Below are positions 1 through 64,000 of a DNA stretch of 64,000 nt, in pieces. Every line of letters begins with the position of its first letter. Positions within the stretch are counted from its first letter, which is position 1. This DNA is from Herbiconiux daphne (GTDB lineage: Bacteria; Actinomycetota; Actinomycetes; Actinomycetales; Microbacteriaceae): NCBI RefSeq assembly GCF_024979295.1, contig NZ_JANLCJ010000005.1, forward strand, positions 372,001-436,000, in the 5' to 3' direction. Under the pieces are notes generated by a model. That model was given only the letters and a program-made list of their open reading frames with translations. It did not search any database and was not told where the DNA came from. The translations under genes were made by a program, and so were the position numbers.

Positions 1-262
1 TGCGGGTCTGGCCCTGCATCACGGCGCCGGCGATGCCGAGGCAGAAGCCCACGAAGAGTCCGAGCACCGTGCGCGGTACCCGCGACCCCCACACCACCGA
101 GCCGACATCCTGCGACGGATCGAACAGGCCGGTCAGCACCGTTCCGACCCCGAGCAGATTGCTGCCGAGCATGAGGCTCACGACGGTCATCACGAGCACG
201 CCGAGGCCGAGCACCACGAGCACGAGAGCGCGCCGGGACGACGTGGCAACGGAGCGGGGCAT
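1..262 (-). CDS. FecCD-family iron-siderophore ABC permease (N-terminal part)
   Basis: The first 87 residues are visible; the rest lies outside the window. The ATG is at 262 on the minus strand. A hydrophobic helix spans about residues 12-34. It is followed by RVPRTVLGLFVG (61-72) and a second helix ending in GAVMQGQTR, which is the hallmark opening of BtuC/FecCD permeases that carry ferric siderophores across the cytoplasmic membrane. The gene is transcribed away from the siderophore-interacting protein at 299, and an IdeR/DtxR-like box lies between the two, so iron-repressed co-expression is likely. Family assignment rests on this conserved segment only; the actual siderophore is unknown. 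Confidence 0.85.
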   Translation of the reverse strand, partial: MPRSVATSSRRALVLVVLGLGVLVMTVVSLMLGSNLLGVGTVLTGLFDPSQDVGSVVWGSRVPRTVLGLFVGFCLGIAGAVMQGQTR

Positions 263-266
263 GGAG

Positions 267-285
267 TAAGCGTAGCCTTACCTAA
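267..285. promoter_or_regulatory. IdeR/DtxR-type iron box
   Basis: The sequence TAAGCGTAGCCTTACCTAA matches 15 of 19 positions of the DtxR/IdeR consensus TTAGGTTAGCCTAACCTAA by eye. It sits in the 36-bp gap between the two divergent siderophore genes, 4 bp from the permease start and 13 bp from the start at 299, where a bound repressor would block both. Iron-bound IdeR repression of uptake genes is established in actinobacteria; binding here is inferred. Confidence 0.8.
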
Positions 286-298
286 TAGAGTCGTCGAT

Positions 299-1123
299 AT
301 GACCCGTTACCCGCGCCTGATGCCCACGCATCCTCGATTGTTCACCGCCCTCGTGACCTCGTCGGTGAGGATGTCGCCGTCGTTCCAGCGCGTGACCATC
401 GCCGGCGACGAACTCGCCTCCTTCGAGTGGAACGGGTTCGACCACTGGTTCCGCATCTTCCTGCCGCCCGCGGTCGGAGCGCCGCTGCGGCTGCCGGTGG
501 TGTCGGGGCGGTCGTGGTGGAAGCCCTACCTCGCGATTCCCGAGCGCGAGCGCCCGCACTGCAGCAACTACACGGTCGCCGACATCCGCGCCGGCTCGGG
601 GGTCGCCGAGATGGACGTCGACGTCGTGCTGCACTGGGATGCCTCGGGCGACATCGCAGCGGGCGTCGCCGGGTGGGCGGTGTCGGCGGAGCCCGGCTCA
701 CCGGTCGGCCTGCTCGACCAGGGCCCGCTCTTCGACCCGCCCGACGACATGCGCGGCGTGCACCTGGTGGCCGACGAGAGCGGCCTGCCGGCGGTGCGCG
801 GCATCCTGCGCGACCTCGGCGAACACGTCACGGGCACGGCCATCATCGAGGTGCCGCACGCCGACGACATCGAGCCGCTGGCCGCTCCGGCCGGAGTCGA
901 CGTCGTGTGGATCGCGCGGGGCGCGGGCGACGGCAGCGTGCCGGGCACCTCGGCGCTCGCGGCCCTGCGGTCGCGCGTCACGCCGCATCCGCACGACTAC
1001 GCCTTCGTCGTGGGGGAGTCGACCCTCGCCACCGAGGGGCGCCGCGCCCTGCATCGGGCCGGGTTGCCGAAGTCGCGCATCACGTTCTCGGGCTTCTGGA
1101 AGCACACGCCGCACTGCGCGTGA
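299..1123 (+). CDS. Siderophore-interacting protein (FAD ferric-siderophore reductase)
   Basis: This 274-residue protein has the length and layout of the ViuB/SIP family, cytoplasmic flavoproteins that reduce ferric siderophores to release iron. The N-terminal FAD-binding barrel covers about residues 10-130 and includes SNYTVADIR, the counterpart of the family's RxYTxR flavin motif. The C-terminal NAD(P)H-binding half begins near HLVADESGLPAVRGIL and ends with the family-typical GFWKH tail. ATG 299 directly follows the iron box, leaving little room for a Shine-Dalgarno, so translation may be leaderless. It is divergent from the FecCD permease, and the two together form an iron-uptake pair. 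Confidence 0.9.
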   Translation: MTRYPRLMPTHPRLFTALVTSSVRMSPSFQRVTIAGDELASFEWNGFDHWFRIFLPPAVGAPLRLPVVSGRSWWKPYLAIPERERPHCSNYTVADIRAGSGVAEMDVDVVLHWDASGDIAAGVAGWAVSAEPGSPVGLLDQGPLFDPPDDMRGVHLVADESGLPAVRGILRDLGEHVTGTAIIEVPHADDIEPLAAPAGVDVVWIARGAGDGSVPGTSALAALRSRVTPHPHDYAFVVGESTLATEGRRALHRAGLPKSRITFSGFWKHTPHCA

Positions 1124-1187
1124 GGGGCGCCGGGGGCGGCTCGGCTGCTCCTCACTTCGTCCCCCGGATGCCCACGCGCCTGCTCTC

Positions 1188-2562
1188 GTGCCCGTGTTTG
1201 ACGGTGGGCTGGGGGCTGGGTGGGTGGCGGGGTTGGGGGTGCGGGAGTCGTTGTTGGTGGGGATCGGGTCTGATGTGGATTCGGTGGCGCTGATTCAGCG
1301 GCAGCAGGCGGTGTGGGAGGCGCGGTCGGTGGTGTGGTTGGCGGCGGCTGCGGCGAAGGCTGACCGGTTGGCGGGGTTGCCGGGTGGGTCGATGGTGCAC
1401 GCGAGGCGGTCGTTGGTGGCGGAGGTCGCGACGACTCTGGTGGTGTCGGAGGGGGTGGCGGCGCGGCGGGTCGATGACGCCCAGTTCCTGGTCGAGTTCC
1501 TGCCGGCGACGTTGGCTGCTCTCGCGGGGGGCGAGATCGGGTATCGGTGTGCGGAGGTGATGGTGCGGCAGGCGGTGTCGCTGCCCGAAAACGCGCGTGC
1601 GGGGTTCGAGGTGGTGGCGCTGGCGGGGGTGGCGGGGTTGACGCCGTCGCAGTTCGTCGTGGGCGCGGCGGTTGCGGGAGCGGTTGCATCCGGAGTCGAT
1701 CGATGTGCGTCATCGGGCGGCGGTGGCGGAGCGGGCGGTCTGGGTGGAGCCGGAGCGGGATGGCATGGCGACGTTGGTGTGTCACCTGCCGGCGGTGAGT
1801 GTGTTCGCGATCGATGACACTCTCGACCAGCACGCCCGTTCCCTCGCCGGTGCGGAGGAGCCTCGCACTCACGCCCAGCTCCGCGCCGACACCCTCACCG
1901 ACCTCCTCCTCGACCCGCACAGCCGTGACGCTCGGGTGAAGGGTGTCCGGGCGAATGTCACGATCACCGTTCCCGCTCTCACCCTCCTCGGGCACAGCGA
2001 TGAGCCGGCGGAGCTGATCGGCTACGGGCCGATCGATGTCGACACCGCGCGACGACTGACCGCGACCGCCCCCTCGGTGACCCGGCTGTTGACCGACCTG
2101 GTCACGGGGGCGCGGCTGACGGTGGGACGGAATCGTTACACGGTGCCGGCCGACCTCCGCGCCGCCGTGCAGCTCGATGACGAGACCTGCCGGTTCCCGG
2201 GCTGCGTGCGCCGCGCCGACCGGTGCGATCTCGACCACACCATCGACTGGGCGAACAACGGCCACACCAGCCTCGACAACCTCGCCGCCCTCTGCCGCTG
2301 CCACCACACCGTCAAACACCACACCGACTGGACCGTCACCCAAGGCCCCAACCGCACCCTCCACTGGACCTCACCCTCCGGCGCCCGCCACACCACCACA
2401 CCCGCCAAGCACAGCCCACCCACATCAGCCCCGCCGATAGGGGCACGAGGGCCAGCGCTGTCAGATGCTCCTCATCCACAACCGCCAGGTGACGTGGCGC
2501 ACTCGTCCCTCACTTCGCGACCGCCGCGGACACGACCCTTGCCTGACGACCCACCCTTCTGA
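1188..2562 (+). pseudogene. DUF222/13E12-family HNH endonuclease, frameshifted
   Basis: Two halves of one DUF222/HNH protein lie in different frames. The first (GTG 1188 or 1194) encodes the DUF222 region up to GLTPSQFVV. The protein then continues one frame over with RRLRERLHPESIDVRHR and runs to the TGA at 2562. One extra G in the GGG at about 1661-1663 explains the break. The second half carries the HNH domain: CRFPGC, CDLDHTIDW, NLAALC and CHHTVKHH. These are repetitive, often multicopy actinobacterial nuclease-like genes of uncertain role. The coding strand is G-rich and then C-rich, switching near 1790. It may be a true pseudogene, a sequencing error or programmed; the first two are likeliest. 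Confidence 0.8.
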
Positions 2563-2736
2563 CGGCTGCGTCGCTTTAGCGGCTGCCCCACCCGACGCTC
2601 GGAGTGTCCCTCCGCCCGCTTGCGCCCGCCCCGCGCCGCCCGTAGCCTGGGGTGACAAGAAGGAAAACCGCAGATTTCGTCTGCGCACGCACGCCGCTCC
2701 ACGAGCCGCCACTTCTCCCATGACGAGGAGTGCGCC

Positions 2737-4266
2737 TTGAGCGACCTGAACCCCCTTCCCCTCTCGACCGACGAGCCCCTGCCGCCGCCCGGTCGACAGC
2801 GTCCGCAGAGCCTTCGCGCCGCGGCCGTGGCCCTGGCCGGCCTCTCTGCCGTGTTCCTGTTCGAGATGCTCGACAACTCGGTGCTCAACGTGGCGCTGCC
2901 GACGATCGGGCGCGAGCTCGCGGCATCCACGACCGCTCTGCAGTGGGTCACCAGCAGCTACGCCGTCGTGTTCGGCGGACTCATGATCGCCCTGAGCGCC
3001 GTGGCCGACCGCGTCGGACGCCGCCGGATCATGGTCGTGGGACTCGTGCTGCTGGCGCTCGCGAGCCTGGCCACCCTGTTCGTCACCACGGTCGAGCAGC
3101 TCATCGCCGTGCGCGCCCTGATGGGGCTCGCCGCCGCGATGACCACTCCCGGTTCGCTCGCCCTCGCCTTCCGGCTGTTCGACATCGAGGGGCTGCGGGT
3201 GCGCGCGCTCACCCTCATCTCGACGGTCGGCCTCGTGGGCCTCGCGCTCGGCCCCACCGCCGGCGGGCTCGTGCTGAGCGTCGCCCCGTGGCAGGTGCTG
3301 CTGCTCGCGAACGCGCCGATCGCCCTCGTGGCGCTCGTCTGCATCCGCCTCGGAGTGCCCGCCGACCGGGCCGACGAGCTCACCCGAGAGCCCGTCGACG
3401 TGCTCGGCGCGATCACCGGCACGCTCACCATCGTCGGCGCCCTCGTCGTGCCGACCCTCATCGTCGAGCAGGGCACGGGGTCATGGATGCCGTTGGCCGC
3501 GCTGGTGGCGACCGCGGGGTTCGCGGCGCTGTTCGTTCTGCGGCAACGCGCGGCGCGGCATCCGCTGCTCGACTTCGCCCTCATCGCACGGCCCCTCGTG
3601 TCGAGCGGCCTCGCCTTCAAGGGGGCCTCGGGCCTGGCGGTCGCCGGCCTGAGCTACCTCGTCACCCTGCAACTGCAGCTGGACTGGGGATGGACGCCCG
3701 CTCAAGCCGCGCTCGGCATGCTGCCCCATGTGATCGTGCTGATCGCCGGCGGCGCGGTGATCTCACCACTCGTCTCGCGTATCGGGCTCGCGAACGCCGC
3801 CTGGCTCAGCGCGGTCGTGGTGGTGCTGGGGCTCGGCGTCTACGCGGCCTTCGGGCACCTCGGTTACGGCTTCGTCGCGGCCTCGCTCGTGCTCGTCGCC
3901 GCCGGCATGCGCATCGTCGGCGTCGTCGCGGGCAACAACGTGATGGGCGGTCTGCCCGCCGACCGCACCACGATCGGGGCGGCACTGATCGACACCGCGA
4001 GCGAGCTGACGACCGCCATCGGCATCGCCCTCGCCGGCACCGTGATCGCCGCGCTCTTCACCGGCAGCATCACGGCCGGCGACTGGAGCGAGGTTCAGAC
4101 CCAGGAGTTCCGCGCGGCGACCACCATCGCGGCGACCGCCCTCACGGTGATCGCCGCGCTGCTGGTGGGCGCCGGAGTGCTCTGGGCCCGCCGCGGCCGG
4201 AGCGCGCCGCCCGAAGGCAGCGACCCCGACACCGGCCCCGGCCCGGCCATTACCGCAACGGCGTGA
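2737..4266 (+). CDS. MFS drug:H+ antiporter, DHA2 (14-helix) family
   Basis: This 509-residue integral membrane protein fits the 14-helix EmrB/QacA type. Near the N-terminus, after about 35 cytoplasmic residues, comes LFEMLDNSVLNVALPTIG, where the acidic residue and the NVALPTI run are typical of DHA2 helix 1. The loop motif A follows as ADRVGRRR. The start is TTG 2737, chosen for the GAGGAG Shine-Dalgarno at 2725-2730. The substrate cannot be predicted. Its 3' end overlaps the convergent bicupin gene by 17 bp. The upstream gap (2563-2736) holds no gene. Confidence 0.88.
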   Translation: MSDLNPLPLSTDEPLPPPGRQRPQSLRAAAVALAGLSAVFLFEMLDNSVLNVALPTIGRELAASTTALQWVTSSYAVVFGGLMIALSAVADRVGRRRIMVVGLVLLALASLATLFVTTVEQLIAVRALMGLAAAMTTPGSLALAFRLFDIEGLRVRALTLISTVGLVGLALGPTAGGLVLSVAPWQVLLLANAPIALVALVCIRLGVPADRADELTREPVDVLGAITGTLTIVGALVVPTLIVEQGTGSWMPLAALVATAGFAALFVLRQRAARHPLLDFALIARPLVSSGLAFKGASGLAVAGLSYLVTLQLQLDWGWTPAQAALGMLPHVIVLIAGGAVISPLVSRIGLANAAWLSAVVVVLGLGVYAAFGHLGYGFVAASLVLVAAGMRIVGVVAGNNVMGGLPADRTTIGAALIDTASELTTAIGIALAGTVIAALFTGSITAGDWSEVQTQEFRAATTIAATALTVIAALLVGAGVLWARRGRSAPPEGSDPDTGPGPAITATA

Positions 4267-5461
4267 TGCCCTGCGTGCTGCGCGGGAACGTCGCGAGCAC
4301 CTGCTCGGGAATGTTGAGGTGCGCCGACACCAGCGACGGCGGCAGGTGCCCGAGCCAGTTCGCCAGCGACACCTCCTCGTAGTGGTCGCTCTTGAAGGTC
4401 TCGATGAACACCGCGGTCTCGGTGCCGGTGTTCTCGATGTAGTGGCCGAAGTTGCGGCCGACGACCCCCACGTCGCCCGCCTTGAAGTCGGTGGTGTTGG
4501 CGTGCGGGCCGGTGTTGAACACCGTCATGCGCCCCGACCCCTTCAACCAGTACTGCCACTCGTCGGCGTTCGGGTGCCAGTGCAGCTCGCGCATCGAGCC
4601 GGGCTCGATGGTCACGAGGGCCGCGGCGACCGTCTTCGACGCGGGGTAGTTCGTGCTGTCGGCGATCTGGATGCGCCCGCCGCTGTTCTGCCGCACCGGC
4701 TCCGACCGCGAGAGCCGGAAGATCACCGCCTCGGTGCCGGGCTGCACGCCCGCCGACGCGCGATCGGCCTCGATGTCGCCGGGCACGTCGCCCGGGAAGA
4801 TCCAGAGGTTGTGCAACGGGATGTCCTTGAACACCTCCTGCGCGACGCCGAAGTTCTTCGCCAGCACCTCGGGCGGGGTGTGCGCGAACCAGTCGGTGAG
4901 CAGCAGTGTGTTGCTCTCGGACTGGTCGCCGTTGTCGAACGCCAGCACGAACTCCGCGCCATCCGGCCCCAGCCCCTGCAGCGAGTGGGGGAGCCCCGGC
5001 GGGAAGTACCAGAGGTCGCCCTCCTGCACGTCGTCGACGCTCGGTAGGCCATTGCGGCTCAGTGTGGTGATGCGGCAGTTGCCGCGCGTCATGATGGCCC
5101 ACTCCGCGGTCTGATGCCAATGCAGCTCGCGGATGCCGCCCGCCTCGAGATACATGTTGACGCCCGCGATCTCGTCGGAGATGGCGAAATCCTGGCTGGT
5201 GAGCTCGCGTGCCCAGCCGCCGCGCTGCACCCGCCGGGGCGAGATGTTGAACGACGACCAGAAGAACGGCTGCGTGCTGATGTCGGTGGGCGGTGCATCC
5301 GTCTGGTTCGGGAACTGGCTCTCGATCACCGGGTTCTGCGGCCCGGTCATGACGGTGCTCCCGGCGTCGCCGCGGGTGTTGACGATGCCCTCCTGGGGCA
5401 GATCGGGATCGCCGAAAACAGCGGTCTCGTGATGGGGCGTGGGGTCGGTGCTCGAATCCAT
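4250..5461 (-). CDS. Oxalate decarboxylase-family bicupin
   Basis: This 403-residue protein has two cupin domains, each with Mn-ligand motifs: GGIRELHWHQTAEW in the N-terminal half and GSMRELHWHPNADEW in the C-terminal half. The N-terminal domain also carries FPPGLPHS. The segment QSESNTLLLTDWFAHTP corresponds to the mobile lid of Bacillus OxdC (SENST), including the lid glutamate needed for decarboxylation, so formate and CO2 production from oxalate is plausible. There is no secretion signal, unlike many fungal enzymes. ATG 5461 was chosen because it follows GGAGAG; the frame stays open further upstream without a good ribosome site. It overlaps the 3' end of the MFS gene at 2737. Confidence 0.85.
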   Translation of the reverse strand: MDSSTDPTPHHETAVFGDPDLPQEGIVNTRGDAGSTVMTGPQNPVIESQFPNQTDAPPTDISTQPFFWSSFNISPRRVQRGGWARELTSQDFAISDEIAGVNMYLEAGGIRELHWHQTAEWAIMTRGNCRITTLSRNGLPSVDDVQEGDLWYFPPGLPHSLQGLGPDGAEFVLAFDNGDQSESNTLLLTDWFAHTPPEVLAKNFGVAQEVFKDIPLHNLWIFPGDVPGDIEADRASAGVQPGTEAVIFRLSRSEPVRQNSGGRIQIADSTNYPASKTVAAALVTIEPGSMRELHWHPNADEWQYWLKGSGRMTVFNTGPHANTTDFKAGDVGVVGRNFGHYIENTGTETAVFIETFKSDHYEEVSLANWLGHLPPSLVSAHLNIPEQVLATFPRSTQGITPLR

Positions 5462-5559
5462 GAGCTCTCTCCTTTTCCGTTCGCGGTGACTCGATCCAAC
5501 CGCGCCGCCGGTCGGGAGGGGAAGCGACATCTGACGTGAATTGCTGTGAGGATGGACTC

Positions 5560-6771
5560 GTGGATGACGCAACCGGCGAGCGAGCGTGGACCCGCCGTCT
5601 CGCCGTGCTCGCGGTCGTGGCCGCGATCGCGGTCAGCACCATCTACCTGCCGCAGGCGCTGCTAACCGACCTCGCCGAGAACCTCGGTGTCGCGCCCGGC
5701 GCCGCCGGGGTCGTGGCCACCACGGTGCAGGCCGGCTACGCCCTCGGCATCCTGCTGCTCGTGCCGCTCGGCGACCGCGTGCAGGTGCGCACGCAGGTGA
5801 CCGTGCAGTCGCTCGTGCTGGCCGCCGCCCTCGCGGCCTCGGCGGCGCTGCCCGATCTCGTCGGCGTCGCCCTCGGATTCCTCGTGGTGGGCCTGGTGGC
5901 CAACATCGCGCAGATCATCATCCCCGCCGCGAACCGGCTGGCGCCGCCGCACCGCCGCGGCGCCGCGACCGGAACGCTGGTCGGCGCCCTGGTGATCGGC
6001 ATCTTCGGCGGGCGCATCGTGGCGAGCCTTCTGGTCGATGCGATCGGCTGGCGCTGGGTGGTGCTCGTGTTCGCCGGCCTCGTGCTCGTGGCGCTGCCGT
6101 TCGTGCGCCGGGCGCTCGGCGGCGAACTGCCGGTCGAGGGCCTGCCGCAGAGCTACGGCCGCCTGCTGCTGTCGACCTTCGTGCTCGCCCGCCGCAGCCC
6201 CGCCCTCGTGCAGTCGGCCGTCATCCAGTTCTTCGTCTTCGCCACCTTCAACTCGATCTGGACCGTGATGGTGCTGCACCTGACCGCCCCGCCGTTCGAC
6301 TGGAGCGTGCTCGGCGCCGGCCTGTTCGGCCTGGTCGGTCTCGCGGCCGGCATCGTGGCGCCGTTCGGCGGCCGCTGGATCGACCGGTTCGGGCCGATGC
6401 CGGTCGTGGGGGTGGCGCTCGCCGTGCTGCTCGTCGCCACGGCCACCATCGTGGTCGACGCGACCGCGATCGTGCTCTTCGGCGTCACGATGTTCGTGGC
6501 CACCTGGGCCAACCAGGCCATCCAGTCGGCCAACCAGAGTCGCGCGCTCACCGCCAACCCCGGTCGCACCGCGCCGGCGAACACCTTCTTCATGTTCATG
6601 GTGTTCCTCGGCGGATCGACCGGCGCGGCCCTCGGCCCGCTGGCCTTCGCCGACGGCGGCATGCCCCGGGTGGGCGAACTCGGCGTCGTGCTCGTGCTGC
6701 TCGCGGGGGTCACCTGGGTGCTCGCGGCTCTGCACGGCCGGCGAGCGGATGCCGCGGCATCCGTGTCGTAG
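5560..6771 (+). CDS. MFS transporter (12-helix)
   Basis: This protein of about 403 residues has alternating hydrophobic helices and the motif-A-like LGDRVQVRTQ after helix 2, followed by a mirrored second half with GGRWIDRFG. The opening STIYLPQALLTDLAENLG resembles the YnfM/arabinose-efflux group of MFS proteins. Helices cover nearly the entire length; no soluble domain is present. GTG 5560 is preferred because GAGG lies about 8 bp upstream; an in-frame GTG at 5536 would add eight residues. It is divergent from the bicupin across 98 bp. The substrate is unknown. It is followed by short tandem repeats. Confidence 0.82.
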   Translation: MDDATGERAWTRRLAVLAVVAAIAVSTIYLPQALLTDLAENLGVAPGAAGVVATTVQAGYALGILLLVPLGDRVQVRTQVTVQSLVLAAALAASAALPDLVGVALGFLVVGLVANIAQIIIPAANRLAPPHRRGAATGTLVGALVIGIFGGRIVASLLVDAIGWRWVVLVFAGLVLVALPFVRRALGGELPVEGLPQSYGRLLLSTFVLARRSPALVQSAVIQFFVFATFNSIWTVMVLHLTAPPFDWSVLGAGLFGLVGLAAGIVAPFGGRWIDRFGPMPVVGVALAVLLVATATIVVDATAIVLFGVTMFVATWANQAIQSANQSRALTANPGRTAPANTFFMFMVFLGGSTGAALGPLAFADGGMPRVGELGVVLVLLAGVTWVLAALHGRRADAAASVS

Positions 6772-6804
6772 CGAGGCGTGTCGTAGCGAGGCGTGTCGTA
6801 GCGG
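6763..6804. repeat. 15-bp tandem repeat at the 3' end of the MFS gene
   Basis: The unit GTGTCGTAGCGAGGC occurs at 6763-6777 and 6778-6792, with a partial third copy from 6793. The first copy contains the TAG stop of the MFS gene, and every copy repeats that in-frame TAG. It looks like slippage duplication of a gene end. Confidence 0.85.
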
Positions 6805-6846
6805 CAGAGCCTCAGCGAGCCGTGTCGTCGCGGCGCAGGCCCGGCG

Positions 6847-7581
6847 TCAGGAGCGCACGGGCACGAAGATCTCGGGATGCCGCGCGAGCTCGAGCCGCGT
6901 GCGCCGGATGTGGCTCAGCAGGATGCGCTCGGCGTCGTCGCCGTCGCGCCGCCGCAGCGCGTCGACGAGCAGGTGGTGCTCCATGTGCGTCACGGCGGAA
7001 CCCCCGATGCCCACGAGGCGGCTGAACGCGCGCCGGTAGTGCTGGGTGGTGTTCCAGAGCTTGTCGATCATGCCCGACACGAGCGTGGAGTCGGCCGTGC
7101 TGTAGGTGAGCAGGTGGAACTGCCGGTCGAGGTCGATGAACGTCTCGACGTCGTTGTTGAGCTCCATCGAGGTGGCCAGCACGTCGAGCTCCGCGACGAT
7201 CTCGTCGGTCATGCCGGGCAGGCTCATGCGCAGCAGCAGCGGCTCGAGCCGCTCGCGCACCTGGTAGACCTCCGAGCACTCCTGCTGCGTGAGGCTCGCG
7301 ACCCAGGCGCCCGAGTTCGCCACCAGGGTCACCAGACCGTCGGCCTGCAGCACCCGCAGCGCCTCGCGCACCGGGATGCGGCTGGTGCCGTATTCCTCTG
7401 CGAGGATCTCCTGCCGGATGCGCTGCCCCGGCGCGAGGTCGCCGTGCAGGATCGAGGCGCGCAGCGTCGTGGCGATGCGATGGCTCGCCACGGCGTCTTT
7501 CGGAACCGCGTCTTTCGGCACGGCGCCTTTCGGCGTGGTGCCGGTCGCCACGGTGTCAAAAGGTGCGGCGTCGGTCGGCAT
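6847..7581 (-). CDS. GntR-family regulator with FCD domain
   Basis: This 244-residue regulator has an N-terminal winged helix at about residues 30-100 (ILAEEYGTSRIPVREALRVLQADG is the recognition part) and a C-terminal all-helical FCD effector domain. The FCD metal-site residues appear in DRQFH, MEHHLL and LSHIRR. The N-terminal 30 residues contain a repeat (PKGAVPKDAVPKDAV). A GGAGGA ribosome site precedes ATG 7581. It is the last gene of an operon with the KPR-like, SnoaL-like and VOC genes, which supports local autoregulation. FCD regulators usually bind carboxylic acids. Candidate operators lie at 9641-9655 and 9706-9717. Confidence 0.92.
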   Translation of the reverse strand: MPTDAAPFDTVATGTTPKGAVPKDAVPKDAVASHRIATTLRASILHGDLAPGQRIRQEILAEEYGTSRIPVREALRVLQADGLVTLVANSGAWVASLTQQECSEVYQVRERLEPLLLRMSLPGMTDEIVAELDVLATSMELNNDVETFIDLDRQFHLLTYSTADSTLVSGMIDKLWNTTQHYRRAFSRLVGIGGSAVTHMEHHLLVDALRRRDGDDAERILLSHIRRTRLELARHPEIFVPVRS

Positions 7582-7635
7582 GGTCCTCCCCGGGGTGTCT
7601 GCGTCGGTCGACGGCGAGCTGGTCGCGGCGGCGTC

Positions 7636-8682
7636 TCAGCCGACGGTACTCGCATCCGGTGCCGCGGCCGGCACCAGCAGGTCGATGTTGGCCGGGCCGG
7701 CGTCGAGCTCACCCCGCTCGATGCGGTGGGCGAGCCCGGTCACGAGCTCGTTGAACGGAGCGCGGCCGCCGAGGCCCGCCTGGGCGCGCGCCACGAGTCC
7801 GTTGAGCTCGTCGACCTCCGACCGCCGCCCCTTGCGCCAGTCCTGCAGCACCGTGGTCATCGTGTCGGGCAGGGTGTAGCGGTCGAGCACGATCTCGAGC
7901 AGGTCTTCGGCGAAACGGTCGGGCGAGACATCCGCCGTCGCCTCCATGCCGAAGATCGGGATGGTGCGGTTGCCGAGGGCGACCGCCGTGCGCACGGCCT
8001 CTTTTCCGGTCTCGACCATGAACTCACGCATGCCGGGCACCCGCTCCGCGTCGGCGAGCGGCAGATCGAGGATGGCGGAGGGCACGAGTTCGGCCGCGTT
8101 GACGACGAGTTTCATCCACTTCGACGAACGGATGTCGGCCGAGATCTCGACGACCCCGGCGTGGCCGAGCACGTCGGCCACCTCGCGCTCGCGCCCCGCC
8201 GTCGACGGGTGGAAGCTGCCGAGTGCGAACCACGCCGCGGCCTGCTGGTTCACGACGCCGGGCTCGAACATGTTCGCGGCCACCTCGATGACGGCGGCCA
8301 GCGTTCGCTCGGCGCCCATCACGTCGGCCATGTCGTCGAGGGTCATGCCGTTCTGCAGACCCACCACGAGACCGTCGGGCTTGACGAGGGGTTTGATGAG
8401 TTCGCACGCCCACCGGGTGTCGTAGGCCTTGACCACGACGAACACGATGTCGAACGGCTCGCGCAGCTCGGCCACCTCGCAGAGGTGGATGACGGTGACG
8501 GGCGTGACCGTGGTGCCCGAGGGGGTGTGCACGGTGACGCCGTTGCGGCGCATCGCCTCGACGTGCGCCGGCCACTGCTCGATGAACGTCACGTCGAGAC
8601 CGGCGCGGGTGAGGTCGGCGCCGATGGCCGCCCCGTTGGCGCCGGTGCCGAGCACCGCGATGCGGGGGGTGGCGGCGCTCAC
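7636..8682 (-). CDS. Ketopantoate reductase (PanE/ApbA)-family oxidoreductase, copy 1
   Basis: This 348-residue protein has a Rossmann motif VLGTGANGAAIG near residues 10-20. The C-terminal helical domain carries the catalytic-lysine region SKWMKLVVNAAE and the acidic RSEVDELNG segment of the KPR fold. Such enzymes reduce 2-oxo acids or oxidise hydroxyacids with NADP(H). The context (FCD-GntR, VOC and SnoaL genes, and the dehydrogenase operon opposite) suggests a catabolic substrate rather than pantoate synthesis. The GTG start at 8682 overlaps the upstream stop as GTGA, implying translational coupling. Two further paralogues lie at 32649 and 33844. Confidence 0.85.
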   Translation of the reverse strand: MSAATPRIAVLGTGANGAAIGADLTRAGLDVTFIEQWPAHVEAMRRNGVTVHTPSGTTVTPVTVIHLCEVAELREPFDIVFVVVKAYDTRWACELIKPLVKPDGLVVGLQNGMTLDDMADVMGAERTLAAVIEVAANMFEPGVVNQQAAAWFALGSFHPSTAGREREVADVLGHAGVVEISADIRSSKWMKLVVNAAELVPSAILDLPLADAERVPGMREFMVETGKEAVRTAVALGNRTIPIFGMEATADVSPDRFAEDLLEIVLDRYTLPDTMTTVLQDWRKGRRSEVDELNGLVARAQAGLGGRAPFNELVTGLAHRIERGELDAGPANIDLLVPAAAPDASTVG

Positions 8683-9086
8683 GAGGCGGCCGCCGGGATC
8701 GGCGTCGGCTGGAACGCCAGCAGCTGCCAGCCGGCACCCTGCCGCACCCACACCGAGATGGTGCTGCCGTTCAGCTCCACGGGGTTGCCGCCGATGAGCA
8801 CGCTCGCGTTCATCGTGCCCACCACCACGGCGGTGTCGCCGCTCAGCAGGATGTCGCTGATCGGGTGATCGATGCGCGAGTAGTCGAGCACGCCGGCGCG
8901 GATCTTCTCGAGCAGACTGGCCTTCGTCTCGCGGTTGGCGTTGGAGTGGCCGTAGCCGAGCCGGTCGTGCAGCAACGGCTCGAGGGCGTCGGCGTCGCCG
9001 GCGAGCATGGCCGCGAACCGCCGGTCTTCGAGTGCGGTGAGAGCAGCGGCATCCGCCTGCTGGTCGACCTCGGGGGTGTCGGTCAT
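8679..9086 (-). CDS. SnoaL-like/NTF2-fold small protein
   Basis: This 135-residue protein has the pattern of the NTF2-like superfamily: an opening helical pair with DRRFAAMLAGDADALEPLLHD, a middle region with GHSNANRETKASLLEKI, and beta strands ending GAGWQLLAFQPTPI. Relatives act as small isomerases, cyclases, dehydratases or ligand-binding proteins. The catalytic class cannot be read from the sequence. It sits between the VOC gene (8-bp gap) and the KPR-like gene (GTGA overlap), so it is clearly part of that catabolic operon. ATG 9086 is preceded by GGAG. Confidence 0.75.
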   Translation of the reverse strand: MTDTPEVDQQADAAALTALEDRRFAAMLAGDADALEPLLHDRLGYGHSNANRETKASLLEKIRAGVLDYSRIDHPISDILLSGDTAVVVGTMNASVLIGGNPVELNGSTISVWVRQGAGWQLLAFQPTPIPAAAS

Positions 9087-9094
9087 GGGGTCTC

Positions 9095-9625
9095 CTATTC
9101 TGCGGGGCGGGCCGGGTGCCACAGGATCACGTCGGCGTCTTTCTCGTAGGCCTTGCCGTTCGGGTAGCTGACGAGCTCGAACTGCATGCCCCAGGGGCTC
9201 AGGAAGTAGACCCAGCGCTGCCCGGCCGAGGCCCGGCTGCTCGCGGTGGGCTCGCCGAGGATGCGGATGCCGTGGCCCTCGAGATGGGCGATGGCGGCAT
9301 CGAGGTCGTCGACGTAGAAGGCGATGTGGTGGCCGCCGATGTCGCTGTTGCGGGGCTGGTCGCGCTGCCCCGGCTGGGGGAGGTATTCGAACACCTCGAA
9401 GTTCGCCCCGTTCGCGCAGCGGTAGAACCGCAGCTCGCGCACGACGCTCGTGGGATCGACGTTGAGGTGCTCGGCCATCCAGTCGTCGTCGTGCGCCATG
9501 GGGCCGAGGGAGTAGACGTAGTCGCACCCGATCACGTCGACGAAGAACTCGTGCGCCTGTTCGAGGTCGGGCACCGTGAAGCCGATGTGATCACTGCCCC
9601 GCAACCCCGGGATTCCGCTGCTCAT
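9095..9625 (-). CDS. VOC/glyoxalase-fold dioxygenase-like protein
   Basis: This 176-residue protein is built from two beta-alpha-beta-beta-beta modules. The metal-site residues appear in SDHIGFTVPDL (His near 13), GGHHIAFYVDDLDAA and MQFELVSYP, giving the His-His-Glu set used by extradiol dioxygenases and related VOC enzymes. A ring-cleaving, isomerase or glyoxalase-type reaction is possible; the substrate is not predictable. It is the first gene of the leftward operon VOC-SnoaL-KPR-GntR. Its promoter region is shared with the E1-E2-aldehyde dehydrogenase operon, so the two operons probably serve one pathway. Confidence 0.8.
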   Translation of the reverse strand: MSSGIPGLRGSDHIGFTVPDLEQAHEFFVDVIGCDYVYSLGPMAHDDDWMAEHLNVDPTSVVRELRFYRCANGANFEVFEYLPQPGQRDQPRNSDIGGHHIAFYVDDLDAAIAHLEGHGIRILGEPTASSRASAGQRWVYFLSPWGMQFELVSYPNGKAYEKDADVILWHPARPAE

Positions 9626-9640
9626 GCCGCTCCCATCTTC

Positions 9641-9681
9641 ATTGATGTATCCAATATGCCCGCAACCTCGCCTGGTGTCTA
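9641..9681 (-). promoter_or_regulatory. Leftward promoter with GntR-like half-operator
   Basis: On the minus strand a TAGACA -35 (9676-9681) is followed after 17 bp by CATATT (9653-9658). The -10 overlaps ATTGATGTATCCAAT (9641-9655), read on the minus strand as ATTGGATACATCAAT. This resembles the ATTGGATCCAAT operators known for FCD-type VanR. It would drive VOC-SnoaL-KPR-GntR. The motif match was made by eye. Confidence 0.45.
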
Positions 9682-9701
9682 GTCAAATCCGTCGAAATCG
9701 G

Positions 9702-9730
9702 TTGCAATGGATCCATTCGACGGTTACTCT
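9702..9730 (+). promoter_or_regulatory. Rightward promoter with perfect 12-bp palindrome
   Basis: TTGCAA (9702-9707) and TACTCT (9725-9730) are 17 bp apart. The spacer begins inside AATGGATCCATT (9706-9717), a perfect palindrome close to the FCD-GntR operator ATTGGATCCAAT. A repressor here would block the E1 operon at 9796. Confidence 0.5.
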
Positions 9731-9795
9731 GATGGCAGCCGGTTGCGCGTCGTTCTCGATGCCCCGGAGCCCAGACACTGTCGAAGGAGAAGTGG

Positions 9796-11988
9796 ATGCC
9801 GCGCGAGAAGCGATTGCAGCCGGGATCGAGTTGGGTCGAGCTGACCACCACGGCTGCCGACTGGAAGGCCGCCGATCCGGCCCTGCTGGCCACGATGCTC
9901 GGGCAGCTGCACCTCATCCGGGCCTTCGAGGAGACCGTGCTCGAACTGGCCGGCGAAGGCCTCGTGCACGGCCCGGCCCACTCCAGCATCGGCCAAGAGG
10001 GCGGCGCGGTCGGCTCCATCGTGGGCCTGCGCTCGAGCGACGGCGTGAACGGGTCGCACCGCGGCCACCACCAGTTCCTCGCCAAGGCGCTCAACCACGT
10101 GGCCCCCGACGGGCTCGACCTCGCCTCGCTCGTGACCGGCGACATCCAGGGCGTTCTGCAGCGCACGCTCGCCGAGATCCTGGGTCTGGCCCAGGGCTAC
10201 TGCCGCGGTCGCGGCGGCTCGATGCACCTGCAGTGGTTCGAGGCGGGAGCGCTCGGCACCAACGCCATCGTCGGCGGCGGCGTTCCGCTCGGCGCGGGCA
10301 ACGCCTGGGCCCAGAAGCACGCCGGCACGAGCGACCTCACCGTGAGCTACTTCGGCGACGGCGCCACGAACATCGGCTCGGTGCTCGAGTCGCTCAACCT
10401 GGCGGCCGCGTGGAAGCTGCCGTTCTGCTTCTTCATCGAGAACAACCTCTATGCGGTGTCGACCCGGGTCGAGGAGGTCACGGCCGAGCCGCGGCTGTCG
10501 GCGCGGGCGCTCGGCTTCAACATCCCGGCCTGGCGTGTCGACGGCATGGACCCGCTCGCCGTGCACCTCGCCATGCAGAAGGCCGAGGAGCGCATGCGCG
10601 CGGGGGAGGGGCCGGCCGTCATCGAGGCCGAGGTCTACCGCTACTTCCACCAGAACGGCGCCTACCCGGGCAGTGCGTTCGGCTACCGCACCAAAGACGA
10701 AGAGGCCGCGTGGCGCGACCGCGACCCGGTGGCCCGGGTCGGCCGCGAGATGGGCACCCTGAAGCTCATCGACGACGACGGCATCGCGGCCGTGCGCCGG
10801 CAGGCCCAGGAAGCGATGGCGGCGGCCGTCGCCGAGCTGCTCGAGCCCGATCCCGACGGAAAACCGGGCACCCGACGCATCCGCCCCGACCTCTGGCCCG
10901 ACCCCGGGTTCAGCGACATCGGTGTGCGCGGCGACCTCAGCGAGATCGCGGGGGCGCGCACGGCCGAGGAGGCCGAGTTCACCGGTGGCCTCTCGAAGAA
11001 GAAGTTCATCGACGCGGTCGCCGCCGTGATGGACCGGCGCATGACCGAAGACGACCGCGTGATCGTGCTCGGCGAAGACGTGCACCGCCTGAAGGGCGGC
11101 ACGAACGGCGCCACCAAGGGGCTCAGCGAGAAGTTCCCCGACCGCGTGCTCGGCACCCCCATCAGCGAGAACGCGTTCGCGGGCCTCGGCGGCGGCGTGG
11201 CGCTCGACGGCCGGTTCCGCCCCGTGGTCGAGTTCATGTACCCCGACTTCCTCTGGGTGGCCGCCGACCAGGTGTTCAACCAGATCGGCAAGGCCCGCCA
11301 CATGTTCGGCGGCGAGAACCCGGTGCCGCTCGTGCTGCGCACGAAGGTGGCCATGGGCTCGGGCTATGGCTCGCAGCACCTGATGGACCCGGCCGGCATC
11401 TTCTCGACGTCACCCGGATGGCGCATCGTCGCCGCGTCGACGCCGTTCGACTACATCGGCCTCATGAACGCCGCCCTCGCCATCGACGACCCGGTGCTCG
11501 TGATCGAGCACGTCGACCTCTACGCCTCGAGCGGCCTGATGCCCGACGACGATCTCGACTACCAGATCCCGTTCGGCAAGGCGGCCGTGCGGCGCAGCGG
11601 CGACGACGTGACGGTGCTGACCTACCTCTCGATGGTCGCGCACGCGGCCGAGGCGATCGAGCAGACCGGCGTCGACGCCGAGCTGATCGACCTGCGGTTC
11701 CTCGACCGCGCCTCGATCGACTGGGAGACCATCGGCGTGAGCATCAGGAAGACCAACGCGGTGCTCATCGTGGAGCAGGGGGCGCTCGGCACGTCGTACG
11801 GCGGCTGGCTGTCGGACGAGATCCAGCGCCGGTTCTTCGACTACCTCGACCAGCCCGTGCAACGGGTGACCGGCGGCGAGGCGTCGCCGAGCATCTCGAA
11901 GGTGCTCGAGCGAGCCGCGATCGCCAAGACCGAAGAAGTGGTGACCGGCCTCGAGACCCTGCGGGCCGCGTTCGGCGGAGGGAACTGA
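9796..11988 (+). CDS. Thiamine-diphosphate 2-oxoacid dehydrogenase E1, alpha-beta fusion (copy 1)
   Basis: This 730-residue protein joins both subunits normally made as separate E1 chains. The alpha part (about 30-385) has GRGGSMH and the ThDP/Mg motif, starting GDGATNIGS near 187 and ending in NN near 217. The beta part (from about 400) begins KKFIDAVAAVMDRRM, then GEDVHRLKGGT, and ends with transketolase C-terminal features (VLIVEQGALGTSYGG). It would decarboxylate a 2-oxo acid (or acetoin) and pass the acyl group to the lipoyl E2 encoded 2 bp downstream. ATG 9796 follows GAAGGAGA. No E3 gene is in the window. Regulation by the GntR at 7581 is likely. Confidence 0.9.
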   Translation: MPREKRLQPGSSWVELTTTAADWKAADPALLATMLGQLHLIRAFEETVLELAGEGLVHGPAHSSIGQEGGAVGSIVGLRSSDGVNGSHRGHHQFLAKALNHVAPDGLDLASLVTGDIQGVLQRTLAEILGLAQGYCRGRGGSMHLQWFEAGALGTNAIVGGGVPLGAGNAWAQKHAGTSDLTVSYFGDGATNIGSVLESLNLAAAWKLPFCFFIENNLYAVSTRVEEVTAEPRLSARALGFNIPAWRVDGMDPLAVHLAMQKAEERMRAGEGPAVIEAEVYRYFHQNGAYPGSAFGYRTKDEEAAWRDRDPVARVGREMGTLKLIDDDGIAAVRRQAQEAMAAAVAELLEPDPDGKPGTRRIRPDLWPDPGFSDIGVRGDLSEIAGARTAEEAEFTGGLSKKKFIDAVAAVMDRRMTEDDRVIVLGEDVHRLKGGTNGATKGLSEKFPDRVLGTPISENAFAGLGGGVALDGRFRPVVEFMYPDFLWVAADQVFNQIGKARHMFGGENPVPLVLRTKVAMGSGYGSQHLMDPAGIFSTSPGWRIVAASTPFDYIGLMNAALAIDDPVLVIEHVDLYASSGLMPDDDLDYQIPFGKAAVRRSGDDVTVLTYLSMVAHAAEAIEQTGVDAELIDLRFLDRASIDWETIGVSIRKTNAVLIVEQGALGTSYGGWLSDEIQRRFFDYLDQPVQRVTGGEASPSISKVLERAAIAKTEEVVTGLETLRAAFGGGN

Positions 11989-11990
11989 TC

Positions 11991-13649
11991 ATGGCGACCA
12001 TCATTCGCATGCCCGGCGTTCTGGCCGGCGCAGAAGAGGCCGTGCTGGCCGGCTGGCTGGTGGCCGTGGGCGACCAGGTGGCCGTCGGCGACCCGATCGC
12101 CGAGATCGAGACCGAGAAGGCCACCGTGGAATACGCCGCCGAGACGGCGGGCGTCTTCGGGCGCGCACTGGTCGGGCCGGGTGACTCCACCGAGGTCGGC
12201 GCGGCCATCGCCGTGCTGCAGGCCGAGGGCGAGGGCGACGCCGAGATCGACGCCGTTCTCGCCGGCACGTCGGCGGCGCCTGCCGGCGGCGGGTCGCAGG
12301 CCGACGCGGGCGATGGAGGCGGCGGAGCAGACGGAGCCGACGCGTCGGTCGTCGCCCGCGACCCCGAGTCGGCCACCCCGGTCGTCGAAGCGTCGAGCGT
12401 CGGCGAGGCCGCCGCAGCGGGAGCGGATGACGCTCCGGCGCCCTCAGGGGCGGCGCCATCGGGGTCAGCACCCTCAGGATCGGCGCCTTCAGGATCGGCA
12501 CCGTCGGCGGCGCCGCGTGAGGCCGACCCCTCGGTCGTCGCTCGCGACCCCGAGTCGGCGAGCCCGGTCGTCGAGGCCTCGAGCGTCGGCGACGCCGCGG
12601 CGGCCGCCGAAGACTCTCCGGCCGCGACCTCGGCGTCGGCGCCCCCCGCGGGTTCGGGCGCAGCATCCGGCTCCGAGTCGGGCGGGAAGCGGCTGTTCGC
12701 CAGCCCCATCGCCCGGCGCCTCGCCCGCGACCGCAACCTCGACATCGCCGCCATCGCCGGCACCGGCCCCGGCGGCCGCATCAGCCGGCGCGACGTGGAG
12801 CGCGCCGAGGCGAGCCCGGTCGCCGCCCCGGCCGAGCCCGTGTCGACTGCTGACGCCACGCCCGCTGCAGCCGCTGCCGCCGCTCCGCCCGCAGCCGCAG
12901 CAGCTCCCGCCGCCGCTGCACCCGCGGCTGCTCCGCGCGTCGCCGAGCCCGCGGCATCCGGCGCCGGCGACTGGGACGAGGTGCCGCACACCGGCATGCG
13001 CAAGGCGATCGCCCGACGGCTCACCGAGAGCAAGTCGACGGTGCCGCACTTCTATCTCACCACCGAGTGCCGGGTCGACGACCTGCTCGCTCTGCGCGCC
13101 CAGATCAACGAGACTTCTCCCGTGCGCATCTCGGTCAACGACCTCGTGGTCAAGGCCGTGGCCGCCGCGTTCGCCGACGTGCCCGACGCCAACGTCACCT
13201 GGACCGACACCGTCATGCGGCGCCACCACACGGTCGACATCGCCGTCGCGGTCGCGACCGAGGGCGGCCTGCTGACGCCCGTGCTCCGCGACGCCGGTTC
13301 GAAGAGCCTCACGGCCGTGAGCACCGGCATCGCGGCGCTCGTGGCCAAGGCGCGCGACCGCAAGCTGCGGCAGGAGGAGCTCGAGGGCGGCAGCTTCTCG
13401 GTGACCAACCTCGGCATGTACGGCACGCTCGAGTTCTCGGCCATCCTCAACCCGCCGCAGTCCGGCATCCTCGCCGTCGGTGCGGCGACCAAGCAGGCGG
13501 TCGTCGACGTCGACGGCGAACTCGCCGTGGCCACCGTGATGCGCTGCACCCTCTCGGTCGACCACCGTGCGGTCGACGGCGCCCTCGCAGCCCAGTGGCT
13601 GGCGGCGTTCACGCGCCGCATCGAGAACCCGCTCAGCGTGCTCATCTAA
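11991..13649 (+). CDS. Dihydrolipoamide acyltransferase E2
   Basis: This 552-residue protein has the canonical E2 layout. A lipoyl domain (1-80) carries lysine 43 in IETEKATV. A long Ala/Pro/Ser/Asp linker is followed by a peripheral subunit-binding domain (about 231-270, FASPIARRLARDRNLD and GTGPGGRISRRDV). A second Ala-rich linker leads to the acyltransferase core (about 325-552) with the catalytic DHRAVDG near 523. The core FYLTTECRVDDLLALRAQIN matches pyruvate/branched-chain/acetoin E2s. The linker contains a near-exact internal duplication (12345-12410 and 12531-12596). It is coupled to the fused E1 by a 2-bp gap; which 2-oxo acid is used is unknown. Confidence 0.93.
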   Translation: MATIIRMPGVLAGAEEAVLAGWLVAVGDQVAVGDPIAEIETEKATVEYAAETAGVFGRALVGPGDSTEVGAAIAVLQAEGEGDAEIDAVLAGTSAAPAGGGSQADAGDGGGGADGADASVVARDPESATPVVEASSVGEAAAAGADDAPAPSGAAPSGSAPSGSAPSGSAPSAAPREADPSVVARDPESASPVVEASSVGDAAAAAEDSPAATSASAPPAGSGAASGSESGGKRLFASPIARRLARDRNLDIAAIAGTGPGGRISRRDVERAEASPVAAPAEPVSTADATPAAAAAAAPPAAAAAPAAAAPAAAPRVAEPAASGAGDWDEVPHTGMRKAIARRLTESKSTVPHFYLTTECRVDDLLALRAQINETSPVRISVNDLVVKAVAAAFADVPDANVTWTDTVMRRHHTVDIAVAVATEGGLLTPVLRDAGSKSLTAVSTGIAALVAKARDRKLRQEELEGGSFSVTNLGMYGTLEFSAILNPPQSGILAVGAATKQAVVDVDGELAVATVMRCTLSVDHRAVDGALAAQWLAAFTRRIENPLSVLI

Positions 13650-13677
13650 CCCGCTTTTCGACCCAGGAGCCCTTCGC

Positions 13678-15162
13678 ATGACAACCATCACCCCGGCCTC
13701 GGCCGCCAGCTCGTTCGAGGCCCTCTCGCTGACCGTGCCGACCGGCTTGTGGATCGACGGCGCCTCGCGCCCCGCCTCTGACGGCAGCAGCTTCGGCGTG
13801 CTCGACCCGGCCTCCGGCGACGTGCTCGCCGAGGTGGCCTCGGCCTCGGTCGACGACGCGCTCGCCGCCGTGGATGCCGCCGCCGCGGCCGCGGTGGGCT
13901 GGGCGGCCGTGGCGCCCCGGCAGAAGGCCGAGATCCTACGCCGCGCGTTCGAGCTGATGATCGAGCGGCAAGACGACCTGGCCCGCCTGATCACGCTCGA
14001 GAACGGCAAGGCCCTCACCGACGCGCGCTCCGAGGTGGTCTACGCGGCCGAGTTCTTCCGCTGGTACTCCGAAGAGGCCGTGCGCATCCAGGGCACGGTC
14101 GAGACCGCCCCCTCGGGCGCCAACCGCATCGTCGTCGTGCACCAGCCGGTGGGCGTCGCGCTGCTCATCACGCCGTGGAACTTCCCGGCCGCGATGGCCA
14201 CCCGCAAGATCGGCCCGGCACTGGCCGCCGGCTGCACGATGGTGCTGAAGCCGGCATCCGAGACCCCGCTCACCGCGCTCGCGCTCGTCGCCATCCTCGA
14301 AGAGGCCGGCGTGCCGGCCGGGGTGGTGAACGTCATTCCGTCGAAGCGCTCGGGAGCCATCTCGAGCACGCTGCTGGCCGACGGCCGGGTGCGCAAGATC
14401 TCGTTCACCGGCTCGACCGAGGTGGGCCGGGTGCTGCTGGAGCTGTCGGCGAAGACCGTGGTGAACGCCTCGATGGAGCTCGGCGGCAATGCCCCGTTCC
14501 TCGTGCTCGAGAGTGCGAACCTCGACGACGCCGTGGCCGGCGCCATGGTGGCGAAGCTGCGCAACGGCGGCGAGGCCTGCACCGCGGCGAACCGCTTCTT
14601 CGTGCACCGCTCGGTCGCCCAGGAGTTCTCCGAGCGCCTCGCGGCGGCCATGCGCTCGCTCGTCGTGGGCCCGGGCCTGGATGCCGCCACCAACATCGGC
14701 CCCCTGGTGAACGAGGAGACGCGGTCCAAAGTGGCCTCCCTCGTCGAGGGCGCGGTCGGCGAGGGCGCCCAGGTGCTGGTCGGCGGCCGTTCGGTGGCCG
14801 GCGCCGGCTACTTCTACGAGCCGACCGTACTCGTCGGGGTGGCGGCGGGCTCGGCCATCCTGGGCGAGGAGATCTTCGGGCCGGTGGCGCCGATCGTGGT
14901 GTTCGACGACGTCGCCGAGGCGATCCGGCTGGCGAACTCGACCGAATACGGCCTGGTCTCCTATGTTTACGCCGCCGATCTGGCGGAGGGGCTGCGGGTC
15001 TCCGAGGCGCTCGAGTCGGGCATGGTGGGACTCAACCGCGCCGTGGTCTCCGACCCGGCCGCGCCGTTCGGCGGGGTCAAGCAGTCGGGGCTCGGCCGCG
15101 AAGGCGGCCACGAGGGCGTGCTCGACTACATGGAGAGCAAGTACATCGCCGTGTCGTGGTGA
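13678..15162 (+). CDS. NAD(P)-dependent aldehyde dehydrogenase (succinate-semialdehyde-type)
   Basis: This 494-residue protein has the ALDH superfamily hallmarks: TPWNFPAAMATRKIGPALAAG, KPASETPLT, FTGSTEVGR, general-base Glu 267 in MELGGNAP, and nucleophile Cys 301 in GGEACTAANRFFVH. Overall it most resembles the GabD/succinate-semialdehyde group. The C-terminal half has EEIFGPVAPI and ends YMESKYIAVSW. The ATG at 13678 lies 28 bp after the E2 stop and follows AGGAG. As third gene of the E1-E2 operon it probably oxidises an aldehyde made in, or feeding, the same pathway. Confidence 0.9.
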   Translation: MTTITPASAASSFEALSLTVPTGLWIDGASRPASDGSSFGVLDPASGDVLAEVASASVDDALAAVDAAAAAAVGWAAVAPRQKAEILRRAFELMIERQDDLARLITLENGKALTDARSEVVYAAEFFRWYSEEAVRIQGTVETAPSGANRIVVVHQPVGVALLITPWNFPAAMATRKIGPALAAGCTMVLKPASETPLTALALVAILEEAGVPAGVVNVIPSKRSGAISSTLLADGRVRKISFTGSTEVGRVLLELSAKTVVNASMELGGNAPFLVLESANLDDAVAGAMVAKLRNGGEACTAANRFFVHRSVAQEFSERLAAAMRSLVVGPGLDAATNIGPLVNEETRSKVASLVEGAVGEGAQVLVGGRSVAGAGYFYEPTVLVGVAAGSAILGEEIFGPVAPIVVFDDVAEAIRLANSTEYGLVSYVYAADLAEGLRVSEALESGMVGLNRAVVSDPAAPFGGVKQSGLGREGGHEGVLDYMESKYIAVSW

Positions 15163-15196
15163 TCCGGCCCGAGTGAGGCGGCTGCCGGCGGTCGGG

Positions 15197-15940
15197 CTAC
15201 GAGAGCCGGTCCATCGCCTGCAGGATGTCGACCGCGGAGTTGAGCTGGTCGGCCGCGCCGAGCGAGGGCACGCCCGAGGTCGGAAGTTCGTCGCCGACAT
15301 CGCGGCGGCCCACCACGAACCACAGCCCCTTGGCGGGCACCGTGCCGTGGTTGACATACATGTGCGGCCGCACCGAGTCGAAGTTCAGCGAGTCGCCGGG
15401 GTGGATGACGAAGGTGTCGAAGTCGACCCGCACCGTCAGCTCGCCCGAGAGCAGGTAGGCGTATTCGGTGCCGCTGTGCCGCATCATCTTGCCTTCGACC
15501 GAACTCGACGCCCCAGGCTCGTAGGTCACCAGCAGCGGGTCGACCGGGCCGCCCACTCCCGTGGCCAGGCGTTCCCAGCGAACGCCGTTCTCCATCTCGA
15601 GCACGGGGTTGTCGGAGCCCTGCTGCACGATGGTGCCGGTGCGTCGCGCCTCGTCGTCGAACGCCGGCGCCGCGGCCGCCCGGCGGCGAGGGGCCGCCGC
15701 GGCAGTGCCGGGTTCGCCAACGAGCTCGTCGAACGAGATGCCGAGAAAGTTCACCAGGGCATAGAGCGTGCTGACCGAGGGCCGGGTCTTGCCGGTCTCC
15801 ACCTGCGAGATCAGGCTGGCCGAGACCCCGACCGCCGCCGCGACGGTTCGAAGGCTGAGCGACTTCGCCATGCGTGCCGCTCGCAACCTTGGTCCGATGT
15901 CGTCTTCGATGGCTCGACTCCCTGTCCGGTAGTGCTGCAC
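15197..15940 (-). CDS. XRE-family regulator with C-terminal cupin (copy 1)
   Basis: About 247 residues. An N-terminal lambda-repressor-like helix-turn-helix (about residues 14-70) carries SLRTVAAAVGVSASLISQVE and the typical TGKTRPSVSTLYAL. A C-terminal cupin_2 domain (about 145-235) contains PGASSSVEGKMMRHSGTEYAYLLSGEL and HPGDSLNFDS. This is the sensor-repressor layout of PuuR/HipB-cupin regulators. The start is uncertain: GTG 15940 keeps the first helix, whereas the first internal ATG (15871) would cut it. It is divergent from the M24 gene and paralogous to the regulator at 31080; a CTGCACA inverted repeat overlaps its start. Confidence 0.82.
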   Translation of the reverse strand: MQHYRTGSRAIEDDIGPRLRAARMAKSLSLRTVAAAVGVSASLISQVETGKTRPSVSTLYALVNFLGISFDELVGEPGTAAAAPRRRAAAAPAFDDEARRTGTIVQQGSDNPVLEMENGVRWERLATGVGGPVDPLLVTYEPGASSSVEGKMMRHSGTEYAYLLSGELTVRVDFDTFVIHPGDSLNFDSVRPHMYVNHGTVPAKGLWFVVGRRDVGDELPTSGVPSLGAADQLNSAVDILQAMDRLS

Positions 15941-15956
15941 AACCGAGAATGTGCAG
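15935..15956. promoter_or_regulatory. CTGCACA inverted repeat (candidate XRE-cupin operator)
   Basis: CTGCACA (15935-15941) and TGTGCAG (15950-15956) form a perfect 7-bp inverted repeat with an 8-bp spacer at the start of the XRE-cupin gene. A related ACTGCACA lies at 16110-16117 inside the likely M24 promoter. The word CTGCACAACCG recurs exactly at 41977-41987 upstream of the sugar-binding protein. Autoregulation is inferred. Confidence 0.5.
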
Positions 15957-16097
15957 TTGAGGTTCACGACGGATCCGAGTGATCGACCGTGGCGAATAGT
16001 GTACGCCACAGAGCGCCTGAGATCCGCTTGATCAAGGCATTTCTCCGTGCCCGGGCGACCCCGACGAGGCATTGGATATGGTGTCTCAATGAACAGC

Positions 16098-16126
16098 TTG
16101 ACAAGTGTGACTGCACATGTTGAGAT
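16098..16126 (+). promoter_or_regulatory. Candidate promoter for the M24 operon
   Basis: A perfect -35 TTGACA (16098-16103) is followed after 17 bp by TGAGAT (16121-16126). The spacer contains ACTGCACA, one of the candidate XRE-cupin sites. It would start transcription about 100 bp upstream of the M24 ATG. The -10 is weak. Confidence 0.4.
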
Positions 16127-16233
16127 GATCACGCCTTCACAGATGGAAATCAGACCTCCATTTTGTAAGCGTCGGTGAACGAGTGCCGGCGAGGCACGCA
16201 ACCTGAACGGTGATGTTCAGTGAAAGGGCTCCC

Positions 16234-17619
16234 ATGAGTACAGCAACCCGAGGAACCATGTCGGTCGACTGGGAGCAGAGGGTCGACTTCGATCGGCTCC
16301 GCAGCGAACGCCTGGCGCGACTGAAATCGCAGCTCGAGACGAGCGAGCTCGGGGCCGTGCTGGCCTTCGACTTCGCCAACATCCGCTACATGACCTCCAC
16401 CCACATCGGCACCTGGGCGATGGACAAGCTGATCCGATTCAGCCTGCTCACCCGCCACACCGACCCGATCATGTGGGACTTCGGCTCGGCGGCCAAGCAC
16501 CACAGCCTCTTCAACCCGTGGCTCGACACCACGACGGCCGAGGCCGACGCCGACCCGCACGCTCCGCATCACGGCGCCGTGCGGCCCCGCCTCGAGCCCG
16601 GCTCCCGCGCCGGCATCTCGCTGCTGCGCGGAGCGTTCAGCCCCGACGCCGGCATCGCCGACATGGTGGCCGCCAAGATCAAGCGCGAGCTCGAGAAGTT
16701 CGGTGTGGCCGACGAGCCTCTCGGCGTCGACGTGATTGAGCTGCCGATCCTGTTCGCACTGCAGCGTGCCGGCATCACGGTGGTCGACGGCCAGCAGGTG
16801 TTCCTCGAGGCCCGCCGCATCAAGACCGGCGACGAGATCACCCTGCTCACGACCGCGGCGTCGATGGTGGATGCCGCCTACGAAGACCTCTACGAATTCC
16901 TGAAGCCTGGCGTGCGCGAGAACGAGTGCGTCGGCCTGGTGTCGAAGAAGCTCTACGACCTCGGCTCGGAGTACGTCGAGGGCGTCAACGCCATCTCGGG
17001 CGAGCGCTGCTCGCCGCACCCGCACGTGTTCTCCGACCGGCTCATCCGGCCGGGCGACCCCGCGTTCTTCGACATCCTGCACAGCTTCAACGGCTACCGC
17101 ACCTGCTACTACCGCACCTTCGCGGTGGGCTCGGCGAGCCGGGCGCAGAACGACGCCTACATCCGGGCCCGCGAATACATGGACCGCGCGATCGCGCTCG
17201 TGCGCCCCGGCGCCACGACGGCCGACATCGTGCAGGTCTGGCCCACCGCCCAGGAGTTCGGATTCCCCGACGAAGAGGCCGCCTTCGCCCTGCAGTACGG
17301 CCACGGCGTCGGCCTCTCGATCTGGGAGAAGCCGATCTTCTCGCGCCTGGTGTCGCTCGAGAACCCCGAGGTGATCGAGGAGGGCATGGTGTTCGCGCTC
17401 GAGACCTACTGGCCGTCGGCCGACGGCATCGGCGCCGCCCGCATCGAGGAGGAGGTCGTCGTGACGGCCACCGGATGCCAGGTGATCACGAAGTTCCCGG
17501 CCGAAGACCTCATGGTGGCCGGCCAGCGCTACTTCACGGTCGGCGGCCCGCTGTCGACGCTGCGCGACTCCCAGTCGAACCTCAACACCGCCGCGGGTCG
17601 CGGAGAGCCGGGCGCCTGA
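16234..17619 (+). CDS. M24-family (creatinase/aminopeptidase-fold) hydrolase with altered metal site
   Basis: 461 residues: a creatinase-like N-terminal domain (about 1-210) and a pita-bread M24 domain (about 215-440). Of the five M24 metal ligands, Asp 280 (FFDIL), His 357 (QYGHGVGLS), Glu 390 (ALETYW) and Glu 405 (ARIEEEV) are present. The second aspartate of the usual D-x10-D pair is replaced by Cys 291 (RTCYYRTF). Metal-free members such as creatinase cleave C-N bonds, so a small-molecule hydrolase is as likely as a peptidase. ATG 16234 follows AAAGGG. It starts an operon with a hydroxyisobutyrate-type dehydrogenase and two MDR enzymes. Confidence 0.82.
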   Translation: MSTATRGTMSVDWEQRVDFDRLRSERLARLKSQLETSELGAVLAFDFANIRYMTSTHIGTWAMDKLIRFSLLTRHTDPIMWDFGSAAKHHSLFNPWLDTTTAEADADPHAPHHGAVRPRLEPGSRAGISLLRGAFSPDAGIADMVAAKIKRELEKFGVADEPLGVDVIELPILFALQRAGITVVDGQQVFLEARRIKTGDEITLLTTAASMVDAAYEDLYEFLKPGVRENECVGLVSKKLYDLGSEYVEGVNAISGERCSPHPHVFSDRLIRPGDPAFFDILHSFNGYRTCYYRTFAVGSASRAQNDAYIRAREYMDRAIALVRPGATTADIVQVWPTAQEFGFPDEEAAFALQYGHGVGLSIWEKPIFSRLVSLENPEVIEEGMVFALETYWPSADGIGAARIEEEVVVTATGCQVITKFPAEDLMVAGQRYFTVGGPLSTLRDSQSNLNTAAGRGEPGA

Positions 17620-17620
17620 G

Positions 17621-18505
17621 ATGGCGGCGGATCGCGAGACGATCGGGTTCGTCGGGCTCGGCACGATGGGCGAGGCGATGGCGGGCGTGCTCGTCGAGGC
17701 CGGCCATGACGTGGTGGTGTGGAACCGGTCACCGGATGCCGCGGCGCGCCTGGTCGAGAAGGGCGCCACCGCGGCATCCGGAGTCGACGACGCGCTCGCC
17801 ACCACGCTGGTGTTCTCGATGCTCTCGGCCGAGCGGGCCGTGCTCGACGTGTTCTCGCCCGAGGCGCTGGCCGCCGCGCCCGAGGGAGCGGTGCACGTGA
17901 ACATGGCCACGGTGAGTGCGGCGGGCGCCGACGAGCTGGCGCGCCTGCACCACGAGGCCGGAGTCGGCTACGTCGCCGCCCCCGTGCTCGGCCGGTCGAC
18001 GGTGGCGGCGGCGGGGTCGCTGTCGATCCTCGTGGCCGGCGACGAGTCGGCGGTCGAACGCGCCACGCCCTACTTCGAGCTGATGGGGCGCCGGGTGTGG
18101 AACTTCGGCTCGACGCCGAGCGACGCGAACGTCGTGAAGATCGGCATGAACTACATGATCATCCACGCCCTGCAGTCGATGTCGGAGTCGGTCGCCATTC
18201 TCGAAGCCCGGGGGGTCGACACCGGCCGCTTCATCGAGCTGGCGTCGGACAGCCTGTTCCCCGGCCCGGTCTATTCGGGCTACGGCGCCGAGATCTCGCA
18301 GAGCAGCTACCTGCCGGCGGGATTCACGACCGAGCTCGGGTTCAAAGACCTGCGCCTCGCGATCGACGCCGCCGACGCGAGCGGGGTGGTGCTGCCCACC
18401 GCCGGCGTGTTGCGCGACATCTTCGACGAGGCCATCGCCGACGGCCAGGCGGAGTGGGACTGGGCGTCGATCGCCGAGGTCACCCGCAAGCGCTCGGCGC
18501 ACTGA
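17621..18505 (+). CDS. 3-hydroxyisobutyrate dehydrogenase-family NAD(P) oxidoreductase
   Basis: 294 residues. The N-terminal Rossmann domain has FVGLGTMGEAMAG (residues 7-20). A helical C-terminal domain carries the catalytic-lysine segment NVVKIGMNYM (Lys near 173), as in beta-hydroxyacid dehydrogenases (3-hydroxyisobutyrate, tartronate semialdehyde, glyoxylate reductases). The family's substrate-binding signature near residue 120 (APVLGRSTVAAAGSL) is recognisable. It starts one base after the M24 stop, so the two are surely co-transcribed. The exact hydroxyacid is unknown. Confidence 0.85.
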   Translation: MAADRETIGFVGLGTMGEAMAGVLVEAGHDVVVWNRSPDAAARLVEKGATAASGVDDALATTLVFSMLSAERAVLDVFSPEALAAAPEGAVHVNMATVSAAGADELARLHHEAGVGYVAAPVLGRSTVAAAGSLSILVAGDESAVERATPYFELMGRRVWNFGSTPSDANVVKIGMNYMIIHALQSMSESVAILEARGVDTGRFIELASDSLFPGPVYSGYGAEISQSSYLPAGFTTELGFKDLRLAIDAADASGVVLPTAGVLRDIFDEAIADGQAEWDWASIAEVTRKRSAH

Positions 18506-18553
18506 TCCATCCCTGCGTTACCCCTGCACACGACGACGAGGAAGTTGACCGCC

Positions 18554-19534
18554 ATGAAGGCTCTGCAGTTCACCAGCCAAGACGAGCCCGAGGTGCTCGA
18601 CCTGCCGATTCCCGAGATCGCCGACGACGAGGTGCTCGTCGCCGCACGCCGGGTGGGGGTCTGCCACAGCGACATCGATCTGCTCGAGGGGCGCTACATC
18701 ATTCCGTTCAGCTACCCCATCATCCCGGGCCACGAATGGTCGGGTCAGGTGGCGGCCGTGGGCTCCAAGACCCAGGGGTTCACCGTCGGTGACACCGTGG
18801 TGGGGGAGTGCGTGATCGGCGACGACCACTTCGGCTTCTCGATCTCGGGTGCCGGCGCCGACTACTTCGTGGCCAAGCCGGCCTGGCTGCACAAGGTGCC
18901 CGAGGGATTGTCGTTCGCCGACGCAGCCCTCGTCGAGCCGTTCAGCGTGGCCTACTCGGCGCTGATGAAGGTGGGCAACGTGAATGCGAGCGACACGCTC
19001 GTGGTGCTCGGCGCCGGGCCGATCGGCCTCGCGGTCACCGCGGGCGCCGCCGCCCTCGGTGCGGTGACCGTGGTGGTGGAGCCCTCTGAAGACCGCCGTT
19101 CTGCGGCCACCCAGCTCGGCGCGGCGCACACCGTGCACCCGGATGACGCGATCGACTTCATCGCCCAGGTCACCGACGGTCGTGGCGCGAACGTGGTGAT
19201 CGAGTGCAGTGGCCGGCCCGAGGTGATGGCGCTCGCCCTGGAGTACGTGGGCCACCGCGGCCGCGTCTGCTACGTCGGCATCGACGTCGGGCGCTCGGCA
19301 CCGGCGAAGCTCGGCCTCATCCAGTCGAAGGAGCTCTCGATCACCGGTGTGATCGGGTCGGAGGGGCTGTGGCCCGCGACGCTGCGGTTCCTCGCCAACA
19401 CCAAGATCGACCTGAGCCCGCTCATCACCAACGTCTACCCGGCCTCCGACGCCCTCGACGCGCTCGACTCGGCGCACCACCCGCAGACCACCATCAAGGC
19501 GCACATCGAGTTCGACGCGCCGCTGATCGGCTGA
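18554..19534 (+). CDS. Medium-chain alcohol dehydrogenase lacking the structural-zinc lobe (copy 1)
   Basis: 326 residues with a GroES-like N-terminal half and Rossmann C-terminal half (LGAGPIGLAVTAG). Catalytic-zinc residues are present: Cys in VGVCHSDIDLLEG, then PGHEWSG. The four-cysteine structural-zinc lobe is missing; in its place the chain runs VGECVIGDDHFGFSISGAGADYF. This resembles sorbitol-dehydrogenase-like members. ATG 18554 was chosen over TTG 18545 because the latter abuts the GAGGAA ribosome site. It follows the hydroxyisobutyrate-type dehydrogenase in the M24 operon and is adjacent to another MDR enzyme, so two alcohol oxidations in one route are plausible. Confidence 0.83.
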   Translation: MKALQFTSQDEPEVLDLPIPEIADDEVLVAARRVGVCHSDIDLLEGRYIIPFSYPIIPGHEWSGQVAAVGSKTQGFTVGDTVVGECVIGDDHFGFSISGAGADYFVAKPAWLHKVPEGLSFADAALVEPFSVAYSALMKVGNVNASDTLVVLGAGPIGLAVTAGAAALGAVTVVVEPSEDRRSAATQLGAAHTVHPDDAIDFIAQVTDGRGANVVIECSGRPEVMALALEYVGHRGRVCYVGIDVGRSAPAKLGLIQSKELSITGVIGSEGLWPATLRFLANTKIDLSPLITNVYPASDALDALDSAHHPQTTIKAHIEFDAPLIG

Positions 19535-19629
19535 GGGCGGCGCCGCCGCGCCTGCGCCATCGCCGCCGAACCCGCTGCCCGACCGACCGCACCGACCGAC
19601 CGCACCGCTCCATCGACGAGAGACCTGCC

Positions 19630-20727
19630 ATGACTGCCCACGACTCGATCACCGCCACCACCGAGCTGCCCTCCACCATGTCGGCCGCCGTCTTCCACGC
19701 GGCGAAAGACATCCGGGTCGAGACGGTGCCCGTGCCCGAGCCCAAGCCGGGCGAGGCCGTCGTGCGCGTGCTGCGTTCGGGCATGTGCGGCACGGATGCC
19801 ACGGAGTGGGTGGCCGGGCCGAAGATCTTTCCCATCACGAAGCCCCACCGCGTCACGGGGCACGTCGGCCCGATGATCCCCGGGCACGAATTCGTGGGCG
19901 AGATCGTGTCCGCGCCCGAGGGTTCGGGATTCGAGGCCGGTGACGTCGTGGCATCCGGAGCCGGCGTCTGGTGCGGCGAGTGTGATCGCTGTCTCGAGGG
20001 GCGCACGAACATGTGCGACGTCTACTACACGCTCGGCCTGAGCCTCGACGGGGGCATGGCCGAATACGCCTCCACCCCGGTGAAGAATCTCGCGAAGGTG
20101 CCCGAGGGGCTCTCGATCGATGCGGCGGGGCTCGCTCAGCCGCTCGCGGTCGGCATCCATGCCGCTCGTCGGTCGGGCGCCGTCGACGGCGACAAGGTGC
20201 TCGTGATCGGCGGCGGCGCGATCGCGTCGTTCGTGCTGGCGGGCCTCAAGCACCTGTTCGACGTGCAGGTGACCGTGGTCGAGTTCCCCGGCCCGAAGCA
20301 GGAACGCGCGCTGCGGCTCGGCGCCTCGAGCGTGGTGAGCCCCGGCGACGACCTGGGCGACCAGGTGCGGGAGTCGTTCGGCGGTTCGCGGCCCGACGTC
20401 GTGATCGAGGCCAGTGGCGCCCCCGGGCAGCTGGCCAACGCGATCGCGTTCGTGCGCGACGGCGGCCGGGTGCTCGCCGTGGGGCTGCCCAAGGTGCAGC
20501 CCACGATCGACGTGCACTCGCTCGTCTTTCGCGAGATCACGCTCGACTCGAGCCTCGCGCACGTGTGCGACAGCGATCTGGGCGCCGCGCTCGACATCCT
20601 CGCCGAGGGAGTTCTGGGCGAGGAGCTGATCGAGCAGGTCGTGGGCCTCGGCGACCTCGGCGCGCAGCTCGACCGCCTCGTGGCCGGGCAGGTCGACGGA
20701 AAGATCCTCGTCGACCCCTCGCGCTGA
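19630..20727 (+). CDS. Zinc-dependent medium-chain alcohol/threonine-type dehydrogenase (copy 2)
   Basis: 365 residues. Catalytic zinc residues appear in SGMCGTDATEW and PGHEFVG. The structural-zinc lobe GVWCGECDRCLEGRTNMCD has all four cysteines. The cofactor domain has VLVIGGGAIASFVLAG. The overall form is that of threonine/sorbitol/butanediol dehydrogenases; a secondary alcohol or polyol is the likely substrate. ATG 19630 lies 95 bp after the previous stop without a strong ribosome site, so an internal start at MSAAVF (19678) is a possible alternative. Last gene of the M24 operon, followed by two 50-nt palindromic repeats that may mark its 3' end. Confidence 0.85.
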   Translation: MTAHDSITATTELPSTMSAAVFHAAKDIRVETVPVPEPKPGEAVVRVLRSGMCGTDATEWVAGPKIFPITKPHRVTGHVGPMIPGHEFVGEIVSAPEGSGFEAGDVVASGAGVWCGECDRCLEGRTNMCDVYYTLGLSLDGGMAEYASTPVKNLAKVPEGLSIDAAGLAQPLAVGIHAARRSGAVDGDKVLVIGGGAIASFVLAGLKHLFDVQVTVVEFPGPKQERALRLGASSVVSPGDDLGDQVRESFGGSRPDVVIEASGAPGQLANAIAFVRDGGRVLAVGLPKVQPTIDVHSLVFREITLDSSLAHVCDSDLGAALDILAEGVLGEELIEQVVGLGDLGAQLDRLVAGQVDGKILVDPSR

Positions 20728-20763
20728 CCCGCCGCTGCCGCTCGTGCCCCCTCGGGCCCGAGG

Positions 20764-20813
20764 GGTCGCGCAAAATGTCGTTCCGCGCCCCCAGTGGGTG
20801 CTTTTGCGCGACC
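20764..20813. repeat. 50-nt palindromic repeat, copy A1
   Basis: It begins GGTCGCGCAAAA and ends TTTTGCGCGACC, a perfect 12-bp inverted pair around a 26-nt variable centre. It is exactly 50 nt long, like copies at 20848, 61375 and 61490. It lies 36 bp after the stop of the MDR gene in a convergent intergenic region with no ORF. Confidence 0.9.
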
Positions 20814-20847
20814 GCGGGCGCGGAGGTGTCGGGGGAGCGGAGCGGGC

Positions 20848-20897
20848 GGTCGCGCAAAGGGCGCTTCCGGGGCGGTTCGAGGTGCTTTTGCGCGACC
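20848..20897. repeat. 50-nt palindromic repeat, copy A2
   Basis: It begins GGTCGCGCAAAG and ends TGCTTTTGCGCGACC; exactly 50 nt, 34 bp after copy A1 in the same orientation. The centre differs from A1 while both termini are conserved. No gene is seen in 20728-20939. Confidence 0.9.
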
Positions 20898-20939
20898 GCG
20901 GGAGGAGAGCGGGGAGCGGGGGGCGCGGGCGGGAGGGGG

Positions 20940-22523
20940 TTAGCGGCGCTCGAGGGCGCCGGCCGCGGAGGCGGCGGCGGCTTGCTGGCGCAGCACGAAC
21001 TTCTGCACCTTGCCCGACACCGTTCGGGGGAAGGCGTCGACCTTCCAGAGCAGCTCGGGGTACTTCTGCCGGGCGATCGAGCGGCGGTCGAGGTGTGCGG
21101 TGAGGTCGGCCAGTCGCAGCTCGGCGCCGGGCCGCAGCACCACCACGGCGCAGGCGCGCTCGCCCATGAGCGGATCGGGCACGCCGATCATCGCCACGTC
21201 GAGGATGGCCTCGTGCGTGAGCAGCAGGTCTTCGACCTCTTTGGCGCTGATGTTCTCGCCGCCGCGCACGATGAGGTCTTTGCGGCGCCCCGTGATGGTG
21301 ATGAGGCCGTCGGGCGTGATGCTCGCGAGGTCGCCGGTGCGGAACCATCCGTCGTTCGTGAACGCAGGCTCGTCGTCGCGCGGATCGAGGTAGCCGACGA
21401 ACAGCTCCGGGCCGCGCACCTCGAGCTCGCCGTCGTCGGCGAGCCGGGCGTCGGCCTCGCCGATGAGGTGGCCTTCCGAGGTCAGGCGGTCGGGGCCGGC
21501 GTCGTCGGGGCGCACGATGCAGAGGGTCGGCATCTCGGTCGACCCGTAGGTGCGTGACACTCGCAGGCCCATGGTCTGCTCGGCCTCGGCCACCAGTGTG
21601 GGCGGGATGTCGGCGCCGCCGCAGACGAACGCGCGCAGCGACGACGGCGTGCCGCGCCGCGCGTAGCTGTCGGAGAGGCCGCGCAGGAACGGGGTGGCGG
21701 CCACGGTGAACGCGCAGCCGTCGTGTTCGATCAGGTCGGCCGCGACGTCGGCGTCCCACCGGTCGAGCAGCGACACGCTGCCGTGGGTGAGCAACGGCAT
21801 CAGCACGCCGTAGAGCAGACCCGTGACGTGGGCCAGCGGCGACGGCATGAACACGGCCTCCCCGTCGAGGCCGAACACCTCGCCGATCGACGCCGCTTCG
21901 TAGAGCAGCGTCTGGTGCGAGTGCAGAACCCCTTTGGGGGTGCCGGTGGTGCCCGAGGTGAACATGAGCAGGGCGACATCCGTGGGGCTCACCGGGGAGA
22001 CGGCCAGCGGATGCGCAGGCTCCGCGAGAGGGCCGGCTGCCGCGGGCGGGGCGGGCAGGATCTCGTCGATGTCGAGCACGACCGCGGAGATGCCGGCCGC
22101 CGCCACCGCGTCGCGCGCCTGGGCGACGAAGTCGACCCCGCGGGCGGTGGAGGCCACGAGCACGGCGGCGGGCGCGGCACTGCCGAAGATGGCCCCGAGC
22201 TCGCTGCCGCGGTAGATGGTGGTGATGGGGTTCACCACGGCGCCCATCGCCCACGCTCCGTGCATGGCGGCGATCGTGCACCAGGTGTTCGAGAGCTGCA
22301 TGCTCACCACGTCGCCCGCCCGCACGCCCGCGGCGAGCAGGGCGTCGCGCACGGTCGCCGCGGCCCGGGCCATGGTGGCGCGATCGGCGCGCACCCCGCC
22401 GTCGACGACGTAGACCGCCTCGGGTTGCCGGGCGGCCGACTCGGCGAAGATCTCGCCGATCGAGCGCTGCCACGGTTCGAGCGACGCGTAGGCGACGGGT
22501 GCCGTGCGGGTGTGCTCACGCAT
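20940..22523 (-). CDS. AMP-forming acyl-CoA ligase (ANL superfamily)
   Basis: 527 residues. The phosphate-binding loop is MFTSGTTGTPKGVLHS (TSGTTGTPKG at 189-198). Further ANL motifs are RTYGSTEMPT, WFRTGDLASITPDG and the C-terminal catalytic-lysine motif RTVSGKVQK near 508. Such enzymes activate a carboxylic acid to its CoA thioester with ATP. The substrate is not readable, but the gene shares an operon with a TetR repressor and a fused E1. It lies opposite an acyl-CoA dehydrogenase/kinase module, for which it is the natural entry enzyme (compare LvaE). Its ATG overlaps the tetR-like gene by 8 bp. Confidence 0.92.
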   Translation of the reverse strand: MREHTRTAPVAYASLEPWQRSIGEIFAESAARQPEAVYVVDGGVRADRATMARAAATVRDALLAAGVRAGDVVSMQLSNTWCTIAAMHGAWAMGAVVNPITTIYRGSELGAIFGSAAPAAVLVASTARGVDFVAQARDAVAAAGISAVVLDIDEILPAPPAAAGPLAEPAHPLAVSPVSPTDVALLMFTSGTTGTPKGVLHSHQTLLYEAASIGEVFGLDGEAVFMPSPLAHVTGLLYGVLMPLLTHGSVSLLDRWDADVAADLIEHDGCAFTVAATPFLRGLSDSYARRGTPSSLRAFVCGGADIPPTLVAEAEQTMGLRVSRTYGSTEMPTLCIVRPDDAGPDRLTSEGHLIGEADARLADDGELEVRGPELFVGYLDPRDDEPAFTNDGWFRTGDLASITPDGLITITGRRKDLIVRGGENISAKEVEDLLLTHEAILDVAMIGVPDPLMGERACAVVVLRPGAELRLADLTAHLDRRSIARQKYPELLWKVDAFPRTVSGKVQKFVLRQQAAAASAAGALERR

Positions 22524-23226
22524 CGGCGGACCGTTCGGTGAAGCCCCGCGAACCCACGCCCGACATGAAGATGTTGAAGAGTTGGTCGCTGACCTCGTCG
22601 TGCGTCAGGGCGCCGCCCGGCCGGTACCACTGGTAAGCCCAATTGCACATGCCGAAGAGCGCGAACGACGCCGTGCGCGGGTTCTGCCAGGCGATCGAGC
22701 CCTCTTTCATGCCGTGCAGGATGGCTGACTCGACCAGTTCTTCGTAGCGGTCGCGCTTGACCTTGGCCGACCGCTGCATCTCGGGCGGCAGCTCACGGAA
22801 GTACTCGAAGAACACCCGCACGTGGCCGGGCTTCTGGTCGATCAGGGCCACGATGTCGCGCATGACGGCGCCGACCACGAGCACCGGGTCGTCGGTGGTG
22901 GCGGTGGTCGCCTCGAACAGCGACAGCAGCTCGTCGATCCACTCGTCGTGGATGGCGTAGAGGATGTCGTGCTTCGCCTTGAAGTAGTGGTAGACCGTGG
23001 CCTTCGCCGTGCCCACCCGGTCGGCGATCGCCGCGGTGGTGGTGCGATGGAAGCCGAGCTCGTCGAAGAGCGAGGCGGCGGCCTCGAGGATCTCGGCGCG
23101 GCGCAGCTCGCCCGACGCCGTCAGCGGAGCCTGGCGGGGCGCGGTGTCGACGCCTCCGGGTGCGAGCGCGGGGGCATCGGCCAGCGCGGGGGCATCGGCC
23201 AGCGAGGCGGAATCGGGACGGCTCAT
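22516..23226 (-). CDS. TetR/AcrR-family transcriptional regulator
   Basis: 236 residues. The first 30 are disordered with an ADAPAL repeat. The TetR DNA-binding domain spans about 40-85: RRAEILEAAASLFDELGFHRTT, then AAIADRVGTAKATVYHYFKAK with the recognition helix. The C-terminal ligand domain (to 236) contains VFFEYFRELPPEMQ, similar to regulators of acyl-CoA metabolism. It starts at ATG 23226, overlapping the E1 stop as ATGA, and overlaps the acyl-CoA ligase start. It probably represses the divergent promoters at 25236-25402, which hold two TetR-like palindromes. Confidence 0.92.
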   Translation of the reverse strand: MSRPDSASLADAPALADAPALAPGGVDTAPRQAPLTASGELRRAEILEAAASLFDELGFHRTTTAAIADRVGTAKATVYHYFKAKHDILYAIHDEWIDELLSLFEATTATTDDPVLVVGAVMRDIVALIDQKPGHVRVFFEYFRELPPEMQRSAKVKRDRYEELVESAILHGMKEGSIAWQNPRTASFALFGMCNWAYQWYRPGGALTHDEVSDQLFNIFMSGVGSRGFTERSADA

Positions 23227-25235
23227 GAGAACGGCTCCAGGGTCGCGCGGATGGCCCGCTCGATGTCGGCGTGCTGCGGCAGCCACGCGGTCTCGAGCGG
23301 CGGGGCGTAGGGGGCGGGCGAGAAACCGGCGCCGACGCGCTGCGGCGGTCCGTCGAGCGCCCAGAAGGCCTCGCCCACGACGGTCGACACGATCTCGCCG
23401 CCCACCCCGAAGTCGGTGACGGCCTCGTGCACGACGACGAGCCGCGAGGTCTTCCGAACCGAGGCGAGCACGGTCTCGCGGTCCCAGGGCGAGATGGTGC
23501 GCAGGTCGACCACCTCGACGTCGATGCCCTCGCCGGCGAGCCGCTCGGCGACCTCGAGGCACTCGAGCACCATGCGCGAGTAGCTCACGACGGTGACGTC
23601 GGTGCCCTCACGGGCGATGCGCGCGCGGCCGATCGGCACCCGGTGGCCGCGGGGCGCCGCCGGTGAGCGCCGGCCGTAGAGGGTGCGGTTCTCGATGTAG
23701 ACGACCGGATTCGGGTCGTCGATGGCCGAGCGCAACAGCCCGTAGGCATCCGCCGCGGTCGATGGCATCACCACGGTGAGCCCCGGGATGTGGGCCAGCA
23801 GCACCTCCAGGCTCTGCGAGTGCTGGCTGCCCGCCGACCGCCCGGCGCCGAACTGGGTGCGCACGGTCATCGACATGGATGCTCGCCCCGCGGTCATGAA
23901 GTGGAGTTTCGCAGCCTGGTTGAGCAGTTGGTCGAAGGCCACCCCGATGAAATCGAGATACATGATCTCGACCACCGGGTGGAGCCCCGCCATCGCGCCA
24001 CCCACGCCGAGGCCGAGCACCGCGGCCTCGGAGATGGGGGTGTCGAGCACCCGATCCGGATGCCGCGCGTGCAGCCCCCGGCTCACCGCGAACACTCCGC
24101 CGCCGGCGGCCACGTCGATGCCGGCCAGGAAGGCGAGCGGGTCGTCGTCGAGCGCGTCGGACAGGGCGGTGCGGATGCCTTCGATGTACTTCACCGGGGC
24201 GGCATCCGCTGCAGGCTTCTGCTCGACCACCTCGGGGCGGGGAGCGGTGACGTAGCGGCCGGCGTCGGCGGCCAAGGGCTCGGGAGCCGCCTTCGCACGC
24301 TCTGCTGCGGCGGTGACGCTCTCGGTCGCGGCCTCGCGGAGGGCGGTGATGCGCTCGTCGGACACGCCGAGCTCGCGCAGCCGGTCTTCGGCGCGCGTGA
24401 CCGGGTCGGTCGAGCGGGCGCGGCGCAGGTCGTCGGTGTCGCGGTACTGCTGCTGGTCGCCCTCGTAGTGCCCGTGCCAGCGGTCGGTCATCGCCTCGAC
24501 CACGACCGGGCCGCTGCCGTGCCTCACCCCGTCGACCACGCGGGCCATGCGGTCGGCGACGGCCCAGACATCCGCCCCGTCGATCTCGAGGTAGGGCAGC
24601 CCGTAGCCGGCCGCTCGTTCGCGGAGGGTCGCCGGATGCCCGTCGGCGGCGGCCGTGAACTCGGCGTAGCCGTTGTTCTCGCAGAAGAAGACGACCGGCA
24701 GCGACCAGAGGGCCGCGAGGTTGACGGCCTCGTGGAAGACGCCCTGCGCCACCGCGCCGTCGCCGAAGAACGCGACCACCACGTCGTCGCCCCTGGTGCG
24801 GGCGGCGTGGGCGGCGCCGACGGCGATCGGCAGGCCGGCGCCCACGATGCCGTTGGCGCCCAGGATGCCGAGCGTCGGGTCGGCGATGTGCATCGAGCCA
24901 CCGCGGCCCTCGACGGCGCCGGTCGCCCGGCCGAACAGCTCGGCGAACATCGCCTCGGGCTGCATGCCCTTGGCCAGGCAGTGCCCGTGGCCGCGGTGGT
25001 TGGAGGTGATCATGTCGCTCACCCGCAACGCGTGGCACGCGCCGACGGCCGAGCCCTCCTGGCCGAGCGAGACGTGCACGAACCCGGGGATGGCTCCGTC
25101 GCGATAGAGATCGGAGGTGAGCAGTTCGAACGTGCGCACCTCGCACACACCGGAGTAGAGCTCCTCCATCTCGGCCACGGCGGGTGGCGCGAGCGGCGGA
25201 AGCGAGATCGCGTCTGGCTCGAGGGCCGTTGTCAT
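23223..25235 (-). CDS. Thiamine-diphosphate dehydrogenase E1, alpha-beta fusion (copy 2, acetoin/2-oxoacid type)
   Basis: 670 residues. The alpha part (1-330) has SNHRGHGHCLAKG (78-90), GRGGSMH (110-116) and the ThDP motif from GDGAVAQG (158-165) to ENN (186-188). The spacing is that of acetoin or pyruvate E1 alpha. The beta part (from about 350) begins YIEGIRTALSDAL and has LDTPISEAAVLGLGVGGAMAG. Like the E1 at 9796 the subunits are fused, but it is shorter and divergent, so not a recent duplicate. No E2 or E3 is adjacent; it may use the E2 at 11991. First gene of the E1-tetR-ligase operon. Confidence 0.88.
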   Translation of the reverse strand: MTTALEPDAISLPPLAPPAVAEMEELYSGVCEVRTFELLTSDLYRDGAIPGFVHVSLGQEGSAVGACHALRVSDMITSNHRGHGHCLAKGMQPEAMFAELFGRATGAVEGRGGSMHIADPTLGILGANGIVGAGLPIAVGAAHAARTRGDDVVVAFFGDGAVAQGVFHEAVNLAALWSLPVVFFCENNGYAEFTAAADGHPATLRERAAGYGLPYLEIDGADVWAVADRMARVVDGVRHGSGPVVVEAMTDRWHGHYEGDQQQYRDTDDLRRARSTDPVTRAEDRLRELGVSDERITALREAATESVTAAAERAKAAPEPLAADAGRYVTAPRPEVVEQKPAADAAPVKYIEGIRTALSDALDDDPLAFLAGIDVAAGGGVFAVSRGLHARHPDRVLDTPISEAAVLGLGVGGAMAGLHPVVEIMYLDFIGVAFDQLLNQAAKLHFMTAGRASMSMTVRTQFGAGRSAGSQHSQSLEVLLAHIPGLTVVMPSTAADAYGLLRSAIDDPNPVVYIENRTLYGRRSPAAPRGHRVPIGRARIAREGTDVTVVSYSRMVLECLEVAERLAGEGIDVEVVDLRTISPWDRETVLASVRKTSRLVVVHEAVTDFGVGGEIVSTVVGEAFWALDGPPQRVGAGFSPAPYAPPLETAWLPQHADIERAIRATLEPFS

Positions 25236-25273
25236 ATGCCGCTCCCTTGCGGATCATGCCTTGCGAAGAAACA

Positions 25274-25291
25274 ACCGGCCCGCGGGCCGGT
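25274..25291. promoter_or_regulatory. TetR-like palindrome upstream of the E1-tetR-ligase operon
   Basis: ACCGGCCCG/CGGGCCGGT is a perfect 18-bp palindrome with no spacer, 39 bp upstream of the E1 start at 25235. With one mismatch the arms extend to 12 bp. It resembles ACCGACC-type TetR operators and pairs with the palindrome at 25347. It could also form an RNA hairpin in the leader. Confidence 0.55.
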
Positions 25292-25331
25292 CGTGTACGA
25301 ACTCAGCATAGCGATAATCGCGCCATCACGG

Positions 25332-25368
25332 CATAATGAGAGTTGTACCGACCGGCCCACCGGTCGGT
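25332..25368 (+). promoter_or_regulatory. Promoter -10 and TetR-like operator of the hydrolase operon
   Basis: A good -10 CATAAT (25332-25337) is followed by the inverted repeat ACCGACCGG (25347-25355) and CCGGTCGGT (25360-25368), perfect over 9 bp with a CCCA spacer. The operator would cover the transcription start and +20 region. The -35 is poor. The regulator encoded at 22516 is the obvious candidate. Confidence 0.6.
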
Positions 25369-25402
25369 TGAACCTGGCTTTTGCGATCAAAGGAGATCAT
25401 CA

Positions 25403-26338
25403 GTGCGGCGTGACATCGAGTTCCAGAGCGAGGGCGACACCATCCGCGGATGGCTGTTCACGCCCGACGAGGGCGAGGGCCCGTTCCCCACCGTCGTCAT
25501 GGCCGGCGGCTGGTGCTACGTCAAAGAGATCGTGCAGCCGACCTACGCCGAGATGTTCGCGCAGAACGGCATCGCCGCCATCCTCTTCGACTACCGCAAC
25601 TTCGGCGACTCCGGCGGGGAGCGTCGCCAGCACATCGATCCGTGGATGCAGATCGCCGACTACCGGCACGCGATCGACTTCGCCGAGACGCTCGACGAGG
25701 TCGACTCCTCGCGCATCGGCGTGTGGGGCCTGTCGTACAGCGGCGGCCACTCGCTCATCCTGTCGGCCATCGACTCGCGCATCAAGTGCGCCGTGTCGCA
25801 GATCCCCGTGGTCGAGGGCTACCTCAACATGCGCCTCGCGAACGGCACCGTCAACTTCCGCCGGCTCGAGAAGGCCATCCTCGAGGCCCGCCGCAAGCGG
25901 TTCGCGGGCGAGGGCGAGACCATGGTGCCGCACTTCACGCTCGACACCGGCAACGAGATCTCGGCCTGGCCGTTCCCCGAGGGCTACGAGGTGTTCCACA
26001 CCTTCCAGCAGAACGAGGCGCCCAACTACGACTTCGACGCCACACTGGAGTCGGTCGACCTGCTGATGACCTACGACATCCGGCCGTTCCTGCACCGCAT
26101 CGTCAACACGCCGACGCTCATGATCGTGGCCGAGAACGACGACATCACCCTCTGGGACGAGGCGATCGGCGCCTACAACGCCATCCCGACCTCGAAGAAG
26201 CGCCTGGTGGTCATCGACAAGTCCGACCACCTCGCGCTCTACAGCAACCAGTCGCTGCTGATCCGGGCCGCCACCGCGGCGACCGACTGGTTCGTCGAGC
26301 GGTTGAAGCCGCTCGGCCAGGAGTCCGTGCCGGCCTGA
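25403..26338 (+). CDS. Alpha/beta hydrolase (dienelactone hydrolase/YcjY-like)
   Basis: 311 residues. The oxyanion region is VVMAGGWCY, and the nucleophile elbow is VWGLSYSGGHS (Ser 111 or 113; the second fits x-S-x-G-G). The acid and base are in IVAENDDITLWDEA and DKSDHLAL near the C-terminus. There is no signal peptide, so it acts in the cytoplasm on an ester, lactone or thioester, or cleaves a C-C bond as some relatives do. GTG 25403 is fixed by AAAGGAG 9 bp upstream. It leads the operon with alcohol dehydrogenase, SDR, acyl-CoA dehydrogenase and kinase. A lactone or ester of a hydroxyacid would be a fitting substrate, by inference. Confidence 0.83.
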   Translation: MRRDIEFQSEGDTIRGWLFTPDEGEGPFPTVVMAGGWCYVKEIVQPTYAEMFAQNGIAAILFDYRNFGDSGGERRQHIDPWMQIADYRHAIDFAETLDEVDSSRIGVWGLSYSGGHSLILSAIDSRIKCAVSQIPVVEGYLNMRLANGTVNFRRLEKAILEARRKRFAGEGETMVPHFTLDTGNEISAWPFPEGYEVFHTFQQNEAPNYDFDATLESVDLLMTYDIRPFLHRIVNTPTLMIVAENDDITLWDEAIGAYNAIPTSKKRLVVIDKSDHLALYSNQSLLIRAATAATDWFVERLKPLGQESVPA

Positions 26339-26436
26339 CGCGCCGGCGTCGCTCTTCGGCGACATCGCCCGCGTCACTGTCGCCCGCCGGCGGCACCACC
26401 TCACCCCACCTCGACCCGCCACTGCGAAGGAGCACC

Positions 26437-27495
26437 ATGCGAGCCGCCGTCTTCCACGACGCACACGACATCCGCATCGAGAACGTCGATGCCCCCACCG
26501 ACGTGGGGCCCGGCGAGGTGCTGCTGCGCCCGTTCTGGTGCGGCATCTGCGGCACCGACCTGCACGAATACGCGGCCGGGCCGATCGTCATCCCCACCGA
26601 GGCGCACGCGCTCACGGGGGCGTCAGCCCCGCAGATCCTCGGTCACGAGTTCTCGGGCGAAGTGCTCGAGGTGGGGGCCGGGGTCACCAACGTGGTGCCG
26701 GGCCAGCGGGTGTCGGTGATGCCCATCCTCGCCTGCGGGCACTGCTTCTACTGTCAGCGCGGGCTCGGCCACCTGTGTGTGAACATGGCCTGCGTCGGCC
26801 TCAGCTACGCCTGGGGCGGCATCGCCGAACTCGCCGTGGTGCCGGCGACCCACGTGTTCGCGCTGCCCGACGCCCTCACCGACGAGCAGGGCGCCCTGGT
26901 GGAGCCGACCGCTGTGGCCGCCTACGGCGTCGACTCGGCGGGCGTGCGACCCGGTGACGCCGTGCTCATCACCGGCGCCGGCCCGATCGGCGCGCTGGCG
27001 TCGATCTATGCGGCATCGCTCGGCGCGCGCGTGTTCATCTCCGAGGTCAACCCCGTGCGCGCGGCGCTCGCCCGGTCGCTCGACGTCGGCGAGGTGCTCG
27101 ACCCGTCGGCGGTCGACGTCATCGAGGTGCTGCGCGACGCCACCGGCGGCATCGGGGTCGACCAGGTGGTTGAGTGCTCGGGCAACGAACGGGCCCTGCA
27201 GACCGCCCTCGACGCGGTGCGCTCCGCCGGGCGCGTCACCCAGACCGGCCTGCACACGCGGCCCGCGTCGATCGACCCGATGATCCTCGCCCAGCGCGAG
27301 ATCACCTACAACGGCACCTGGTGCTACCGGCTCACCGACTGGCCCCGCATCATCGGCCTCATCGCCGATCGCGGCCTGCCGGTCGACAAGGTCGTGACGG
27401 GGCGCATCGGAGCGGCCGACCTGGTCGAGAAGGGCTTCGAGGTGCTGCTTTCGCCCAAGGGCGAGCAGGTCAAGGTGCTGGTCAATGCCCGCTGA
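26437..27495 (+). CDS. Zinc-dependent medium-chain dehydrogenase, 2,3-butanediol dehydrogenase-like (copy 3)
   Basis: 352 residues. The catalytic site is WCGICGTDLHEY and ILGHEFSG. The long insertion AAGPIVIPTEAHALTG between them is typical of (R,R)-butanediol dehydrogenases. The structural zinc lobe LACGHCFYCQRGLGHLC is complete, and the cofactor motif is ITGAGPIGALAS. It should oxidise a secondary alcohol or vicinal diol with NAD. ATG 26437 follows GAAGGAG. Its stop overlaps the next SDR start by 11 bp, showing operon coupling with the 4-hydroxyacyl-type module. Confidence 0.85.
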   Translation: MRAAVFHDAHDIRIENVDAPTDVGPGEVLLRPFWCGICGTDLHEYAAGPIVIPTEAHALTGASAPQILGHEFSGEVLEVGAGVTNVVPGQRVSVMPILACGHCFYCQRGLGHLCVNMACVGLSYAWGGIAELAVVPATHVFALPDALTDEQGALVEPTAVAAYGVDSAGVRPGDAVLITGAGPIGALASIYAASLGARVFISEVNPVRAALARSLDVGEVLDPSAVDVIEVLRDATGGIGVDQVVECSGNERALQTALDAVRSAGRVTQTGLHTRPASIDPMILAQREITYNGTWCYRLTDWPRIIGLIADRGLPVDKVVTGRIGAADLVEKGFEVLLSPKGEQVKVLVNAR

Positions 27496-28366
27496 CCCCA
27501 CACCGGCCACGGATGCCGCCACCGATGCCGCCACGGATGCCGCTACGGAGGCGTCGACGGATGCCGCCACGGATGCCGCTCCGGACGTAGCGCCCGGCGT
27601 CGCGCCCGGCCGGTTCGCCGGCGCGGTGGCCATCGTCACAGGCGGCAGCCGCGGCATCGGCCTCGCGATCGCACAGCGTCTGGTGGCCGAGGGGGCGCGG
27701 GTGTGCATCACGGCGCGCCATGCCGACGTTCTCGACGAGGCTGCGGCCACCCTGCCCGACGGCCGCTGCATCTCGGTGGTCGGCCGGGCCGAAGACCCCG
27801 AGCACCGTGCCGAGGTGCTTCGCCGGGTGGCCGACGAGTTCGGGCGGGTCGACGTGCTCGTCAACGTGGTCGGCATGAACCCCGTGTTCGGCGACCTGAT
27901 CGGCGTCGATCTCGGCGCCGCCCGCAAGATCTTCGAGGTGAACGTGATCACGCCGCTCGCCTGGGTGCAAGACCTCGTGGCCCACCCCGGCCTGCAGTTC
28001 GCCGAGCGGGGCGGATGCATCGTGAACCTGTCATCGGTCACCGGCACCACCCCGTCGCCCGGCATCGGCCTCTACGGCGTCTCGAAGGCCGCCGTGGCCC
28101 ACCTCACCCGCACGCTCGCGGTCGAACTCGGCCCGAGCATCCGGGTCAACGCCGTCTCGCCGGCGGTCGTGCGCACCGTGTTCTCGCGGGCGCTCTACGA
28201 GGGCAAAGAGGAGGCCGTCACCGCGGGCTACCCGCTCGGCCGGCTCGGCGAACCGGGCGACGTCGCCTCGGCGGTCGCGTTCCTCGCCTCGGCCGACGCC
28301 GGCTGGATCACGGGCGAAGTGCTCACCATCGACGGCGGCCTGCTGGCCGCGGGAGGGGTGGCGTGA
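27485..28366 (+). CDS. Short-chain dehydrogenase/reductase
   Basis: 293 residues. An unusual N-terminal tail of about 37 residues is made of ATDA-type repeats, encoded by degenerate 12-bp tandem repeats at about 27505-27580. The classical SDR core follows, with VTGGSRGIG near 52, catalytic Tyr 197 and Lys 201 in LYGVSKAA, and the C-terminal ITGEVLTIDGG. The overlap with both neighbours (11 bp before, GTGA after) places it in the module with the acyl-CoA dehydrogenase and kinase, the position of LvaD, which reduces levulinyl-CoA to 4-hydroxyvaleryl-CoA. A later start that skips the repeat is possible but no better ribosome site was seen. Confidence 0.85.
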   Translation: MPADPTPATDAATDAATDAATEASTDAATDAAPDVAPGVAPGRFAGAVAIVTGGSRGIGLAIAQRLVAEGARVCITARHADVLDEAAATLPDGRCISVVGRAEDPEHRAEVLRRVADEFGRVDVLVNVVGMNPVFGDLIGVDLGAARKIFEVNVITPLAWVQDLVAHPGLQFAERGGCIVNLSSVTGTTPSPGIGLYGVSKAAVAHLTRTLAVELGPSIRVNAVSPAVVRTVFSRALYEGKEEAVTAGYPLGRLGEPGDVASAVAFLASADAGWITGEVLTIDGGLLAAGGVA

Positions 28367-29616
28367 GCGTGCCCGAGAACCAGAACCAGAACCAGAACCA
28401 GAACATGAACCAGAACCCGAACGAGCACACCACCGTCACCGCGCCCGGCGACCTGCTCGAACGCACCCGGGCCTTCATCCGCGACGTCGTCATCCCGGCC
28501 GAGCCCGAGCCCGGCACGAGCGTCGACAGCGCGGTTCTGGCCCGTCTGCAGGCAGAGGCGCGCGATGCCGGCGTCTACGCCCCGCACGCCCCGGCCGAAT
28601 ACGGCGGCCAGGGCCTCTCGATCGCCGCGTGGTCACCCGTCTTCCAGGCGGCCGGCTACTCGCCGATCGGGCCGAGCGCCCTGGGCTGCATGGCGCCTGA
28701 CGAGGGCAACGCCCACATGCTCGAGAAGATCGCGTCGCCGGCCCAGAAAAAGGCCTACCTCGCCCCGCTCGTGCGCGGTGACGTGCGCTCCGCGTTCGCG
28801 ATGACCGAGCCGCACCCCGGCGCCGGCTCCGACCCCGAGGCTTTGCTCACCACCGCGACCGCGGTCGACGGCGGCTGGCGCATCGACGGCGACAAGCGGT
28901 TCATCAGCGGCGCCCGTGGCGCGGGCTTCTTCATCGTGATGGCTCGCACCGAGCACGGCGCCACCATGTTCCTGGTCGACGCCGACAACCCCGGGCTCAC
29001 GCTCGGCCGCGACATCCACACCATCGACCGGGCCATCGCCGGCGGCCACTCCTACGTGCACTTCGACGACTGCCGGGTGGGCGACGACGCCGTGCTGGGC
29101 GCCCCGCACGAGGGCTTCCGCTACGCCCAGGTGCGGCTCGGCCCGGCCCGGCTCACCCACTGCATGCGCTGGCTCGGGCTCGCCCGCCGCTCACTCGACA
29201 TCGCCCTCGACCGTGCCGAGTCGCGCGAGCTGTTCGGCGCCCGCCTTCGCGACCTCGGTCTGGCCCAGGGGCTCATCGCCGACTCGGTGATCGACATCGA
29301 GACCTCCGACGCCATCATCACCGCCACCGCCGAGGCGCTCGAGCGCGACCCCCGCGAGGGAGCCCGGCTGTCGTCGATCGCCAAGGTGCACTGTTCCGAA
29401 GCGATCTTCCGGGTGATCGACCGATCGATGCAGCTCTGCGGCGGCGACGGGGTGTCGAGCGACCTGCCCCTCGCGTCGTACCTCGACGAGGTGCGGCCGT
29501 TCCGCATCTACGACGGCGCCAACGAGACCCACCGCTGGGCCATCTCACGACGGGCGTCGTCGACGCGCCGGCGCGAGCTCGCCGACGTCGGCGCCATCGA
29601 GAGACCGGAGGCCTGA
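28363..29616 (+). CDS. Acyl-CoA dehydrogenase of the ACAD10/11 (LvaC-like) type
   Basis: 417 residues. The Asn/Gln-repeat N-terminal tail (residues 6-19) precedes an acyl-CoA dehydrogenase fold: AFAMTEPHPGAGSDP (FAD/substrate region) and the C-terminal CGGDGVSSDLPLASY and IYDGANETHRWAI. The CGGxGVSxDxPLA string and the shortened active-site region are typical of ACAD10/11-like proteins. In levulinate catabolism such proteins remove phosphate from 4-phosphoacyl-CoA rather than merely desaturate. The GTG start overlaps the SDR stop, and the kinase gene begins 2 bp after its own stop. Ordinary acyl-CoA dehydrogenation is the alternative. Confidence 0.87.
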   Translation: MSVPENQNQNQNQNMNQNPNEHTTVTAPGDLLERTRAFIRDVVIPAEPEPGTSVDSAVLARLQAEARDAGVYAPHAPAEYGGQGLSIAAWSPVFQAAGYSPIGPSALGCMAPDEGNAHMLEKIASPAQKKAYLAPLVRGDVRSAFAMTEPHPGAGSDPEALLTTATAVDGGWRIDGDKRFISGARGAGFFIVMARTEHGATMFLVDADNPGLTLGRDIHTIDRAIAGGHSYVHFDDCRVGDDAVLGAPHEGFRYAQVRLGPARLTHCMRWLGLARRSLDIALDRAESRELFGARLRDLGLAQGLIADSVIDIETSDAIITATAEALERDPREGARLSSIAKVHCSEAIFRVIDRSMQLCGGDGVSSDLPLASYLDEVRPFRIYDGANETHRWAISRRASSTRRRELADVGAIERPEA

Positions 29617-29617
29617 G

Positions 29618-30736
29618 GTGACCGCGAACGGCGCCCCCGTGCCCACGGTGCACGTCACCGAGGTCGTCGACACGCCGGCGGATGCCGCGGCGCTCGTGGC
29701 CAGCGGCTCCCCGGCCCCGCTGCTCGTGATCGAGCCGCTCACGGCGTTCCTCGACGCGCGCGGCATCGGCGCGGGAGCGATCACCGCCACGCGCATCGGC
29801 GACGGGCAGTCGAACGTCACCTACGCCATCCGCCGCGGCGACGACCGCTTCGTGGTGCGCCGGGGGCCCCGGCCGCCGCTGCCGAAGTCGACCCACGACA
29901 TGGCCCGCGAGGCCCGCGTTCAGTGGTTCGCCGCGGCCCACGGCGTTCCCGTGCCGCGCATCCTGGCCGTCTGCGACGACCCCGGGCTGCTCGGCGTGCC
30001 GTTCTACGTGATGGAGCACATCGACGGGCTCGTCATCACCGACGAGATCCCCGCGGCGCTCGACTCCCTCGACCAGCGGCGGCAGACCAGCGAGCAACTG
30101 GTCGACCTGCTGGTGAGCCTGCACGAGGTGCCGGTCGACGGCGACGACGCTGCGGGGCTCGGCCGCCCCGAGGGCTACCTCGAACGCCAGGTGGCGCGGT
30201 TCCGCGGGCTCTGGAGCGGCAATTCCGAGCGCGAGCTGCCCGTGGTCGACGAGCTCGGCGCGTGGCTCGCCGAACACCTGCCGGTGTCGGAGCGCACGGC
30301 GCTCATCCACGGCGACTACCGGCTCGGCAACGTGATGTTCCGACCCGAGGCACCGGCCCGAGCGCGGGCGCTGCTCGACTGGGAGATGTCGACCCTCGGC
30401 GACCCGCTCGCCGACGCCGGCTACCTCACGGCCATGTACGCCGACGCCTCCGCCCCGCCCACGGTGATGCAGCTGACCTCGGTCACCCGCGCACCGGGAT
30501 ACCTCACCCGCGACGAGATCGTCGAGCGTTACGCCGCCCGGTCGGGAGCGGATGTGTCGCGGCTGGCCTGGTACGAGACTCTCGCCCTGTGGAAGTCGGC
30601 GGTGTTCTGCGAGGCGATCTACACCCGCTGGCGGCACGGCGAACGACCCGACGACGATTTCGGACCCCGGCTGAAGGACGGTGTGCCCGACCTGCTCGAG
30701 GCAGCCCGTGCCGCCGCCGCGCGATTGGGAGAATGA
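29618..30736 (+). CDS. APH-family kinase of the ACAD10/11 (LvaA-like) type
   Basis: 372 residues with an aminoglycoside-phosphotransferase fold. The nucleotide loop is IGDGQSNVTYAI, followed by FVVRRGPRPPLP, the form seen in the kinase domains of ACAD10/11. The catalytic loop is LIHGDYRLGNVMF and the metal-binding aspartate lies in LLDWEMSTLGDPLAD, nearly identical in pattern to ACAD10/LvaA. These kinases phosphorylate the 4-hydroxyl of 4-hydroxyacyl-CoA. The gene starts 2 bp after the acyl-CoA dehydrogenase stop, exactly the pairing expected. Antibiotic resistance is unlikely in this context. Confidence 0.88.
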   Translation: MTANGAPVPTVHVTEVVDTPADAAALVASGSPAPLLVIEPLTAFLDARGIGAGAITATRIGDGQSNVTYAIRRGDDRFVVRRGPRPPLPKSTHDMAREARVQWFAAAHGVPVPRILAVCDDPGLLGVPFYVMEHIDGLVITDEIPAALDSLDQRRQTSEQLVDLLVSLHEVPVDGDDAAGLGRPEGYLERQVARFRGLWSGNSERELPVVDELGAWLAEHLPVSERTALIHGDYRLGNVMFRPEAPARARALLDWEMSTLGDPLADAGYLTAMYADASAPPTVMQLTSVTRAPGYLTRDEIVERYAARSGADVSRLAWYETLALWKSAVFCEAIYTRWRHGERPDDDFGPRLKDGVPDLLEAARAAAARLGE

Positions 30737-30737
30737 G

Positions 30738-31049
30738 ATGGCAGAACCGCTCCGCCTGCAGCATCCGTTGCAGCACATCGCCCCGACGCCCCCGCAGCGG
30801 AACGTCGACATGCACGAGAGCACCTACCGGTCCGGCGACCGCGAGACGGTGCCGCCGGCCGAGGCGCGGTCATGGGTGCACGGCTACGTCGTGTCGGGCA
30901 GCGTGCGGCTGGCGGTCGACGACCGCGATTGGGGATGCGGCCCGGGCGACTCGATCGTGATCGACGGCAAGCGGGGCTACCACGTCACCGGCGAGAGCGA
31001 CGACCCCGCCCGGGTGGTGTGGTTCATCACCGGCGACACGGGCTTCTAG
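30738..31049 (+). CDS. Small single-domain cupin protein
   Basis: 103 residues forming one beta-barrel: WVHGYVVSGSVRLAVDDRDWGCGPGDSIVIDG, then GYHVTGES. Only a few of the usual cupin metal ligands are visible (His in WVHGY and GYHVTG), so it may be non-catalytic. It starts right after the kinase gene and shares its operon. In the levulinate operon a small protein (LvaB) partners the LvaA kinase; this gene has a comparable size and lies next to the kinase, but homology cannot be judged here. It faces the second XRE-cupin regulator convergently. Confidence 0.72.
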   Translation: MAEPLRLQHPLQHIAPTPPQRNVDMHESTYRSGDRETVPPAEARSWVHGYVVSGSVRLAVDDRDWGCGPGDSIVIDGKRGYHVTGESDDPARVVWFITGDTGF

Positions 31050-31079
31050 GCCCAAAGGGCCGAGGTCTGCCGAGCTTAG

Positions 31080-31763
31080 TCAGGGCACCTGACCGGGCAG
31101 CAGCTCGCCGCTGCCCTCGCTCTTGACGTCCCACTGCTCGAGGAACTCGCGGCGGCCCACCACGAACCAGATGCCGCGCGCCGGCTCCGAGGTGTGGTTG
31201 TAGAACATGTGCGGCCGCACCGAGTCGAAGCAGAGCGAGTCGCCCGGGCCCAGAACGTAGGTGGCGAAGTCGAGCCGAAGCGTGAGCTCGCCCGAGAGCA
31301 GGTAGGCGTATTCCACCCCGGCGTGGCGCATCATCTTGCCCTCGATCGAGCTCGAGGCGCCGGGTGCGTAGGTCACGATGAGGGGGTCGACGGTGTGGGT
31401 CGGGCCCACTGCCATGCGTTCCCAGACCACCCCGTTCTCCATCTCGATCACCGGGTTCTCCGACGCGCGCTGCACCGGCTGGTCGCCCGGTGTCTCCACG
31501 CTCGGCGTGACGGCCGCGTTCTCCTGCGGCGGCGCATCCGGAGCCGGCGGCGGGGGAGTGGCGCCCGATGCCAGCAGGTCGTCGATCGAGACGCCCAGAT
31601 GGTTGACGAGCATGTAGAGGGTGCTCACCGAGGGCTGGGTCTTACCGGTCTCGACCTGCGACAGCAGGCTTGGCGACACCCCGATCGACGTCGCGACCGA
31701 TCGCAGGCTGAGCTTCTGGCTCTCGCGCACGGCTCTCAACCGAGGCCCCAGCATCTCGTTCAT
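31080..31763 (-). CDS. XRE-family regulator with C-terminal cupin (copy 2)
   Basis: 227 residues with the same architecture as the protein at 15197. The helix-turn-helix (residues 8-65) has KLSLRSVATSIGVSPSLLSQVE, the linker is Pro/Ala-rich, and the cupin contains PGASSSIEGKMMRHAGVEYAYLLSGEL. The cupin cores of the two regulators are almost identical, while the linkers differ, so they may respond to related ligands. ATG 31763 preferred over TTG 31769. It lies 98 bp downstream of the SDR-KPR operon and could regulate that unit and the region to its right. Confidence 0.9.
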   Translation of the reverse strand: MNEMLGPRLRAVRESQKLSLRSVATSIGVSPSLLSQVETGKTQPSVSTLYMLVNHLGVSIDDLLASGATPPPPAPDAPPQENAAVTPSVETPGDQPVQRASENPVIEMENGVVWERMAVGPTHTVDPLIVTYAPGASSSIEGKMMRHAGVEYAYLLSGELTLRLDFATYVLGPGDSLCFDSVRPHMFYNHTSEPARGIWFVVGRREFLEQWDVKSEGSGELLPGQVP

Positions 31764-31861
31764 GTGCAAACCGCCCTAGTCAGTCTCTCGGTACCGTGCG
31801 ACTCCATCTTGGCGTGATGCCGGCTGCGCGACGCGCAACCGGCACCACAACGACGGCGCGG

Positions 31862-32647
31862 CTAGACGAAGATTACGCCGCCGTTCACGTCGAGCGTCGC
31901 ACCGGTGATGTAGGCCGCGTCGCCGGTCGAGAGAAAATAGACCGCGTCGGCGATGGCTTTGGGGTCGCCGGCGACCTTGAGCGGGATCTTGCCCCACTCG
32001 ATGTCGCGCATCTCCTCGAACGTGATGCCGCGCTCTGCGGCCTCGCCCGCGAGAGCCTTCTGGTGCATCGGGGTGTTGATGTTGCCGGGCGCCACGGCGT
32101 TGACCCGGATGCCGACCTCGGCGAGCTCCGACGCGAGGCACTGCACGAAGCTGATCACGCCGGCCTTCGAGGTGCAGTACGACGAGTAGAAGGCGTGCCC
32201 CTGACGGCCCCAGAACGACGCGATGGCCACGACCGAGGCGCCCGAGTTCTCGGGCAGCAGCGGCACGAGTTCGCGCGAGGCGAGGAAGACGCCGCGCAGG
32301 TTGGTGTTGTGCACGCGGTCCCACTCCTCGGTCGACAGCGAGAGCACCGGGGCGCCCTCGGTCTGCACGGTTCCGGCGACGAGCGCGAGCGTGTCGATGC
32401 GGCCGGCCCACTCCTTGACCGCGGCGGCGGCGTCGCGAAGCGACTCCTCCGACGACTGGTCGACCACGAGCGGAAGCAGTTCCGCGTCGGGGTAGTCGGC
32501 GAGGATGTCGGCCTGCACGCTCTCGATGGCCTCGAGGAAGAGGTCGGCCAGCACCACCCGGTCGCCTGCGGCGACGAACTTGCGCACGGTCTCACGGCCG
32601 ATGCCGCCACTGGCGCCGGTGACGAATGCGACTCTGCTCTCTGACAC
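31862..32647 (-). CDS. Short-chain dehydrogenase/reductase (paralogue of 43036)
   Basis: 261 residues, classical SDR: FVTGASGGIGRE near the N-terminus, active-site Tyr and Lys in SYCTSKAGV, and C-terminal ITGATLDVNGG. A distinctive C-terminal stretch, MHQKALAGEAAERGITFEEM then IEWGKIPL, recurs in the SDR at 43036 and marks the two as close paralogues. GTG 32647 was chosen because GGAGG lies 8 bp upstream, just past the end of the KPR-like gene; an ATG at 32662 would overlap that gene by 14 bp. Co-transcribed with the KPR-like enzyme. Substrate unknown, probably a sugar or hydroxyacid. Confidence 0.85.
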   Translation of the reverse strand: MSESRVAFVTGASGGIGRETVRKFVAAGDRVVLADLFLEAIESVQADILADYPDAELLPLVVDQSSEESLRDAAAAVKEWAGRIDTLALVAGTVQTEGAPVLSLSTEEWDRVHNTNLRGVFLASRELVPLLPENSGASVVAIASFWGRQGHAFYSSYCTSKAGVISFVQCLASELAEVGIRVNAVAPGNINTPMHQKALAGEAAERGITFEEMRDIEWGKIPLKVAGDPKAIADAVYFLSTGDAAYITGATLDVNGGVIFV

Positions 32648-32648
32648 T

Positions 32649-33731
32649 TCAATTACCTCCATGTGTGTTGGGTCGTGTTGTGGTGGTTCTGAGTTCGGCC
32701 GTGCGGGCCCGCAGCGGCTCGAACAGCTCGGTGCCGCGGGTGAGCTCGCCCCGCTCGATGTCGTGGGCGAGCTCGACCATGGCCGCGTTCGCCGGGGCGG
32801 ACTCGCCGTGCTGCTCGAGCGTCGCGACGACGTGGCCGTTGAGTTCGTCGACCTCGCTGTGCCGGCCCTTGATCCAGTCCTGCAGCACGGTCGACCGCGA
32901 GTGGGTGAGGATGTAGTGGGCCAGTAGCTCGTCGAGCACGGTCTCGACGAAGGTCTCGGGGGTGGTGTCGGGCATGCCGAAGATGGGCCGGATGGTCGCA
33001 CCGTCGAGCTGCGCGGCGCGCACGGCCTCGTTGCCGGCCTCGAGCATCAGCTCGCGCATGCCCGGGTAGCGGGCGCAGTCGGCGATCGACAGGTCGAGGA
33101 TGGCGCTCGGCACGAGTTCGGCGGCGTTGAGGATGAGCTTCATCCACTTGGCGGAATCGATGTCGTCGGTGGCCTCGACGGTGCCCGCGTGGCGGAGCAG
33201 GCCGGCCACGGTCTCGACGTGGTGGGCGGCCGCCGGGTGCACGGCGCCGACCGCGAACCAGGAGCGGTCGTGGGCACTGTGCCGCTCGACGACGCCGGGC
33301 GTGTACATGGCCGAGGTGATCTCGATGACGGCGCCGACGGCACGGTGCTCACCGACCACGTCGGCGATGGCCTCGCCCGTCATGCCGTTCTGAACGCCCA
33401 CCACCACGCCGTCGTCGGCGAGGTAGGGCGCGATGAGTTCAGCGGCCCAGCGTGTGTCGTAGGCCTTCACAAGCAGCAGCACGACGTCGAAGGGCCGGCG
33501 CAGGGTGGCCACCTCGCAGAGGTGGAGGATCTCGACCGGGGTGACGGTGGTCTCGCCCGCCAGCTCGACCCGCACGCCGTCACGGCGGATGGCCTCGACA
33601 TTGGCGGGCCACTGGTCGATGAACGTGACATCCAGGCCCGCTCGCACCAGATCGACGCCGATGGCCGAGCCGTTCGCGCCGGTGCCGAGAACCGCGATCC
33701 GTGGGGCGGCGTTCTTCATCGTGTGCTCCAT
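32649..33731 (-). CDS. Ketopantoate reductase-family oxidoreductase, copy 2
   Basis: 360 residues. The Rossmann motif VLGTGANGSAIG (14-25) and the catalytic-lysine region AKWMKLILNAAE are followed by HSEVDELNG, as in the copy at 7636, with which it shares most of its length. The start ATG 33731 follows AAGG; the frame extends further upstream without support. Its promoter region carries two TTGTACAGT direct repeats. It leads an operon with the SDR at 31862, and faces KPR copy 3 divergently, so the shared region controls two KPR-like enzymes at once. Confidence 0.85.
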   Translation of the reverse strand: MEHTMKNAAPRIAVLGTGANGSAIGVDLVRAGLDVTFIDQWPANVEAIRRDGVRVELAGETTVTPVEILHLCEVATLRRPFDVVLLLVKAYDTRWAAELIAPYLADDGVVVGVQNGMTGEAIADVVGEHRAVGAVIEITSAMYTPGVVERHSAHDRSWFAVGAVHPAAAHHVETVAGLLRHAGTVEATDDIDSAKWMKLILNAAELVPSAILDLSIADCARYPGMRELMLEAGNEAVRAAQLDGATIRPIFGMPDTTPETFVETVLDELLAHYILTHSRSTVLQDWIKGRHSEVDELNGHVVATLEQHGESAPANAAMVELAHDIERGELTRGTELFEPLRARTAELRTTTTRPNTHGGN

Positions 33732-33742
33732 TGCACCTTCCC

Positions 33743-33762
33743 TTGTACAGTGTTTGTACAGT
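33743..33762. promoter_or_regulatory. Direct repeat TTGTACAGT, candidate operator
   Basis: TTGTACAGT occurs at 33743-33751 and 33754-33762, spaced 11 bp, so both copies face the same side of the helix. Each holds the palindrome TGTACA. The reverse-strand form CTGTACAA fits the CTGYACAA motif at 15935 and 41977. A TATACA (33768-33773) to its right could serve as -10 for the rightward KPR operon. Confidence 0.5.
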
Positions 33763-33843
33763 TGCAATATACATGACAAGTGGTCTGCGACAGTGCTAGC
33801 GTACGATGTTAATCAGTGTTGAACTCGAAGAAGAGGTAAAACG

Positions 33844-34881
33844 ATGGCCGATCCCACGTTCGCATTCGTCGGGACAGGAGCCAACGGGGCATCCATCGGT
33901 GCCGACCTGATCCGGGCCGGCCTCGACGTGGTGTTCATCGAGCAGTGGCCGTCGCACGTCGAGGCGATGCGCGAGCGCGGACTCACCGTTCACCTGCCCG
34001 ATCGCACCGAGGTCACGCCGGTGGAGGCCTACCACTTCTGTCAGGTGGCCGAGCTGCGCACGACCTTCGACGTGGTGTTCATCTCGGTCAAGACCTATGA
34101 CACACGCTGGGTCGCGGAGCTCATCCGCCCCTTGCTCGGGCCGGAATCGGTGGTCGTCGGCCTGCAGAACGGCATGACGGTCGACGACGTGGCGGAGATC
34201 TGCGGCGCCGAGCGCAGCGTGGGCGCGGTGCTCGGCATCGCGGCGAACATGTTCGAGCCCGGCGTCGTGGTGCGGCAGTACGACAAGACCGAGACCTGGA
34301 TCACGGTCGGAGCGCTCGACGGCCACCCGTCGGCCGGCGTCGCGCTGGCCGCGGAGGCGCTCGGCCATGCCTCCGTGGCGAGCGTGACCGACGACATCCG
34401 GGCGGCAAAGTGGATGAAGCTCATCGCCAACGTGCCCGAGATGCTGCCGTCGGCGATCCTCAGTGTTCCGCTGCTGACCGCCGTCGGCTTCGACGGCATG
34501 CGGCCGGTGATGGATGCCGCGTCGCGCGAGGCCTACGCGGTGGCGATCGCGCTCGGAGTGCACATGGTTCCGATCTTCGGGTTGACCGAGGCCGAGGTTC
34601 CGCCCGACGACTCCTACTCGTTGCTGCTGCTCGATCAGGTGCTGCAGTTCTACTCGCGACCCGACACCCGGGTCGCGGTGCTGCAGGACTGGATGAAGGG
34701 GCGGCGAGCCGAGCTCGATGCGTTCAGCGGGTACATCGTGCGGAAGGGCCATGAGGTCGGGGTGCCGGTGCCGGTGAACGAGGGGATCCTCGCCGTGGCC
34801 GAGCGCATCGAGAGAGGCGAGCTCCGCCCCGACGTCGAGAACGTCGCCGAGCTCGCGTCGCTCTTGGAGCCGGCGGCATGA
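33844..34881 (+). CDS. Ketopantoate reductase-family oxidoreductase, copy 3
   Basis: 345 residues. FVGTGANGASIG (8-19) is the cofactor loop. AAKWMKLIANVPE keeps the catalytic lysine, and RAELDAFSG replaces the more usual EVDELNG, so this copy is the most divergent of the three. ATG 33844 follows GAAGAGG. Its stop overlaps the start of the TIM-barrel isomerase gene as ATGA. It is in an operon with sugar isomerase-like and aldo-keto reductase genes, pointing to carbohydrate or polyol acids as substrates. Confidence 0.85.
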   Translation: MADPTFAFVGTGANGASIGADLIRAGLDVVFIEQWPSHVEAMRERGLTVHLPDRTEVTPVEAYHFCQVAELRTTFDVVFISVKTYDTRWVAELIRPLLGPESVVVGLQNGMTVDDVAEICGAERSVGAVLGIAANMFEPGVVVRQYDKTETWITVGALDGHPSAGVALAAEALGHASVASVTDDIRAAKWMKLIANVPEMLPSAILSVPLLTAVGFDGMRPVMDAASREAYAVAIALGVHMVPIFGLTEAEVPPDDSYSLLLLDQVLQFYSRPDTRVAVLQDWMKGRRAELDAFSGYIVRKGHEVGVPVPVNEGILAVAERIERGELRPDVENVAELASLLEPAA

Positions 34882-35765
34882 CCGGCCGCGACATCCCGCT
34901 GCTCGCCACCTGCTGGACCAGCGCGGGAGACGCGGCGCCGCAGGTGGGCGACGAGCGCAGCCCGATCGACCTGCGCCGGCGCATCGAGACGGCGGCCGCG
35001 AGCGGATGGTCGGGGTTCGGCCTCGTGCACGCCGACCTGATCGCCTTCCGCGAGACCCGGGGCGGGCTGGCGGAGCTCGACGCGATCCTGCGCGACAACG
35101 GCATGGGGTTCGTCGAACTGGAGTTCCTGGGGGAGTGGTGGACCGAGGGTGAGCGGCGTGCGGCATCCGATCTGATCCGGCGTGACCTGTTCGACGCCGC
35201 CGAAGCGCTGGGAGCCCGCACCGTGAAGGTGGCGGCGGCGATGGAAGACCAGGCGATCGACGACCCCGACGTGTTCGCCCGCGAGCTCGATGCGCTGGCG
35301 AGCGAGGCCGTCGAACACGGCACGCGCGTCGCCCTCGAGCCGATGCCGTTCTCGTCGAACCTGCGCACCGTGCAGGAGGGGGCCGCTCTGCTCGACGCCA
35401 TCGGCAACCCGGGGGCCGGCCTCTGCATCGACATCTGGCACGTCTACCGCACGCAGACCGACTACTCCGTGGTGGCCGGGCTGCCGCGCGACTACGTGTT
35501 CGTCGTGGAGCTCGACGATGGGGCGGCCCAGCCGACGGGCTCGCTCTGGAGCGACACCATCGACCGCCGGCGCTATCCCGGTCGCGGTGATTTCGACGTG
35601 CCCGCCTTCGCGCGGGCCGTTCGCGCGACCGGGTTCGACGGGCCGTGGGGGGTCGAGATCATCTCGGCCGAGCACCGGGCCCGCCCGATCGAAGAATCCC
35701 TTCCCGAACTGGCCCGGGAGGTGCGAGCCTGTTTCGATCAGGCCGACGCGCCCGGGCACCCCTGA
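34878..35765 (+). CDS. Sugar phosphate isomerase/epimerase-family TIM barrel
   Basis: 295 residues of the AP-endonuclease-2/xylose-isomerase-like TIM barrel family. Metal-site residues are suggested by VELEFLGEWW (Glu), ALEPMPF (Glu), CIDIWHVYRT (Asp and His) and VVELDDG near the C-terminus. Members include inosose isomerase, hydroxypyruvate isomerase, 3-dehydroshikimate dehydratase and D-tagatose epimerases. Which reaction applies is not clear. ATGA overlap with KPR copy 3; the aldo-keto reductase follows 25 bp later. Confidence 0.82.
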   Translation: MTGRDIPLLATCWTSAGDAAPQVGDERSPIDLRRRIETAAASGWSGFGLVHADLIAFRETRGGLAELDAILRDNGMGFVELEFLGEWWTEGERRAASDLIRRDLFDAAEALGARTVKVAAAMEDQAIDDPDVFARELDALASEAVEHGTRVALEPMPFSSNLRTVQEGAALLDAIGNPGAGLCIDIWHVYRTQTDYSVVAGLPRDYVFVVELDDGAAQPTGSLWSDTIDRRRYPGRGDFDVPAFARAVRATGFDGPWGVEIISAEHRARPIEESLPELAREVRACFDQADAPGHP

Positions 35766-35790
35766 CCGTCGACCGTCGAAAGGACAACGC

Positions 35791-36723
35791 ATGCAGCTCA
35801 CCACGATCGGAGCCACCGGGCTCGAGGTCTCGTCGGTGTCGTTCGGCACCGCCCCGCTCGGGCAGCTGTTCGGGCCGGTTCCGCTCGAGAACGGGGTGGC
35901 CGCCGTCGACGAGGCGATCGACCTCGGCATCACGTTCTTCGACTCGTCGCCCTATTACGGTGACGCCGAGGAGCGCCTCGGCATCGCCCTCAAGGGAAAG
36001 CGCGACCGCGTGCTCGTCGGCACCAAGGCGGGGCGCAACCCGGGTGAGATCTTCGACTTCAGCGCGGAGGGCATCCGGCGCAACGTCGAGGAGAGCCTGC
36101 GGCGGCTGCAGACCGACTACCTCGATGTGCTGCAGCTGCACGACATCGAGTTCGTCGACCTCGACCCGGTGCTCGACGAGGGCTACGCCACCCTGCTGGC
36201 GCTGCGCGAGGAGGGCAAGTGCCGGGCGATCGGCATGACGGGCTACTCGCTCGCCGCCGCCCGCCGCGTGCTCACCGAGACCGAGGTCGACGTGCTGCTG
36301 AACTTCGCGCACGGCACGCTGCTCGACAACTCGCTCTCGGACACCTTGGGTGACGTCGCCCGCGAGCGCGGGGTGGCCCTGATGAACGCCGCCGCGGTGG
36401 CGCTCGGGCTGCTGACCCCCGCCATCCACCGCATCGCGGCCGAGGGGCACATGTCGCCCGACGGCGTGGTCGCCGCGGCGCTGCGGATGTCGGAGGTGTG
36501 CGAGGCCGCGGGCGCCGACATCGCGTTCCTGGCCAACCAGTACGCCATCCAGCGCAGCGGAGCCATCACGACGGTCATCGGCACGACGAACCTTCACCAC
36601 TTGCGTCAAGCCGTGGAGGCGGCATCCGCCCCCATCGACGAGGAACTGCTGCAGGCGGTGCTGGCCTGTCGCCCCGACACGGCCACGCACCAGTGGCAGC
36701 TGGGCCTGCCCGAGAACGCCTGA
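35791..36723 (+). CDS. Aldo-keto reductase (D-threo-aldose/fucose dehydrogenase-like)
   Basis: 310 residues. The AKR tetrad is visible: Asp in TFFDSSPYYGD, Tyr in the same segment, Lys in VLVGTKAGR and His in LQLHDIEF. The DSSPYYGDAEERLG string and lack of the long C-terminal loop fit the group that oxidises L-fucose, D-arabinose or L-galactose to the lactone. The N-terminus (TTIGATGLEVSSVSFGTAPLG) is complete, and ATG 35791 follows AAAGGA. It closes the KPR3-isomerase-AKR operon, supporting a sugar-acid pathway. Confidence 0.87.
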   Translation: MQLTTIGATGLEVSSVSFGTAPLGQLFGPVPLENGVAAVDEAIDLGITFFDSSPYYGDAEERLGIALKGKRDRVLVGTKAGRNPGEIFDFSAEGIRRNVEESLRRLQTDYLDVLQLHDIEFVDLDPVLDEGYATLLALREEGKCRAIGMTGYSLAAARRVLTETEVDVLLNFAHGTLLDNSLSDTLGDVARERGVALMNAAAVALGLLTPAIHRIAAEGHMSPDGVVAAALRMSEVCEAAGADIAFLANQYAIQRSGAITTVIGTTNLHHLRQAVEAASAPIDEELLQAVLACRPDTATHQWQLGLPENA

Positions 36724-36764
36724 CGGGCGGGCGGGCTCGCCCCCGCTCGCCCGTCGGCCGCTCG

Positions 36765-36983
36765 CTAGCGACGGTTCGAGGCGCGGGGAGGGCGGCGCAC
36801 CCAGAGGCGCACCAGTGCCGCCAGGCAGAACACGACCGTCAGCGCGGCGGCGACCCAGAGCAGGTTGCTCAAGATGACGAGGGTCCACGAGCCGGACGGG
36901 CCGAAGACCGCGACCAGGGCGACCGGGATGGCGCCCGCGACGATCGCGCAGCCGAGCACGATCAGCACGCCTCGAACTCCCAC
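36765..36983 (-). CDS. Small two-helix membrane protein
   Basis: 72 residues, with two clear hydrophobic helices (about 5-27 and 33-58) separated by FGPSGSW and a basic C-terminal tail WVRRPPRASNRR that should lie in the cytoplasm. I do not recognise a family. It stands alone between two rightward genes and is transcribed from the other strand. Its high hydrophobicity supports it as real. Confidence 0.6.
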   Translation of the reverse strand: MGVRGVLIVLGCAIVAGAIPVALVAVFGPSGSWTLVILSNLLWVAAALTVVFCLAALVRLWVRRPPRASNRR

Positions 36984-37040
36984 ACCGCAAACCTACGGCG
37001 ACCGGTGGACGCCGTCGAGCATGTGCGCTAGATCTAGGTC

Positions 37041-37502
37041 ATGACGTCGCCGGGCATCCACCACACCGCCATCATCGTCGCCGACCTCGATGCGAGCGTG
37101 CGGTTCTACCGCGACGGCATCGGGCTCGCGGTGCTCACCGACCGAACCGTGTCGGGCGACTGGCCCGCACTGTTCGGCGCGCCCACCACCACGCTCCGGG
37201 CCGTCTTCCTGGGCGACCCGGATGTCGTCGACGACCACGCCGGGGTGCTCGAGCTCAACTCCTTCGAGCCGGTCGCCGAGCCGGATCCGCGGTCGCCTCT
37301 GTCGCCCGGACTGTTCCTGCTGTCGTTCTTCGTCGACGTCGAGGCGACGCTCGACCGTCTGGCCGCGCTCGGGCTGGGAGGAGCGCCGAACCGGGTGGTG
37401 CAGGAGACCCCGGCCGGCGCGATCACGATCGCCACCGTGCACGACCCCGACGGCGTGACGATCCTGCTCACCCCCGGCTCGATCACCCGACCCCGCGCGT
37501 AG
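37041..37502 (+). CDS. VOC/glyoxalase-family protein
   Basis: 153 residues with the opening GIHHTAIIVADLDASVRFYRDGIGLAV, typical of glyoxalase/bleomycin-resistance folds. Possible metal residues are His in HHTAII, Glu in VLELNSFEP and His in ATVHDPDGV. The middle contains LFLLSFFVDVEATLDRLAALG. Function could be lactoylglutathione-lyase-like, dioxygenase or epimerase. It lies 31 bp before the cupin gene at 37534, with which it is probably co-transcribed. No strong ribosome site is seen before ATG 37041. Confidence 0.8.
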   Translation: MTSPGIHHTAIIVADLDASVRFYRDGIGLAVLTDRTVSGDWPALFGAPTTTLRAVFLGDPDVVDDHAGVLELNSFEPVAEPDPRSPLSPGLFLLSFFVDVEATLDRLAALGLGGAPNRVVQETPAGAITIATVHDPDGVTILLTPGSITRPRA

Positions 37503-37533
37503 GGAGCGCTCGAAGAAACAAAGGAGATCACTC

Positions 37534-38001
37534 GTGGATCACCGTCCCCACCCCCTCGTGGTTCAGCCCGGAGAAGCGGCCACGGTGTCACTCGCCGACG
37601 GCACGTTCGAACTGCTCGTCGACGGCGGTGCGGTCAGCGCCAGTCGGCTCACCCTCGCGGCCGGCGCCGACGGCGCACCGCCCCACCACCACCAGCGCTC
37701 GCACGAGGTGTTCTACGTGCTCGGCGGAACGATGCTGTTCCGGCTCGGCGACGAGCTGGTCACGGTGACGCAGGGAGGCGTGGTGATCGTGCCGCCGGGC
37801 CTCACCCACGTGTTCGGTGCGGCGGAGGGCGAGACCGCCGATGTCTACGTCGTGCTGAGTCCCGGCATCGAGCGCTTCGGCTACTTCGAGCGGCTGGCGG
37901 CCATCAGCCGGGGAGAAGCCGAGTTCGCGTCGCTCATTCCGGAGCAGGAGCGCTACGACGTGCACTTCGACGACGTGCCCGCCTGGCGGCACGTCGCCTG
38001 A
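37534..38001 (+). CDS. Cupin domain protein
   Basis: 155 residues forming one cupin barrel. The first motif is present as GAPPHHHQRSHEVFYVLGGTMLFRLG (two of the three usual histidines and the glutamate) and the second as VIVPPGLTHVFGAAEG, so a metal site is likely. Such single cupins include isomerases, dioxygenases and sugar-binding proteins. GTG 37534 follows AAAGGAG exactly. It ends 13 bp before the convergent ABC-transporter operon. Confidence 0.78.
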   Translation: MDHRPHPLVVQPGEAATVSLADGTFELLVDGGAVSASRLTLAAGADGAPPHHHQRSHEVFYVLGGTMLFRLGDELVTVTQGGVVIVPPGLTHVFGAAEGETADVYVVLSPGIERFGYFERLAAISRGEAEFASLIPEQERYDVHFDDVPAWRHVA

Positions 38002-38013
38002 CGCGGCGTCAGG

Positions 38014-39546
38014 TCAGACCATCGCTGCGACGAGGTCGACCTCCGACGGCGGCGCGGTCACGTCGACGGCCACGGTCGAGGTGACCTTGCCGTCTTTCAT
38101 CACCACGATGCGGTCGGACATCGACAGGATCTCAGGCAGGTCGTCGCTGATCAGCATCACCGATACACCCTGCTGGGTGAGGCCCTCGATGATGCGGTAG
38201 ATCTCGGCCTTCGCGCCGACATCCACACCGTTGGTGGGGTTGTCGAGCACGAGCAGCTTCGATCCGAGCGTGATCCAGCGGGCCAGCAGCACCTTCTGCT
38301 GGTTGCCGCCGCTGAGGTTGCCGACGAGCGTGTCGGGGCCCGGGGCTTTGATGTTGAGGTCTTTGATGGCCGTGTCGGCGTTGGTCGTCTCACGATTGCC
38401 GCTCACGATGACGGGCCCGAGGGCCGCGCCGATCTCGGGCAGCGAGATGTTGTGCGACACCGACATGCCGGCGATGATGCCGTCACGGTGACGCTCGTTC
38501 GACACGTAGCCGAGACTCGACCGGATGCCGGCCCGCGAACCCTGGCGCGCGGGCTCGACGCCGTTCACCTTCAACGTGCCGGTGGCGCCCTGTCCGAGCT
38601 CGAACACGGCGCGCCCGAGGTCGGACTTGCCCGAACCCACCACGCCGGCCACCCCGAGCACCTCACCGGGCAGGATCTGCAGCGAGATGTCGCTGAAGCC
38701 CTCGCCGGTGAAGCCCGAGAGCTCGAGCCGCGGCTCGGTCTCGTCGTTCGTGCGCGCCGCGCGGGTGTGCCGCTCGGCCTCGCGCCCCACCATGAGGGAG
38801 TGGATCTCTTTCTCGGTCAGCGCGGTCGGGTCGTTCTGCACACTCACGACCGTGCCGTCTTTCAGCACCACCATGCGATCGCAGAGCTCTATGATCTCGT
38901 CGAGCCGGTGCGACACGAACACCTGAGCGGCCTGGTTCTTGATGCGCCGCACGAAGTCGAAGAAGAACTCGATCTGCTCGCGCGAGAGGGCGCTCGTCGG
39001 CTCGTCGTGCAGGATGACCGGATGCGTGATGCCGAGCAGGCGGGCCTGCGCGAGCGACCGCACGATCTCGACCACCTGGCGCTCGGCGAACTTCAGCGAG
39101 TCGAGCTCGGCGGTGGGGTCGAGATCGACCGAGAGCTCGTCGAAGATCTCCTGCGTCTTCTGCACCATGCGGCGCTGGCTGATGATGCCGAACCGCGTGA
39201 AGGCCTTCTCGTGCGCGAGGTAGACGTTCTCGGCCACCGTCATGTTGGGCACGAGCGCCTGGTGCTGGAAGATGCGGAAGATGCCCGACTCGGTGGCGGC
39301 CCGGTAGCTGTCGAACTGCGTGGTGGAGCCGTTGAACATCAGCTCGCCCGAATCGGGCGCGAGGGTGCCGCTCATCAGGCTGAGCAGGGTCGACTTGCCG
39401 GCCCCGTTCTCACCCACGAGGCCGAGCACCTCGCCGACGCGCACGTCGAGCGAGATCGACCGTACGGCCTTCACCGGCCCGAAGCTCTTGACGATGTCGC
39501 GCGCCTGCAACAGAGGCGCGTGGGTCTCGATGATCACATCGGTCAT
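38014..39546 (-). CDS. Sugar ABC importer ATPase, tandem-NBD (RbsA/XylG type)
   Basis: 510 residues with two nucleotide-binding domains. NBD1 has Walker A GENGAGKS, a shortened signature LKFAERQVVEIV and Walker B VILHDEPTSAL. NBD2 has degenerate Walker A GVVGSGKSD, a good signature LSGGNQQKVLLARW and Walker B LLVLDNPTNGVDVGAK. The catalytic glutamate of NBD2 is asparagine (DNPT for DEPT), so NBD2 is probably inactive in hydrolysis. It partners the permease 8 bp upstream and the lipoprotein at 40618. The imported sugar or polyol is unknown. Confidence 0.92.
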   Translation of the reverse strand: MTDVIIETHAPLLQARDIVKSFGPVKAVRSISLDVRVGEVLGLVGENGAGKSTLLSLMSGTLAPDSGELMFNGSTTQFDSYRAATESGIFRIFQHQALVPNMTVAENVYLAHEKAFTRFGIISQRRMVQKTQEIFDELSVDLDPTAELDSLKFAERQVVEIVRSLAQARLLGITHPVILHDEPTSALSREQIEFFFDFVRRIKNQAAQVFVSHRLDEIIELCDRMVVLKDGTVVSVQNDPTALTEKEIHSLMVGREAERHTRAARTNDETEPRLELSGFTGEGFSDISLQILPGEVLGVAGVVGSGKSDLGRAVFELGQGATGTLKVNGVEPARQGSRAGIRSSLGYVSNERHRDGIIAGMSVSHNISLPEIGAALGPVIVSGNRETTNADTAIKDLNIKAPGPDTLVGNLSGGNQQKVLLARWITLGSKLLVLDNPTNGVDVGAKAEIYRIIEGLTQQGVSVMLISDDLPEILSMSDRIVVMKDGKVTSTVAVDVTAPPSEVDLVAAMV

Positions 39547-39554
39547 GACGTCTC

Positions 39555-40514
39555 CTACTTGATGACGGTGAGCTTGGAGCGGTCGAGCGTGAGGGCCACC
39601 GCGAGGATGACGACCGCGCCCTGGATGATGTCCTGCAGGTAGGGCGCGACGCCCATGGTGTTGAGGCCGACGCTGAGCGTCGTGATCACGAGCACACCGA
39701 GGATGGTGCGGTGCACGCCACCGACACCACCGGTGAGGGCCGTGCCGCCGATGACCACCGCGGCGATCGAGTCGAGGGTGAGCCGGTCGCCCATGCCGGG
39801 CGTCGCCGCGCCGATGCGCGAGGCGAGCAGCACGCCCGCGATCGCGGCCATGACACCCGAGAGCACGAGCACCCAGAGCTTCATGCGGCGGATCGGGATG
39901 CCGGCGAGCCCCGACACCACCTCGGCGCCGCCGATGGCGAAGGTGTAGCGGCCGAACCGGGTCTTGGCGCCGACGTAGCTGATGATGAGCCAGAGCAGGA
40001 TGGCCCAGAGCGCGATGTTCGGCAGCCCGAACAGGAACCGGCCCTGCGAGATGTTGGTGAAGTCGAGGTTGAACACCTGCACGGGGCGCCCGCCCACGAA
40101 CCACAGGCCGATGCCGCCGACGACGAGGCTCATGCCGAGCGTGGTCAAGAAGCTCGGCACCTTGGCGTAGGCGAAGATGATGCCGTTGGCGAGACCCACG
40201 ATCACGCCGACCGCGATGCCCGCGAGGATCGCGACGACCCAGGAGCCGTCTTTGGCGACCGTGGCCGACACGAGACCGGCCAGGGTCACGGTGGCGCCGA
40301 CCGAGAGGTCGATGCTGCCCATCAAGACGACGAACGTCATGCCGATGGCCACCACGAGCAGTGCCGACGACTCGCGCAGGATCGTGACGGCGGTGTTGGG
40401 CTGGAAGAAGGACGGCGCCAGCAGGGAGAACAGGAGAAGGAGGACGATGATGCCGCCGATCGGCAACGCCACCCCCTTGAGCCCCCGCACTACAACGTTG
40501 TTTCGGCCACTCAT
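39555..40514 (-). CDS. Sugar ABC importer permease (RbsC type)
   Basis: 319 residues, about ten membrane helices. The conserved BPD_transp_2 region appears as MGSIDLSVGATVTLAGL and GAATPGMGDRLTLDSIAAVVIGGTALTGG, typical of ribose/xylose-type permeases. ATG 40514. It forms the membrane channel with the ATPase at 38014 and the binding protein at 40618. A 16-bp hairpin stands between this gene and the binding-protein gene, probably tuning their relative expression. Confidence 0.9.
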   Translation of the reverse strand: MSGRNNVVVRGLKGVALPIGGIIVLLLLFSLLAPSFFQPNTAVTILRESSALLVVAIGMTFVVLMGSIDLSVGATVTLAGLVSATVAKDGSWVVAILAGIAVGVIVGLANGIIFAYAKVPSFLTTLGMSLVVGGIGLWFVGGRPVQVFNLDFTNISQGRFLFGLPNIALWAILLWLIISYVGAKTRFGRYTFAIGGAEVVSGLAGIPIRRMKLWVLVLSGVMAAIAGVLLASRIGAATPGMGDRLTLDSIAAVVIGGTALTGGVGGVHRTILGVLVITTLSVGLNTMGVAPYLQDIIQGAVVILAVALTLDRSKLTVIK

Positions 40515-40563
40515 GATCGGACTCCGTACGGTTTCGAATGGTTGATGGGGTCAAGCAGAGAGG

Positions 40564-40607
40564 GGTCTGGGTGGTTCGGAGCACGGATGCCCCGAACCAC
40601 CCAGACC
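40564..40607 (-). promoter_or_regulatory. Intercistronic stem-loop between binding-protein and permease genes
   Basis: GGTCTGGGTGGTTCGG (40564-40579) pairs perfectly with its complement at 40592-40607 around a 12-nt loop. There is no U-run after it in the transcription direction, so mRNA stabilisation or partial attenuation is more likely than full termination. This placement after a binding-protein gene is common in ABC operons. Confidence 0.8.
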
Positions 40608-40617
40608 GATGATGGTG

Positions 40618-41859
40618 CTAGTCGCGACGCAACAGCTTCCAGTGGTCGTCCCACTCCTGGGTGACCGCGTCCATGTTGGGCAGCGCCGCCTCGTACTCCG
40701 GCGGGTAGCTGAACCCGGCCGGCTGGTCGGCGAACGACCACATCTCCTCCATGTTGAGCGGGCGCACGCCGTTCTGCGGGTCCCAGTCATCCGGGTAGGC
40801 GACCTTGCTCATCTTCACCCAGTCGTAGGGGTCGGATTCGCCGGCGTAGGTCGACAGGTAGTCGGCCGCGTTGTCGGCGTCGACGATGATGCCGTCCCAC
40901 CACAGCTGGCGGTTGAGGGGGTCGACCTTGGCGCCCTTGCAGTAGTCGAGCGCCTGCACGAACGAGAATCCGGCGGTCCACTGCGGAAGGCTGGAGTACA
41001 CGGCGTACATCTGGCCGTTCTGGATCAGCTCGACCGTCGAGGCGTTGCCGTCCATGCCCGTGATCGGAACACCGGTGATGCCGGCCTCGGTGAGGGCGTT
41101 GAGGGCGCCGACTCCGACGTCGTCGTTCTGGCCGAACACGGCGTCGATCTTGTCGACGCGCGAGATGATGCCGGCCATGGCGGTGCGGGCGTCATCGCGG
41201 TTCCACTCGCCCGGCTCCTCGGCGACCAGCTTGATGTCGGGGTACTCGGCGAGGGCCTTGTTGAAGCCTTCGGTGCGCTGGGTGTCGGGAGTCGCACCGG
41301 GGTGACCGGTGATGTGCACGACGTTGCCCTTGCCGCCGATCTTGTCGAACAGCTTCTTGGCGAGTTCATAGGCGGCCTGGGTGGACTGCGGGGTCTGGTA
41401 GAGCACGTACTGGTCGCCGGTGTCGAACGGTGACGTCCAGTTCGGCTGCTCCCACGTGTTGGCGAAGCAGACGTCGTTGTCCTGGGCCAGCTTCGCCATC
41501 GCCGGCACGTTCGCCGGGTCGGGTGCGGTGACGAAGATGATCTTCGCCCCGGCGTCGATCTGCTGCTGGAACTGGGCGAGCTCGGTGGCGGGGTCGCCCT
41601 CGTTGGTGAGCGCGACGTACTTTCCGTTGAAGGCCTCGACGGCGCGACGTGCGCCCTGATCCCATCCGGAGTAGTAGTCGTTGTTCAGCGAGGTGAACAA
41701 CGAGACGACGGTCTCGCCCTTGAGGTCGACCGATTCGGGCAGAGCGCTCTGGGTCGCGCCCGCTCCGGATGTCGACGAGGCGCCGCCGGCGCTGCAGCCG
41801 GTGAGCACCAGGCTCAGAGCCGCCGCCCCGACTATGCCGACCTTGAATGTTCGTTTCAT
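40618..41859 (-). CDS. Sugar ABC importer substrate-binding lipoprotein
   Basis: 413 residues. A signal peptide with lipobox LVLTGC places the lipidated cysteine at 22. The mature part follows the periplasmic-binding-protein type 1 (ribose-like) fold: GETVVSLFTSLNNDYYSGWDQGA, then AQFQQQIDAGAKIIFVTAPDP and DAVFGQNDDVGVGALNAL and PITGMDGNASTVELI. It captures the substrate at the cell surface for the transporter. GAAGGAG precedes ATG 41859. It is divergent from the SDR operon across 360 bp that hold two CTGYACAA-like sites. Confidence 0.92.
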   Translation of the reverse strand: MKRTFKVGIVGAAALSLVLTGCSAGGASSTSGAGATQSALPESVDLKGETVVSLFTSLNNDYYSGWDQGARRAVEAFNGKYVALTNEGDPATELAQFQQQIDAGAKIIFVTAPDPANVPAMAKLAQDNDVCFANTWEQPNWTSPFDTGDQYVLYQTPQSTQAAYELAKKLFDKIGGKGNVVHITGHPGATPDTQRTEGFNKALAEYPDIKLVAEEPGEWNRDDARTAMAGIISRVDKIDAVFGQNDDVGVGALNALTEAGITGVPITGMDGNASTVELIQNGQMYAVYSSLPQWTAGFSFVQALDYCKGAKVDPLNRQLWWDGIIVDADNAADYLSTYAGESDPYDWVKMSKVAYPDDWDPQNGVRPLNMEEMWSFADQPAGFSYPPEYEAALPNMDAVTQEWDDHWKLLRRD

Positions 41860-42219
41860 GTCACTCCTTCGTGATCAGTCCTGGCGGGATCGGTCGTGGC
41901 TCAATGGCTCGTCACCGCGCTTGGGGACCAGTGTACAACCACACTGTCGGGTCAACTATCGTGTCTTGAGCCTCACTGCACAACCGTTGCACACTAACAA
42001 ATTGATAACTTGACCGAGAAACATCATCGATGTCCCGGGCAATTTAGGCAATAGTCGGCGTGAATCCGCTCGTCTGAGCGGGGCGGCGCGGCGACTCGCC
42101 GACGTCTGGACACATTGCAAAGCGTTCAGTAACGTTGAATTATGGTCGTGCCGCTCTGACGGCGCTGAACATCCGACGAAGCCGTCGGCATCGACCTGTC
42201 AACAAGGAGGCTGACATTG
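41860..42219. promoter_or_regulatory. Divergent control region of the ABC importer and SDR operon
   Basis: The 360 bp contain no supported gene and are less GC-rich than the surroundings. Leftward, a -35 TTGTGC and -10 GATAGT 17 bp apart can be drawn on the minus strand across about 41958-41986. TGTACAACC (41932-41940) and CTGCACAACCG (41977-41987) are related candidate operator sites; the second repeats an 11-mer found at 15935. Rightward, TTGCAA (42115-42120), a 17-bp spacer and AATTAT (42138-42143) form a plausible promoter for the SDR at 42220. Confidence 0.5.
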
Positions 42220-43023
42220 GTGGATCTTGGACTCACGGGCAAGAACGTGCTCGTCACCGGAAGCGCGACGGGCATCGGCAGGTCGGTGGTCGAGGCCTTC
42301 GCCCGGGAGGGAGCGCGGATCGTCGGTGTCGACATCCGTGACGATCTGATCACGGAATACGCCGCGGAGACTGGCTTCGGTGACAGCATCACGGCGGTGC
42401 ACGCCGACATGACGGTGGCCGACGACATCCGCAGCGCTCTCGAGCAGGTGACGGAGACGTTCGGCGGCGCGCCCGACATCCTCGTGAACAACGTCGGGGC
42501 CGGCCGGCTCGCATCGTTCGAAGAACTCACCGACGACGACTTCCACCGCACCTTCGAGCTGAACTTCTTCTCGATGGTGCGCGTGTGCCGGGCGCTCGTT
42601 CCCGCGATGTACGCCGCCGGCAAGGGAGCGGTCGTCAACGTCACCTCCGACCTGTCGCGTCAGGCCGAAGACGTCATCGTCGACTACGCCGCCTCGAAGG
42701 CCGCCGTCGCGAGCGTGTCGAAGTCGCTCGCCCGCGCCTACGCGCCGCGGGTGCGGGTGAACAACGTGGCGCCTGGCCCGATCTGGACCCCGTTCTGGAG
42801 CGACGCCGACAAGGGCTGGCTCAAGAACATCGAGGCCGCCTACGGCAAGAGCGGCCAGGATGCCGTCGACGCCCTCATCTCCGACCGCGGCATCCCGATG
42901 GGCCGCATGGGCACGCCCGAAGAGGTGGCCAACGCCGTGCTCTTCCTCAGCTCCGACGCCGCGGGGTTCACCACCGGGTCGACGCTCGGCGTCGACGGTG
43001 GATCCGTTCGCGCGACCCTCTAG
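42220..43023 (+). CDS. Short-chain dehydrogenase/reductase
   Basis: 267 residues, classical SDR: NVLVTGSATGIGRS, NNVGAGRLASF, active-site VDYAASKAA (Tyr and Lys), and STLGVDGGSV at the end. AAGGAGG (42204-42210) serves either TTG 42217 or GTG 42220; GTG is given. First gene of three rightward SDRs, and divergent from the sugar importer, so it probably acts on the imported compound. Confidence 0.87.
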   Translation: MDLGLTGKNVLVTGSATGIGRSVVEAFAREGARIVGVDIRDDLITEYAAETGFGDSITAVHADMTVADDIRSALEQVTETFGGAPDILVNNVGAGRLASFEELTDDDFHRTFELNFFSMVRVCRALVPAMYAAGKGAVVNVTSDLSRQAEDVIVDYAASKAAVASVSKSLARAYAPRVRVNNVAPGPIWTPFWSDADKGWLKNIEAAYGKSGQDAVDALISDRGIPMGRMGTPEEVANAVLFLSSDAAGFTTGSTLGVDGGSVRATL

Positions 43024-43035
43024 AAAGGAATTCAG

Positions 43036-43827
43036 ATGAAGACGACGAAGTCGAACCGCGCCGTGGTGATCACCGGCGCGAGCGGAGGCATGGGCCGCGA
43101 AGCCGCCGCCCGCTATCTCGAGCTGGGCGATCGCGTTGCACTGCTCGACGTGGATGCCGCGACGCTCGCGTCGGTCGCGGGGGAGCTGCGTGCGCAGTTC
43201 CCCTCGGCGGACGTGCTGGAGGTGACGTGCAACGTGGCCTCGCCGGAGTCGGTCGAGGCGGCGCGCGACACCGTGGCCGCGTGGTCGGGCGAGGTCGACG
43301 TGCTGGCCCTCATCGCCGGCGTGCTGCAGAAGGCGGGCCCGATCACCGAGCTCTCGATCGACGAGTGGGACCGCACGCAGAACATCAACCTGCGCGGGGT
43401 GTTCTTGATGGCCCGCACGTTCATCCCGCTCATGCCGAGCAACGACGGCGCCTCGATCGTCACCATCGGCAGCTGGTACGGCCGGTCGGGCCACGCGCTG
43501 TTCTCGGCCTACTGCGCCTCGAAGGCCGGCGTGATCAACCTCACCCAGACCATCGCCGCCGAGCTCGCCGAGAAGGGCATCCGCGCCAACGTGGTGTGTC
43601 CCGGCAACATCGACACCCAGATGCACCGCAAGGCGCTGCACGAGGAGGCGGAGTCGCGGGGCATCACGTTCGAGGAGATGAAGGCCATCGAGTGGGCGAA
43701 GATCCCGCTCGGCATCGCCGGGCCCGCCTCGACCATCGTCGACGCCGTCGAGTTCCTCACCTCGGCCCACGCCTCGTACATCACCGGGGCGTCGATCGAC
43801 GTCAACGGCGGGGTGCTCTTCCACTGA
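43036..43827 (+). CDS. Short-chain dehydrogenase/reductase (paralogue of 31862)
   Basis: 263 residues. Core motifs are VVITGASGGMGRE, NLRGVFLMARTFIPLMP, active-site SAYCASKAGV and C-terminal ITGASIDVNGG. The region MHRKALHEEAESRGITFEEM and IEWAKIPL matches the SDR at 31862, so the two probably act on the same or related substrate. ATG 43036 follows AAAGGA, 12 bp after the previous stop: second gene of the SDR operon. Confidence 0.88.
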   Translation: MKTTKSNRAVVITGASGGMGREAAARYLELGDRVALLDVDAATLASVAGELRAQFPSADVLEVTCNVASPESVEAARDTVAAWSGEVDVLALIAGVLQKAGPITELSIDEWDRTQNINLRGVFLMARTFIPLMPSNDGASIVTIGSWYGRSGHALFSAYCASKAGVINLTQTIAAELAEKGIRANVVCPGNIDTQMHRKALHEEAESRGITFEEMKAIEWAKIPLGIAGPASTIVDAVEFLTSAHASYITGASIDVNGGVLFH

Positions 43828-43897
43828 GCCGGCTGCGCCGAACCCCACGATCATCACCCCTTCTCGTTCACACCCCTCTCACCTCAAGGAAGAAGAC

Positions 43898-44677
43898 ATG
43901 ACTGCTCGTCTCACCGGAAAGACCATCGTCGTCACGGGCGGCGGCTCGGGCATCGGCGCCGGCATCGGCCGCGGCCTCGGCAACGAGGGCGCCAACGTGG
44001 TGCTCGCCGACCTCAACCTCGACGCCGCCCAGGCGGTCGCCGACGAGATCACGGCCTCCGGCGGCTCCGCGATCGCCGTGCAGGTCGACGTCGCCGACCG
44101 CGCCACCGTCGCCGCGGGCATCGCGAAGGCCGTCGAGGCCTACGGCCGCCTCGACGCCTACTTCAACAACGCCGGCATGAACGCGCCGATGAAGTTCCTC
44201 GAGATCACCGAGGACAACTTCTCGCTGATCATGCGCATCAACGCACTCGGCGTGCTCATCGGCACCCAGGAGGCGGCGAAGCAGTTCATCGCCCAGGGCG
44301 GCGGCGGAAAGGTGATCAACACGGCGTCGATCGCCGGCCGCACCGGCTTCGCGAGCTTCGCCCCCTACAGCGCCTCGAAGGCCGCGGTCATCTCGCTCAC
44401 GCAGGCGGCCGCCCGGTCGCTCGCCGAGCACGGCATCACCGTCAACGGGTTCGCCCCGGGCGTCGTGGCGACCCCGCTGTGGAAGAAGCTCGACGCCGAC
44501 CTCGAGAAGATGGGCGAGGGCGACTCGGGCTTCGACTCGATGGCCTCCGGCATCCTGCTCGGGCGCCCGGCGGAGCCGGAGGACATCGCGCCGACCGCCA
44601 TCTTCCTGGCCTCGAGCGACTCCGACTACATCACCGGCCAGATCATGGCCATCGAAGGCGGCATGATCCTGGTCTGA
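43898..44677 (+). CDS. Short-chain dehydrogenase/reductase
   Basis: 259 residues. TIVVTGGGSGIGAGIG (cofactor), FNNAGMNAPM, active-site APYSASKAAV and C-terminal ITGQIMAIEGGM. Most like diacetyl/acetoin- or polyol-type reductases. ATG 43898 follows AAGGAAG, 70 bp after the previous SDR. Third and last gene of this rightward SDR set. Confidence 0.88.
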   Translation: MTARLTGKTIVVTGGGSGIGAGIGRGLGNEGANVVLADLNLDAAQAVADEITASGGSAIAVQVDVADRATVAAGIAKAVEAYGRLDAYFNNAGMNAPMKFLEITEDNFSLIMRINALGVLIGTQEAAKQFIAQGGGGKVINTASIAGRTGFASFAPYSASKAAVISLTQAAARSLAEHGITVNGFAPGVVATPLWKKLDADLEKMGEGDSGFDSMASGILLGRPAEPEDIAPTAIFLASSDSDYITGQIMAIEGGMILV

Positions 44678-44731
44678 CGCCGGCCCGGGCCCGCTAGTCT
44701 GGAAGACTTTCTTCCAGGCAGGAGCGGGCCC

Positions 44732-45535
44732 ATGAATTCTCCGGAGCTGCAGCAATCGCTGCTCGACCTCGTTCTGCCGCGGATGGCGGCCGACGAACGG
44801 GTCGTGGGGGTGGCGGTCGCAGGATCGCTCGCCTCCGGAACCGGCGACGAGTTCTCGGACATCGATCTCGTGGTGGTGATCGATGACGCCGCCTACCCCG
44901 ACGTCTCCGCCGATCGGCTGGAGGCCGTCGGGTCGTGGGCGCGGCTCGTCGCCGGCTTCACCGGAGAGCACGTCGGCGAGCCCCGGGTGGTGATCACCCT
45001 GGCCGGGCCGCCGCTCGTGCACGTCGACGTCAAGCTCGTCGACCTGGCGGGCTTCGCCGACCGCGTGGCCGACCCGTCGATCGTGCACGACCCGGCCGGC
45101 CTGCTCGCCCGGGCGATCGCCGAGCATCCGCTGGTCTCGCGCCCGTTCGACGTGCAGTGGGTCGAGGACCGGTTCTGGGTCTGGGTGCACTACGCCGCCA
45201 CCAAGCTCGGTCGCGGCGAGCTGTTCGAGGTGCTCGATCATCTCGCGTTCGTGCGCGGCGCCGTGCTCGGCCCGCTCGCGGCATTGCACGCGGGCGTCGA
45301 ACCGCGGGGAGTGCGGCAGCTCGAGCGGCTCGCGCCGGTCGAGGCGGCCGAGCTGCGGGCGACCGTCAGTGGCTACGACCGGGCGGATGCCGCTCGGGCG
45401 GTCGTGGCGAGCGTGGAGCTCTACCGGCGCTGGCGAGAGGGCCACGACGTCGAGAAGCGGGCGCTCGCCGAGGAGCTGGCGATGGACTATCTCGCAGGCA
45501 TCCTCGCGCGTGACGAGGTGGCCGGCCGGAGCTAG
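44732..45535 (+). CDS. Nucleotidyltransferase-domain protein (aminoglycoside-adenylyltransferase-like)
   Basis: 267 residues. The N-terminal nucleotidyltransferase fold carries AGSLASGTGDEFSDIDLVVV, with the GS motif and the D-x-D metal pair, and a third acidic site in VHVDVKLVDL. The C-terminal helical half resembles the substrate-binding domain of such enzymes. The target (small molecule, RNA or protein) is unknown. It ends with TAG overlapping the convergent LLM gene's stop by two bases. Confidence 0.8.
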   Translation: MNSPELQQSLLDLVLPRMAADERVVGVAVAGSLASGTGDEFSDIDLVVVIDDAAYPDVSADRLEAVGSWARLVAGFTGEHVGEPRVVITLAGPPLVHVDVKLVDLAGFADRVADPSIVHDPAGLLARAIAEHPLVSRPFDVQWVEDRFWVWVHYAATKLGRGELFEVLDHLAFVRGAVLGPLAALHAGVEPRGVRQLERLAPVEAAELRATVSGYDRADAARAVVASVELYRRWREGHDVEKRALAEELAMDYLAGILARDEVAGRS

Positions 45536-46509
45536 GCGGAGGGCTTCGCGAAGCGGCTGGGCTGCCAGGGCAGTCCGAGGCGGGAGGCGAAGGTCGGCGC
45601 CGGTGCGGACGGGGTGGTCGCGCCCGGGAGCGCCGCGGGCGAACGCTCCAGGTCGCCCAGCACGTGACTCAGGAGCCCGGCCGGAACGGTCACCCGCAGG
45701 AGCGTCGTGCCGGAGCCGGCGGTGCGCTCGGGGTCGAGCCGCCCCGTCTGCCGTGCGACCTCGTCGAGCAGGCCGGCGGCGGAACCGGCGTTCGTCCGCA
45801 CGATCCGGGCAGGGGGCACGCCGCTGGGCGACCGGTCGTCGCTCGTCGCCGGGGCCGAGAGCCGCGCGGCGCCCTGCTCGTCGGCGAGGAACACCGGCGG
45901 CCGGCCCTGCGGTGGCCGCGGCGTGATCAGCGGTCCCTTCACCCGGAAGTACCGCCCGTCGTGGTCGATGTGGTGGATCTTCGCGTTGTCGACGTAGCGC
46001 CCGGTCGCGATCTCGCGGATCTCGGCGCCGTCTTCCCACGAGTCCCAGAGGTCGCCGAGCACCACGGCGAACTCGACGGCCTGGGCGGCGCGGCCGGCGG
46101 CATCCAGATCGGTCGCGGCGGGGAAGAACCGGTCGGCCGTGGCCGATCGCGCCGGGTCGAGCAGGAGGCCGGCCCGGCCGGCGCTCGCGAAGTCGAGCGT
46201 GGCGATGGCCTTCGCCACATGGAACGGCTCGGCGTAGTGGCTCGACGCGCTCGCGAGCAACGCGACCCGGCTCGTGCGGCGGGCGACGAACGCGAGCGCG
46301 TCGACCGCGGAGAGGCGGGGGCCGCCGTCGGCCACGCGCGCCAGCGGATCGTCGAGCGCGACGAAGTCGAAGCCGAGCGCGTCGGCGCGGGTCGCGGCAT
46401 CGGCGAGCGCGGCGACCCCGGCGGCCCCGCCGTCGGCGCCGATCCCGTCGAGCCCGAGCCCGACGAGCACGCGCGCCGCGGTGCTCCCGGGCGCCTGCGA
46501 TGAGCTCAC
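45532..46509 (-). CDS. LLM-class flavin-dependent oxidoreductase (copy 1)
   Basis: 325 residues of the luciferase-like TIM barrel: ADALGFDFVALDDPLA, then SRVALLASASSHYAEPFHVAKAIATLDFAS and GLLLDPARS. YFRVKGPLITPRPPQGRPPVFL is typical of the NtaA/SnaA type, but the protein is shorter than usual at its end. GTG 46509 overlaps the adenosine deaminase stop as GTGA, so the two are coupled. A flavin reductase partner is not encoded nearby. Substrate unknown. Confidence 0.8.
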   Translation of the reverse strand: MSSSQAPGSTAARVLVGLGLDGIGADGGAAGVAALADAATRADALGFDFVALDDPLARVADGGPRLSAVDALAFVARRTSRVALLASASSHYAEPFHVAKAIATLDFASAGRAGLLLDPARSATADRFFPAATDLDAAGRAAQAVEFAVVLGDLWDSWEDGAEIREIATGRYVDNAKIHHIDHDGRYFRVKGPLITPRPPQGRPPVFLADEQGAARLSAPATSDDRSPSGVPPARIVRTNAGSAAGLLDEVARQTGRLDPERTAGSGTTLLRVTVPAGLLSHVLGDLERSPAALPGATTPSAPAPTFASRLGLPWQPSRFAKPSA

Positions 46510-47606
46510 GACGCCTCCCCGTACGCCGCGCCGACCGAGCCCGCGCCGGCCGGGCCCGCGCCGCCCGGGCCCGCGCTGCCCGAGCCCTGGCCTCCCGCCC
46601 AATGGGCCTCGCCGATCGCGCGCAGCCGCTCCGCCATCTCGGGCCCCGACACCTGCCCCAGCACGCCGGCCTCGAACAGACTCCGCGGGTCGGCTCCCAC
46701 CGAGCGGGCGAAGGCGTGCTCGACGCCGAGATCGGTGCCGAACATCGCCGGATCGTCGGTGTTGACCGTCACCGGCAGGCGCAGCTCGAGCATGGCCCTC
46801 AGCGGATGCTCGTCGAGGCTCCTCACCACCCGGGTGCGCAGGTTCGAGGTGGGGCACACGTCGAGCACGATGCCGCGATCGCGCAGCTCGGCCACCAGTG
46901 CCGGGTCGTCGATCGCCCGGAAGCCGTGGCGGATGCGCGCCGCCCCCAGCAGCTCGACGGCCTCCCGCACCGACGACGGCCCGGCATCCTCACCCGCGTG
47001 CGGCACCGCGGCGAGCCCGCCATCGCGCGCCCGCTCGAACAGCTCGGCGAACGCGCTGGTCGGCGCCGCCCGTTCGCGCCCGCCGAGCCCGATGCCCACG
47101 ATGCCGCGATCGCGGAACCGGATCGACTCCTCCACCAGCTCCCGGCTCAGCGCGGGCGGCCGGTTGCGGTCGATGTCGGGAGTGAGTCGCACGATAACCC
47201 CGGTCTGCTCGAAGGCGTCCTGGATGCCGTCGGTGAACCCCTCGAACAGCTCGCGCCCCTCGATGCCCCTGGCGTAGTACTGGCCGGGCGAGAAGATGCC
47301 CTCGAGGTAGACGGCCCCGAACCCCGCCGCCTCACGGGCGTAGTCGACCACCACCTGGCGGAAGTCCGAGGCGGTGAACAGCACGTCGGTCGTGACGTTC
47401 CACACGTCGATGAAGTGGTCGAAGTCACGGAAGTCGTAGAACCGCTCCAGCTCGGCGAGCGTGTCGACCGGCAGCGCCACACCGTTGCGTCGCGCCAGCG
47501 TGAACAGGGTCGCCGGCCGCACGGCCCCCTCGAGGTGCACGTGCAGCTCGATCTTCGGGTAGGCGCCGGATGCCGCGGCGGCGCCTGCGCCGGGTGCGTC
47601 AGTCAT
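46506..47606 (-). CDS. Adenosine deaminase-family protein
   Basis: 366 residues. All zinc and catalytic motifs are present: HVHLEG (His 22 and 24), VPHAGED, RIRHGF, DVCPTSNL and NTDDPAMFGTDL, so it should hydrolyse an aminopurine or similar ring amine. The last 30 residues are a Gly/Pro/Ala tail. The family also contains aminodeoxyfutalosine and adenine deaminases. It overlaps the LLM genes on both sides (8 bp upstream, GTGA downstream), an unusual partnership for a simple purine-salvage enzyme. Confidence 0.88.
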   Translation of the reverse strand: MTDAPGAGAAAASGAYPKIELHVHLEGAVRPATLFTLARRNGVALPVDTLAELERFYDFRDFDHFIDVWNVTTDVLFTASDFRQVVVDYAREAAGFGAVYLEGIFSPGQYYARGIEGRELFEGFTDGIQDAFEQTGVIVRLTPDIDRNRPPALSRELVEESIRFRDRGIVGIGLGGRERAAPTSAFAELFERARDGGLAAVPHAGEDAGPSSVREAVELLGAARIRHGFRAIDDPALVAELRDRGIVLDVCPTSNLRTRVVRSLDEHPLRAMLELRLPVTVNTDDPAMFGTDLGVEHAFARSVGADPRSLFEAGVLGQVSGPEMAERLRAIGEAHWAGGQGSGSAGPGGAGPAGAGSVGAAYGEAS

Positions 47607-48864
47607 CGCCGACCACCGCGGCCCCCTCGCGCAGATGGTGCTGCAGGGTGTCGCCCGAGTAGCCCGCGCGGTACACCCCGAGCTCCTGCAGCTCGGGCAC
47701 CACCCGGTCGACGAACTCGTCGAGACCGCTCGGCACCACCGAGGGGTTCACCACGAAGCCGTCGGCCGCGCCGGACTGCACCCAGGTGTTGATCTGATCG
47801 GCCACCTGCCGGGGGGTGCCGACGAAGTCGCGCCGGGCCCGCACGGTGCTGAGCAGCTGGCGGGTGGTGAGCTGCTGCTCTTCGGCGATGCGCCGCCAGC
47901 CGGCCACCAGCACCCGCGCATCCCGCTCGCCGCCGACCTGGCCGCGCGCGAACGCGTCGGCGTGATGCCAGTCGGGGTCGAAGTCGGGCAGCGGCCCGTC
48001 GACGTCGAAGTCGCTGAGGTCGTGCCCCCACACTTCTTCGAGCAGAAAGGCGGCGACACGGGGAGTCATCTCGAGTGCGCGCCATTCCCGCAACCGCTCC
48101 TCGGCCTCGGCGGGGGTGTCGCCCAGCACGAACGCCGTGCTCGGCATGATCACCACGTCGTCGTCGCGGCCGAGCGCCCGCCGGCGCGAACGGATGTCGC
48201 GGCAGAACGCCCGCGACTCCTCGATGCTGCGGCGCCCGGCGAACACCACTTCGGCGTGCGCGGCCGCGAGATCGCGGCCCTCGGCCGAGCCGCCGGCCTG
48301 CACGATCGACGGCTGCGGGCCGGCCACGGGCGCGAAGGCGGCGTCGTCGTCGTCGCCCGACCAGAGCCGCTGCACCTCGCGGATGAAGGCGTCGGCCTGA
48401 CTGTAGCGGTCGGCGTGCGCCACCATGCGGTCGGGCCGGAAGTTCGACGACGCCCCGATGCCGAAGGTCGTGTGCGAGGTCACGACGTTCCAGCCCGCCC
48501 GGCCGCCCGAGAGGTGGTGAACGGCCGCGAGCCGCCGGGCGACGTCGTAGGGGTCGGAGAACGTGGTGCCGATGGTGGCGACCAGCCCGATGCTCTCGGT
48601 CTCGGCGGCCAGCGCCGAGAGCACGGTGAGCGAGTCGGGCTTGTCGAGGATGGCATGGTCGATCACCCGCCCGCGATGCTCCTGCAGCCAGTTGGCCTCG
48701 GCGAGGAAGACGAAGTCGAAGGCGCCGCGCTCGGCGCTGCGGGCGAAGTGCCGGAAGGCCTCGAACTCGATCTGGCTGCCGGCATCCGGATGGCTCCACA
48801 GCGTGTGATGGTGGTCGTTCGGGTAGAAGGCGCCCAGGTGCACCTGCCGAAGACCGTCGCTCAT
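47599..48864 (-). CDS. LLM-class FMN monooxygenase, NtaA/SnaA/DszA type (copy 2)
   Basis: 421 residues. Typical features of the DszA-like two-component monooxygenases are FDFVFLAEANWL, GWNVVTSHTTFGIGASSNFRP, PSIVQAGGSAEGRDLAAAHAE and C-terminal DGFVVNPSVVPSGLDEFVDRVVPELQ. They use reduced FMN from a separate reductase to oxidise heterocycles, sulfur compounds or chelators. ATG 48864. First gene of an operon with adenosine deaminase and a second LLM protein, pointing to a nitrogen-heterocycle route. Confidence 0.87.
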   Translation of the reverse strand: MSDGLRQVHLGAFYPNDHHHTLWSHPDAGSQIEFEAFRHFARSAERGAFDFVFLAEANWLQEHRGRVIDHAILDKPDSLTVLSALAAETESIGLVATIGTTFSDPYDVARRLAAVHHLSGGRAGWNVVTSHTTFGIGASSNFRPDRMVAHADRYSQADAFIREVQRLWSGDDDDAAFAPVAGPQPSIVQAGGSAEGRDLAAAHAEVVFAGRRSIEESRAFCRDIRSRRRALGRDDDVVIMPSTAFVLGDTPAEAEERLREWRALEMTPRVAAFLLEEVWGHDLSDFDVDGPLPDFDPDWHHADAFARGQVGGERDARVLVAGWRRIAEEQQLTTRQLLSTVRARRDFVGTPRQVADQINTWVQSGAADGFVVNPSVVPSGLDEFVDRVVPELQELGVYRAGYSGDTLQHHLREGAAVVGDD

Positions 48865-48978
48865 CACACCTAATCTAGGGGAGCGCGACGGCGCACGAGG
48901 GCAGATGTCGCTGTGTGACCACGCGCCGGGATGCGCGGCCCGGGTTTGGCAGGATGGGCACGTGCTGCGAGACCTGCC

Positions 48979-50121
48979 ATGACCGCAATCCCCCTCTCCG
49001 TGCTCGACCTGGTGCTGGTGCCCGAGGGCGGCACGCCCGCGGCGGCGCTCGCCGAGTCGGTCGAGCTGGCCCGCGCGGCCGACCGGGCCGGGTACGCCCG
49101 GTTCTGGCTCGCCGAGCACCACCTCTACCCTGGGGGCGCCGGAGCGGCGTCGTACCTGCTCGCCCCGACGATCGCGGCGGCGACCGGCAGCATCCGGGTC
49201 GGCACGGCGGTGATCGTGATCGACAACCACTCGCCGCTGCAGGTGGCCGAGATCGCGGGCACGGCGGCGGCGCTCACGGGCCGCGGCTTCGATCTCGGCA
49301 TCGGCCGAGGGGGCCCGGGCGCCGAGGTGCGCGAGCGCGGGCGGGCGTCGAATGCGCGCCTCGAGGGCGGCGACCTGCGGCCGGGGCCCGTCGGCCCGAG
49401 CCACACGGTCGACGGCGTCGTCGTGCCGGCGCGCGTGGTGCATCCGTTCGCCGACGTGCGCGCCGGGCTCAACGACCGGCTGCTCTCGCGAACCCCTGGC
49501 GACCCCGCGGACTTCGGCGAGCAGGTCGACGACGTGCTCGGGTTCTTGCGCGGCGACTACCGCGCGCCCGAGGGCGTGCCGGTCGTCGCGACCCCCGCCG
49601 AGGGTGCCGACGTCGAGGTGTGGATCCACGGCAGCTCGGCCGGCGTCAGCGCCGAGGTGGCCGGCCGCAACGGCCTGCGGTTCGGGGCCAACTACCACTC
49701 GGTGCCGCAGACCGTCTTCGAGACCGTCGCGGCCTACCGCGAGGCCTTCGTGCCGTCGGCCGAGCTCGACCGCCCGCACCTCGCCGTGTCGGCCGACGTG
49801 CTCGTCGCCGACACCGACGACGAAGCCGAACGGCTCGCGGCACCCTTTGCGCTATGGCTGCACACGGTGCGCACGCGGTATGCCGCCGACCCGTTCCCGA
49901 GCCCGCAGACCTTCGCACGCTTCCCGTGGACCGCCGATCACACGGCGATCGTGGCCGACCGGCTCGAGAGCCGCATCGTCGGCTCACCCGCGACGGTCGT
50001 CAGGCGCCTGCGGGCCCTCGCCGCCGCGACCGGCGCCGACGAGCTCGTGGTCTCGACGCAGGCGCACGCCCTGGCCGACCGCATCCGCTCCTACGAGCTC
50101 CTGGCCGACGCCTGGCGCTGA
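48979..50121 (+). CDS. LLM-class flavin oxidoreductase, luciferase-like (copy 3)
   Basis: 380 residues, of the group with FWLAEHHLYPGGAGAASYLL and TGSIRVGTAVIVIDNHSPLQVAE, the bacterial-luciferase-like monooxygenases. The GIGRGGPGAEVRERGR segment is the flavin-phosphate region. It is divergent from LLM copy 2 (114 bp gap). The function is likely oxidation of a small molecule; this subgroup is not tightly tied to one substrate. Its 3' end is duplicated (see repeat at 50113). Confidence 0.83.
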   Translation: MTAIPLSVLDLVLVPEGGTPAAALAESVELARAADRAGYARFWLAEHHLYPGGAGAASYLLAPTIAAATGSIRVGTAVIVIDNHSPLQVAEIAGTAAALTGRGFDLGIGRGGPGAEVRERGRASNARLEGGDLRPGPVGPSHTVDGVVVPARVVHPFADVRAGLNDRLLSRTPGDPADFGEQVDDVLGFLRGDYRAPEGVPVVATPAEGADVEVWIHGSSAGVSAEVAGRNGLRFGANYHSVPQTVFETVAAYREAFVPSAELDRPHLAVSADVLVADTDDEAERLAAPFALWLHTVRTRYAADPFPSPQTFARFPWTADHTAIVADRLESRIVGSPATVVRRLRALAAATGADELVVSTQAHALADRIRSYELLADAWR

Positions 50122-50144
50122 CCCGAGCTGGCGCTGACCCGAGC
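50113..50144. repeat. 16-bp tandem duplication spanning a stop codon
   Basis: TGGCGCTGACCCGAGC occurs at 50113-50128 and 50129-50144. The first copy includes the TGA of the LLM gene at 50121. It appears to be a slippage duplication. Confidence 0.85.
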
Positions 50145-50172
50145 CGCCGTCCCCGGCACCCCCCCCGGTGAA

Positions 50173-51009
50173 TCAGCGCCCGCCGCCCACCGCGATGCCG
50201 GCCTTGATGTAGCGCTGCGCCGCGAACACCACGATGAGCGCCGGCACGCTCGCCACGAGCGACGCGGCCATGACGGCCGCCCAGCTGGTGACCTGCGAGC
50301 TGGTGAGGGCATAGACGAACACGGTCATCGGATACATCTGGTCCTGGGTCACGAGCGTGAGCCCGAAGAGCAGGTCGCCCCATGCGAACAGGAACGTGAA
50401 GACGCCCGCCGTGATGATGGCGTTCCGCGACAGCGGCACCACGATGCGCAGCAGACTTCCGATCGGGCCCAGCCCGTCGAGCTTGCCCGCCTCGACGATG
50501 TCGTGGTCGAGACGCAGCATGAAGGCGCGCAGCACGATCACCGCGAACGGCACACCGGCCGTGGCATCCGCGAGGATCAGCCCGACGTAGGTGTTGAGGA
50601 TGCCCCACGAGTTGAACATGGCGTAGAACGAGTTCGCGAGCACGATGCTCGGGATCATCTGGGCGAGCAGCAGCAGCACGAGGGCGACGCCGACCGTGCG
50701 CGAGCGCACCCGGCTGAGGGCGTAGGCGGCGGGGACCGCGATCACCAGGGTGAGCGCCACCGATCCGAAGGCCACGATCAGGCTCACCCGCAGGGCGTCG
50801 AGGCCGTCTTCGAACACCGTGCTGTAGCCGTCGAGCGACGGCGCGGGAGGAACCCATTCGATGTTCGCCGACGTGACTCCCGGCTGGAGCGACGCCGAGA
50901 GCATCCAGAAGATCGGAAAGAGGTACACCACGAGGATGGCGACACTCGCGAGGGTGAGCAGCCAGCCGACGCGACGGCGACGGCGGCGGGAGACGGGCAC
51001 GGCGGTCAT
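50173..51009 (-). CDS. Carbohydrate ABC importer permease, MalG type
   Basis: 278 residues with six membrane helices. The EAA loop appears as EAGKLDGLGPIGSLLRIVVPLS, which contacts the ATPase. A basic N-terminus (SRRRRRRVG) precedes the first helix. ATG 51009 overlaps the other permease's stop. No ATPase gene is in the operon, so a shared MsiK-type ATPase elsewhere is likely, as is common in actinobacteria. Confidence 0.9.
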   Translation of the reverse strand: MTAVPVSRRRRRRVGWLLTLASVAILVVYLFPIFWMLSASLQPGVTSANIEWVPPAPSLDGYSTVFEDGLDALRVSLIVAFGSVALTLVIAVPAAYALSRVRSRTVGVALVLLLLAQMIPSIVLANSFYAMFNSWGILNTYVGLILADATAGVPFAVIVLRAFMLRLDHDIVEAGKLDGLGPIGSLLRIVVPLSRNAIITAGVFTFLFAWGDLLFGLTLVTQDQMYPMTVFVYALTSSQVTSWAAVMAASLVASVPALIVVFAAQRYIKAGIAVGGGR

Positions 51010-51953
51010 CGTTCGCTGCGCTCCCGCCGGCCCGACAGCCAGGTGTAGACCGCGGCGAAGGCGAGGCTGATCACGAGCAGCACGATGCCGTAGGCCCCGG
51101 CGTTGCCGAACTCGAACAACTGGAACGCCGAGCGGTAGGAGAGCAGGCCGAGGGTGACCGTGTTGTCGGCCGGGCCGCCCTGGGTGAGCACGAGCACGAG
51201 GTCGACGATCAGCAGGGTGTAGATGACGCTCATCACGACGAGCACCGAGATCACGGGCCAGATCGCCGGAACCACGATGTGCAGCAGCCGCTTCCACGCC
51301 CCGGCGCCGTCGAGTTGCGCGGCCTCGAGCTGTTCGTCGGGCACTTGTTTGAGGGCGGCGCCGAGGATCGTCACCCAGTAGGGCAGCCCGCTCCAGATCG
51401 CCACCGCCACCACGGCCCAGAGCGCGGTCGTCGGGTCGGCGAGCCAGGCGTTGGTGGGCAGGCCGAGGGTGTGCAGGATGTCGTTGACCGCTCCGTCGCC
51501 CGAGAGCAGCCACTTCCAGATGGTGCCGACCACCACGGCCGGTAGCAACCACGGGATGAGCAGCAGCATCGGCAGCCAGCGGCTGCCGGGGAAGCGGCGG
51601 TTGAAGTGCAGGGCCAGCGCGAAGCCGACGACGAGCTCCACCACCACCGAGACGACGGTGATCACGACGGTGTTGAGAACGGCCTTGCCGAGCAGGGGCG
51701 AGGCGAAGATGTCGGCGAAGTTGTCGAGCCCCACGAAGGGGGCCTTGCCGGTGAAGAAGGTGCCGGTGGTGAAGTCGGTGGTGCTCATGTAGACGCCGTA
51801 GCCGAGCGGGAACACGAAGCACAGGGCGAAGAAGACGATCGCCGGAACGAGGAATGCCAGCTGTTCGGCCCGGCTGCGGCCGGCCAGCGACAGGCCTCGC
51901 CGGCCGGACCGCGAGGGTTCCGGCCGGCGAGGCCCGGCGACTGCCCGGGTCAC
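51006..51953 (-). CDS. Carbohydrate ABC importer permease, MalF type
   Basis: 315 residues with six helices after about 30 cytoplasmic residues. The EAA loop is EAAQLDGAGAWKRLLHIVVPAI. VFPLGYGVYMSTTDFTTG matches first-helix regions of MalF/UgpA proteins. GTG 51953 overlaps the binding-protein stop as GTGA, indicating coupled translation. It forms the channel with the MalG-type subunit at 50173. Confidence 0.9.
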   Translation of the reverse strand: MTRAVAGPRRPEPSRSGRRGLSLAGRSRAEQLAFLVPAIVFFALCFVFPLGYGVYMSTTDFTTGTFFTGKAPFVGLDNFADIFASPLLGKAVLNTVVITVVSVVVELVVGFALALHFNRRFPGSRWLPMLLLIPWLLPAVVVGTIWKWLLSGDGAVNDILHTLGLPTNAWLADPTTALWAVVAVAIWSGLPYWVTILGAALKQVPDEQLEAAQLDGAGAWKRLLHIVVPAIWPVISVLVVMSVIYTLLIVDLVLVLTQGGPADNTVTLGLLSYRSAFQLFEFGNAGAYGIVLLVISLAFAAVYTWLSGRRERSER

Positions 51954-53197
51954 TGGCTCTTGACTGCCTCTGCCAGCGCGTCCTTCGCGCTGACACCGTT
52001 CACGGTGGCGTTCTGGATGGCGGTGACGTACTGCTGCTGCAGGGTGTTCCAGTCGGTGCCGAGGGTGGCGGTGTTGACGGCGGTGGGCACGGCGTCGACG
52101 AACGGCGCGGCTCCCGGAACCTGCTCGACGAAGCCTTCCTGAGCGCTCGTCAGGGCGGGGATGTAGCCGCCCTGCACGGCCGTCTCGAGCTGGTTCTCCT
52201 CCGACGCACGGCACTCGACCAGAGCGGCCGCGGCCTTCGCCTTGTTCTCGTCGCTCTGAGCGGCGACGCCGTAGGCGTAACCGAGCAGGCCCACCTTGGG
52301 CTCCTCGCCGGCCGTCAGCGTCGGGAAGGGCGCGATGCCGTAGTCGAAGTCGGTGGGCGTGACGAGCTGCCACGGGCCGGTCACCGTGATCGCGGCCTTG
52401 CCGCCGGTGAACTGGTCGGTGGCGTCCCAGCCCCAGTTGACGAACTCCTTCGAGAGGCTCCCGTCGTCGACCAGCGTCTTGTAGAGGTCGACGGCCGCGA
52501 CCGCTCCGTCGCTGGTGGGGTCGGCGGGGTCGCCGCCGGCGCTCAGCAGGAACGGCAGGAAGTAGACCGGCGCGGCGCCGTCGACGGCGTTGCCGGCGAA
52601 CGAGACGCCGTAGCGGCCGTCTTGCGTGAGGGTGCGGGCGTCGGCCTCGAGCTCCTCGAAGGTCGCGGGCGGCTCGGTGATGCCGGCGGCCTCGAAGGCG
52701 GCCTTGTCGTAGAACAGCGCGTAGTCCTCCACCTGCACCGGCAGGCCGTAGAGGGTGTCCTCGTACTGCCCGAGCGCGGCGACGCTGTCTTCGAGCCCGT
52801 CGGTCGTGACGCCGAGCGGCCCCAGGTCGGACAGCACGCCCTGCGAGGCCAGCAGCGGAATCTGCACGTCCGTCGACAGCAGCGCGATGTCGGGCAGCGA
52901 CTTCGAGCTCGCGGCCTGCAGCAGCTTCGAGGTGTAGTCACCCGTGATGGTCTGGTTGTCGACTTCGATGTTCAGCTGGGTGGCGCAGTCGGCGAAGTAC
53001 TTCTCCTGCAGACTCTGGTAGGGGTCGTAGTCGATGTTGTTCCAGACGGTCAGCTTCACGCCGCCGAAGTCGGTCGACGAGCCGCTGTCGGTCGATGACG
53101 CGGTGCCCGACGAGGAGCAGCCCGCGAGGGTGAGAGCGCCCGCCACGGCGACCGCGGTGAGCGTGGTCGGCAGGGCGCGCTTCGGAATCAGTGCCAT
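51950..53197 (-). CDS. ABC importer extracellular solute-binding lipoprotein (MalE/UgpB-like)
   Basis: 415 residues. The lipobox LTLAGC gives the lipidated cysteine at 27, followed by a Ser/Thr linker. The mature part has the family-1 pattern: KLTVWNNIDYDPYQSLQEKYF, LPDIALLSTDVQIPLLASQG, YGLPVQVEDYALFYDKAAFEAAG and KAAITVTGPWQL. ATG 53197 follows AAAGGA. First gene of the importer operon, located between LLM and amidohydrolase genes, so it may import a nucleoside or heterocycle rather than a sugar. Confidence 0.9.
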   Translation of the reverse strand: MALIPKRALPTTLTAVAVAGALTLAGCSSSGTASSTDSGSSTDFGGVKLTVWNNIDYDPYQSLQEKYFADCATQLNIEVDNQTITGDYTSKLLQAASSKSLPDIALLSTDVQIPLLASQGVLSDLGPLGVTTDGLEDSVAALGQYEDTLYGLPVQVEDYALFYDKAAFEAAGITEPPATFEELEADARTLTQDGRYGVSFAGNAVDGAAPVYFLPFLLSAGGDPADPTSDGAVAAVDLYKTLVDDGSLSKEFVNWGWDATDQFTGGKAAITVTGPWQLVTPTDFDYGIAPFPTLTAGEEPKVGLLGYAYGVAAQSDENKAKAAAALVECRASEENQLETAVQGGYIPALTSAQEGFVEQVPGAAPFVDAVPTAVNTATLGTDWNTLQQQYVTAIQNATVNGVSAKDALAEAVKSQ

Positions 53198-53344
53198 GTG
53201 ATCGAGGTCCTTTGTTCGTGCTGGGACACTCAGTCTTATCAACGCTGGGCCGGGCCGCCACCGAATCGTAATGCGGGGGAAACACAGCGAAAGAAACCGT
53301 AACAAACCGGCCTCCGCACGGCGCCCGTGAGCCCTAGGAAGGGC

Positions 53345-54715
53345 TCAGCCGCGACGCACGGCGGCGGCGGGGTGATCGGCCGGCAGCAGGTCGGCCCGGT
53401 CGTCGCGCAACCGCGAACGCAGGGTTCCGGATGCCGGGAAGCCGCCGAACAGGCCGCGCTCGCGCAGCTCCGGCACGAGCAGTTCGGTGAACTCGTCGAG
53501 CGAGCCGGGCGAGATGAACTGGTGGATGAGGAAGCCGTCGACCCCGGACTCGTCGACGAAGCGCTCCACGTTGTCGGCGACCTCCGTGGGCGTTCCGATG
53601 AAGCGGTCGTCGGCGAAGGCGGTCACCTTGCTGAACTGCCGCCGCACGTCGCCGGCGAGCAGCGGTGGTGTGTCGGGTTTGGTGCCCGCGATCTGCGTGG
53701 CGTTGGTCTGCTGCTTGGCGAGCGGCTCGTCGTCGCGGTAGGCCGAGAAGTCGATGCCGCTCCACCCCGCGTAGGCCGCGAGCTGCGCCTCGGAGGAGTA
53801 GTACGACTGGAAGTCGTCGATCTTCTGCTGCACCGCGATGCGGGTGGGTGCCACGATCTGGTTGAGGCCCACGACCGCGCGGATCTGCGACGGGTCGCGA
53901 CCCAGTTCCTCGGCCCGGCGGCGGATGTCGGCGAGCCCCTCTCTGATCTTCACCGGATCGGATTCGCCGACGAAGATGAGCTCGGCGTGCGTGGCCGCGA
54001 ACTCGCGCCCGCGCGGCGACCAGCCGGCCTGGATGAGCACCGGCGTGCGCTGCGGCGACGGCACGCTGAGGTGCGGGCCCGCGACCTGGAACAGGCTGCC
54101 GCGGTAGTCGATCTGATGCACCTTGGCGGGGTCGGCGAAGCGGCGCTCGGCCTTGCTGCCGATGAAGGCGTCCTGCTCCCAGCTGCCCTCCCAGAGCCGG
54201 TAGACCACGTCGAGGAACTCGTCGCCGCGGTCGTAGCGGGTGTCGTGCGCTATGACGTCGAGGCCGAAGTTCGCGGCCGCGCCGGGCAGGTAGGAGGTGA
54301 CGATGTTCCAGGCGATGCGCCCGGCGGTGAGGTGGTCGAGCGTGCTGAACCGGCGAGCGTGGGCGAACGGATGCTCGTAGGTGGTCGACACCGTCGCGCC
54401 GAAGGCGATGTGATCGGTGACGGCGGCGAGGGCGGGGATGTGCAGCAGCGGGTCGTGGGCCGGAAGCTCGACGCCCCACTCGAGCGCGGTGTCGGCCGAG
54501 CCCCGGTAGGTGTCGTAGAGCCCGAGCACGTCGCCGAAGAAGAACAGGTCGAGGCCGGCCTCTTCGGCCCGCCTGCCGAGATCGAGCCAGTACCGCAGGC
54601 CGAGAGCGGACAGGCGCTCGTCGGCCGGATGGGTCCAGAGGCTGACCGCGCCGGAGCCGTTGCCGATGCAGGCTTGTTCGTAGAGGCCCCAGAGCAGTGG
54701 GCTTCGGTCAGACAC
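53345..54715 (-). CDS. LLM-class flavin monooxygenase (copy 4)
   Basis: 456 residues. DLFFFGDVLGLYDTYRG, AWNIVTSYLPGAAANFG, LIQAGWSPRGREFAATHAE and DGFLIHQFISPGSLDEFTELLVPELRERG place it in the NtaA/SnaA/DszA monooxygenase group with copy 2. GTG 54715 follows GAGGAGG and overlaps the amidohydrolase gene by 8 bp. The pairing with an amidohydrolase suggests ring opening followed by hydrolysis, or the reverse; substrate unknown. No flavin reductase is nearby. Confidence 0.88.
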   Translation of the reverse strand: MSDRSPLLWGLYEQACIGNGSGAVSLWTHPADERLSALGLRYWLDLGRRAEEAGLDLFFFGDVLGLYDTYRGSADTALEWGVELPAHDPLLHIPALAAVTDHIAFGATVSTTYEHPFAHARRFSTLDHLTAGRIAWNIVTSYLPGAAANFGLDVIAHDTRYDRGDEFLDVVYRLWEGSWEQDAFIGSKAERRFADPAKVHQIDYRGSLFQVAGPHLSVPSPQRTPVLIQAGWSPRGREFAATHAELIFVGESDPVKIREGLADIRRRAEELGRDPSQIRAVVGLNQIVAPTRIAVQQKIDDFQSYYSSEAQLAAYAGWSGIDFSAYRDDEPLAKQQTNATQIAGTKPDTPPLLAGDVRRQFSKVTAFADDRFIGTPTEVADNVERFVDESGVDGFLIHQFISPGSLDEFTELLVPELRERGLFGGFPASGTLRSRLRDDRADLLPADHPAAAVRRG

Positions 54716-56030
54716 GGATGCCTCCTCGTTCGTCGGCCGCCGTGGCGAGCCAGAGCGGCTCGCCACGGGTGAAGGTCGCAGTCGTCGCGGTCGTTCCCGT
54801 CTCGACGAGTTCGTGCAGGGCGTCGGACGGGTCGGCGCTCGCGGTGTCGAACACGGCGAAATCGGCCCTCGTGCCGGGGCGCAGGGCGCCCGTCGCGTCC
54901 GGCCCGTCGGCGAGTCCCAGCGCGCGGGCGCCGCCCAGGGTCGCCGCGTCGAGCAAGCGGGCGGCGAGGTCGGGGGCGCGGTAGCCCTGGGCGCGGGCGA
55001 GGGCGTGGAGGGCCGCGACATCCGCCAGCACCGAGAGCGACGGAGCCGACGAGAGCGAATCGGTGCCGACGGCGAGGGCGTTGCCCTCGGTGAGATAGGC
55101 GGCGACGGGAGGCGGCTCGAGCCCGATCACGGCGTTCGAGCGCGGGCACAGGGCCACCGACACACCGCGCGCCCGCAGCAGCGCGCGGTCGTCGGCGTCG
55201 ACGTAGATGCCGTGCGCCAGATGAGTCGTGGGCGCGAGGGCGCCGAGCGAGTCGAGGTAGGCGATGCTGCCGAGTCCCACTCCGCCGCCGGCGAGCAGCT
55301 GCAGGTCGGAATGGCCGTAGCGCCGCCACTGGTCGGCCAGGGTGCCCGTGCCGGTGCGGGTGAACTCGTCTTCGGAGGCGGCCTCGGCGGCGTGGATGTG
55401 CTGGCGCAGACCGAGCTCGGCGACCAGGGCCACGAGGTCGCGGAGCACGTGGGTGTCGAGCGAATAGACGGCGTGGGGCGAGAGCCCGGCGGCCGGGGGA
55501 GCGGGGATGCGCGCGAGTTGTTCGAGCACCGTGCGCCGGCCCTCGTCGCGCCACCGGGCGGCCTTCCAGTTGAAGACCTCCCAGAACGCCACTCCGTGCA
55601 GCCCGGCATCGTGCAGGGCGCTCGCGGCGGCCGGGTCGGTGACGACGTCGGCCACCGCCGTCGTGCCCGACCGGATGGCCTGCTGAGCGCCGTCGGCGGC
55701 GGAGGCGGCCCAGTCGTGCGGCGCGACGTAGGCGGCCTGGAACGATCGCGACCAGTTCTCGAAGCCGCTGTAACGGCCCCGGCCGACCTCGGCCATGTCG
55801 GTGTACTGCAGGTGCGTGTGGGCGTTCACGAGGCCCGGCGTGATCGTTCCGCCCCACTCGACCCGGCGGGTTCCGTCGACGTCGCGGAAGGTCGCGCTGA
55901 GCTCGTCGTGGCCGCCGACGGCGACCACCCGTGCGCCTCGCACGGCGATCGCCCCGTCGGCGATGGGCGGCGCCCCGACGGGCAGCAGCACCGGCGAGCG
56001 GTGGAGGGTGAGAGGGGCGTTGGCGTTCAC
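54708..56030 (-). CDS. Amidohydrolase (ATZ/TRZ/MtaD-type deaminase)
   Basis: 440 residues. Metal motifs are GLVNAHTHLQYTDM (HxH), RQHIHAAEA, TTHLAHGIYV and ALAVGTDSLSSAP (the catalytic Asp). The form resembles methylthioadenosine/adenosylhomocysteine and chlorohydrolase-type deaminases. The start is uncertain: GTG 56030 begins the conserved N-terminus. First gene of an operon with LLM copy 4, and divergent from the nucleoside hydrolase. Confidence 0.85.
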   Translation of the reverse strand: MNANAPLTLHRSPVLLPVGAPPIADGAIAVRGARVVAVGGHDELSATFRDVDGTRRVEWGGTITPGLVNAHTHLQYTDMAEVGRGRYSGFENWSRSFQAAYVAPHDWAASAADGAQQAIRSGTTAVADVVTDPAAASALHDAGLHGVAFWEVFNWKAARWRDEGRRTVLEQLARIPAPPAAGLSPHAVYSLDTHVLRDLVALVAELGLRQHIHAAEAASEDEFTRTGTGTLADQWRRYGHSDLQLLAGGGVGLGSIAYLDSLGALAPTTHLAHGIYVDADDRALLRARGVSVALCPRSNAVIGLEPPPVAAYLTEGNALAVGTDSLSSAPSLSVLADVAALHALARAQGYRAPDLAARLLDAATLGGARALGLADGPDATGALRPGTRADFAVFDTASADPSDALHELVETGTTATTATFTRGEPLWLATAADERGGIRV

Positions 56031-56132
56031 TTCCGCCGAGCATAGGTCGTGCGGCCGACCGGGCGCCAACCCCGGTCGTAACAGCCCGTAGTGAACGGCT
56101 CGGGTGCGGTCGCGGCCCATTAGTCTCGACTC

Positions 56133-57131
56133 GTGCCGACCACCGACTCCGCCCCTGACACCCTGACCGACTCCGTGCGCCACGTCGTGGTCGACACCGA
56201 CACCGGCATCGACGACGCGCTGGCGCTGCTCTATCTGGCCGGCCGCGACGACGTCGAGATCTCGGCCATCACGAGCGTCTACGGCAACACGCCGGTGGAG
56301 TCATCCGTCACCAACATCGCCCGGGTGCTGAAGGTGGCCGGCCTCGACGACGTGCTCGTGGCCAAGGGCGCCGCCGGGCCGCTCTCGGGCGAGCCCCTGA
56401 TCGCCGCCGCCGTGCACGGCCGGGACGGCCTCGGCGACCTGTGGTCAGACCCGATCGCGCCGAAGAACCTCTCGCCGCTGTCGGCGGCCGAGCTGCTCGT
56501 CGAACTCGGCCGGTCGCGGCCCGGCTACTACGACCTGCTGCCGATCGGCCCGCTGACGAACCTGGGGCTGGCCCTCGAGATCGAGCCCGACCTGCTGACG
56601 CTCTACCGTTCGGTCGTGATCATGGGCGGATCGGGGCCGTTCCCGCCGCTCGGCGAGGTGCTCATGGTCGACGCCAACATCAACAACGACGCCGAGGCGG
56701 CCGCCCGGGTGTTCGCCGCGCCCCGCAACGAGCTCGTGATGGTGGGCGTGAACGTGACGGCCGGCACGATCGTCGACGAACAGGCCATGCAGGCCCTGCA
56801 CCGCGCGGGCACCGAGTGGGGCACTTTCTCGGCCCAGGTGCTCGAGGCGTACGTCGACTTCTACCAGACCGCGTGGGGCCGCCGGGTGTCGTCGGCCCAC
56901 GACGGACTCGCCGCCGCGCTGCTCGTGCAGCCCGAGTGGATCACGAAGTCGGTGCGCGGGCCGGTCAACATCACGACCGACGGTTACGCGTCGCGCGCCC
57001 ACCTGGTGCGCACGGCGGAGGGGCTGCCGGTGAGCTGGCCGACCACGCCCGCGCCCGACACGCTCGTGGTGCTCGAGGTCGACCGGCCGGCGTTCCTGGC
57101 CGACTTCATCCGGGTGCTCTCCGGGCGCTGA
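56133..57131 (+). CDS. Nucleoside hydrolase (inosine-uridine type)
   Basis: 332 residues. The calcium-binding signature VVDTDTGIDDALAL is near residues 18-31. Further family motifs are LPIGPLTNLGLALE, IMGGSG, NINNDAEAAARVF and SSAHDGLAAAL, which holds the last ligand Asp. It cleaves the N-glycosidic bond of ribonucleosides to base and ribose. The start is GTG 56133. It is divergent from the amidohydrolase operon across 100 bp. Together with deaminases and LLM enzymes nearby it suggests breakdown of a purine-like nucleoside. Confidence 0.93.
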   Translation: MPTTDSAPDTLTDSVRHVVVDTDTGIDDALALLYLAGRDDVEISAITSVYGNTPVESSVTNIARVLKVAGLDDVLVAKGAAGPLSGEPLIAAAVHGRDGLGDLWSDPIAPKNLSPLSAAELLVELGRSRPGYYDLLPIGPLTNLGLALEIEPDLLTLYRSVVIMGGSGPFPPLGEVLMVDANINNDAEAAARVFAAPRNELVMVGVNVTAGTIVDEQAMQALHRAGTEWGTFSAQVLEAYVDFYQTAWGRRVSSAHDGLAAALLVQPEWITKSVRGPVNITTDGYASRAHLVRTAEGLPVSWPTTPAPDTLVVLEVDRPAFLADFIRVLSGR

Positions 57132-57139
57132 CCCCGCGC

Positions 57140-57202
57140 GCCGTCTGCCGGCGCACCCGTGCCGGTGCCCGCGTGCCGTCTGCCGGCGCACCCCGTGCCG
57201 GT
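57140..57202. repeat. Direct duplication of about 27 bp after the nucleoside hydrolase
   Basis: GCCGTCTGCCGGCGCACCC then GTGCCGGT occurs at 57140-57166 and again at 57175-57202, with one extra C in the second copy. It lies in the non-coding gap after the TGA at 57131. GCCGGCGC and GGTGCCGG-type segments could form weak hairpins. Confidence 0.8.
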
Positions 57203-57258
57203 TCGGGCCGCGGGGCATACGGTGAGGGAATGGGTTCCAGAGCAAGGCGCGGTGCACC

Positions 57259-58077
57259 GTGGGGGAGCGGCTGACGCGAGACGACCGCCGCATCACGACC
57301 GGCGCCGGTGTCTACCGCGTGCTGTCGTCGATCAGGGCACCGGATGCCGCGACCTCAGGCCGGCCCCGGCCCCACGCCGTGGTGCTCATCCACGGCATCG
57401 GCACGTCGCACCGCTACCTGGCGAAGCTGCACGCCGAGTTCGAGACCGCGGGTGACGTCTATTCCATCGACCTGCCGGGCTTCGCTGGGCTGCCGAAGCC
57501 GGGCACCGCACCGGGTGTGGCCGCGATGGCCGCCGGGCTCGCCCGGGTGCTCGACGAACTGGGCGTGAGCGACGCCGTGCTCGTCGGCCACTCGATGGGC
57601 GCGCAGTGGGTGGTCGAACTCGCGGTCGAGCGGCCCGATCTGGCCGCCACCGTGGTGGCCATCGGCCCCGTGGCCGACGACCGGCACCGCACGCTCCTCG
57701 CCCAGTCGGCCGCGCTCGGCCTCGACGTGCTGGGCGAGACGCCGGCCGTCAACGCCGTCGTGCTGGTCGACTACCTGCGCTGCGGGCCGGTCTGGTTCCT
57801 GCGCGAGTCGCGCCCCATGCTGACCTATCCCCTCGAAGACCGGGTCGCCCTTCTCACGATGCCGTTCCTCGTGCTGCGCGGCGGCAACGACCCGATCGCC
57901 GGAACGTCGTGGTGCCGCCGGCTGCGCGATCGCGCGCCTCATGGCCGGTTCGTGGTGGTGCCGGGGCATCGGCACGTGGTGCAGTTCACCGCGCCGCGTG
58001 CGGTGGCGGCCGGCATCCGCTCGTTCCTCGCCGGCATCGCGGCGGGTGAGCCGCGGGCCGGCGCCTGGGTGTCATGA
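57259..58077 (+). CDS. Alpha/beta hydrolase
   Basis: 272 residues. Oxyanion HGIGTSHRY, nucleophile elbow LVGHSMGAQW, acid in GGNDPIAG and base in PGHRHVVQF make a full triad. The substrate is unknown; esters and C-C bonded diketones are typical in the family. The GTG start at 57259 has GGGAG-like purines nearby. The last codon overlaps the next hydrolase as ATGA. Confidence 0.83.
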   Translation: MGERLTRDDRRITTGAGVYRVLSSIRAPDAATSGRPRPHAVVLIHGIGTSHRYLAKLHAEFETAGDVYSIDLPGFAGLPKPGTAPGVAAMAAGLARVLDELGVSDAVLVGHSMGAQWVVELAVERPDLAATVVAIGPVADDRHRTLLAQSAALGLDVLGETPAVNAVVLVDYLRCGPVWFLRESRPMLTYPLEDRVALLTMPFLVLRGGNDPIAGTSWCRRLRDRAPHGRFVVVPGHRHVVQFTAPRAVAAGIRSFLAGIAAGEPRAGAWVS

Positions 58078-58745
58078 CGACGTCGTGGCCGCGAGCGCTC
58101 GACTGGTGGGTGCGCGATTACGCCTACGCGCTCTACTGGCAGGCGCGCGCCCTCGTCGACCGCACCGACCCGGCGTCGTTCCGCGGCGGGTCGCGCGTGC
58201 CGATCGTCGTCATCCCGGGGGTCTACGAGACCTGGCGGTTTCTGGAACCGCTCATCCGGGCGCTGCACGAGCGCGGGCATCCGGTGCACGTCATCGACGC
58301 GTTGCGCTGGAACCGGCGGCCCGTCGCGGAGGCGGCCGGCGAGGTGACGGCCTACCTCACCGAGCACGACCTGCACGGTGTGGTGATCGCCGCCCACAGC
58401 AAGGGCGGGCTCGTGGGCAAGCACGTCATGTCGCTCGGCGCGGGGGCCGCACGCGTGGAGTCGATGCTCGCCGTGGCGGCACCGTTCGGCGGCTCGCGCT
58501 ACGCCCGCTACCTGTTCGCGCCGAGCCTGCGCATCTTCCGGCCCGACGACGAGACCATCGTGGCGCTGTCGCACCAGGCCGCCGTGAACTCCCGCATCGT
58601 GTCGGTCTACGGGCAGTTCGACCCGCACATCCCGGGCGGCAGCGAACTGCCCGGCGCCACCAACGTCGAGCTCGACACCGGCGGGCACTTCCGCATCCTC
58701 GCCAACCCACGCGTGCTCGGCGAACTGGCGGTGTTGGCGGAGTGA
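58074..58745 (+). CDS. Lipase-like alpha/beta hydrolase
   Basis: 223 residues. IPGVYETWRF is the oxyanion region, IAAHSKGGLVG contains the nucleophile, YGQFDPHIPGGS an acid and DTGGHFRIL the base His. The Ser-Lys-Gly-Gly elbow is typical of triacylglycerol-lipase/PGAP1-like proteins. No secretion signal is visible. It is translationally coupled to the hydrolase at 57259. Confidence 0.78.
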   Translation: MTTSWPRALDWWVRDYAYALYWQARALVDRTDPASFRGGSRVPIVVIPGVYETWRFLEPLIRALHERGHPVHVIDALRWNRRPVAEAAGEVTAYLTEHDLHGVVIAAHSKGGLVGKHVMSLGAGAARVESMLAVAAPFGGSRYARYLFAPSLRIFRPDDETIVALSHQAAVNSRIVSVYGQFDPHIPGGSELPGATNVELDTGGHFRILANPRVLGELAVLAE

Positions 58746-58838
58746 CGGTTCATCGCATTTTCACAGTCGCGCACCCGTTGCGGTGAGGCCGAACTCCGGC
58801 CAGGGTCAGGAGTCACCCGACCGAAAAGGACGACAGCC

Positions 58839-58868
58839 ATGAGTTCCACCGAAAAGGCATCATCATGA
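58839..58868 (+). other. Nine-codon leader ORF overlapping the SDR start
   Basis: ATG 58839 begins a small frame (MSSTEKASS) ending at TGA 58866-58868, which overlaps the SDR ATG as ATGA. Both starts follow a copy of ACCGAAAAGG (58820-58829 and 58848-58857), so the ribosome site appears duplicated. It could be a coupling leader or a relic. Confidence 0.4.
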
Positions 58869-59866
58869 GCCGGGGCGTGGCCGTCGTCACCGGGGGCACC
58901 GCCGGCCTCGGGCGCGCGATCGTGCGCTCTCTCGCCGGACGGGGCTGGGATGTCGCGGTGCTCGCTCGTGGCGAAGACGGGCTCGACGCCGTGGTCGACG
59001 AGATCACGGCCTACCACCGCAAGGGTCTCGGCATCTCGACCGACGTCTCCGACCGCGAGGCCGTGGAGGAGGCCGCCACCCGGGTCGAGCGCGAACTCGG
59101 GCCGATCAGCCTCTGGGTGAACGACGCCATGGTCGGCGCCTTCGCCGAGTTCCTCGACACCGAGCCCGCCGACTTCGAGCGTGCCACCGCGGTCAACTAC
59201 TTCGGCTTCGTGAACGGCACCCGCGCCGCCCTCTCGCGCATGGTTCCGCGTGGCCACGGTCACGTCATCCAGATCGGCTCGGCGCTCGCGCACCGCGGCA
59301 TCCCGCTGCAGGCGGCCTACTGCGGGGCGAAGCACGCGGTGCAGGGCTTCACCGAGTCGGTCACCACCGAGCTCATCCACCGCAAGAGCCCGGTGCGCAT
59401 CTCGACCATCGACATGCCGGCCATGAACACCGTGCAGTTCAACTGGGTGAAATCGGCCCTGCCCGACCACCCGCGGCCGATGGACGTCATCTTCGAGCCC
59501 GAGGTGGCCGCCCGCGTGGTGGCCTACGTGGCCGAGCATCCGCGCCGCCGCACCTGGGTGGGCCTGCCGACCGCCAAGACCGTGATCGGCAACCGGTTCG
59601 TGGCCGGGTTCCTTGATTGGTACCTGGCGCGCACCGGCTACGACGGCCAGCAGGCGCCCGACAAGAGCGAGCCGATGCTGCCCGACAACCTCTACGAGCC
59701 CGTGCCCGGTGACCAGGGAGCGCGGGGCATCTTCAGCGACAGCGCGAAGTCGCACTCGCTGCAGACCTGGTTCCTGCGGCATCGGCGGCCCGTCGTCGCC
59801 GTCGCGAGCGGTGGCGCCGCGGTCGGGGCCGCCGGTCTGCTCGCCTTGGTGCGGAAGAAGGCCTGA
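58865..59866 (+). CDS. Short-chain dehydrogenase with C-terminal membrane anchor
   Basis: 333 residues. The SDR core is AVVTGGTAGLGRAIV, WVNDAMVGAF and QAAYCGAKHAV (active-site Tyr and Lys). After residue 240 it has an extension ending in a hydrophobic helix VVAVASGGAAVGAAGLLALV and a basic KKA tail, so it is probably membrane-anchored. This form is known in actinobacterial SDRs acting on lipids. A short leader ORF overlaps its start. The FAD gene follows 3 bp later. Confidence 0.85.
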   Translation: MSRGVAVVTGGTAGLGRAIVRSLAGRGWDVAVLARGEDGLDAVVDEITAYHRKGLGISTDVSDREAVEEAATRVERELGPISLWVNDAMVGAFAEFLDTEPADFERATAVNYFGFVNGTRAALSRMVPRGHGHVIQIGSALAHRGIPLQAAYCGAKHAVQGFTESVTTELIHRKSPVRISTIDMPAMNTVQFNWVKSALPDHPRPMDVIFEPEVAARVVAYVAEHPRRRTWVGLPTAKTVIGNRFVAGFLDWYLARTGYDGQQAPDKSEPMLPDNLYEPVPGDQGARGIFSDSAKSHSLQTWFLRHRRPVVAVASGGAAVGAAGLLALVRKKA

Positions 59867-59869
59867 CCC

Positions 59870-61321
59870 ATGCCGAGCGCCGTCGACGTCGCCGTGGTCG
59901 GCGCGGGCCCCAACGGCCTCGCCGCGGCGGTCACGATGGCGCGTGCCGGTCTGTCGGTGCGGCTCTACGAGCGCAACGCCACGATCGGCGGCGGCGCGCG
60001 CACGGCCGAGTCGACGCTGCCCGGCTTCTGGCACGACGTGTGCTCGGCGGTGCATCCGATGGCCCTGGCGTCGGGATTCTTCAGGCAGTTCCAGTTGTCG
60101 CAGCGCATCGGCCTCGTGGTTCCCGAGGTCTCCTACGGGCATCCGCTCGACGGCGGCCGAGCCGGAATCGCCTACCGCGACCTCGAGCGCACCGCGCAGG
60201 GTCTCGGCGTCGACGGCGACGCCTGGCGCCGGCTGATGGGCCCGCTCGCCCGAGCTGCCGACCAGGTGGCGCAGTTCGCCGGGTCGCCGTTGCTGCGCAT
60301 CCCGGCGCATCCGGTCACCGCCGCCCGGTTCGGCCTGCGGTCGCTCGAGCAGGGGTCGCCGCTGTGGAACCTGCGATTCCGCGGCGACGAGGCGCCGGCG
60401 ATGCTGACCGGCGTGGCGGCCCACAGCATCCGCCCCATGCCGAGCCTGTCGACCGCGGGCGCGGCCCTCTCACTCGGCGCCTACGCGCACGGGCGCGGCT
60501 GGCCCGTTCCGGTGGGCGGTAGCCAGTCGATCGTCGACGCGCTCGCCGCCGATCTGGTGGCGCACGGCGGGGAGATCGTGACGGATGCCCCGATCGAGCA
60601 CCTCGACGAGGTGCGGGCCGCGCGAGCGGTGATGCTCGACGTCGCGCCGAAGAACCTCGCCCGCATCGCACACGACCGGCTGCCGGCGGGTTACCTCGCC
60701 GCCCTCCGCCGCTTCCGCTACGGCAACGCGGCGTCGAAGGTCGACTTCGCGCTGAGCGGGCCGGTGCCGTGGCAGAACGAGGAGTTGCGCCGGGCCGGCA
60801 CCGTGCACGTCGGCGGCACCCGCGTGGCGATCGCCGCCTCCGAAGCCACCGTCGCCTCGGGCCGACACTCGGACGACCCCTACGTGCTGGTGGCGCAGCC
60901 GTCGACCTTCGATGACACCCGCGCACCCCAGGGGTCACACGTGCTGTGGGCCTACACGCACGTGCCCCGCGATTCCGACGTCGACCAGACCGAGGCGATC
61001 ACTCGGCAGATCGAGCGCTTCGCACCCGGGTTCCGCGACCTCGTGCTCGCGTCGAGCTCGCGCACGGCCCGCGACCTCGAGAATTACGACCCCAACTACA
61101 TCGGCGGCGACATCGCGTCGGGCACCGCCAGTCTCTGGCAGCTCGCCGCCCGCCCGGTGCTGTCGCTCAACCCCTGGGCGACCCCGGCCGCCGGCGTCTA
61201 CCTGTGCTCGTCGTCGACGCCGCCCGGCCCCGGCGTGCACGGCCTGGCGGGCTGGTATGCCGCCCGGCGCGCCCTCTCAGCCGAGTTCGGCATCGCCGTG
61301 CCGCCCTCGCTCGCCGTGTGA
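59870..61321 (+). CDS. FAD-dependent phytoene-desaturase-like oxidoreductase
   Basis: 483 residues. The N-terminal dinucleotide motif is VVGAGPNGLAAAVTMARAG with a Glu (LYERN) for the ribose and the GG motif IGGGART. The C-terminal FAD region is YLCSSSTPPGPGVHGLAGW. It belongs to the CrtI/NAD(P)-FAD family that desaturates or isomerises isoprenoids and lipids. No other carotenoid genes are near, so a carotenoid role is not supported; lipid or retinol-like substrates are alternatives. It is co-directional with the membrane-tailed SDR and followed by the two 50-nt repeats. Confidence 0.85.
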   Translation: MPSAVDVAVVGAGPNGLAAAVTMARAGLSVRLYERNATIGGGARTAESTLPGFWHDVCSAVHPMALASGFFRQFQLSQRIGLVVPEVSYGHPLDGGRAGIAYRDLERTAQGLGVDGDAWRRLMGPLARAADQVAQFAGSPLLRIPAHPVTAARFGLRSLEQGSPLWNLRFRGDEAPAMLTGVAAHSIRPMPSLSTAGAALSLGAYAHGRGWPVPVGGSQSIVDALAADLVAHGGEIVTDAPIEHLDEVRAARAVMLDVAPKNLARIAHDRLPAGYLAALRRFRYGNAASKVDFALSGPVPWQNEELRRAGTVHVGGTRVAIAASEATVASGRHSDDPYVLVAQPSTFDDTRAPQGSHVLWAYTHVPRDSDVDQTEAITRQIERFAPGFRDLVLASSSRTARDLENYDPNYIGGDIASGTASLWQLAARPVLSLNPWATPAAGVYLCSSSTPPGPGVHGLAGWYAARRALSAEFGIAVPPSLAV

Positions 61322-61374
61322 TCATGAGTGATCGCGTGAGAACCCTCGCCCCTACCCGGGCCCGCGCCGTCTCC

Positions 61375-61424
61375 GGTCGCGGAAAAGCACCTACGCCGCC
61401 TCCCAGCGAGCACTTTGCGCGACC
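61375..61424. repeat. 50-nt palindromic repeat, copy B1
   Basis: Exactly 50 nt, from GGTCGCGGAAAAGCAC to GAGCACTTTGCGCGACC. The outer ends pair, and the inner GCAC/GAGCAC differs from copies A1 and A2. Located 53 bp after the FAD gene. Confidence 0.88.
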
Positions 61425-61489
61425 ACGAGCGAGCGGCGTCGGCCCAACCAGCGCCGCGCTTTGTTCCCCGCCGGTCTCGCGCCGTCTCC

Positions 61490-61539
61490 GGTCGCGAAAA
61501 GGCACCCAAAGTGGACGCCAGAGAGCACTTTGCGCGACC
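61490..61539. repeat. 50-nt palindromic repeat, copy B2
   Basis: Exactly 50 nt, from GGTCGCGAAAAGGCAC to GAGCACTTTGCGCGACC. Both B copies are preceded by GCGCCGTCTCC, so the duplicated unit is larger than 50 nt. The remaining gap 61322-61602 holds no gene. Confidence 0.88.
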
Positions 61540-61602
61540 GCGCCCGCTCCCCGACCGCACCCTCCTCGCGCGGTTCCCACCCCTCCCAGATCGGATGACA
61601 TC

Positions 61603-62034
61603 GTGTCGACCAACACCCGCTTGTTCCACTGCCCGCCCGAGAAGGTCTTCGAGGTGCTCGCCGACGGCTGGCTCTTTCCGGTCTGGGTGGTCGGCGCCTC
61701 GCGCATGAGAGCGGTCGACGATGCGTGGCCGGCTGAGGGCAGTGAGTTGCATCACTCGTTCGGGGTGTGGCCCGCCGTGATCGACGACGTCACGACGGTG
61801 CTCGAGTGGGATCCGCCGCGCCGCATGGTGATCGTGCCCGCCGGCTGGCCCCTCGGTGAGGCGAAGGTCACCCTGCAGGTGAAGCGCCGCGGCGACGGCT
61901 GTGTGGTGCGCATCGACGAAGAGGCGATCAAAGGCCCGGGCGCGCTCGTGCCGGGGCCGATCATGGACGTGCCGTTGCACATCCGGAACGTCGAGACGCT
62001 GCGGCGGCTCGCCTACATCGCCGAGGGCCGGTAG
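61603..62034 (+). CDS. SRPBCC-family (START/polyketide-cyclase-like) protein
   Basis: 143 residues. The pattern CPPEKVFEVLADGWLFPVWVVGASRM, then VLEWDPPRRMVIVPAGWPLGEAKVTLQV and the long C-terminal helix fits the ligand-binding SRPBCC fold. These bind hydrophobic ligands; enzymatic activity cannot be inferred. GTG 61603 has only a weak ribosome site. Confidence 0.78.
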   Translation: MSTNTRLFHCPPEKVFEVLADGWLFPVWVVGASRMRAVDDAWPAEGSELHHSFGVWPAVIDDVTTVLEWDPPRRMVIVPAGWPLGEAKVTLQVKRRGDGCVVRIDEEAIKGPGALVPGPIMDVPLHIRNVETLRRLAYIAEGR

Positions 62035-62095
62035 TCCGCTGAGCATCCGAGCGCAACCCCTCGCCGCGCCGCGCGGTCGGTGGTCGGCTGAGGGC

Positions 62096-62440
62096 ATGGA
62101 CAGAGTTCACTACTCCGGAGACTCGGTGCTCACCGGAACCGACATCGCGAGGGCACTGCTGGTCTACGCCGACGCGCTCGCGAAGGCCGAGCGTTCGGCC
62201 ACCGTCGACATTCCGACGCGGCTCGACGACGGAGGAACGGGGCGGTCGACGTTCTTGCTCGGGCCGGCCAGCCAGCTGGTCTCCGACTTCGTGCCGGGCG
62301 AGCACGATGAACTGACGGATGCCGCGCTCGTGACCTGGCTCACCGAACAGACCCGCCTGGTGCTGCACCGGCACGCGGTGGCGCCCGTCACCGCGACCGA
62401 AGAGCCCGCGCCGCAACTGCGCTGGACCGAAGAGATCTGA
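62096..62440 (+). CDS. Conserved-looking hypothetical protein
   Basis: 114 residues, mixed alpha/beta: IARALLVYADALAKAERSATVDIP, then TFLLGPASQLVSDFVPG. No domain recognised. The start ATG 62096 lies close to AGGG, so it is not certain. It ends 5 bp before the PPK2 gene and is probably co-transcribed with it. Coding looks genuine from codon use and position. Confidence 0.6.
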   Translation: MDRVHYSGDSVLTGTDIARALLVYADALAKAERSATVDIPTRLDDGGTGRSTFLLGPASQLVSDFVPGEHDELTDAALVTWLTEQTRLVLHRHAVAPVTATEEPAPQLRWTEEI

Positions 62441-62445
62441 GAGAG

Positions 62446-63321
62446 ATGACGTCTGAGAAGCACGACACGAAGCACGACAAGAAGCACGCCAAGAACGCCT
62501 CGAAGAGTGGCAAGAAGCACGGGCACGGAGGCTCGCGCCGCCTCGACAAGACGGCCTACGAGAAAGAACTGCGCCGGCTGCAGATCGAGCTCGTCAGCAT
62601 GCAGCAGTGGGTGACCGCCAACGGCGCGCGCGTGCTGGTGATCTTCGAGGGGCGCGACGCGGCGGGCAAGGGCGGCGCGATCAAGCGGGTGATGCAATAC
62701 CTCAACCCGCGGAGTGCCCGCGTGGTGGCGCTGCCGCAGCCGAGCGAGCGCGAGAAGGGCCAGTGGTACTTCCAGCGCTACATCGAGCGGCTGCCGACGA
62801 CCGGCGAGATCGTCTTGATGGACCGCTCCTGGTACAACCGGGCCGGCGTCGAACGCGTGATGGGCTACTGCACCGACGAGCAGTACGACCGCTTCCTCGA
62901 TCAGGTGCCGGCGCTCGAGCGCATGCTCGTCGACGACGGCATCATCGTGCTGAAGTACTGGTATTCGGTGAGCGACACCGAGCAGGAGAAGCGGTTCCGG
63001 TCGCGTCTCAACGACCCGATGCGGCGGTGGAAGCTCTCGGAGACCGACCTGCTGTCGATCACGAAGTGGGAGGACTACTCCCGGGCGAAAGACGCCATGT
63101 TCGCCGTCACCGACATCGACGAGGCGCCATGGTGGACGATCGAGAGCGACGACAAGCGGTCGTCGCGCATCAACACCATCAACCACCTGCTGAGCCAGAT
63201 CCCCTACGAGCACCTCGACCCCGACGCGGTCGACTTTCCCGAACGGCCCGGAGCCCTCGACGAGGCGCGACCCCCGATCGGTGAGCACCGGTTCGTGCCC
63301 GACCACGCTGCGGCCCTGTGA
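62446..63321 (+). CDS. ppk2: Polyphosphate kinase 2
   Basis: 291 residues. The Walker A is FEGRDAAGKGGAIKR, the lid and Walker B region MDRSWYNRAGVERVMGYC, and further PPK2 motifs are EREKGQWYFQRY and KYWYSVSDTEQEKRF. PPK2 transfers phosphate between polyphosphate and nucleotides; this single-domain type normally makes ATP/GTP from polyP. The first 30 residues are a Lys/His-rich tail (KHDTKHDKKHAKNASKSGKK) that may bind polyP. ATG 62446 follows GAGAG. A small unknown gene precedes it by 5 bp. Confidence 0.93.
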   Translation: MTSEKHDTKHDKKHAKNASKSGKKHGHGGSRRLDKTAYEKELRRLQIELVSMQQWVTANGARVLVIFEGRDAAGKGGAIKRVMQYLNPRSARVVALPQPSEREKGQWYFQRYIERLPTTGEIVLMDRSWYNRAGVERVMGYCTDEQYDRFLDQVPALERMLVDDGIIVLKYWYSVSDTEQEKRFRSRLNDPMRRWKLSETDLLSITKWEDYSRAKDAMFAVTDIDEAPWWTIESDDKRSSRINTINHLLSQIPYEHLDPDAVDFPERPGALDEARPPIGEHRFVPDHAAAL

Positions 63322-63347
63322 CGGCGCCGTGACGGACCTGTGACGGC

Positions 63348-63707
63348 ATGAGCACACTCGCCACCGCGGAATCCGCCGACGAGCGGCGACTCGCCCGGCT
63401 CGAGCGCCACGCCGCCGTGCTCTTCGTGGGAGCGGCGCTCGCAATGGCGATCGTGTGCGGTGCTGTTATCTCGTCGGGCTGGTTCGCCGGCGTGATCGAA
63501 GACCATTGGGAACGCCTGTTCTGGGCCGGCGCCCTGCTCGCCGGTCTCATGGTGGCGGTCTTCGCCGCGGCCGCGGTGCCGGGCGGTTGCGATGCGCGCC
63601 GGTCGTGCCGTCGCATCACGTGGCTGCTGCGAGCAGGGCTCGCACTTTTCGTGCTCGCCCCGACGCTCTGCGTGCTGGCCCTCGTGGGCGACTTCTACTG
63701 GAGCTGA
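63348..63707 (+). CDS. Small membrane protein (hypothetical)
   Basis: 119 residues with three predicted helices (about 22-45, 57-80 and 94-115). Two cysteines in GGCDARRSCRR lie in the loop before helix 3. No family recognised. ATG 63348 is 26 bp after the PPK2 stop. Three degenerate 17-bp repeats follow its stop. Confidence 0.6.
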   Translation: MSTLATAESADERRLARLERHAAVLFVGAALAMAIVCGAVISSGWFAGVIEDHWERLFWAGALLAGLMVAVFAAAAVPGGCDARRSCRRITWLLRAGLALFVLAPTLCVLALVGDFYWS

Positions 63708-63754
63708 CGGCGTAGTGGCCCTGACGGCTTACTGGCACTGACGGCATACGGGAG
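63704..63754. repeat. 17-bp tandem repeat (three degenerate units)
   Basis: Units CTGACGGCGTAGTGGCC, CTGACGGCTTACTGGCA and CTGACGGCATACGGGAG follow one another at 63704, 63721 and 63738. The first unit contains the TGA of the membrane protein. Confidence 0.8.
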
Positions 63755-63773
63755 CTGGCGGCGCCGGTTGCCG

Positions 63774-63977
63774 TCAGACGTTGCGGGCGCGCTCGGCGAT
63801 CGACTCGCGGATGGCCTCTTCGTCGACGTCGATCTCACCCACGTCGTCGGGGCCGCCGACACCCGGAACCGACTTCACCGCCGACGAGTCGATGTCGGGA
63901 TCGTCGAGGTGGGCCGAGGTTCGCGGCTCGTCCTGGGCCTGTTCGGTCTCCCGCCCGCTGCCGGGGCTGTAGGACAT
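63774..63977 (-). CDS. Small acidic hypothetical protein
   Basis: 67 residues, strongly acidic and probably disordered: AHLDDPDIDSSAVKS and GEIDVDEEAIRESIAERARNV. No domain recognised. The start at 63977 (MSYSPGSG) is plausible; coding support is codon use and acidic composition only. It is convergent with the membrane protein at 63348. Confidence 0.5.
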   Translation of the reverse strand: MSYSPGSGRETEQAQDEPRTSAHLDDPDIDSSAVKSVPGVGGPDDVGEIDVDEEAIRESIAERARNV

Positions 63978-64000
63978 GTCCTTCTGAACCGTGCCCTCGT

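Follow-up and report, generated by a model that had tools for sequence, protein, structure and literature searches.

The locus raises the question of why two different deaminase-type genes should each be coupled to genes of flavin monooxygenases. The window, a stretch of 64,000 nucleotides from Herbiconiux (Microbacteriaceae), carries at 45532–57131 all of the LLM, deaminase, amidohydrolase, nucleoside hydrolase and MalEFG genes that a sequence-only reading had named, with profile scores and coordinates in agreement. That reading proposed import of a nucleoside-like compound, base release, deamination and oxidative ring opening. The gene families and their neighbourhoods point, tentatively, to a different answer: salvage of sulfur from an adenosyl thioether (resembling SAH or MTA) by flavin-dependent monooxygenases of the two-component kind, in which deamination would be one step.

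The block is organized in two minus-strand operons, gene starts being the likely ones picked by frame and overlap. In the first (op1), LLM2 (47599–48864) is followed by the adenosine-deaminase family gene ADA (46506–47606) and by LLM1 (45532–46509), with overlaps of 8 bases between LLM2 and ADA and 4 bases between ADA and LLM1. LLM3 (48979–50121, plus strand) is divergent, separated from LLM2 by a promoter region (48865–48978) that contains the motif TGTGAC. The second operon (op2) runs from the amidohydrolase gene AH (54708–56030) through LLM4 (53345–54715), overlapping by 8 bases, to the genes of a malE-type solute-binding protein (51950–53197) and of malF-type (51006–51953) and malG-type (50173–51009) permeases, which were identified by profile matches and overlap by 4 bases each (malE/F and malF/G). 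The predicted overlaps of deaminase and LLM genes in one operon and of amidohydrolase and LLM genes in another are thereby borne out. A nucleoside hydrolase gene (56133–57131, plus strand) adjoins the block. Genome-wide, 39 PF00296 rows were obtained, 38 of them over cut-off (one gene may yield two rows), and three A_deaminase genes, i.e. two besides ADA. The flavin monooxygenase superfamily has many members, with substrates established for few of them.

The entire block is also present in two other Herbiconiux genomes, and the core of LLM3, LLM2, ADA and LLM1 recurs in Mycetocola, Subtercola and Glaciihabitans. Among 62 loci fetched, LLM2 lies beside or near ADA at all eight from Microbacteriaceae, which represent four genera; at the other 54, of which several are short, none of the neighbouring genes gave a window LLM as best BLAST match (E 1e-10), and ADA outside Microbacteriaceae showed no LLM linkage. 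Judged by these loci and by the gene counts of the genome, the grouping is more than coincidence. Close orthologs of LLM2 and ADA are confined to the same six of 199 family genomes, a count that leaves out a more distant ADA (39%) in genome G072, where the 8-kb contig carries no LLM. Such a conserved deaminase partner narrows the substrate to a deaminable, adenosine-like compound. The sequence-only reading had named lack of conservation in related genomes as its refutation, and this refutation fails. Its nucleoside-like substrate is plausible as well, as genes of two distinct deaminase-type families are coupled in translation, each to the gene of a flavin monooxygenase. Gene calls were absent or nearly so at loci L063, L064, L147, L184, L186, L187, L188 and L192; AH and importer loci with poor gene calls were searched by tblastn instead, and L147 was left out.

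Four LLM flavin enzymes had been predicted. The four genes exist, and they probably encode three enzymes, because a loop segment present in LLM1 is absent from LLM2. LLM2 scores 338.9 bits with the NtaA/DmoA-family model TIGR03860 (cut-off 279.7); its best match in the PDB is YtnJ (1yw1/6ask, the latter titled CmoJ) with 217.4 bits, closely followed by chain 7e36_B of NtfO1-NtfO2 with 215.6 bits. LLM1, a 325-aa protein, comprises the N-terminal half and the loop segment of the NtaA family and matches the same model in the N-terminal half only, with 131 bits, under the cut-off. All four of the aligned LLM2 sequences from op1 lack the segment, and LLM2 paralogs have a shortened form of it; the two LLM1 sequences and eight LLM1 paralogs aligned retain it. 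Paralog pairs of the LLM1/LLM2 type are adjacent at eight of nine loci, the ninth having no called genes. Predicted alone, LLM1 reached a pLDDT of 73.8 and a pTM of 0.77 with most of the loop segment below 50 (four of the five models had a mean pLDDT of 68–74, the fifth 51.5), and the model returned 7e36_A as third-ranked match in Foldseek. Judged by these patterns, LLM1 and LLM2 are probably two subunits of one heterodimer, LLM2 being the probable catalytic and LLM1 the probable complementing subunit, which would explain why the degenerate-looking LLM1 has been retained.

A precedent is the heterodimeric biosynthetic LLM hydroxylase pair NtfO1-NtfO2 (PDB 7e36), described in PMC8027225. As in NtfO1-NtfO2 and StmO1-StmO2, coupled genes encode an NtaA-like subunit (421 aa) and a shorter, faster-evolving one, and segments have been lost in complementary fashion between the two. 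The pairs in that account act in biosynthetic polyketide hydroxylation, whereas in Herbiconiux the ADA gene stands between the subunit genes. The loop segment of LLM1 may correspond to the side loop tail of PMC8027225, and 7e36_B retains part of this segment.

By sequence, ADA is a member of the adenosine-deaminase family: it scores 277.7 bits with TIGR01430 (cut-off 216.55) and stays below the individual cut-off of each other NCBIfam ADA model. His22, His24, His203, Glu206, His227 and Asp284, which we take to be the metal-binding and catalytic residues, are invariant among five aligned sequences. Among solved structures it matches 3ou8 and 3rys best, which bear the name adenosine deaminase in their depositions and are presumably adenine deaminases. 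Residues specific to op1 were rejected as proof: 18 positions have residues that do not vary among eight op1 sequences and seldom occur in 49 others (57 of 63 sequences from the window and 62 loci, those without a called ADA or with a match of at most 270 residues being dropped), and any monophyletic group yields some. Likewise discarded was a link to futalosine, ADA and AH resembling families that presumably include aminodeoxyfutalosine deaminases; of 28 genomes tested, seven had an MqnE above its cut-off, and the six Microbacteriaceae included had none.

AH is a PF01979 amidohydrolase with DR_0824 as best solved match. It matches 25 NCBIfam models, each below its cut-off, and reaches at best about 100 bits with the SAH/MTA-type deaminase models, whose cut-offs start at 320. 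Its family occurs in 33 of 199 family genomes, 31 of them outside Herbiconiux. At 24 loci from these 31, an adenosylhomocysteinase-like gene is found within 5 kb in 23 cases, an amino-acid-type binding protein in 20 and a DUF985 cupin in 18; in G085 and G148, both of one genus, AH and adenosylhomocysteinase-like domains share one ORF. In methanogens, S-adenosylhomocysteine is deaminated and then handled by S-inosylhomocysteine hydrolase. Pseudomonas aeruginosa has an MTA deaminase route, according to PMC6302742. The AH relatives resemble these systems in placing a deaminase-type amidohydrolase family beside an adenosylhomocysteinase-like protein; those routes differ in operating without flavin oxygenation, and AH is a putative deaminase.

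In 13 of the 31 AH genomes outside Herbiconiux, even the top AdoHcyase match has a weak E value (1e-6 to 1e-19), and a canonical AhcY was therefore not detected in these 13. With no or a weak match in about 36 of 166 AH-less genomes, absence of canonical AhcY is not peculiar to AH genomes. The adenosylhomocysteinase-like protein of locus L053 passes one NCBIfam adenosylhomocysteinase cut-off and may therefore act on SAH without prior deamination. Herbiconiux AH is 47–56% identical to family members outside the genus. In the unrooted tree it joins ECF-linked members (100/100), the rooting with a very distant outgroup being unsure; L063, L064 and L162 were absent from a first tree (gene missed or shortened) and included in a later one, and the outgroup and L162 form very long branches. 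The Herbiconiux branch is gone from the adenosylhomocysteinase-like neighbourhood; this, the AhcY counts, the L053 match and the sub-cut-off NCBIfam scores of AH count against the adenosyl thioether reading.

LLM3 is an LLM oxidoreductase of the MsnO8 family (TIGR03558; 273.6 bits, cut-off 166.95), to which CmoO presumably also belongs, and has 4us5 as structure match. LLM4 exceeds the TIGR03860 cut-off of 279.7 with 460.8 bits. Its top four solved matches are LadA (411.9 bits), DmoA (359.9 bits), the riboflavin lyase RcaE (297.7 bits) and HcbA1; in contrast to these, the LLM4 gene is coupled to the AH gene and a MalEFG importer. Two points count against a role in sulfur metabolism: LadA acts on an alkane, and three of four LLM4 family relatives outside Herbiconiux show no recognised sulfur context. 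Among the 199 genomes, the closest LLM4 relative from outside Herbiconiux (54%, G160) is encoded downstream of genes for cystathionine beta-synthase and cystathionine gamma-synthase, each of which exceeds its cut-off. Membership in a riboflavin lyase cluster, whose partner genes are known for RcaE, was rejected, as LadA and DmoA outscore RcaE and no partner gene was recognised by eye in the window.

Sulfur-type genes accompany the block in two relatives. In H. moechotypicola, MetNIQ-type genes lie directly upstream of AH, and PatB-type C-S lyase and OAH-sulfhydrylase-type genes follow about 2.4 to 5 kb past the nucleoside hydrolase; on a contig of a Herbiconiux MAG, the region up to about 13 kb from the nucleoside hydrolase includes MetNIQ along with a flavin reductase and a PatB-type gene. 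For the window itself, inspection by eye revealed no sulfur gene next to the block, and MetNIQ of this genome is encoded on a different contig, together with LLM and OAH-sulfhydrylase-type genes. In Gordonia, nitrilotriacetate-monooxygenase and methionine ABC transporter genes are expressed more strongly on organosulfur compounds than on sulfate, as stated in PMC7661421. The known Cmo pathway employs CmoJ to break the C-S bond of the S-alkylcysteine sulfoxide produced by CmoO (PMC10863075). Common to both systems are a CmoJ-related monooxygenase (LLM2, 217 bits), a second LLM gene and, in Mycetocola op1, an amino-acid-type ABC importer. In contrast to the Cmo pathway, the Herbiconiux block includes an adenosine-deaminase family gene, and its CmoJ-like enzyme is apparently split into two subunits; no SnaA N-acetyltransferase or SndA deacetylase was recognised by eye in this block or in those of the relatives.

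Importer genes surround LLM2 at all four Mycetocola op1 loci. The importer ATPase of M. saprophilus, the sole one tested, scores highest with TcyN (269.8 bits, under the cut-off of 406), and the Mycetocola op1 binding protein is 35–44% identical to those linked to AH. Relatives of this protein are found in 73 of 199 genomes, equally close ones (43–45%) at AH-less loci, and of 20 further loci of that kind, 18 gave no adenosylhomocysteinase match; the likeness of the importers was therefore rejected as proof of a shared substrate. Absence of MTA phosphorylase did not correlate with the block either (genes in two of six LLM2/ADA genomes and in 41 of 193 others).

On the adenosyl thioether reading, MalEFG in the window, the amino-acid-type ABC importer in Mycetocola and possibly MetNIQ in H. 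moechotypicola would import the substrate, for which S-adenosylhomocysteine, methylthioadenosine and S-adenosyl conjugates are candidates. ADA and AH would deaminate the adenine part and turn adenosyl into inosyl compounds. S-oxidation by LLM3 would perhaps precede cleavage of the C-S bond by the FMNH2-dependent, CmoJ-related LLM2-LLM1 heterodimer, and LLM4 might likewise act as a C-S-breaking monooxygenase, so that both operons would contribute to a single pathway. The freed thiol or sulfenic acid could enter cysteine or methionine synthesis via C-S lyase and sulfhydrylase-type genes located elsewhere. This specific course, deamination of adenosyl thioethers by ADA and the amidohydrolase and cleavage of the inosyl thioether by a split CmoJ-like FMN monooxygenase, with sulfur recovered without nucleosidase, phosphorylase or LuxS, is itself doubtful. 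If true, it would link the pool of SAM by-products to oxygenolytic sulfur scavenging, a link not described among the literature matches listed, in which subscription journals are thinly covered.

Ordinary organosulfur scavenging of the Cmo/DmoA type, acting on S-alkylcysteines or thioethers, is a somewhat unlikely alternative; the deaminases would then serve general purine and nitrogen salvage and merely share promoters. It draws on the same sulfur context and the same LLM relatives as adenosyl thioether salvage, and ADA falls into a broad actinobacterial clade that lacks an LLM link elsewhere. However, ADA is inserted with overlaps on both sides between two LLM genes, the association is kept in four genera with close ADA and LLM2 in the same genomes, two other A_deaminase genes are already available to the cell, and AH and LLM4 provide another case of a deaminase-type gene coupled to an LLM gene. 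That op1 and op2 are unrelated and became neighbours in Herbiconiux by chance also appears unlikely. Although op1 occurs without op2 alongside in Mycetocola, Subtercola and Glaciihabitans, the operons are adjacent in all three Herbiconiux genomes that have them, two further Herbiconiux searched yielded no LLM2, ADA, AH or LLM4 at the thresholds used, and in each operon a gene of deaminase type is coupled to one for an LLM protein of the NtaA family.

The original proposal, in which a modified nucleoside is imported, its base released and deaminated and the purine or N-heterocycle ring opened by flavin enzymes as a nitrogen source, is improbable. Its gene families are present, and RutA, the enzyme that opens the uracil ring, is one of the LLM enzymes; the Rut pathway thus likewise has an LLM monooxygenase in a nucleobase context. 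Yet LLM2 and LLM4 score 38.8 and 44.3 bits with the RutA model (TIGR03612), far under its cut-off of 498.3, and inspection of the window's gene list by eye showed no rut gene, which speaks against oxidative ring opening. Nitrilotriacetate monooxygenases do break a C-N bond (PMC7661421), but inspection of the block by eye showed no gene for processing a ring fragment, and sulfur-type genes lie near it in relatives. Base release lost its enzyme: the nucleoside hydrolase (PF01156, 214.9 bits) has orthologs of 75–85% in nine of 199 family genomes without the LLM2/ADA pair and is probably, because of these, a bystander outside the conserved system; in the two other Herbiconiux it sits at the opposite end of the block. 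Very doubtful, too, is catabolism or detoxification of an aminopurine-like natural product or xenobiotic, or of a flavin in the manner of riboflavin lyase, with the LLM pair acting as hydroxylase in the way known from the biosynthesis of streptoseomycin. The resemblance of LLM1-LLM2 to NtfO1-NtfO2 (PMC8027225), the nearly equal scores of LLM2 with 7e36_B and CmoJ, the riboflavin lyase score of LLM4 and the 4us5 match of LLM3 would fit such a role. LLM4 nevertheless scores higher with LadA and DmoA, riboflavin kinase, ribokinase and biosynthetic genes were not recognised by eye in the block, and the two relatives carry sulfur-type genes near it.

At gathering threshold, no SAM- or SAH-type riboswitch was detected in the window or in 14 related loci, the RNA matches there being only tRNA, a fluoride riboswitch and abiF RNA. 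TGTGAC was rejected as a shared promoter motif: 15.9 kb of non-coding sequence over 24 AH modules contain 14 sites, and 16 modules have none. The motif is present in five of six op1 promoters (the window and four of five others), in one of four metQ promoters and in two of three AH-module promoters.

All genes that the sequence-only reading placed at 45.5–57.1 kb, namely four LLM flavin-enzyme genes, an adenosine-deaminase family gene (ADA), an amidohydrolase (AH), a nucleoside hydrolase (NH) and a MalEFG importer, are present there. With likely starts, op1 consists of LLM2 (48864–47599), ADA (47606–46506) and LLM1 (46509–45532) on the minus strand, with divergent LLM3 (48979–50121) on the plus strand. 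AH (56030–54708), LLM4 (54715–53345) and malE, malF and malG, which follow LLM4 down to 50173, form op2 on the minus strand; NH (56133–57131) lies on the plus strand. The 5.3 Mb source assembly has 39 PF00296 rows, 38 of them above cut-off, and three A_deaminase genes including ADA, compared to 3 to 8 matches in each of seven relatives tested.

The search for a conserved neighbourhood in related genomes recovered the entire block of op1 and op2 in H. moechotypicola (G093, L067) and a Herbiconiux MAG (L066). Protein identities are 73–90%, with lower values for LLM1 (52–59%) and an adjoining NTase-like gene (55–58%). The core of LLM3 and LLM2-ADA-LLM1 is also found in four Mycetocola loci, all with permease and ATPase genes between LLM2 and ADA, in Subtercola vilae and in one Glaciihabitans MAG. 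Among 62 loci retrieved by ADA, some genes being placed by tblastn, 8 are from Microbacteriaceae; all 8 have LLM2 next to ADA or close by, while LLM3 and LLM1 are each visible in 7, since L071 begins at an importer gene and L119 stops within ADA. The remaining 54 loci, several of which are short, contained no gene whose best BLAST match at E 1e-10 was an LLM of the window. Close ADA (at least 67%; partial in G176) and close LLM2 (at least 70%) occur in the same six of 199 family genomes, the next-best LLM2 matches reaching at most 48% and one additional ADA 39%; because just four genera are involved, no probability was put on this co-occurrence. At the thresholds applied, LLM2, ADA, AH and LLM4 are all missing from two Herbiconiux genomes (G011, G155). 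Of the six genomes with LLM2/ADA, four have AH, versus 29 of the 193 others; the three Herbiconiux were the only ones observed to combine it with LLM4 and MalEFG. The inclusion of NH in the set is not supported: orthologs at 75–85% exist in nine genomes without LLM2/ADA, one being Herbiconiux G011, and NH lies beyond AH in the window and beyond LLM1 in both other Herbiconiux. Thus, NH is probably not part of the conserved system.

Among solved structures, LLM2 best matches YtnJ/CmoJ (217.4 bits), narrowly followed by 7e36_B (215.6 bits), chain B of the NtfO1-NtfO2 heterodimeric hydroxylase. LLM4 matches LadA (411.9), DmoA (359.9), RcaE (297.7) and HcbA1 (281 bits), and LLM3 matches 4us5 (143 bits), which we take to be MsnO8. 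Profile scores of LLM2 and LLM4 are far under the cut-off of the RutA model (TIGR03612). ADA retains the motif residues, its top solved matches being 3ou8 and 3rys, and AH matches DR_0824 (95.9 bits).

LLM1 matches the NtaA family model (TIGR03860) over its N-terminal half only. Alignment of LLM1, LLM2, LLM4 and paralogs revealed a segment of about 32 columns behind a conserved LW motif, which is present in LLM1, LLM4 and eight LLM1 paralogs, absent from all four op1 LLM2 sequences, and of reduced length in LLM2 paralogs. An LLM1 paralog adjoins an LLM2 paralog at eight of nine loci examined, the ninth (L147) having no genes called. The structure predicted for LLM1 alone (mean pLDDT 73.8, pTM 0.77, post-LW segment mostly <50) has 7e36_A as match no. 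3 in Foldseek. As described for the NtfO1-NtfO2 crystal heterodimer, NtfO2 is missing the side loop tail and NtfO1 the lid; neither of the homologous NgnO subunits is reported to be active alone, and O1 subunits are described as less conserved than O2 subunits (PMC8027225). LLM1 orthologs show 42–62% and LLM2 orthologs 67–86% identity to the window's copies. The post-LW segment of LLM1 presumably represents the NtfO side loop tail, part of the segment being retained in 7e36_B. Paired genes with complementary segment loss, as in NtfO1-NtfO2, therefore make it most likely that the four LLM genes, whose number was read correctly, encode three enzymes and not four separate ones.

The AH family (match at E 1e-60 or better) is found in 33 of 199 genomes. 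Of 31 loci outside Herbiconiux, 24 were examined, and 23 of these have an adenosylhomocysteinase-like gene no more than 5 kb from AH; in the exception, L058, the contig stops shortly after AH. Twenty of the 24 loci encode an amino-acid-type binding protein and 18 a DUF985 cupin, and three of the four loci without an amino-acid-type importer carry ECF transporter genes. Adenosylhomocysteinase-like gene, AH, cupin and importer or ECF transporter thus recur as a Microbacteriaceae module (L053–L065, L152–L162). In two genomes of one genus (G085 and G148), both domains are joined in single ORFs of 1026 and 900 residues; these ORFs, located at L062:8358–11060 (plus strand) and L157:8708–11788 (minus strand), are candidates for a bifunctional SAH-recycling enzyme. 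The L053 adenosylhomocysteinase-like protein scores above one NCBIfam adenosylhomocysteinase cut-off. Only weak AdoHcyase matches were obtained in 13 of 31 non-Herbiconiux AH genomes, leaving canonical AhcY undetected; matches are also absent or weak in about 36 of 166 genomes without AH. Since the family is linked or fused to an adenosylhomocysteinase-like protein, there is good indirect evidence for its activity in SAH-type metabolism; linkage and fusion support this alone, not SAH deamination. The Herbiconiux copies form their own branch and now adjoin LLM4, so that an altered substrate is possible. In two genomes of about 1.3–1.4 Mb (L184 in G092, L192 in G154), some 2 kb separate a second AdoHcyase-family gene from the gene of an amino-acid binding protein that is related to its AH-linked counterpart.

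Sulfur-type genes lie near the block in both other Herbiconiux. In H. moechotypicola, MetQ-, MetN- and MetI-type genes lead into AH, and PatB-type C-S lyase and OAH-sulfhydrylase-type genes, all scoring under the respective NCBIfam cut-offs, lie beyond the NH end together with a peptide-type importer recognised by eye. In the MAG, the contig continues past the block with ABC importer and LLM genes and with genes for a PatB-type C-S lyase (284.7 bits, cut-off 340), a flavin reductase (PF01613) and MetNIQ. Subtercola has a 3-mercaptopyruvate-sulfurtransferase-like gene (under cut-off) about 5.5 kb past LLM3. Upstream of the best non-Herbiconiux LLM4 relative are genes for cystathionine beta-synthase and cystathionine gamma-synthase, each above cut-off; no sulfur context was recognised for the other three relatives (G125, G170, G139). 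In Gordonia, two nitrilotriacetate-monooxygenase genes are reported to be expressed on organosulfur compounds and not on sulfate (PMC7661421). In the window no sulfur gene was recognised beside the block and no flavin reductase within it, and no SAM/SAH riboswitch was found at gathering threshold in the window or 14 related loci. MetNIQ of the window genome (MetQ 89% identical to that of G093) is encoded on a different contig, where LLM genes and a gene of OAH-sulfhydrylase type are also found. Inspection by eye adds a peptide-type importer and a CMD/AhpD-like protein to this second sulfur-type island (L194:1–18000, contig C57), which has several LLM genes.

In B. subtilis, S-alkylcysteine is described as being acetylated, oxidised at sulfur by CmoO and cut at the C-S bond by CmoJ, the operon also including the TcyJKLMN importer genes (PMC10863075, PMC6323116). 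Op1 combines a CmoJ-like enzyme that appears to be split with another LLM, joined in Mycetocola by an importer of amino-acid type. It differs from the Cmo system in carrying a gene of the adenosine-deaminase family and in lacking a recognised acetylation pair. In op2, the LLM resembles LadA and DmoA, and its partner is an amidohydrolase of the adenosylhomocysteinase-associated family. A thioether bearing an adenosyl group would be the simplest common denominator, a tentative proposal to which we give slightly less than even chances. Deamination would precede cleavage, an order with precedent since P. aeruginosa is reported to deaminate MTA prior to splitting it (PMC6302742). Substrate, step order and source of reduced flavin are what we infer. 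Alternatively, the block might serve ordinary organosulfur scavenging, the deaminases being incidental. We consider such plain scavenging rather unlikely; both readings overlap, and their probabilities need not sum to one. Importer similarity and MTA-phosphorylase distribution are uninformative for the adenosyl-thioether proposal.

The window contains six copies of the motif TGTGAC over both strands, one region being the LLM2/LLM3 promoter region (48865–48978), and the motif is found in five of six op1 promoters and one of four metQ promoters examined. It may represent a regulator site and is unconvincing across all AH modules. Next to the block, 38014–44677 contains genes of a ribose-type ABC importer and, after them, three genes that by eye resemble SDR dehydrogenases; this sugar or polyol cluster appears to be separate. 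Three similar genes at 7636–8682, 32649–33731 and 33844–34881 resemble, by eye, the ketopantoate-reductase family.
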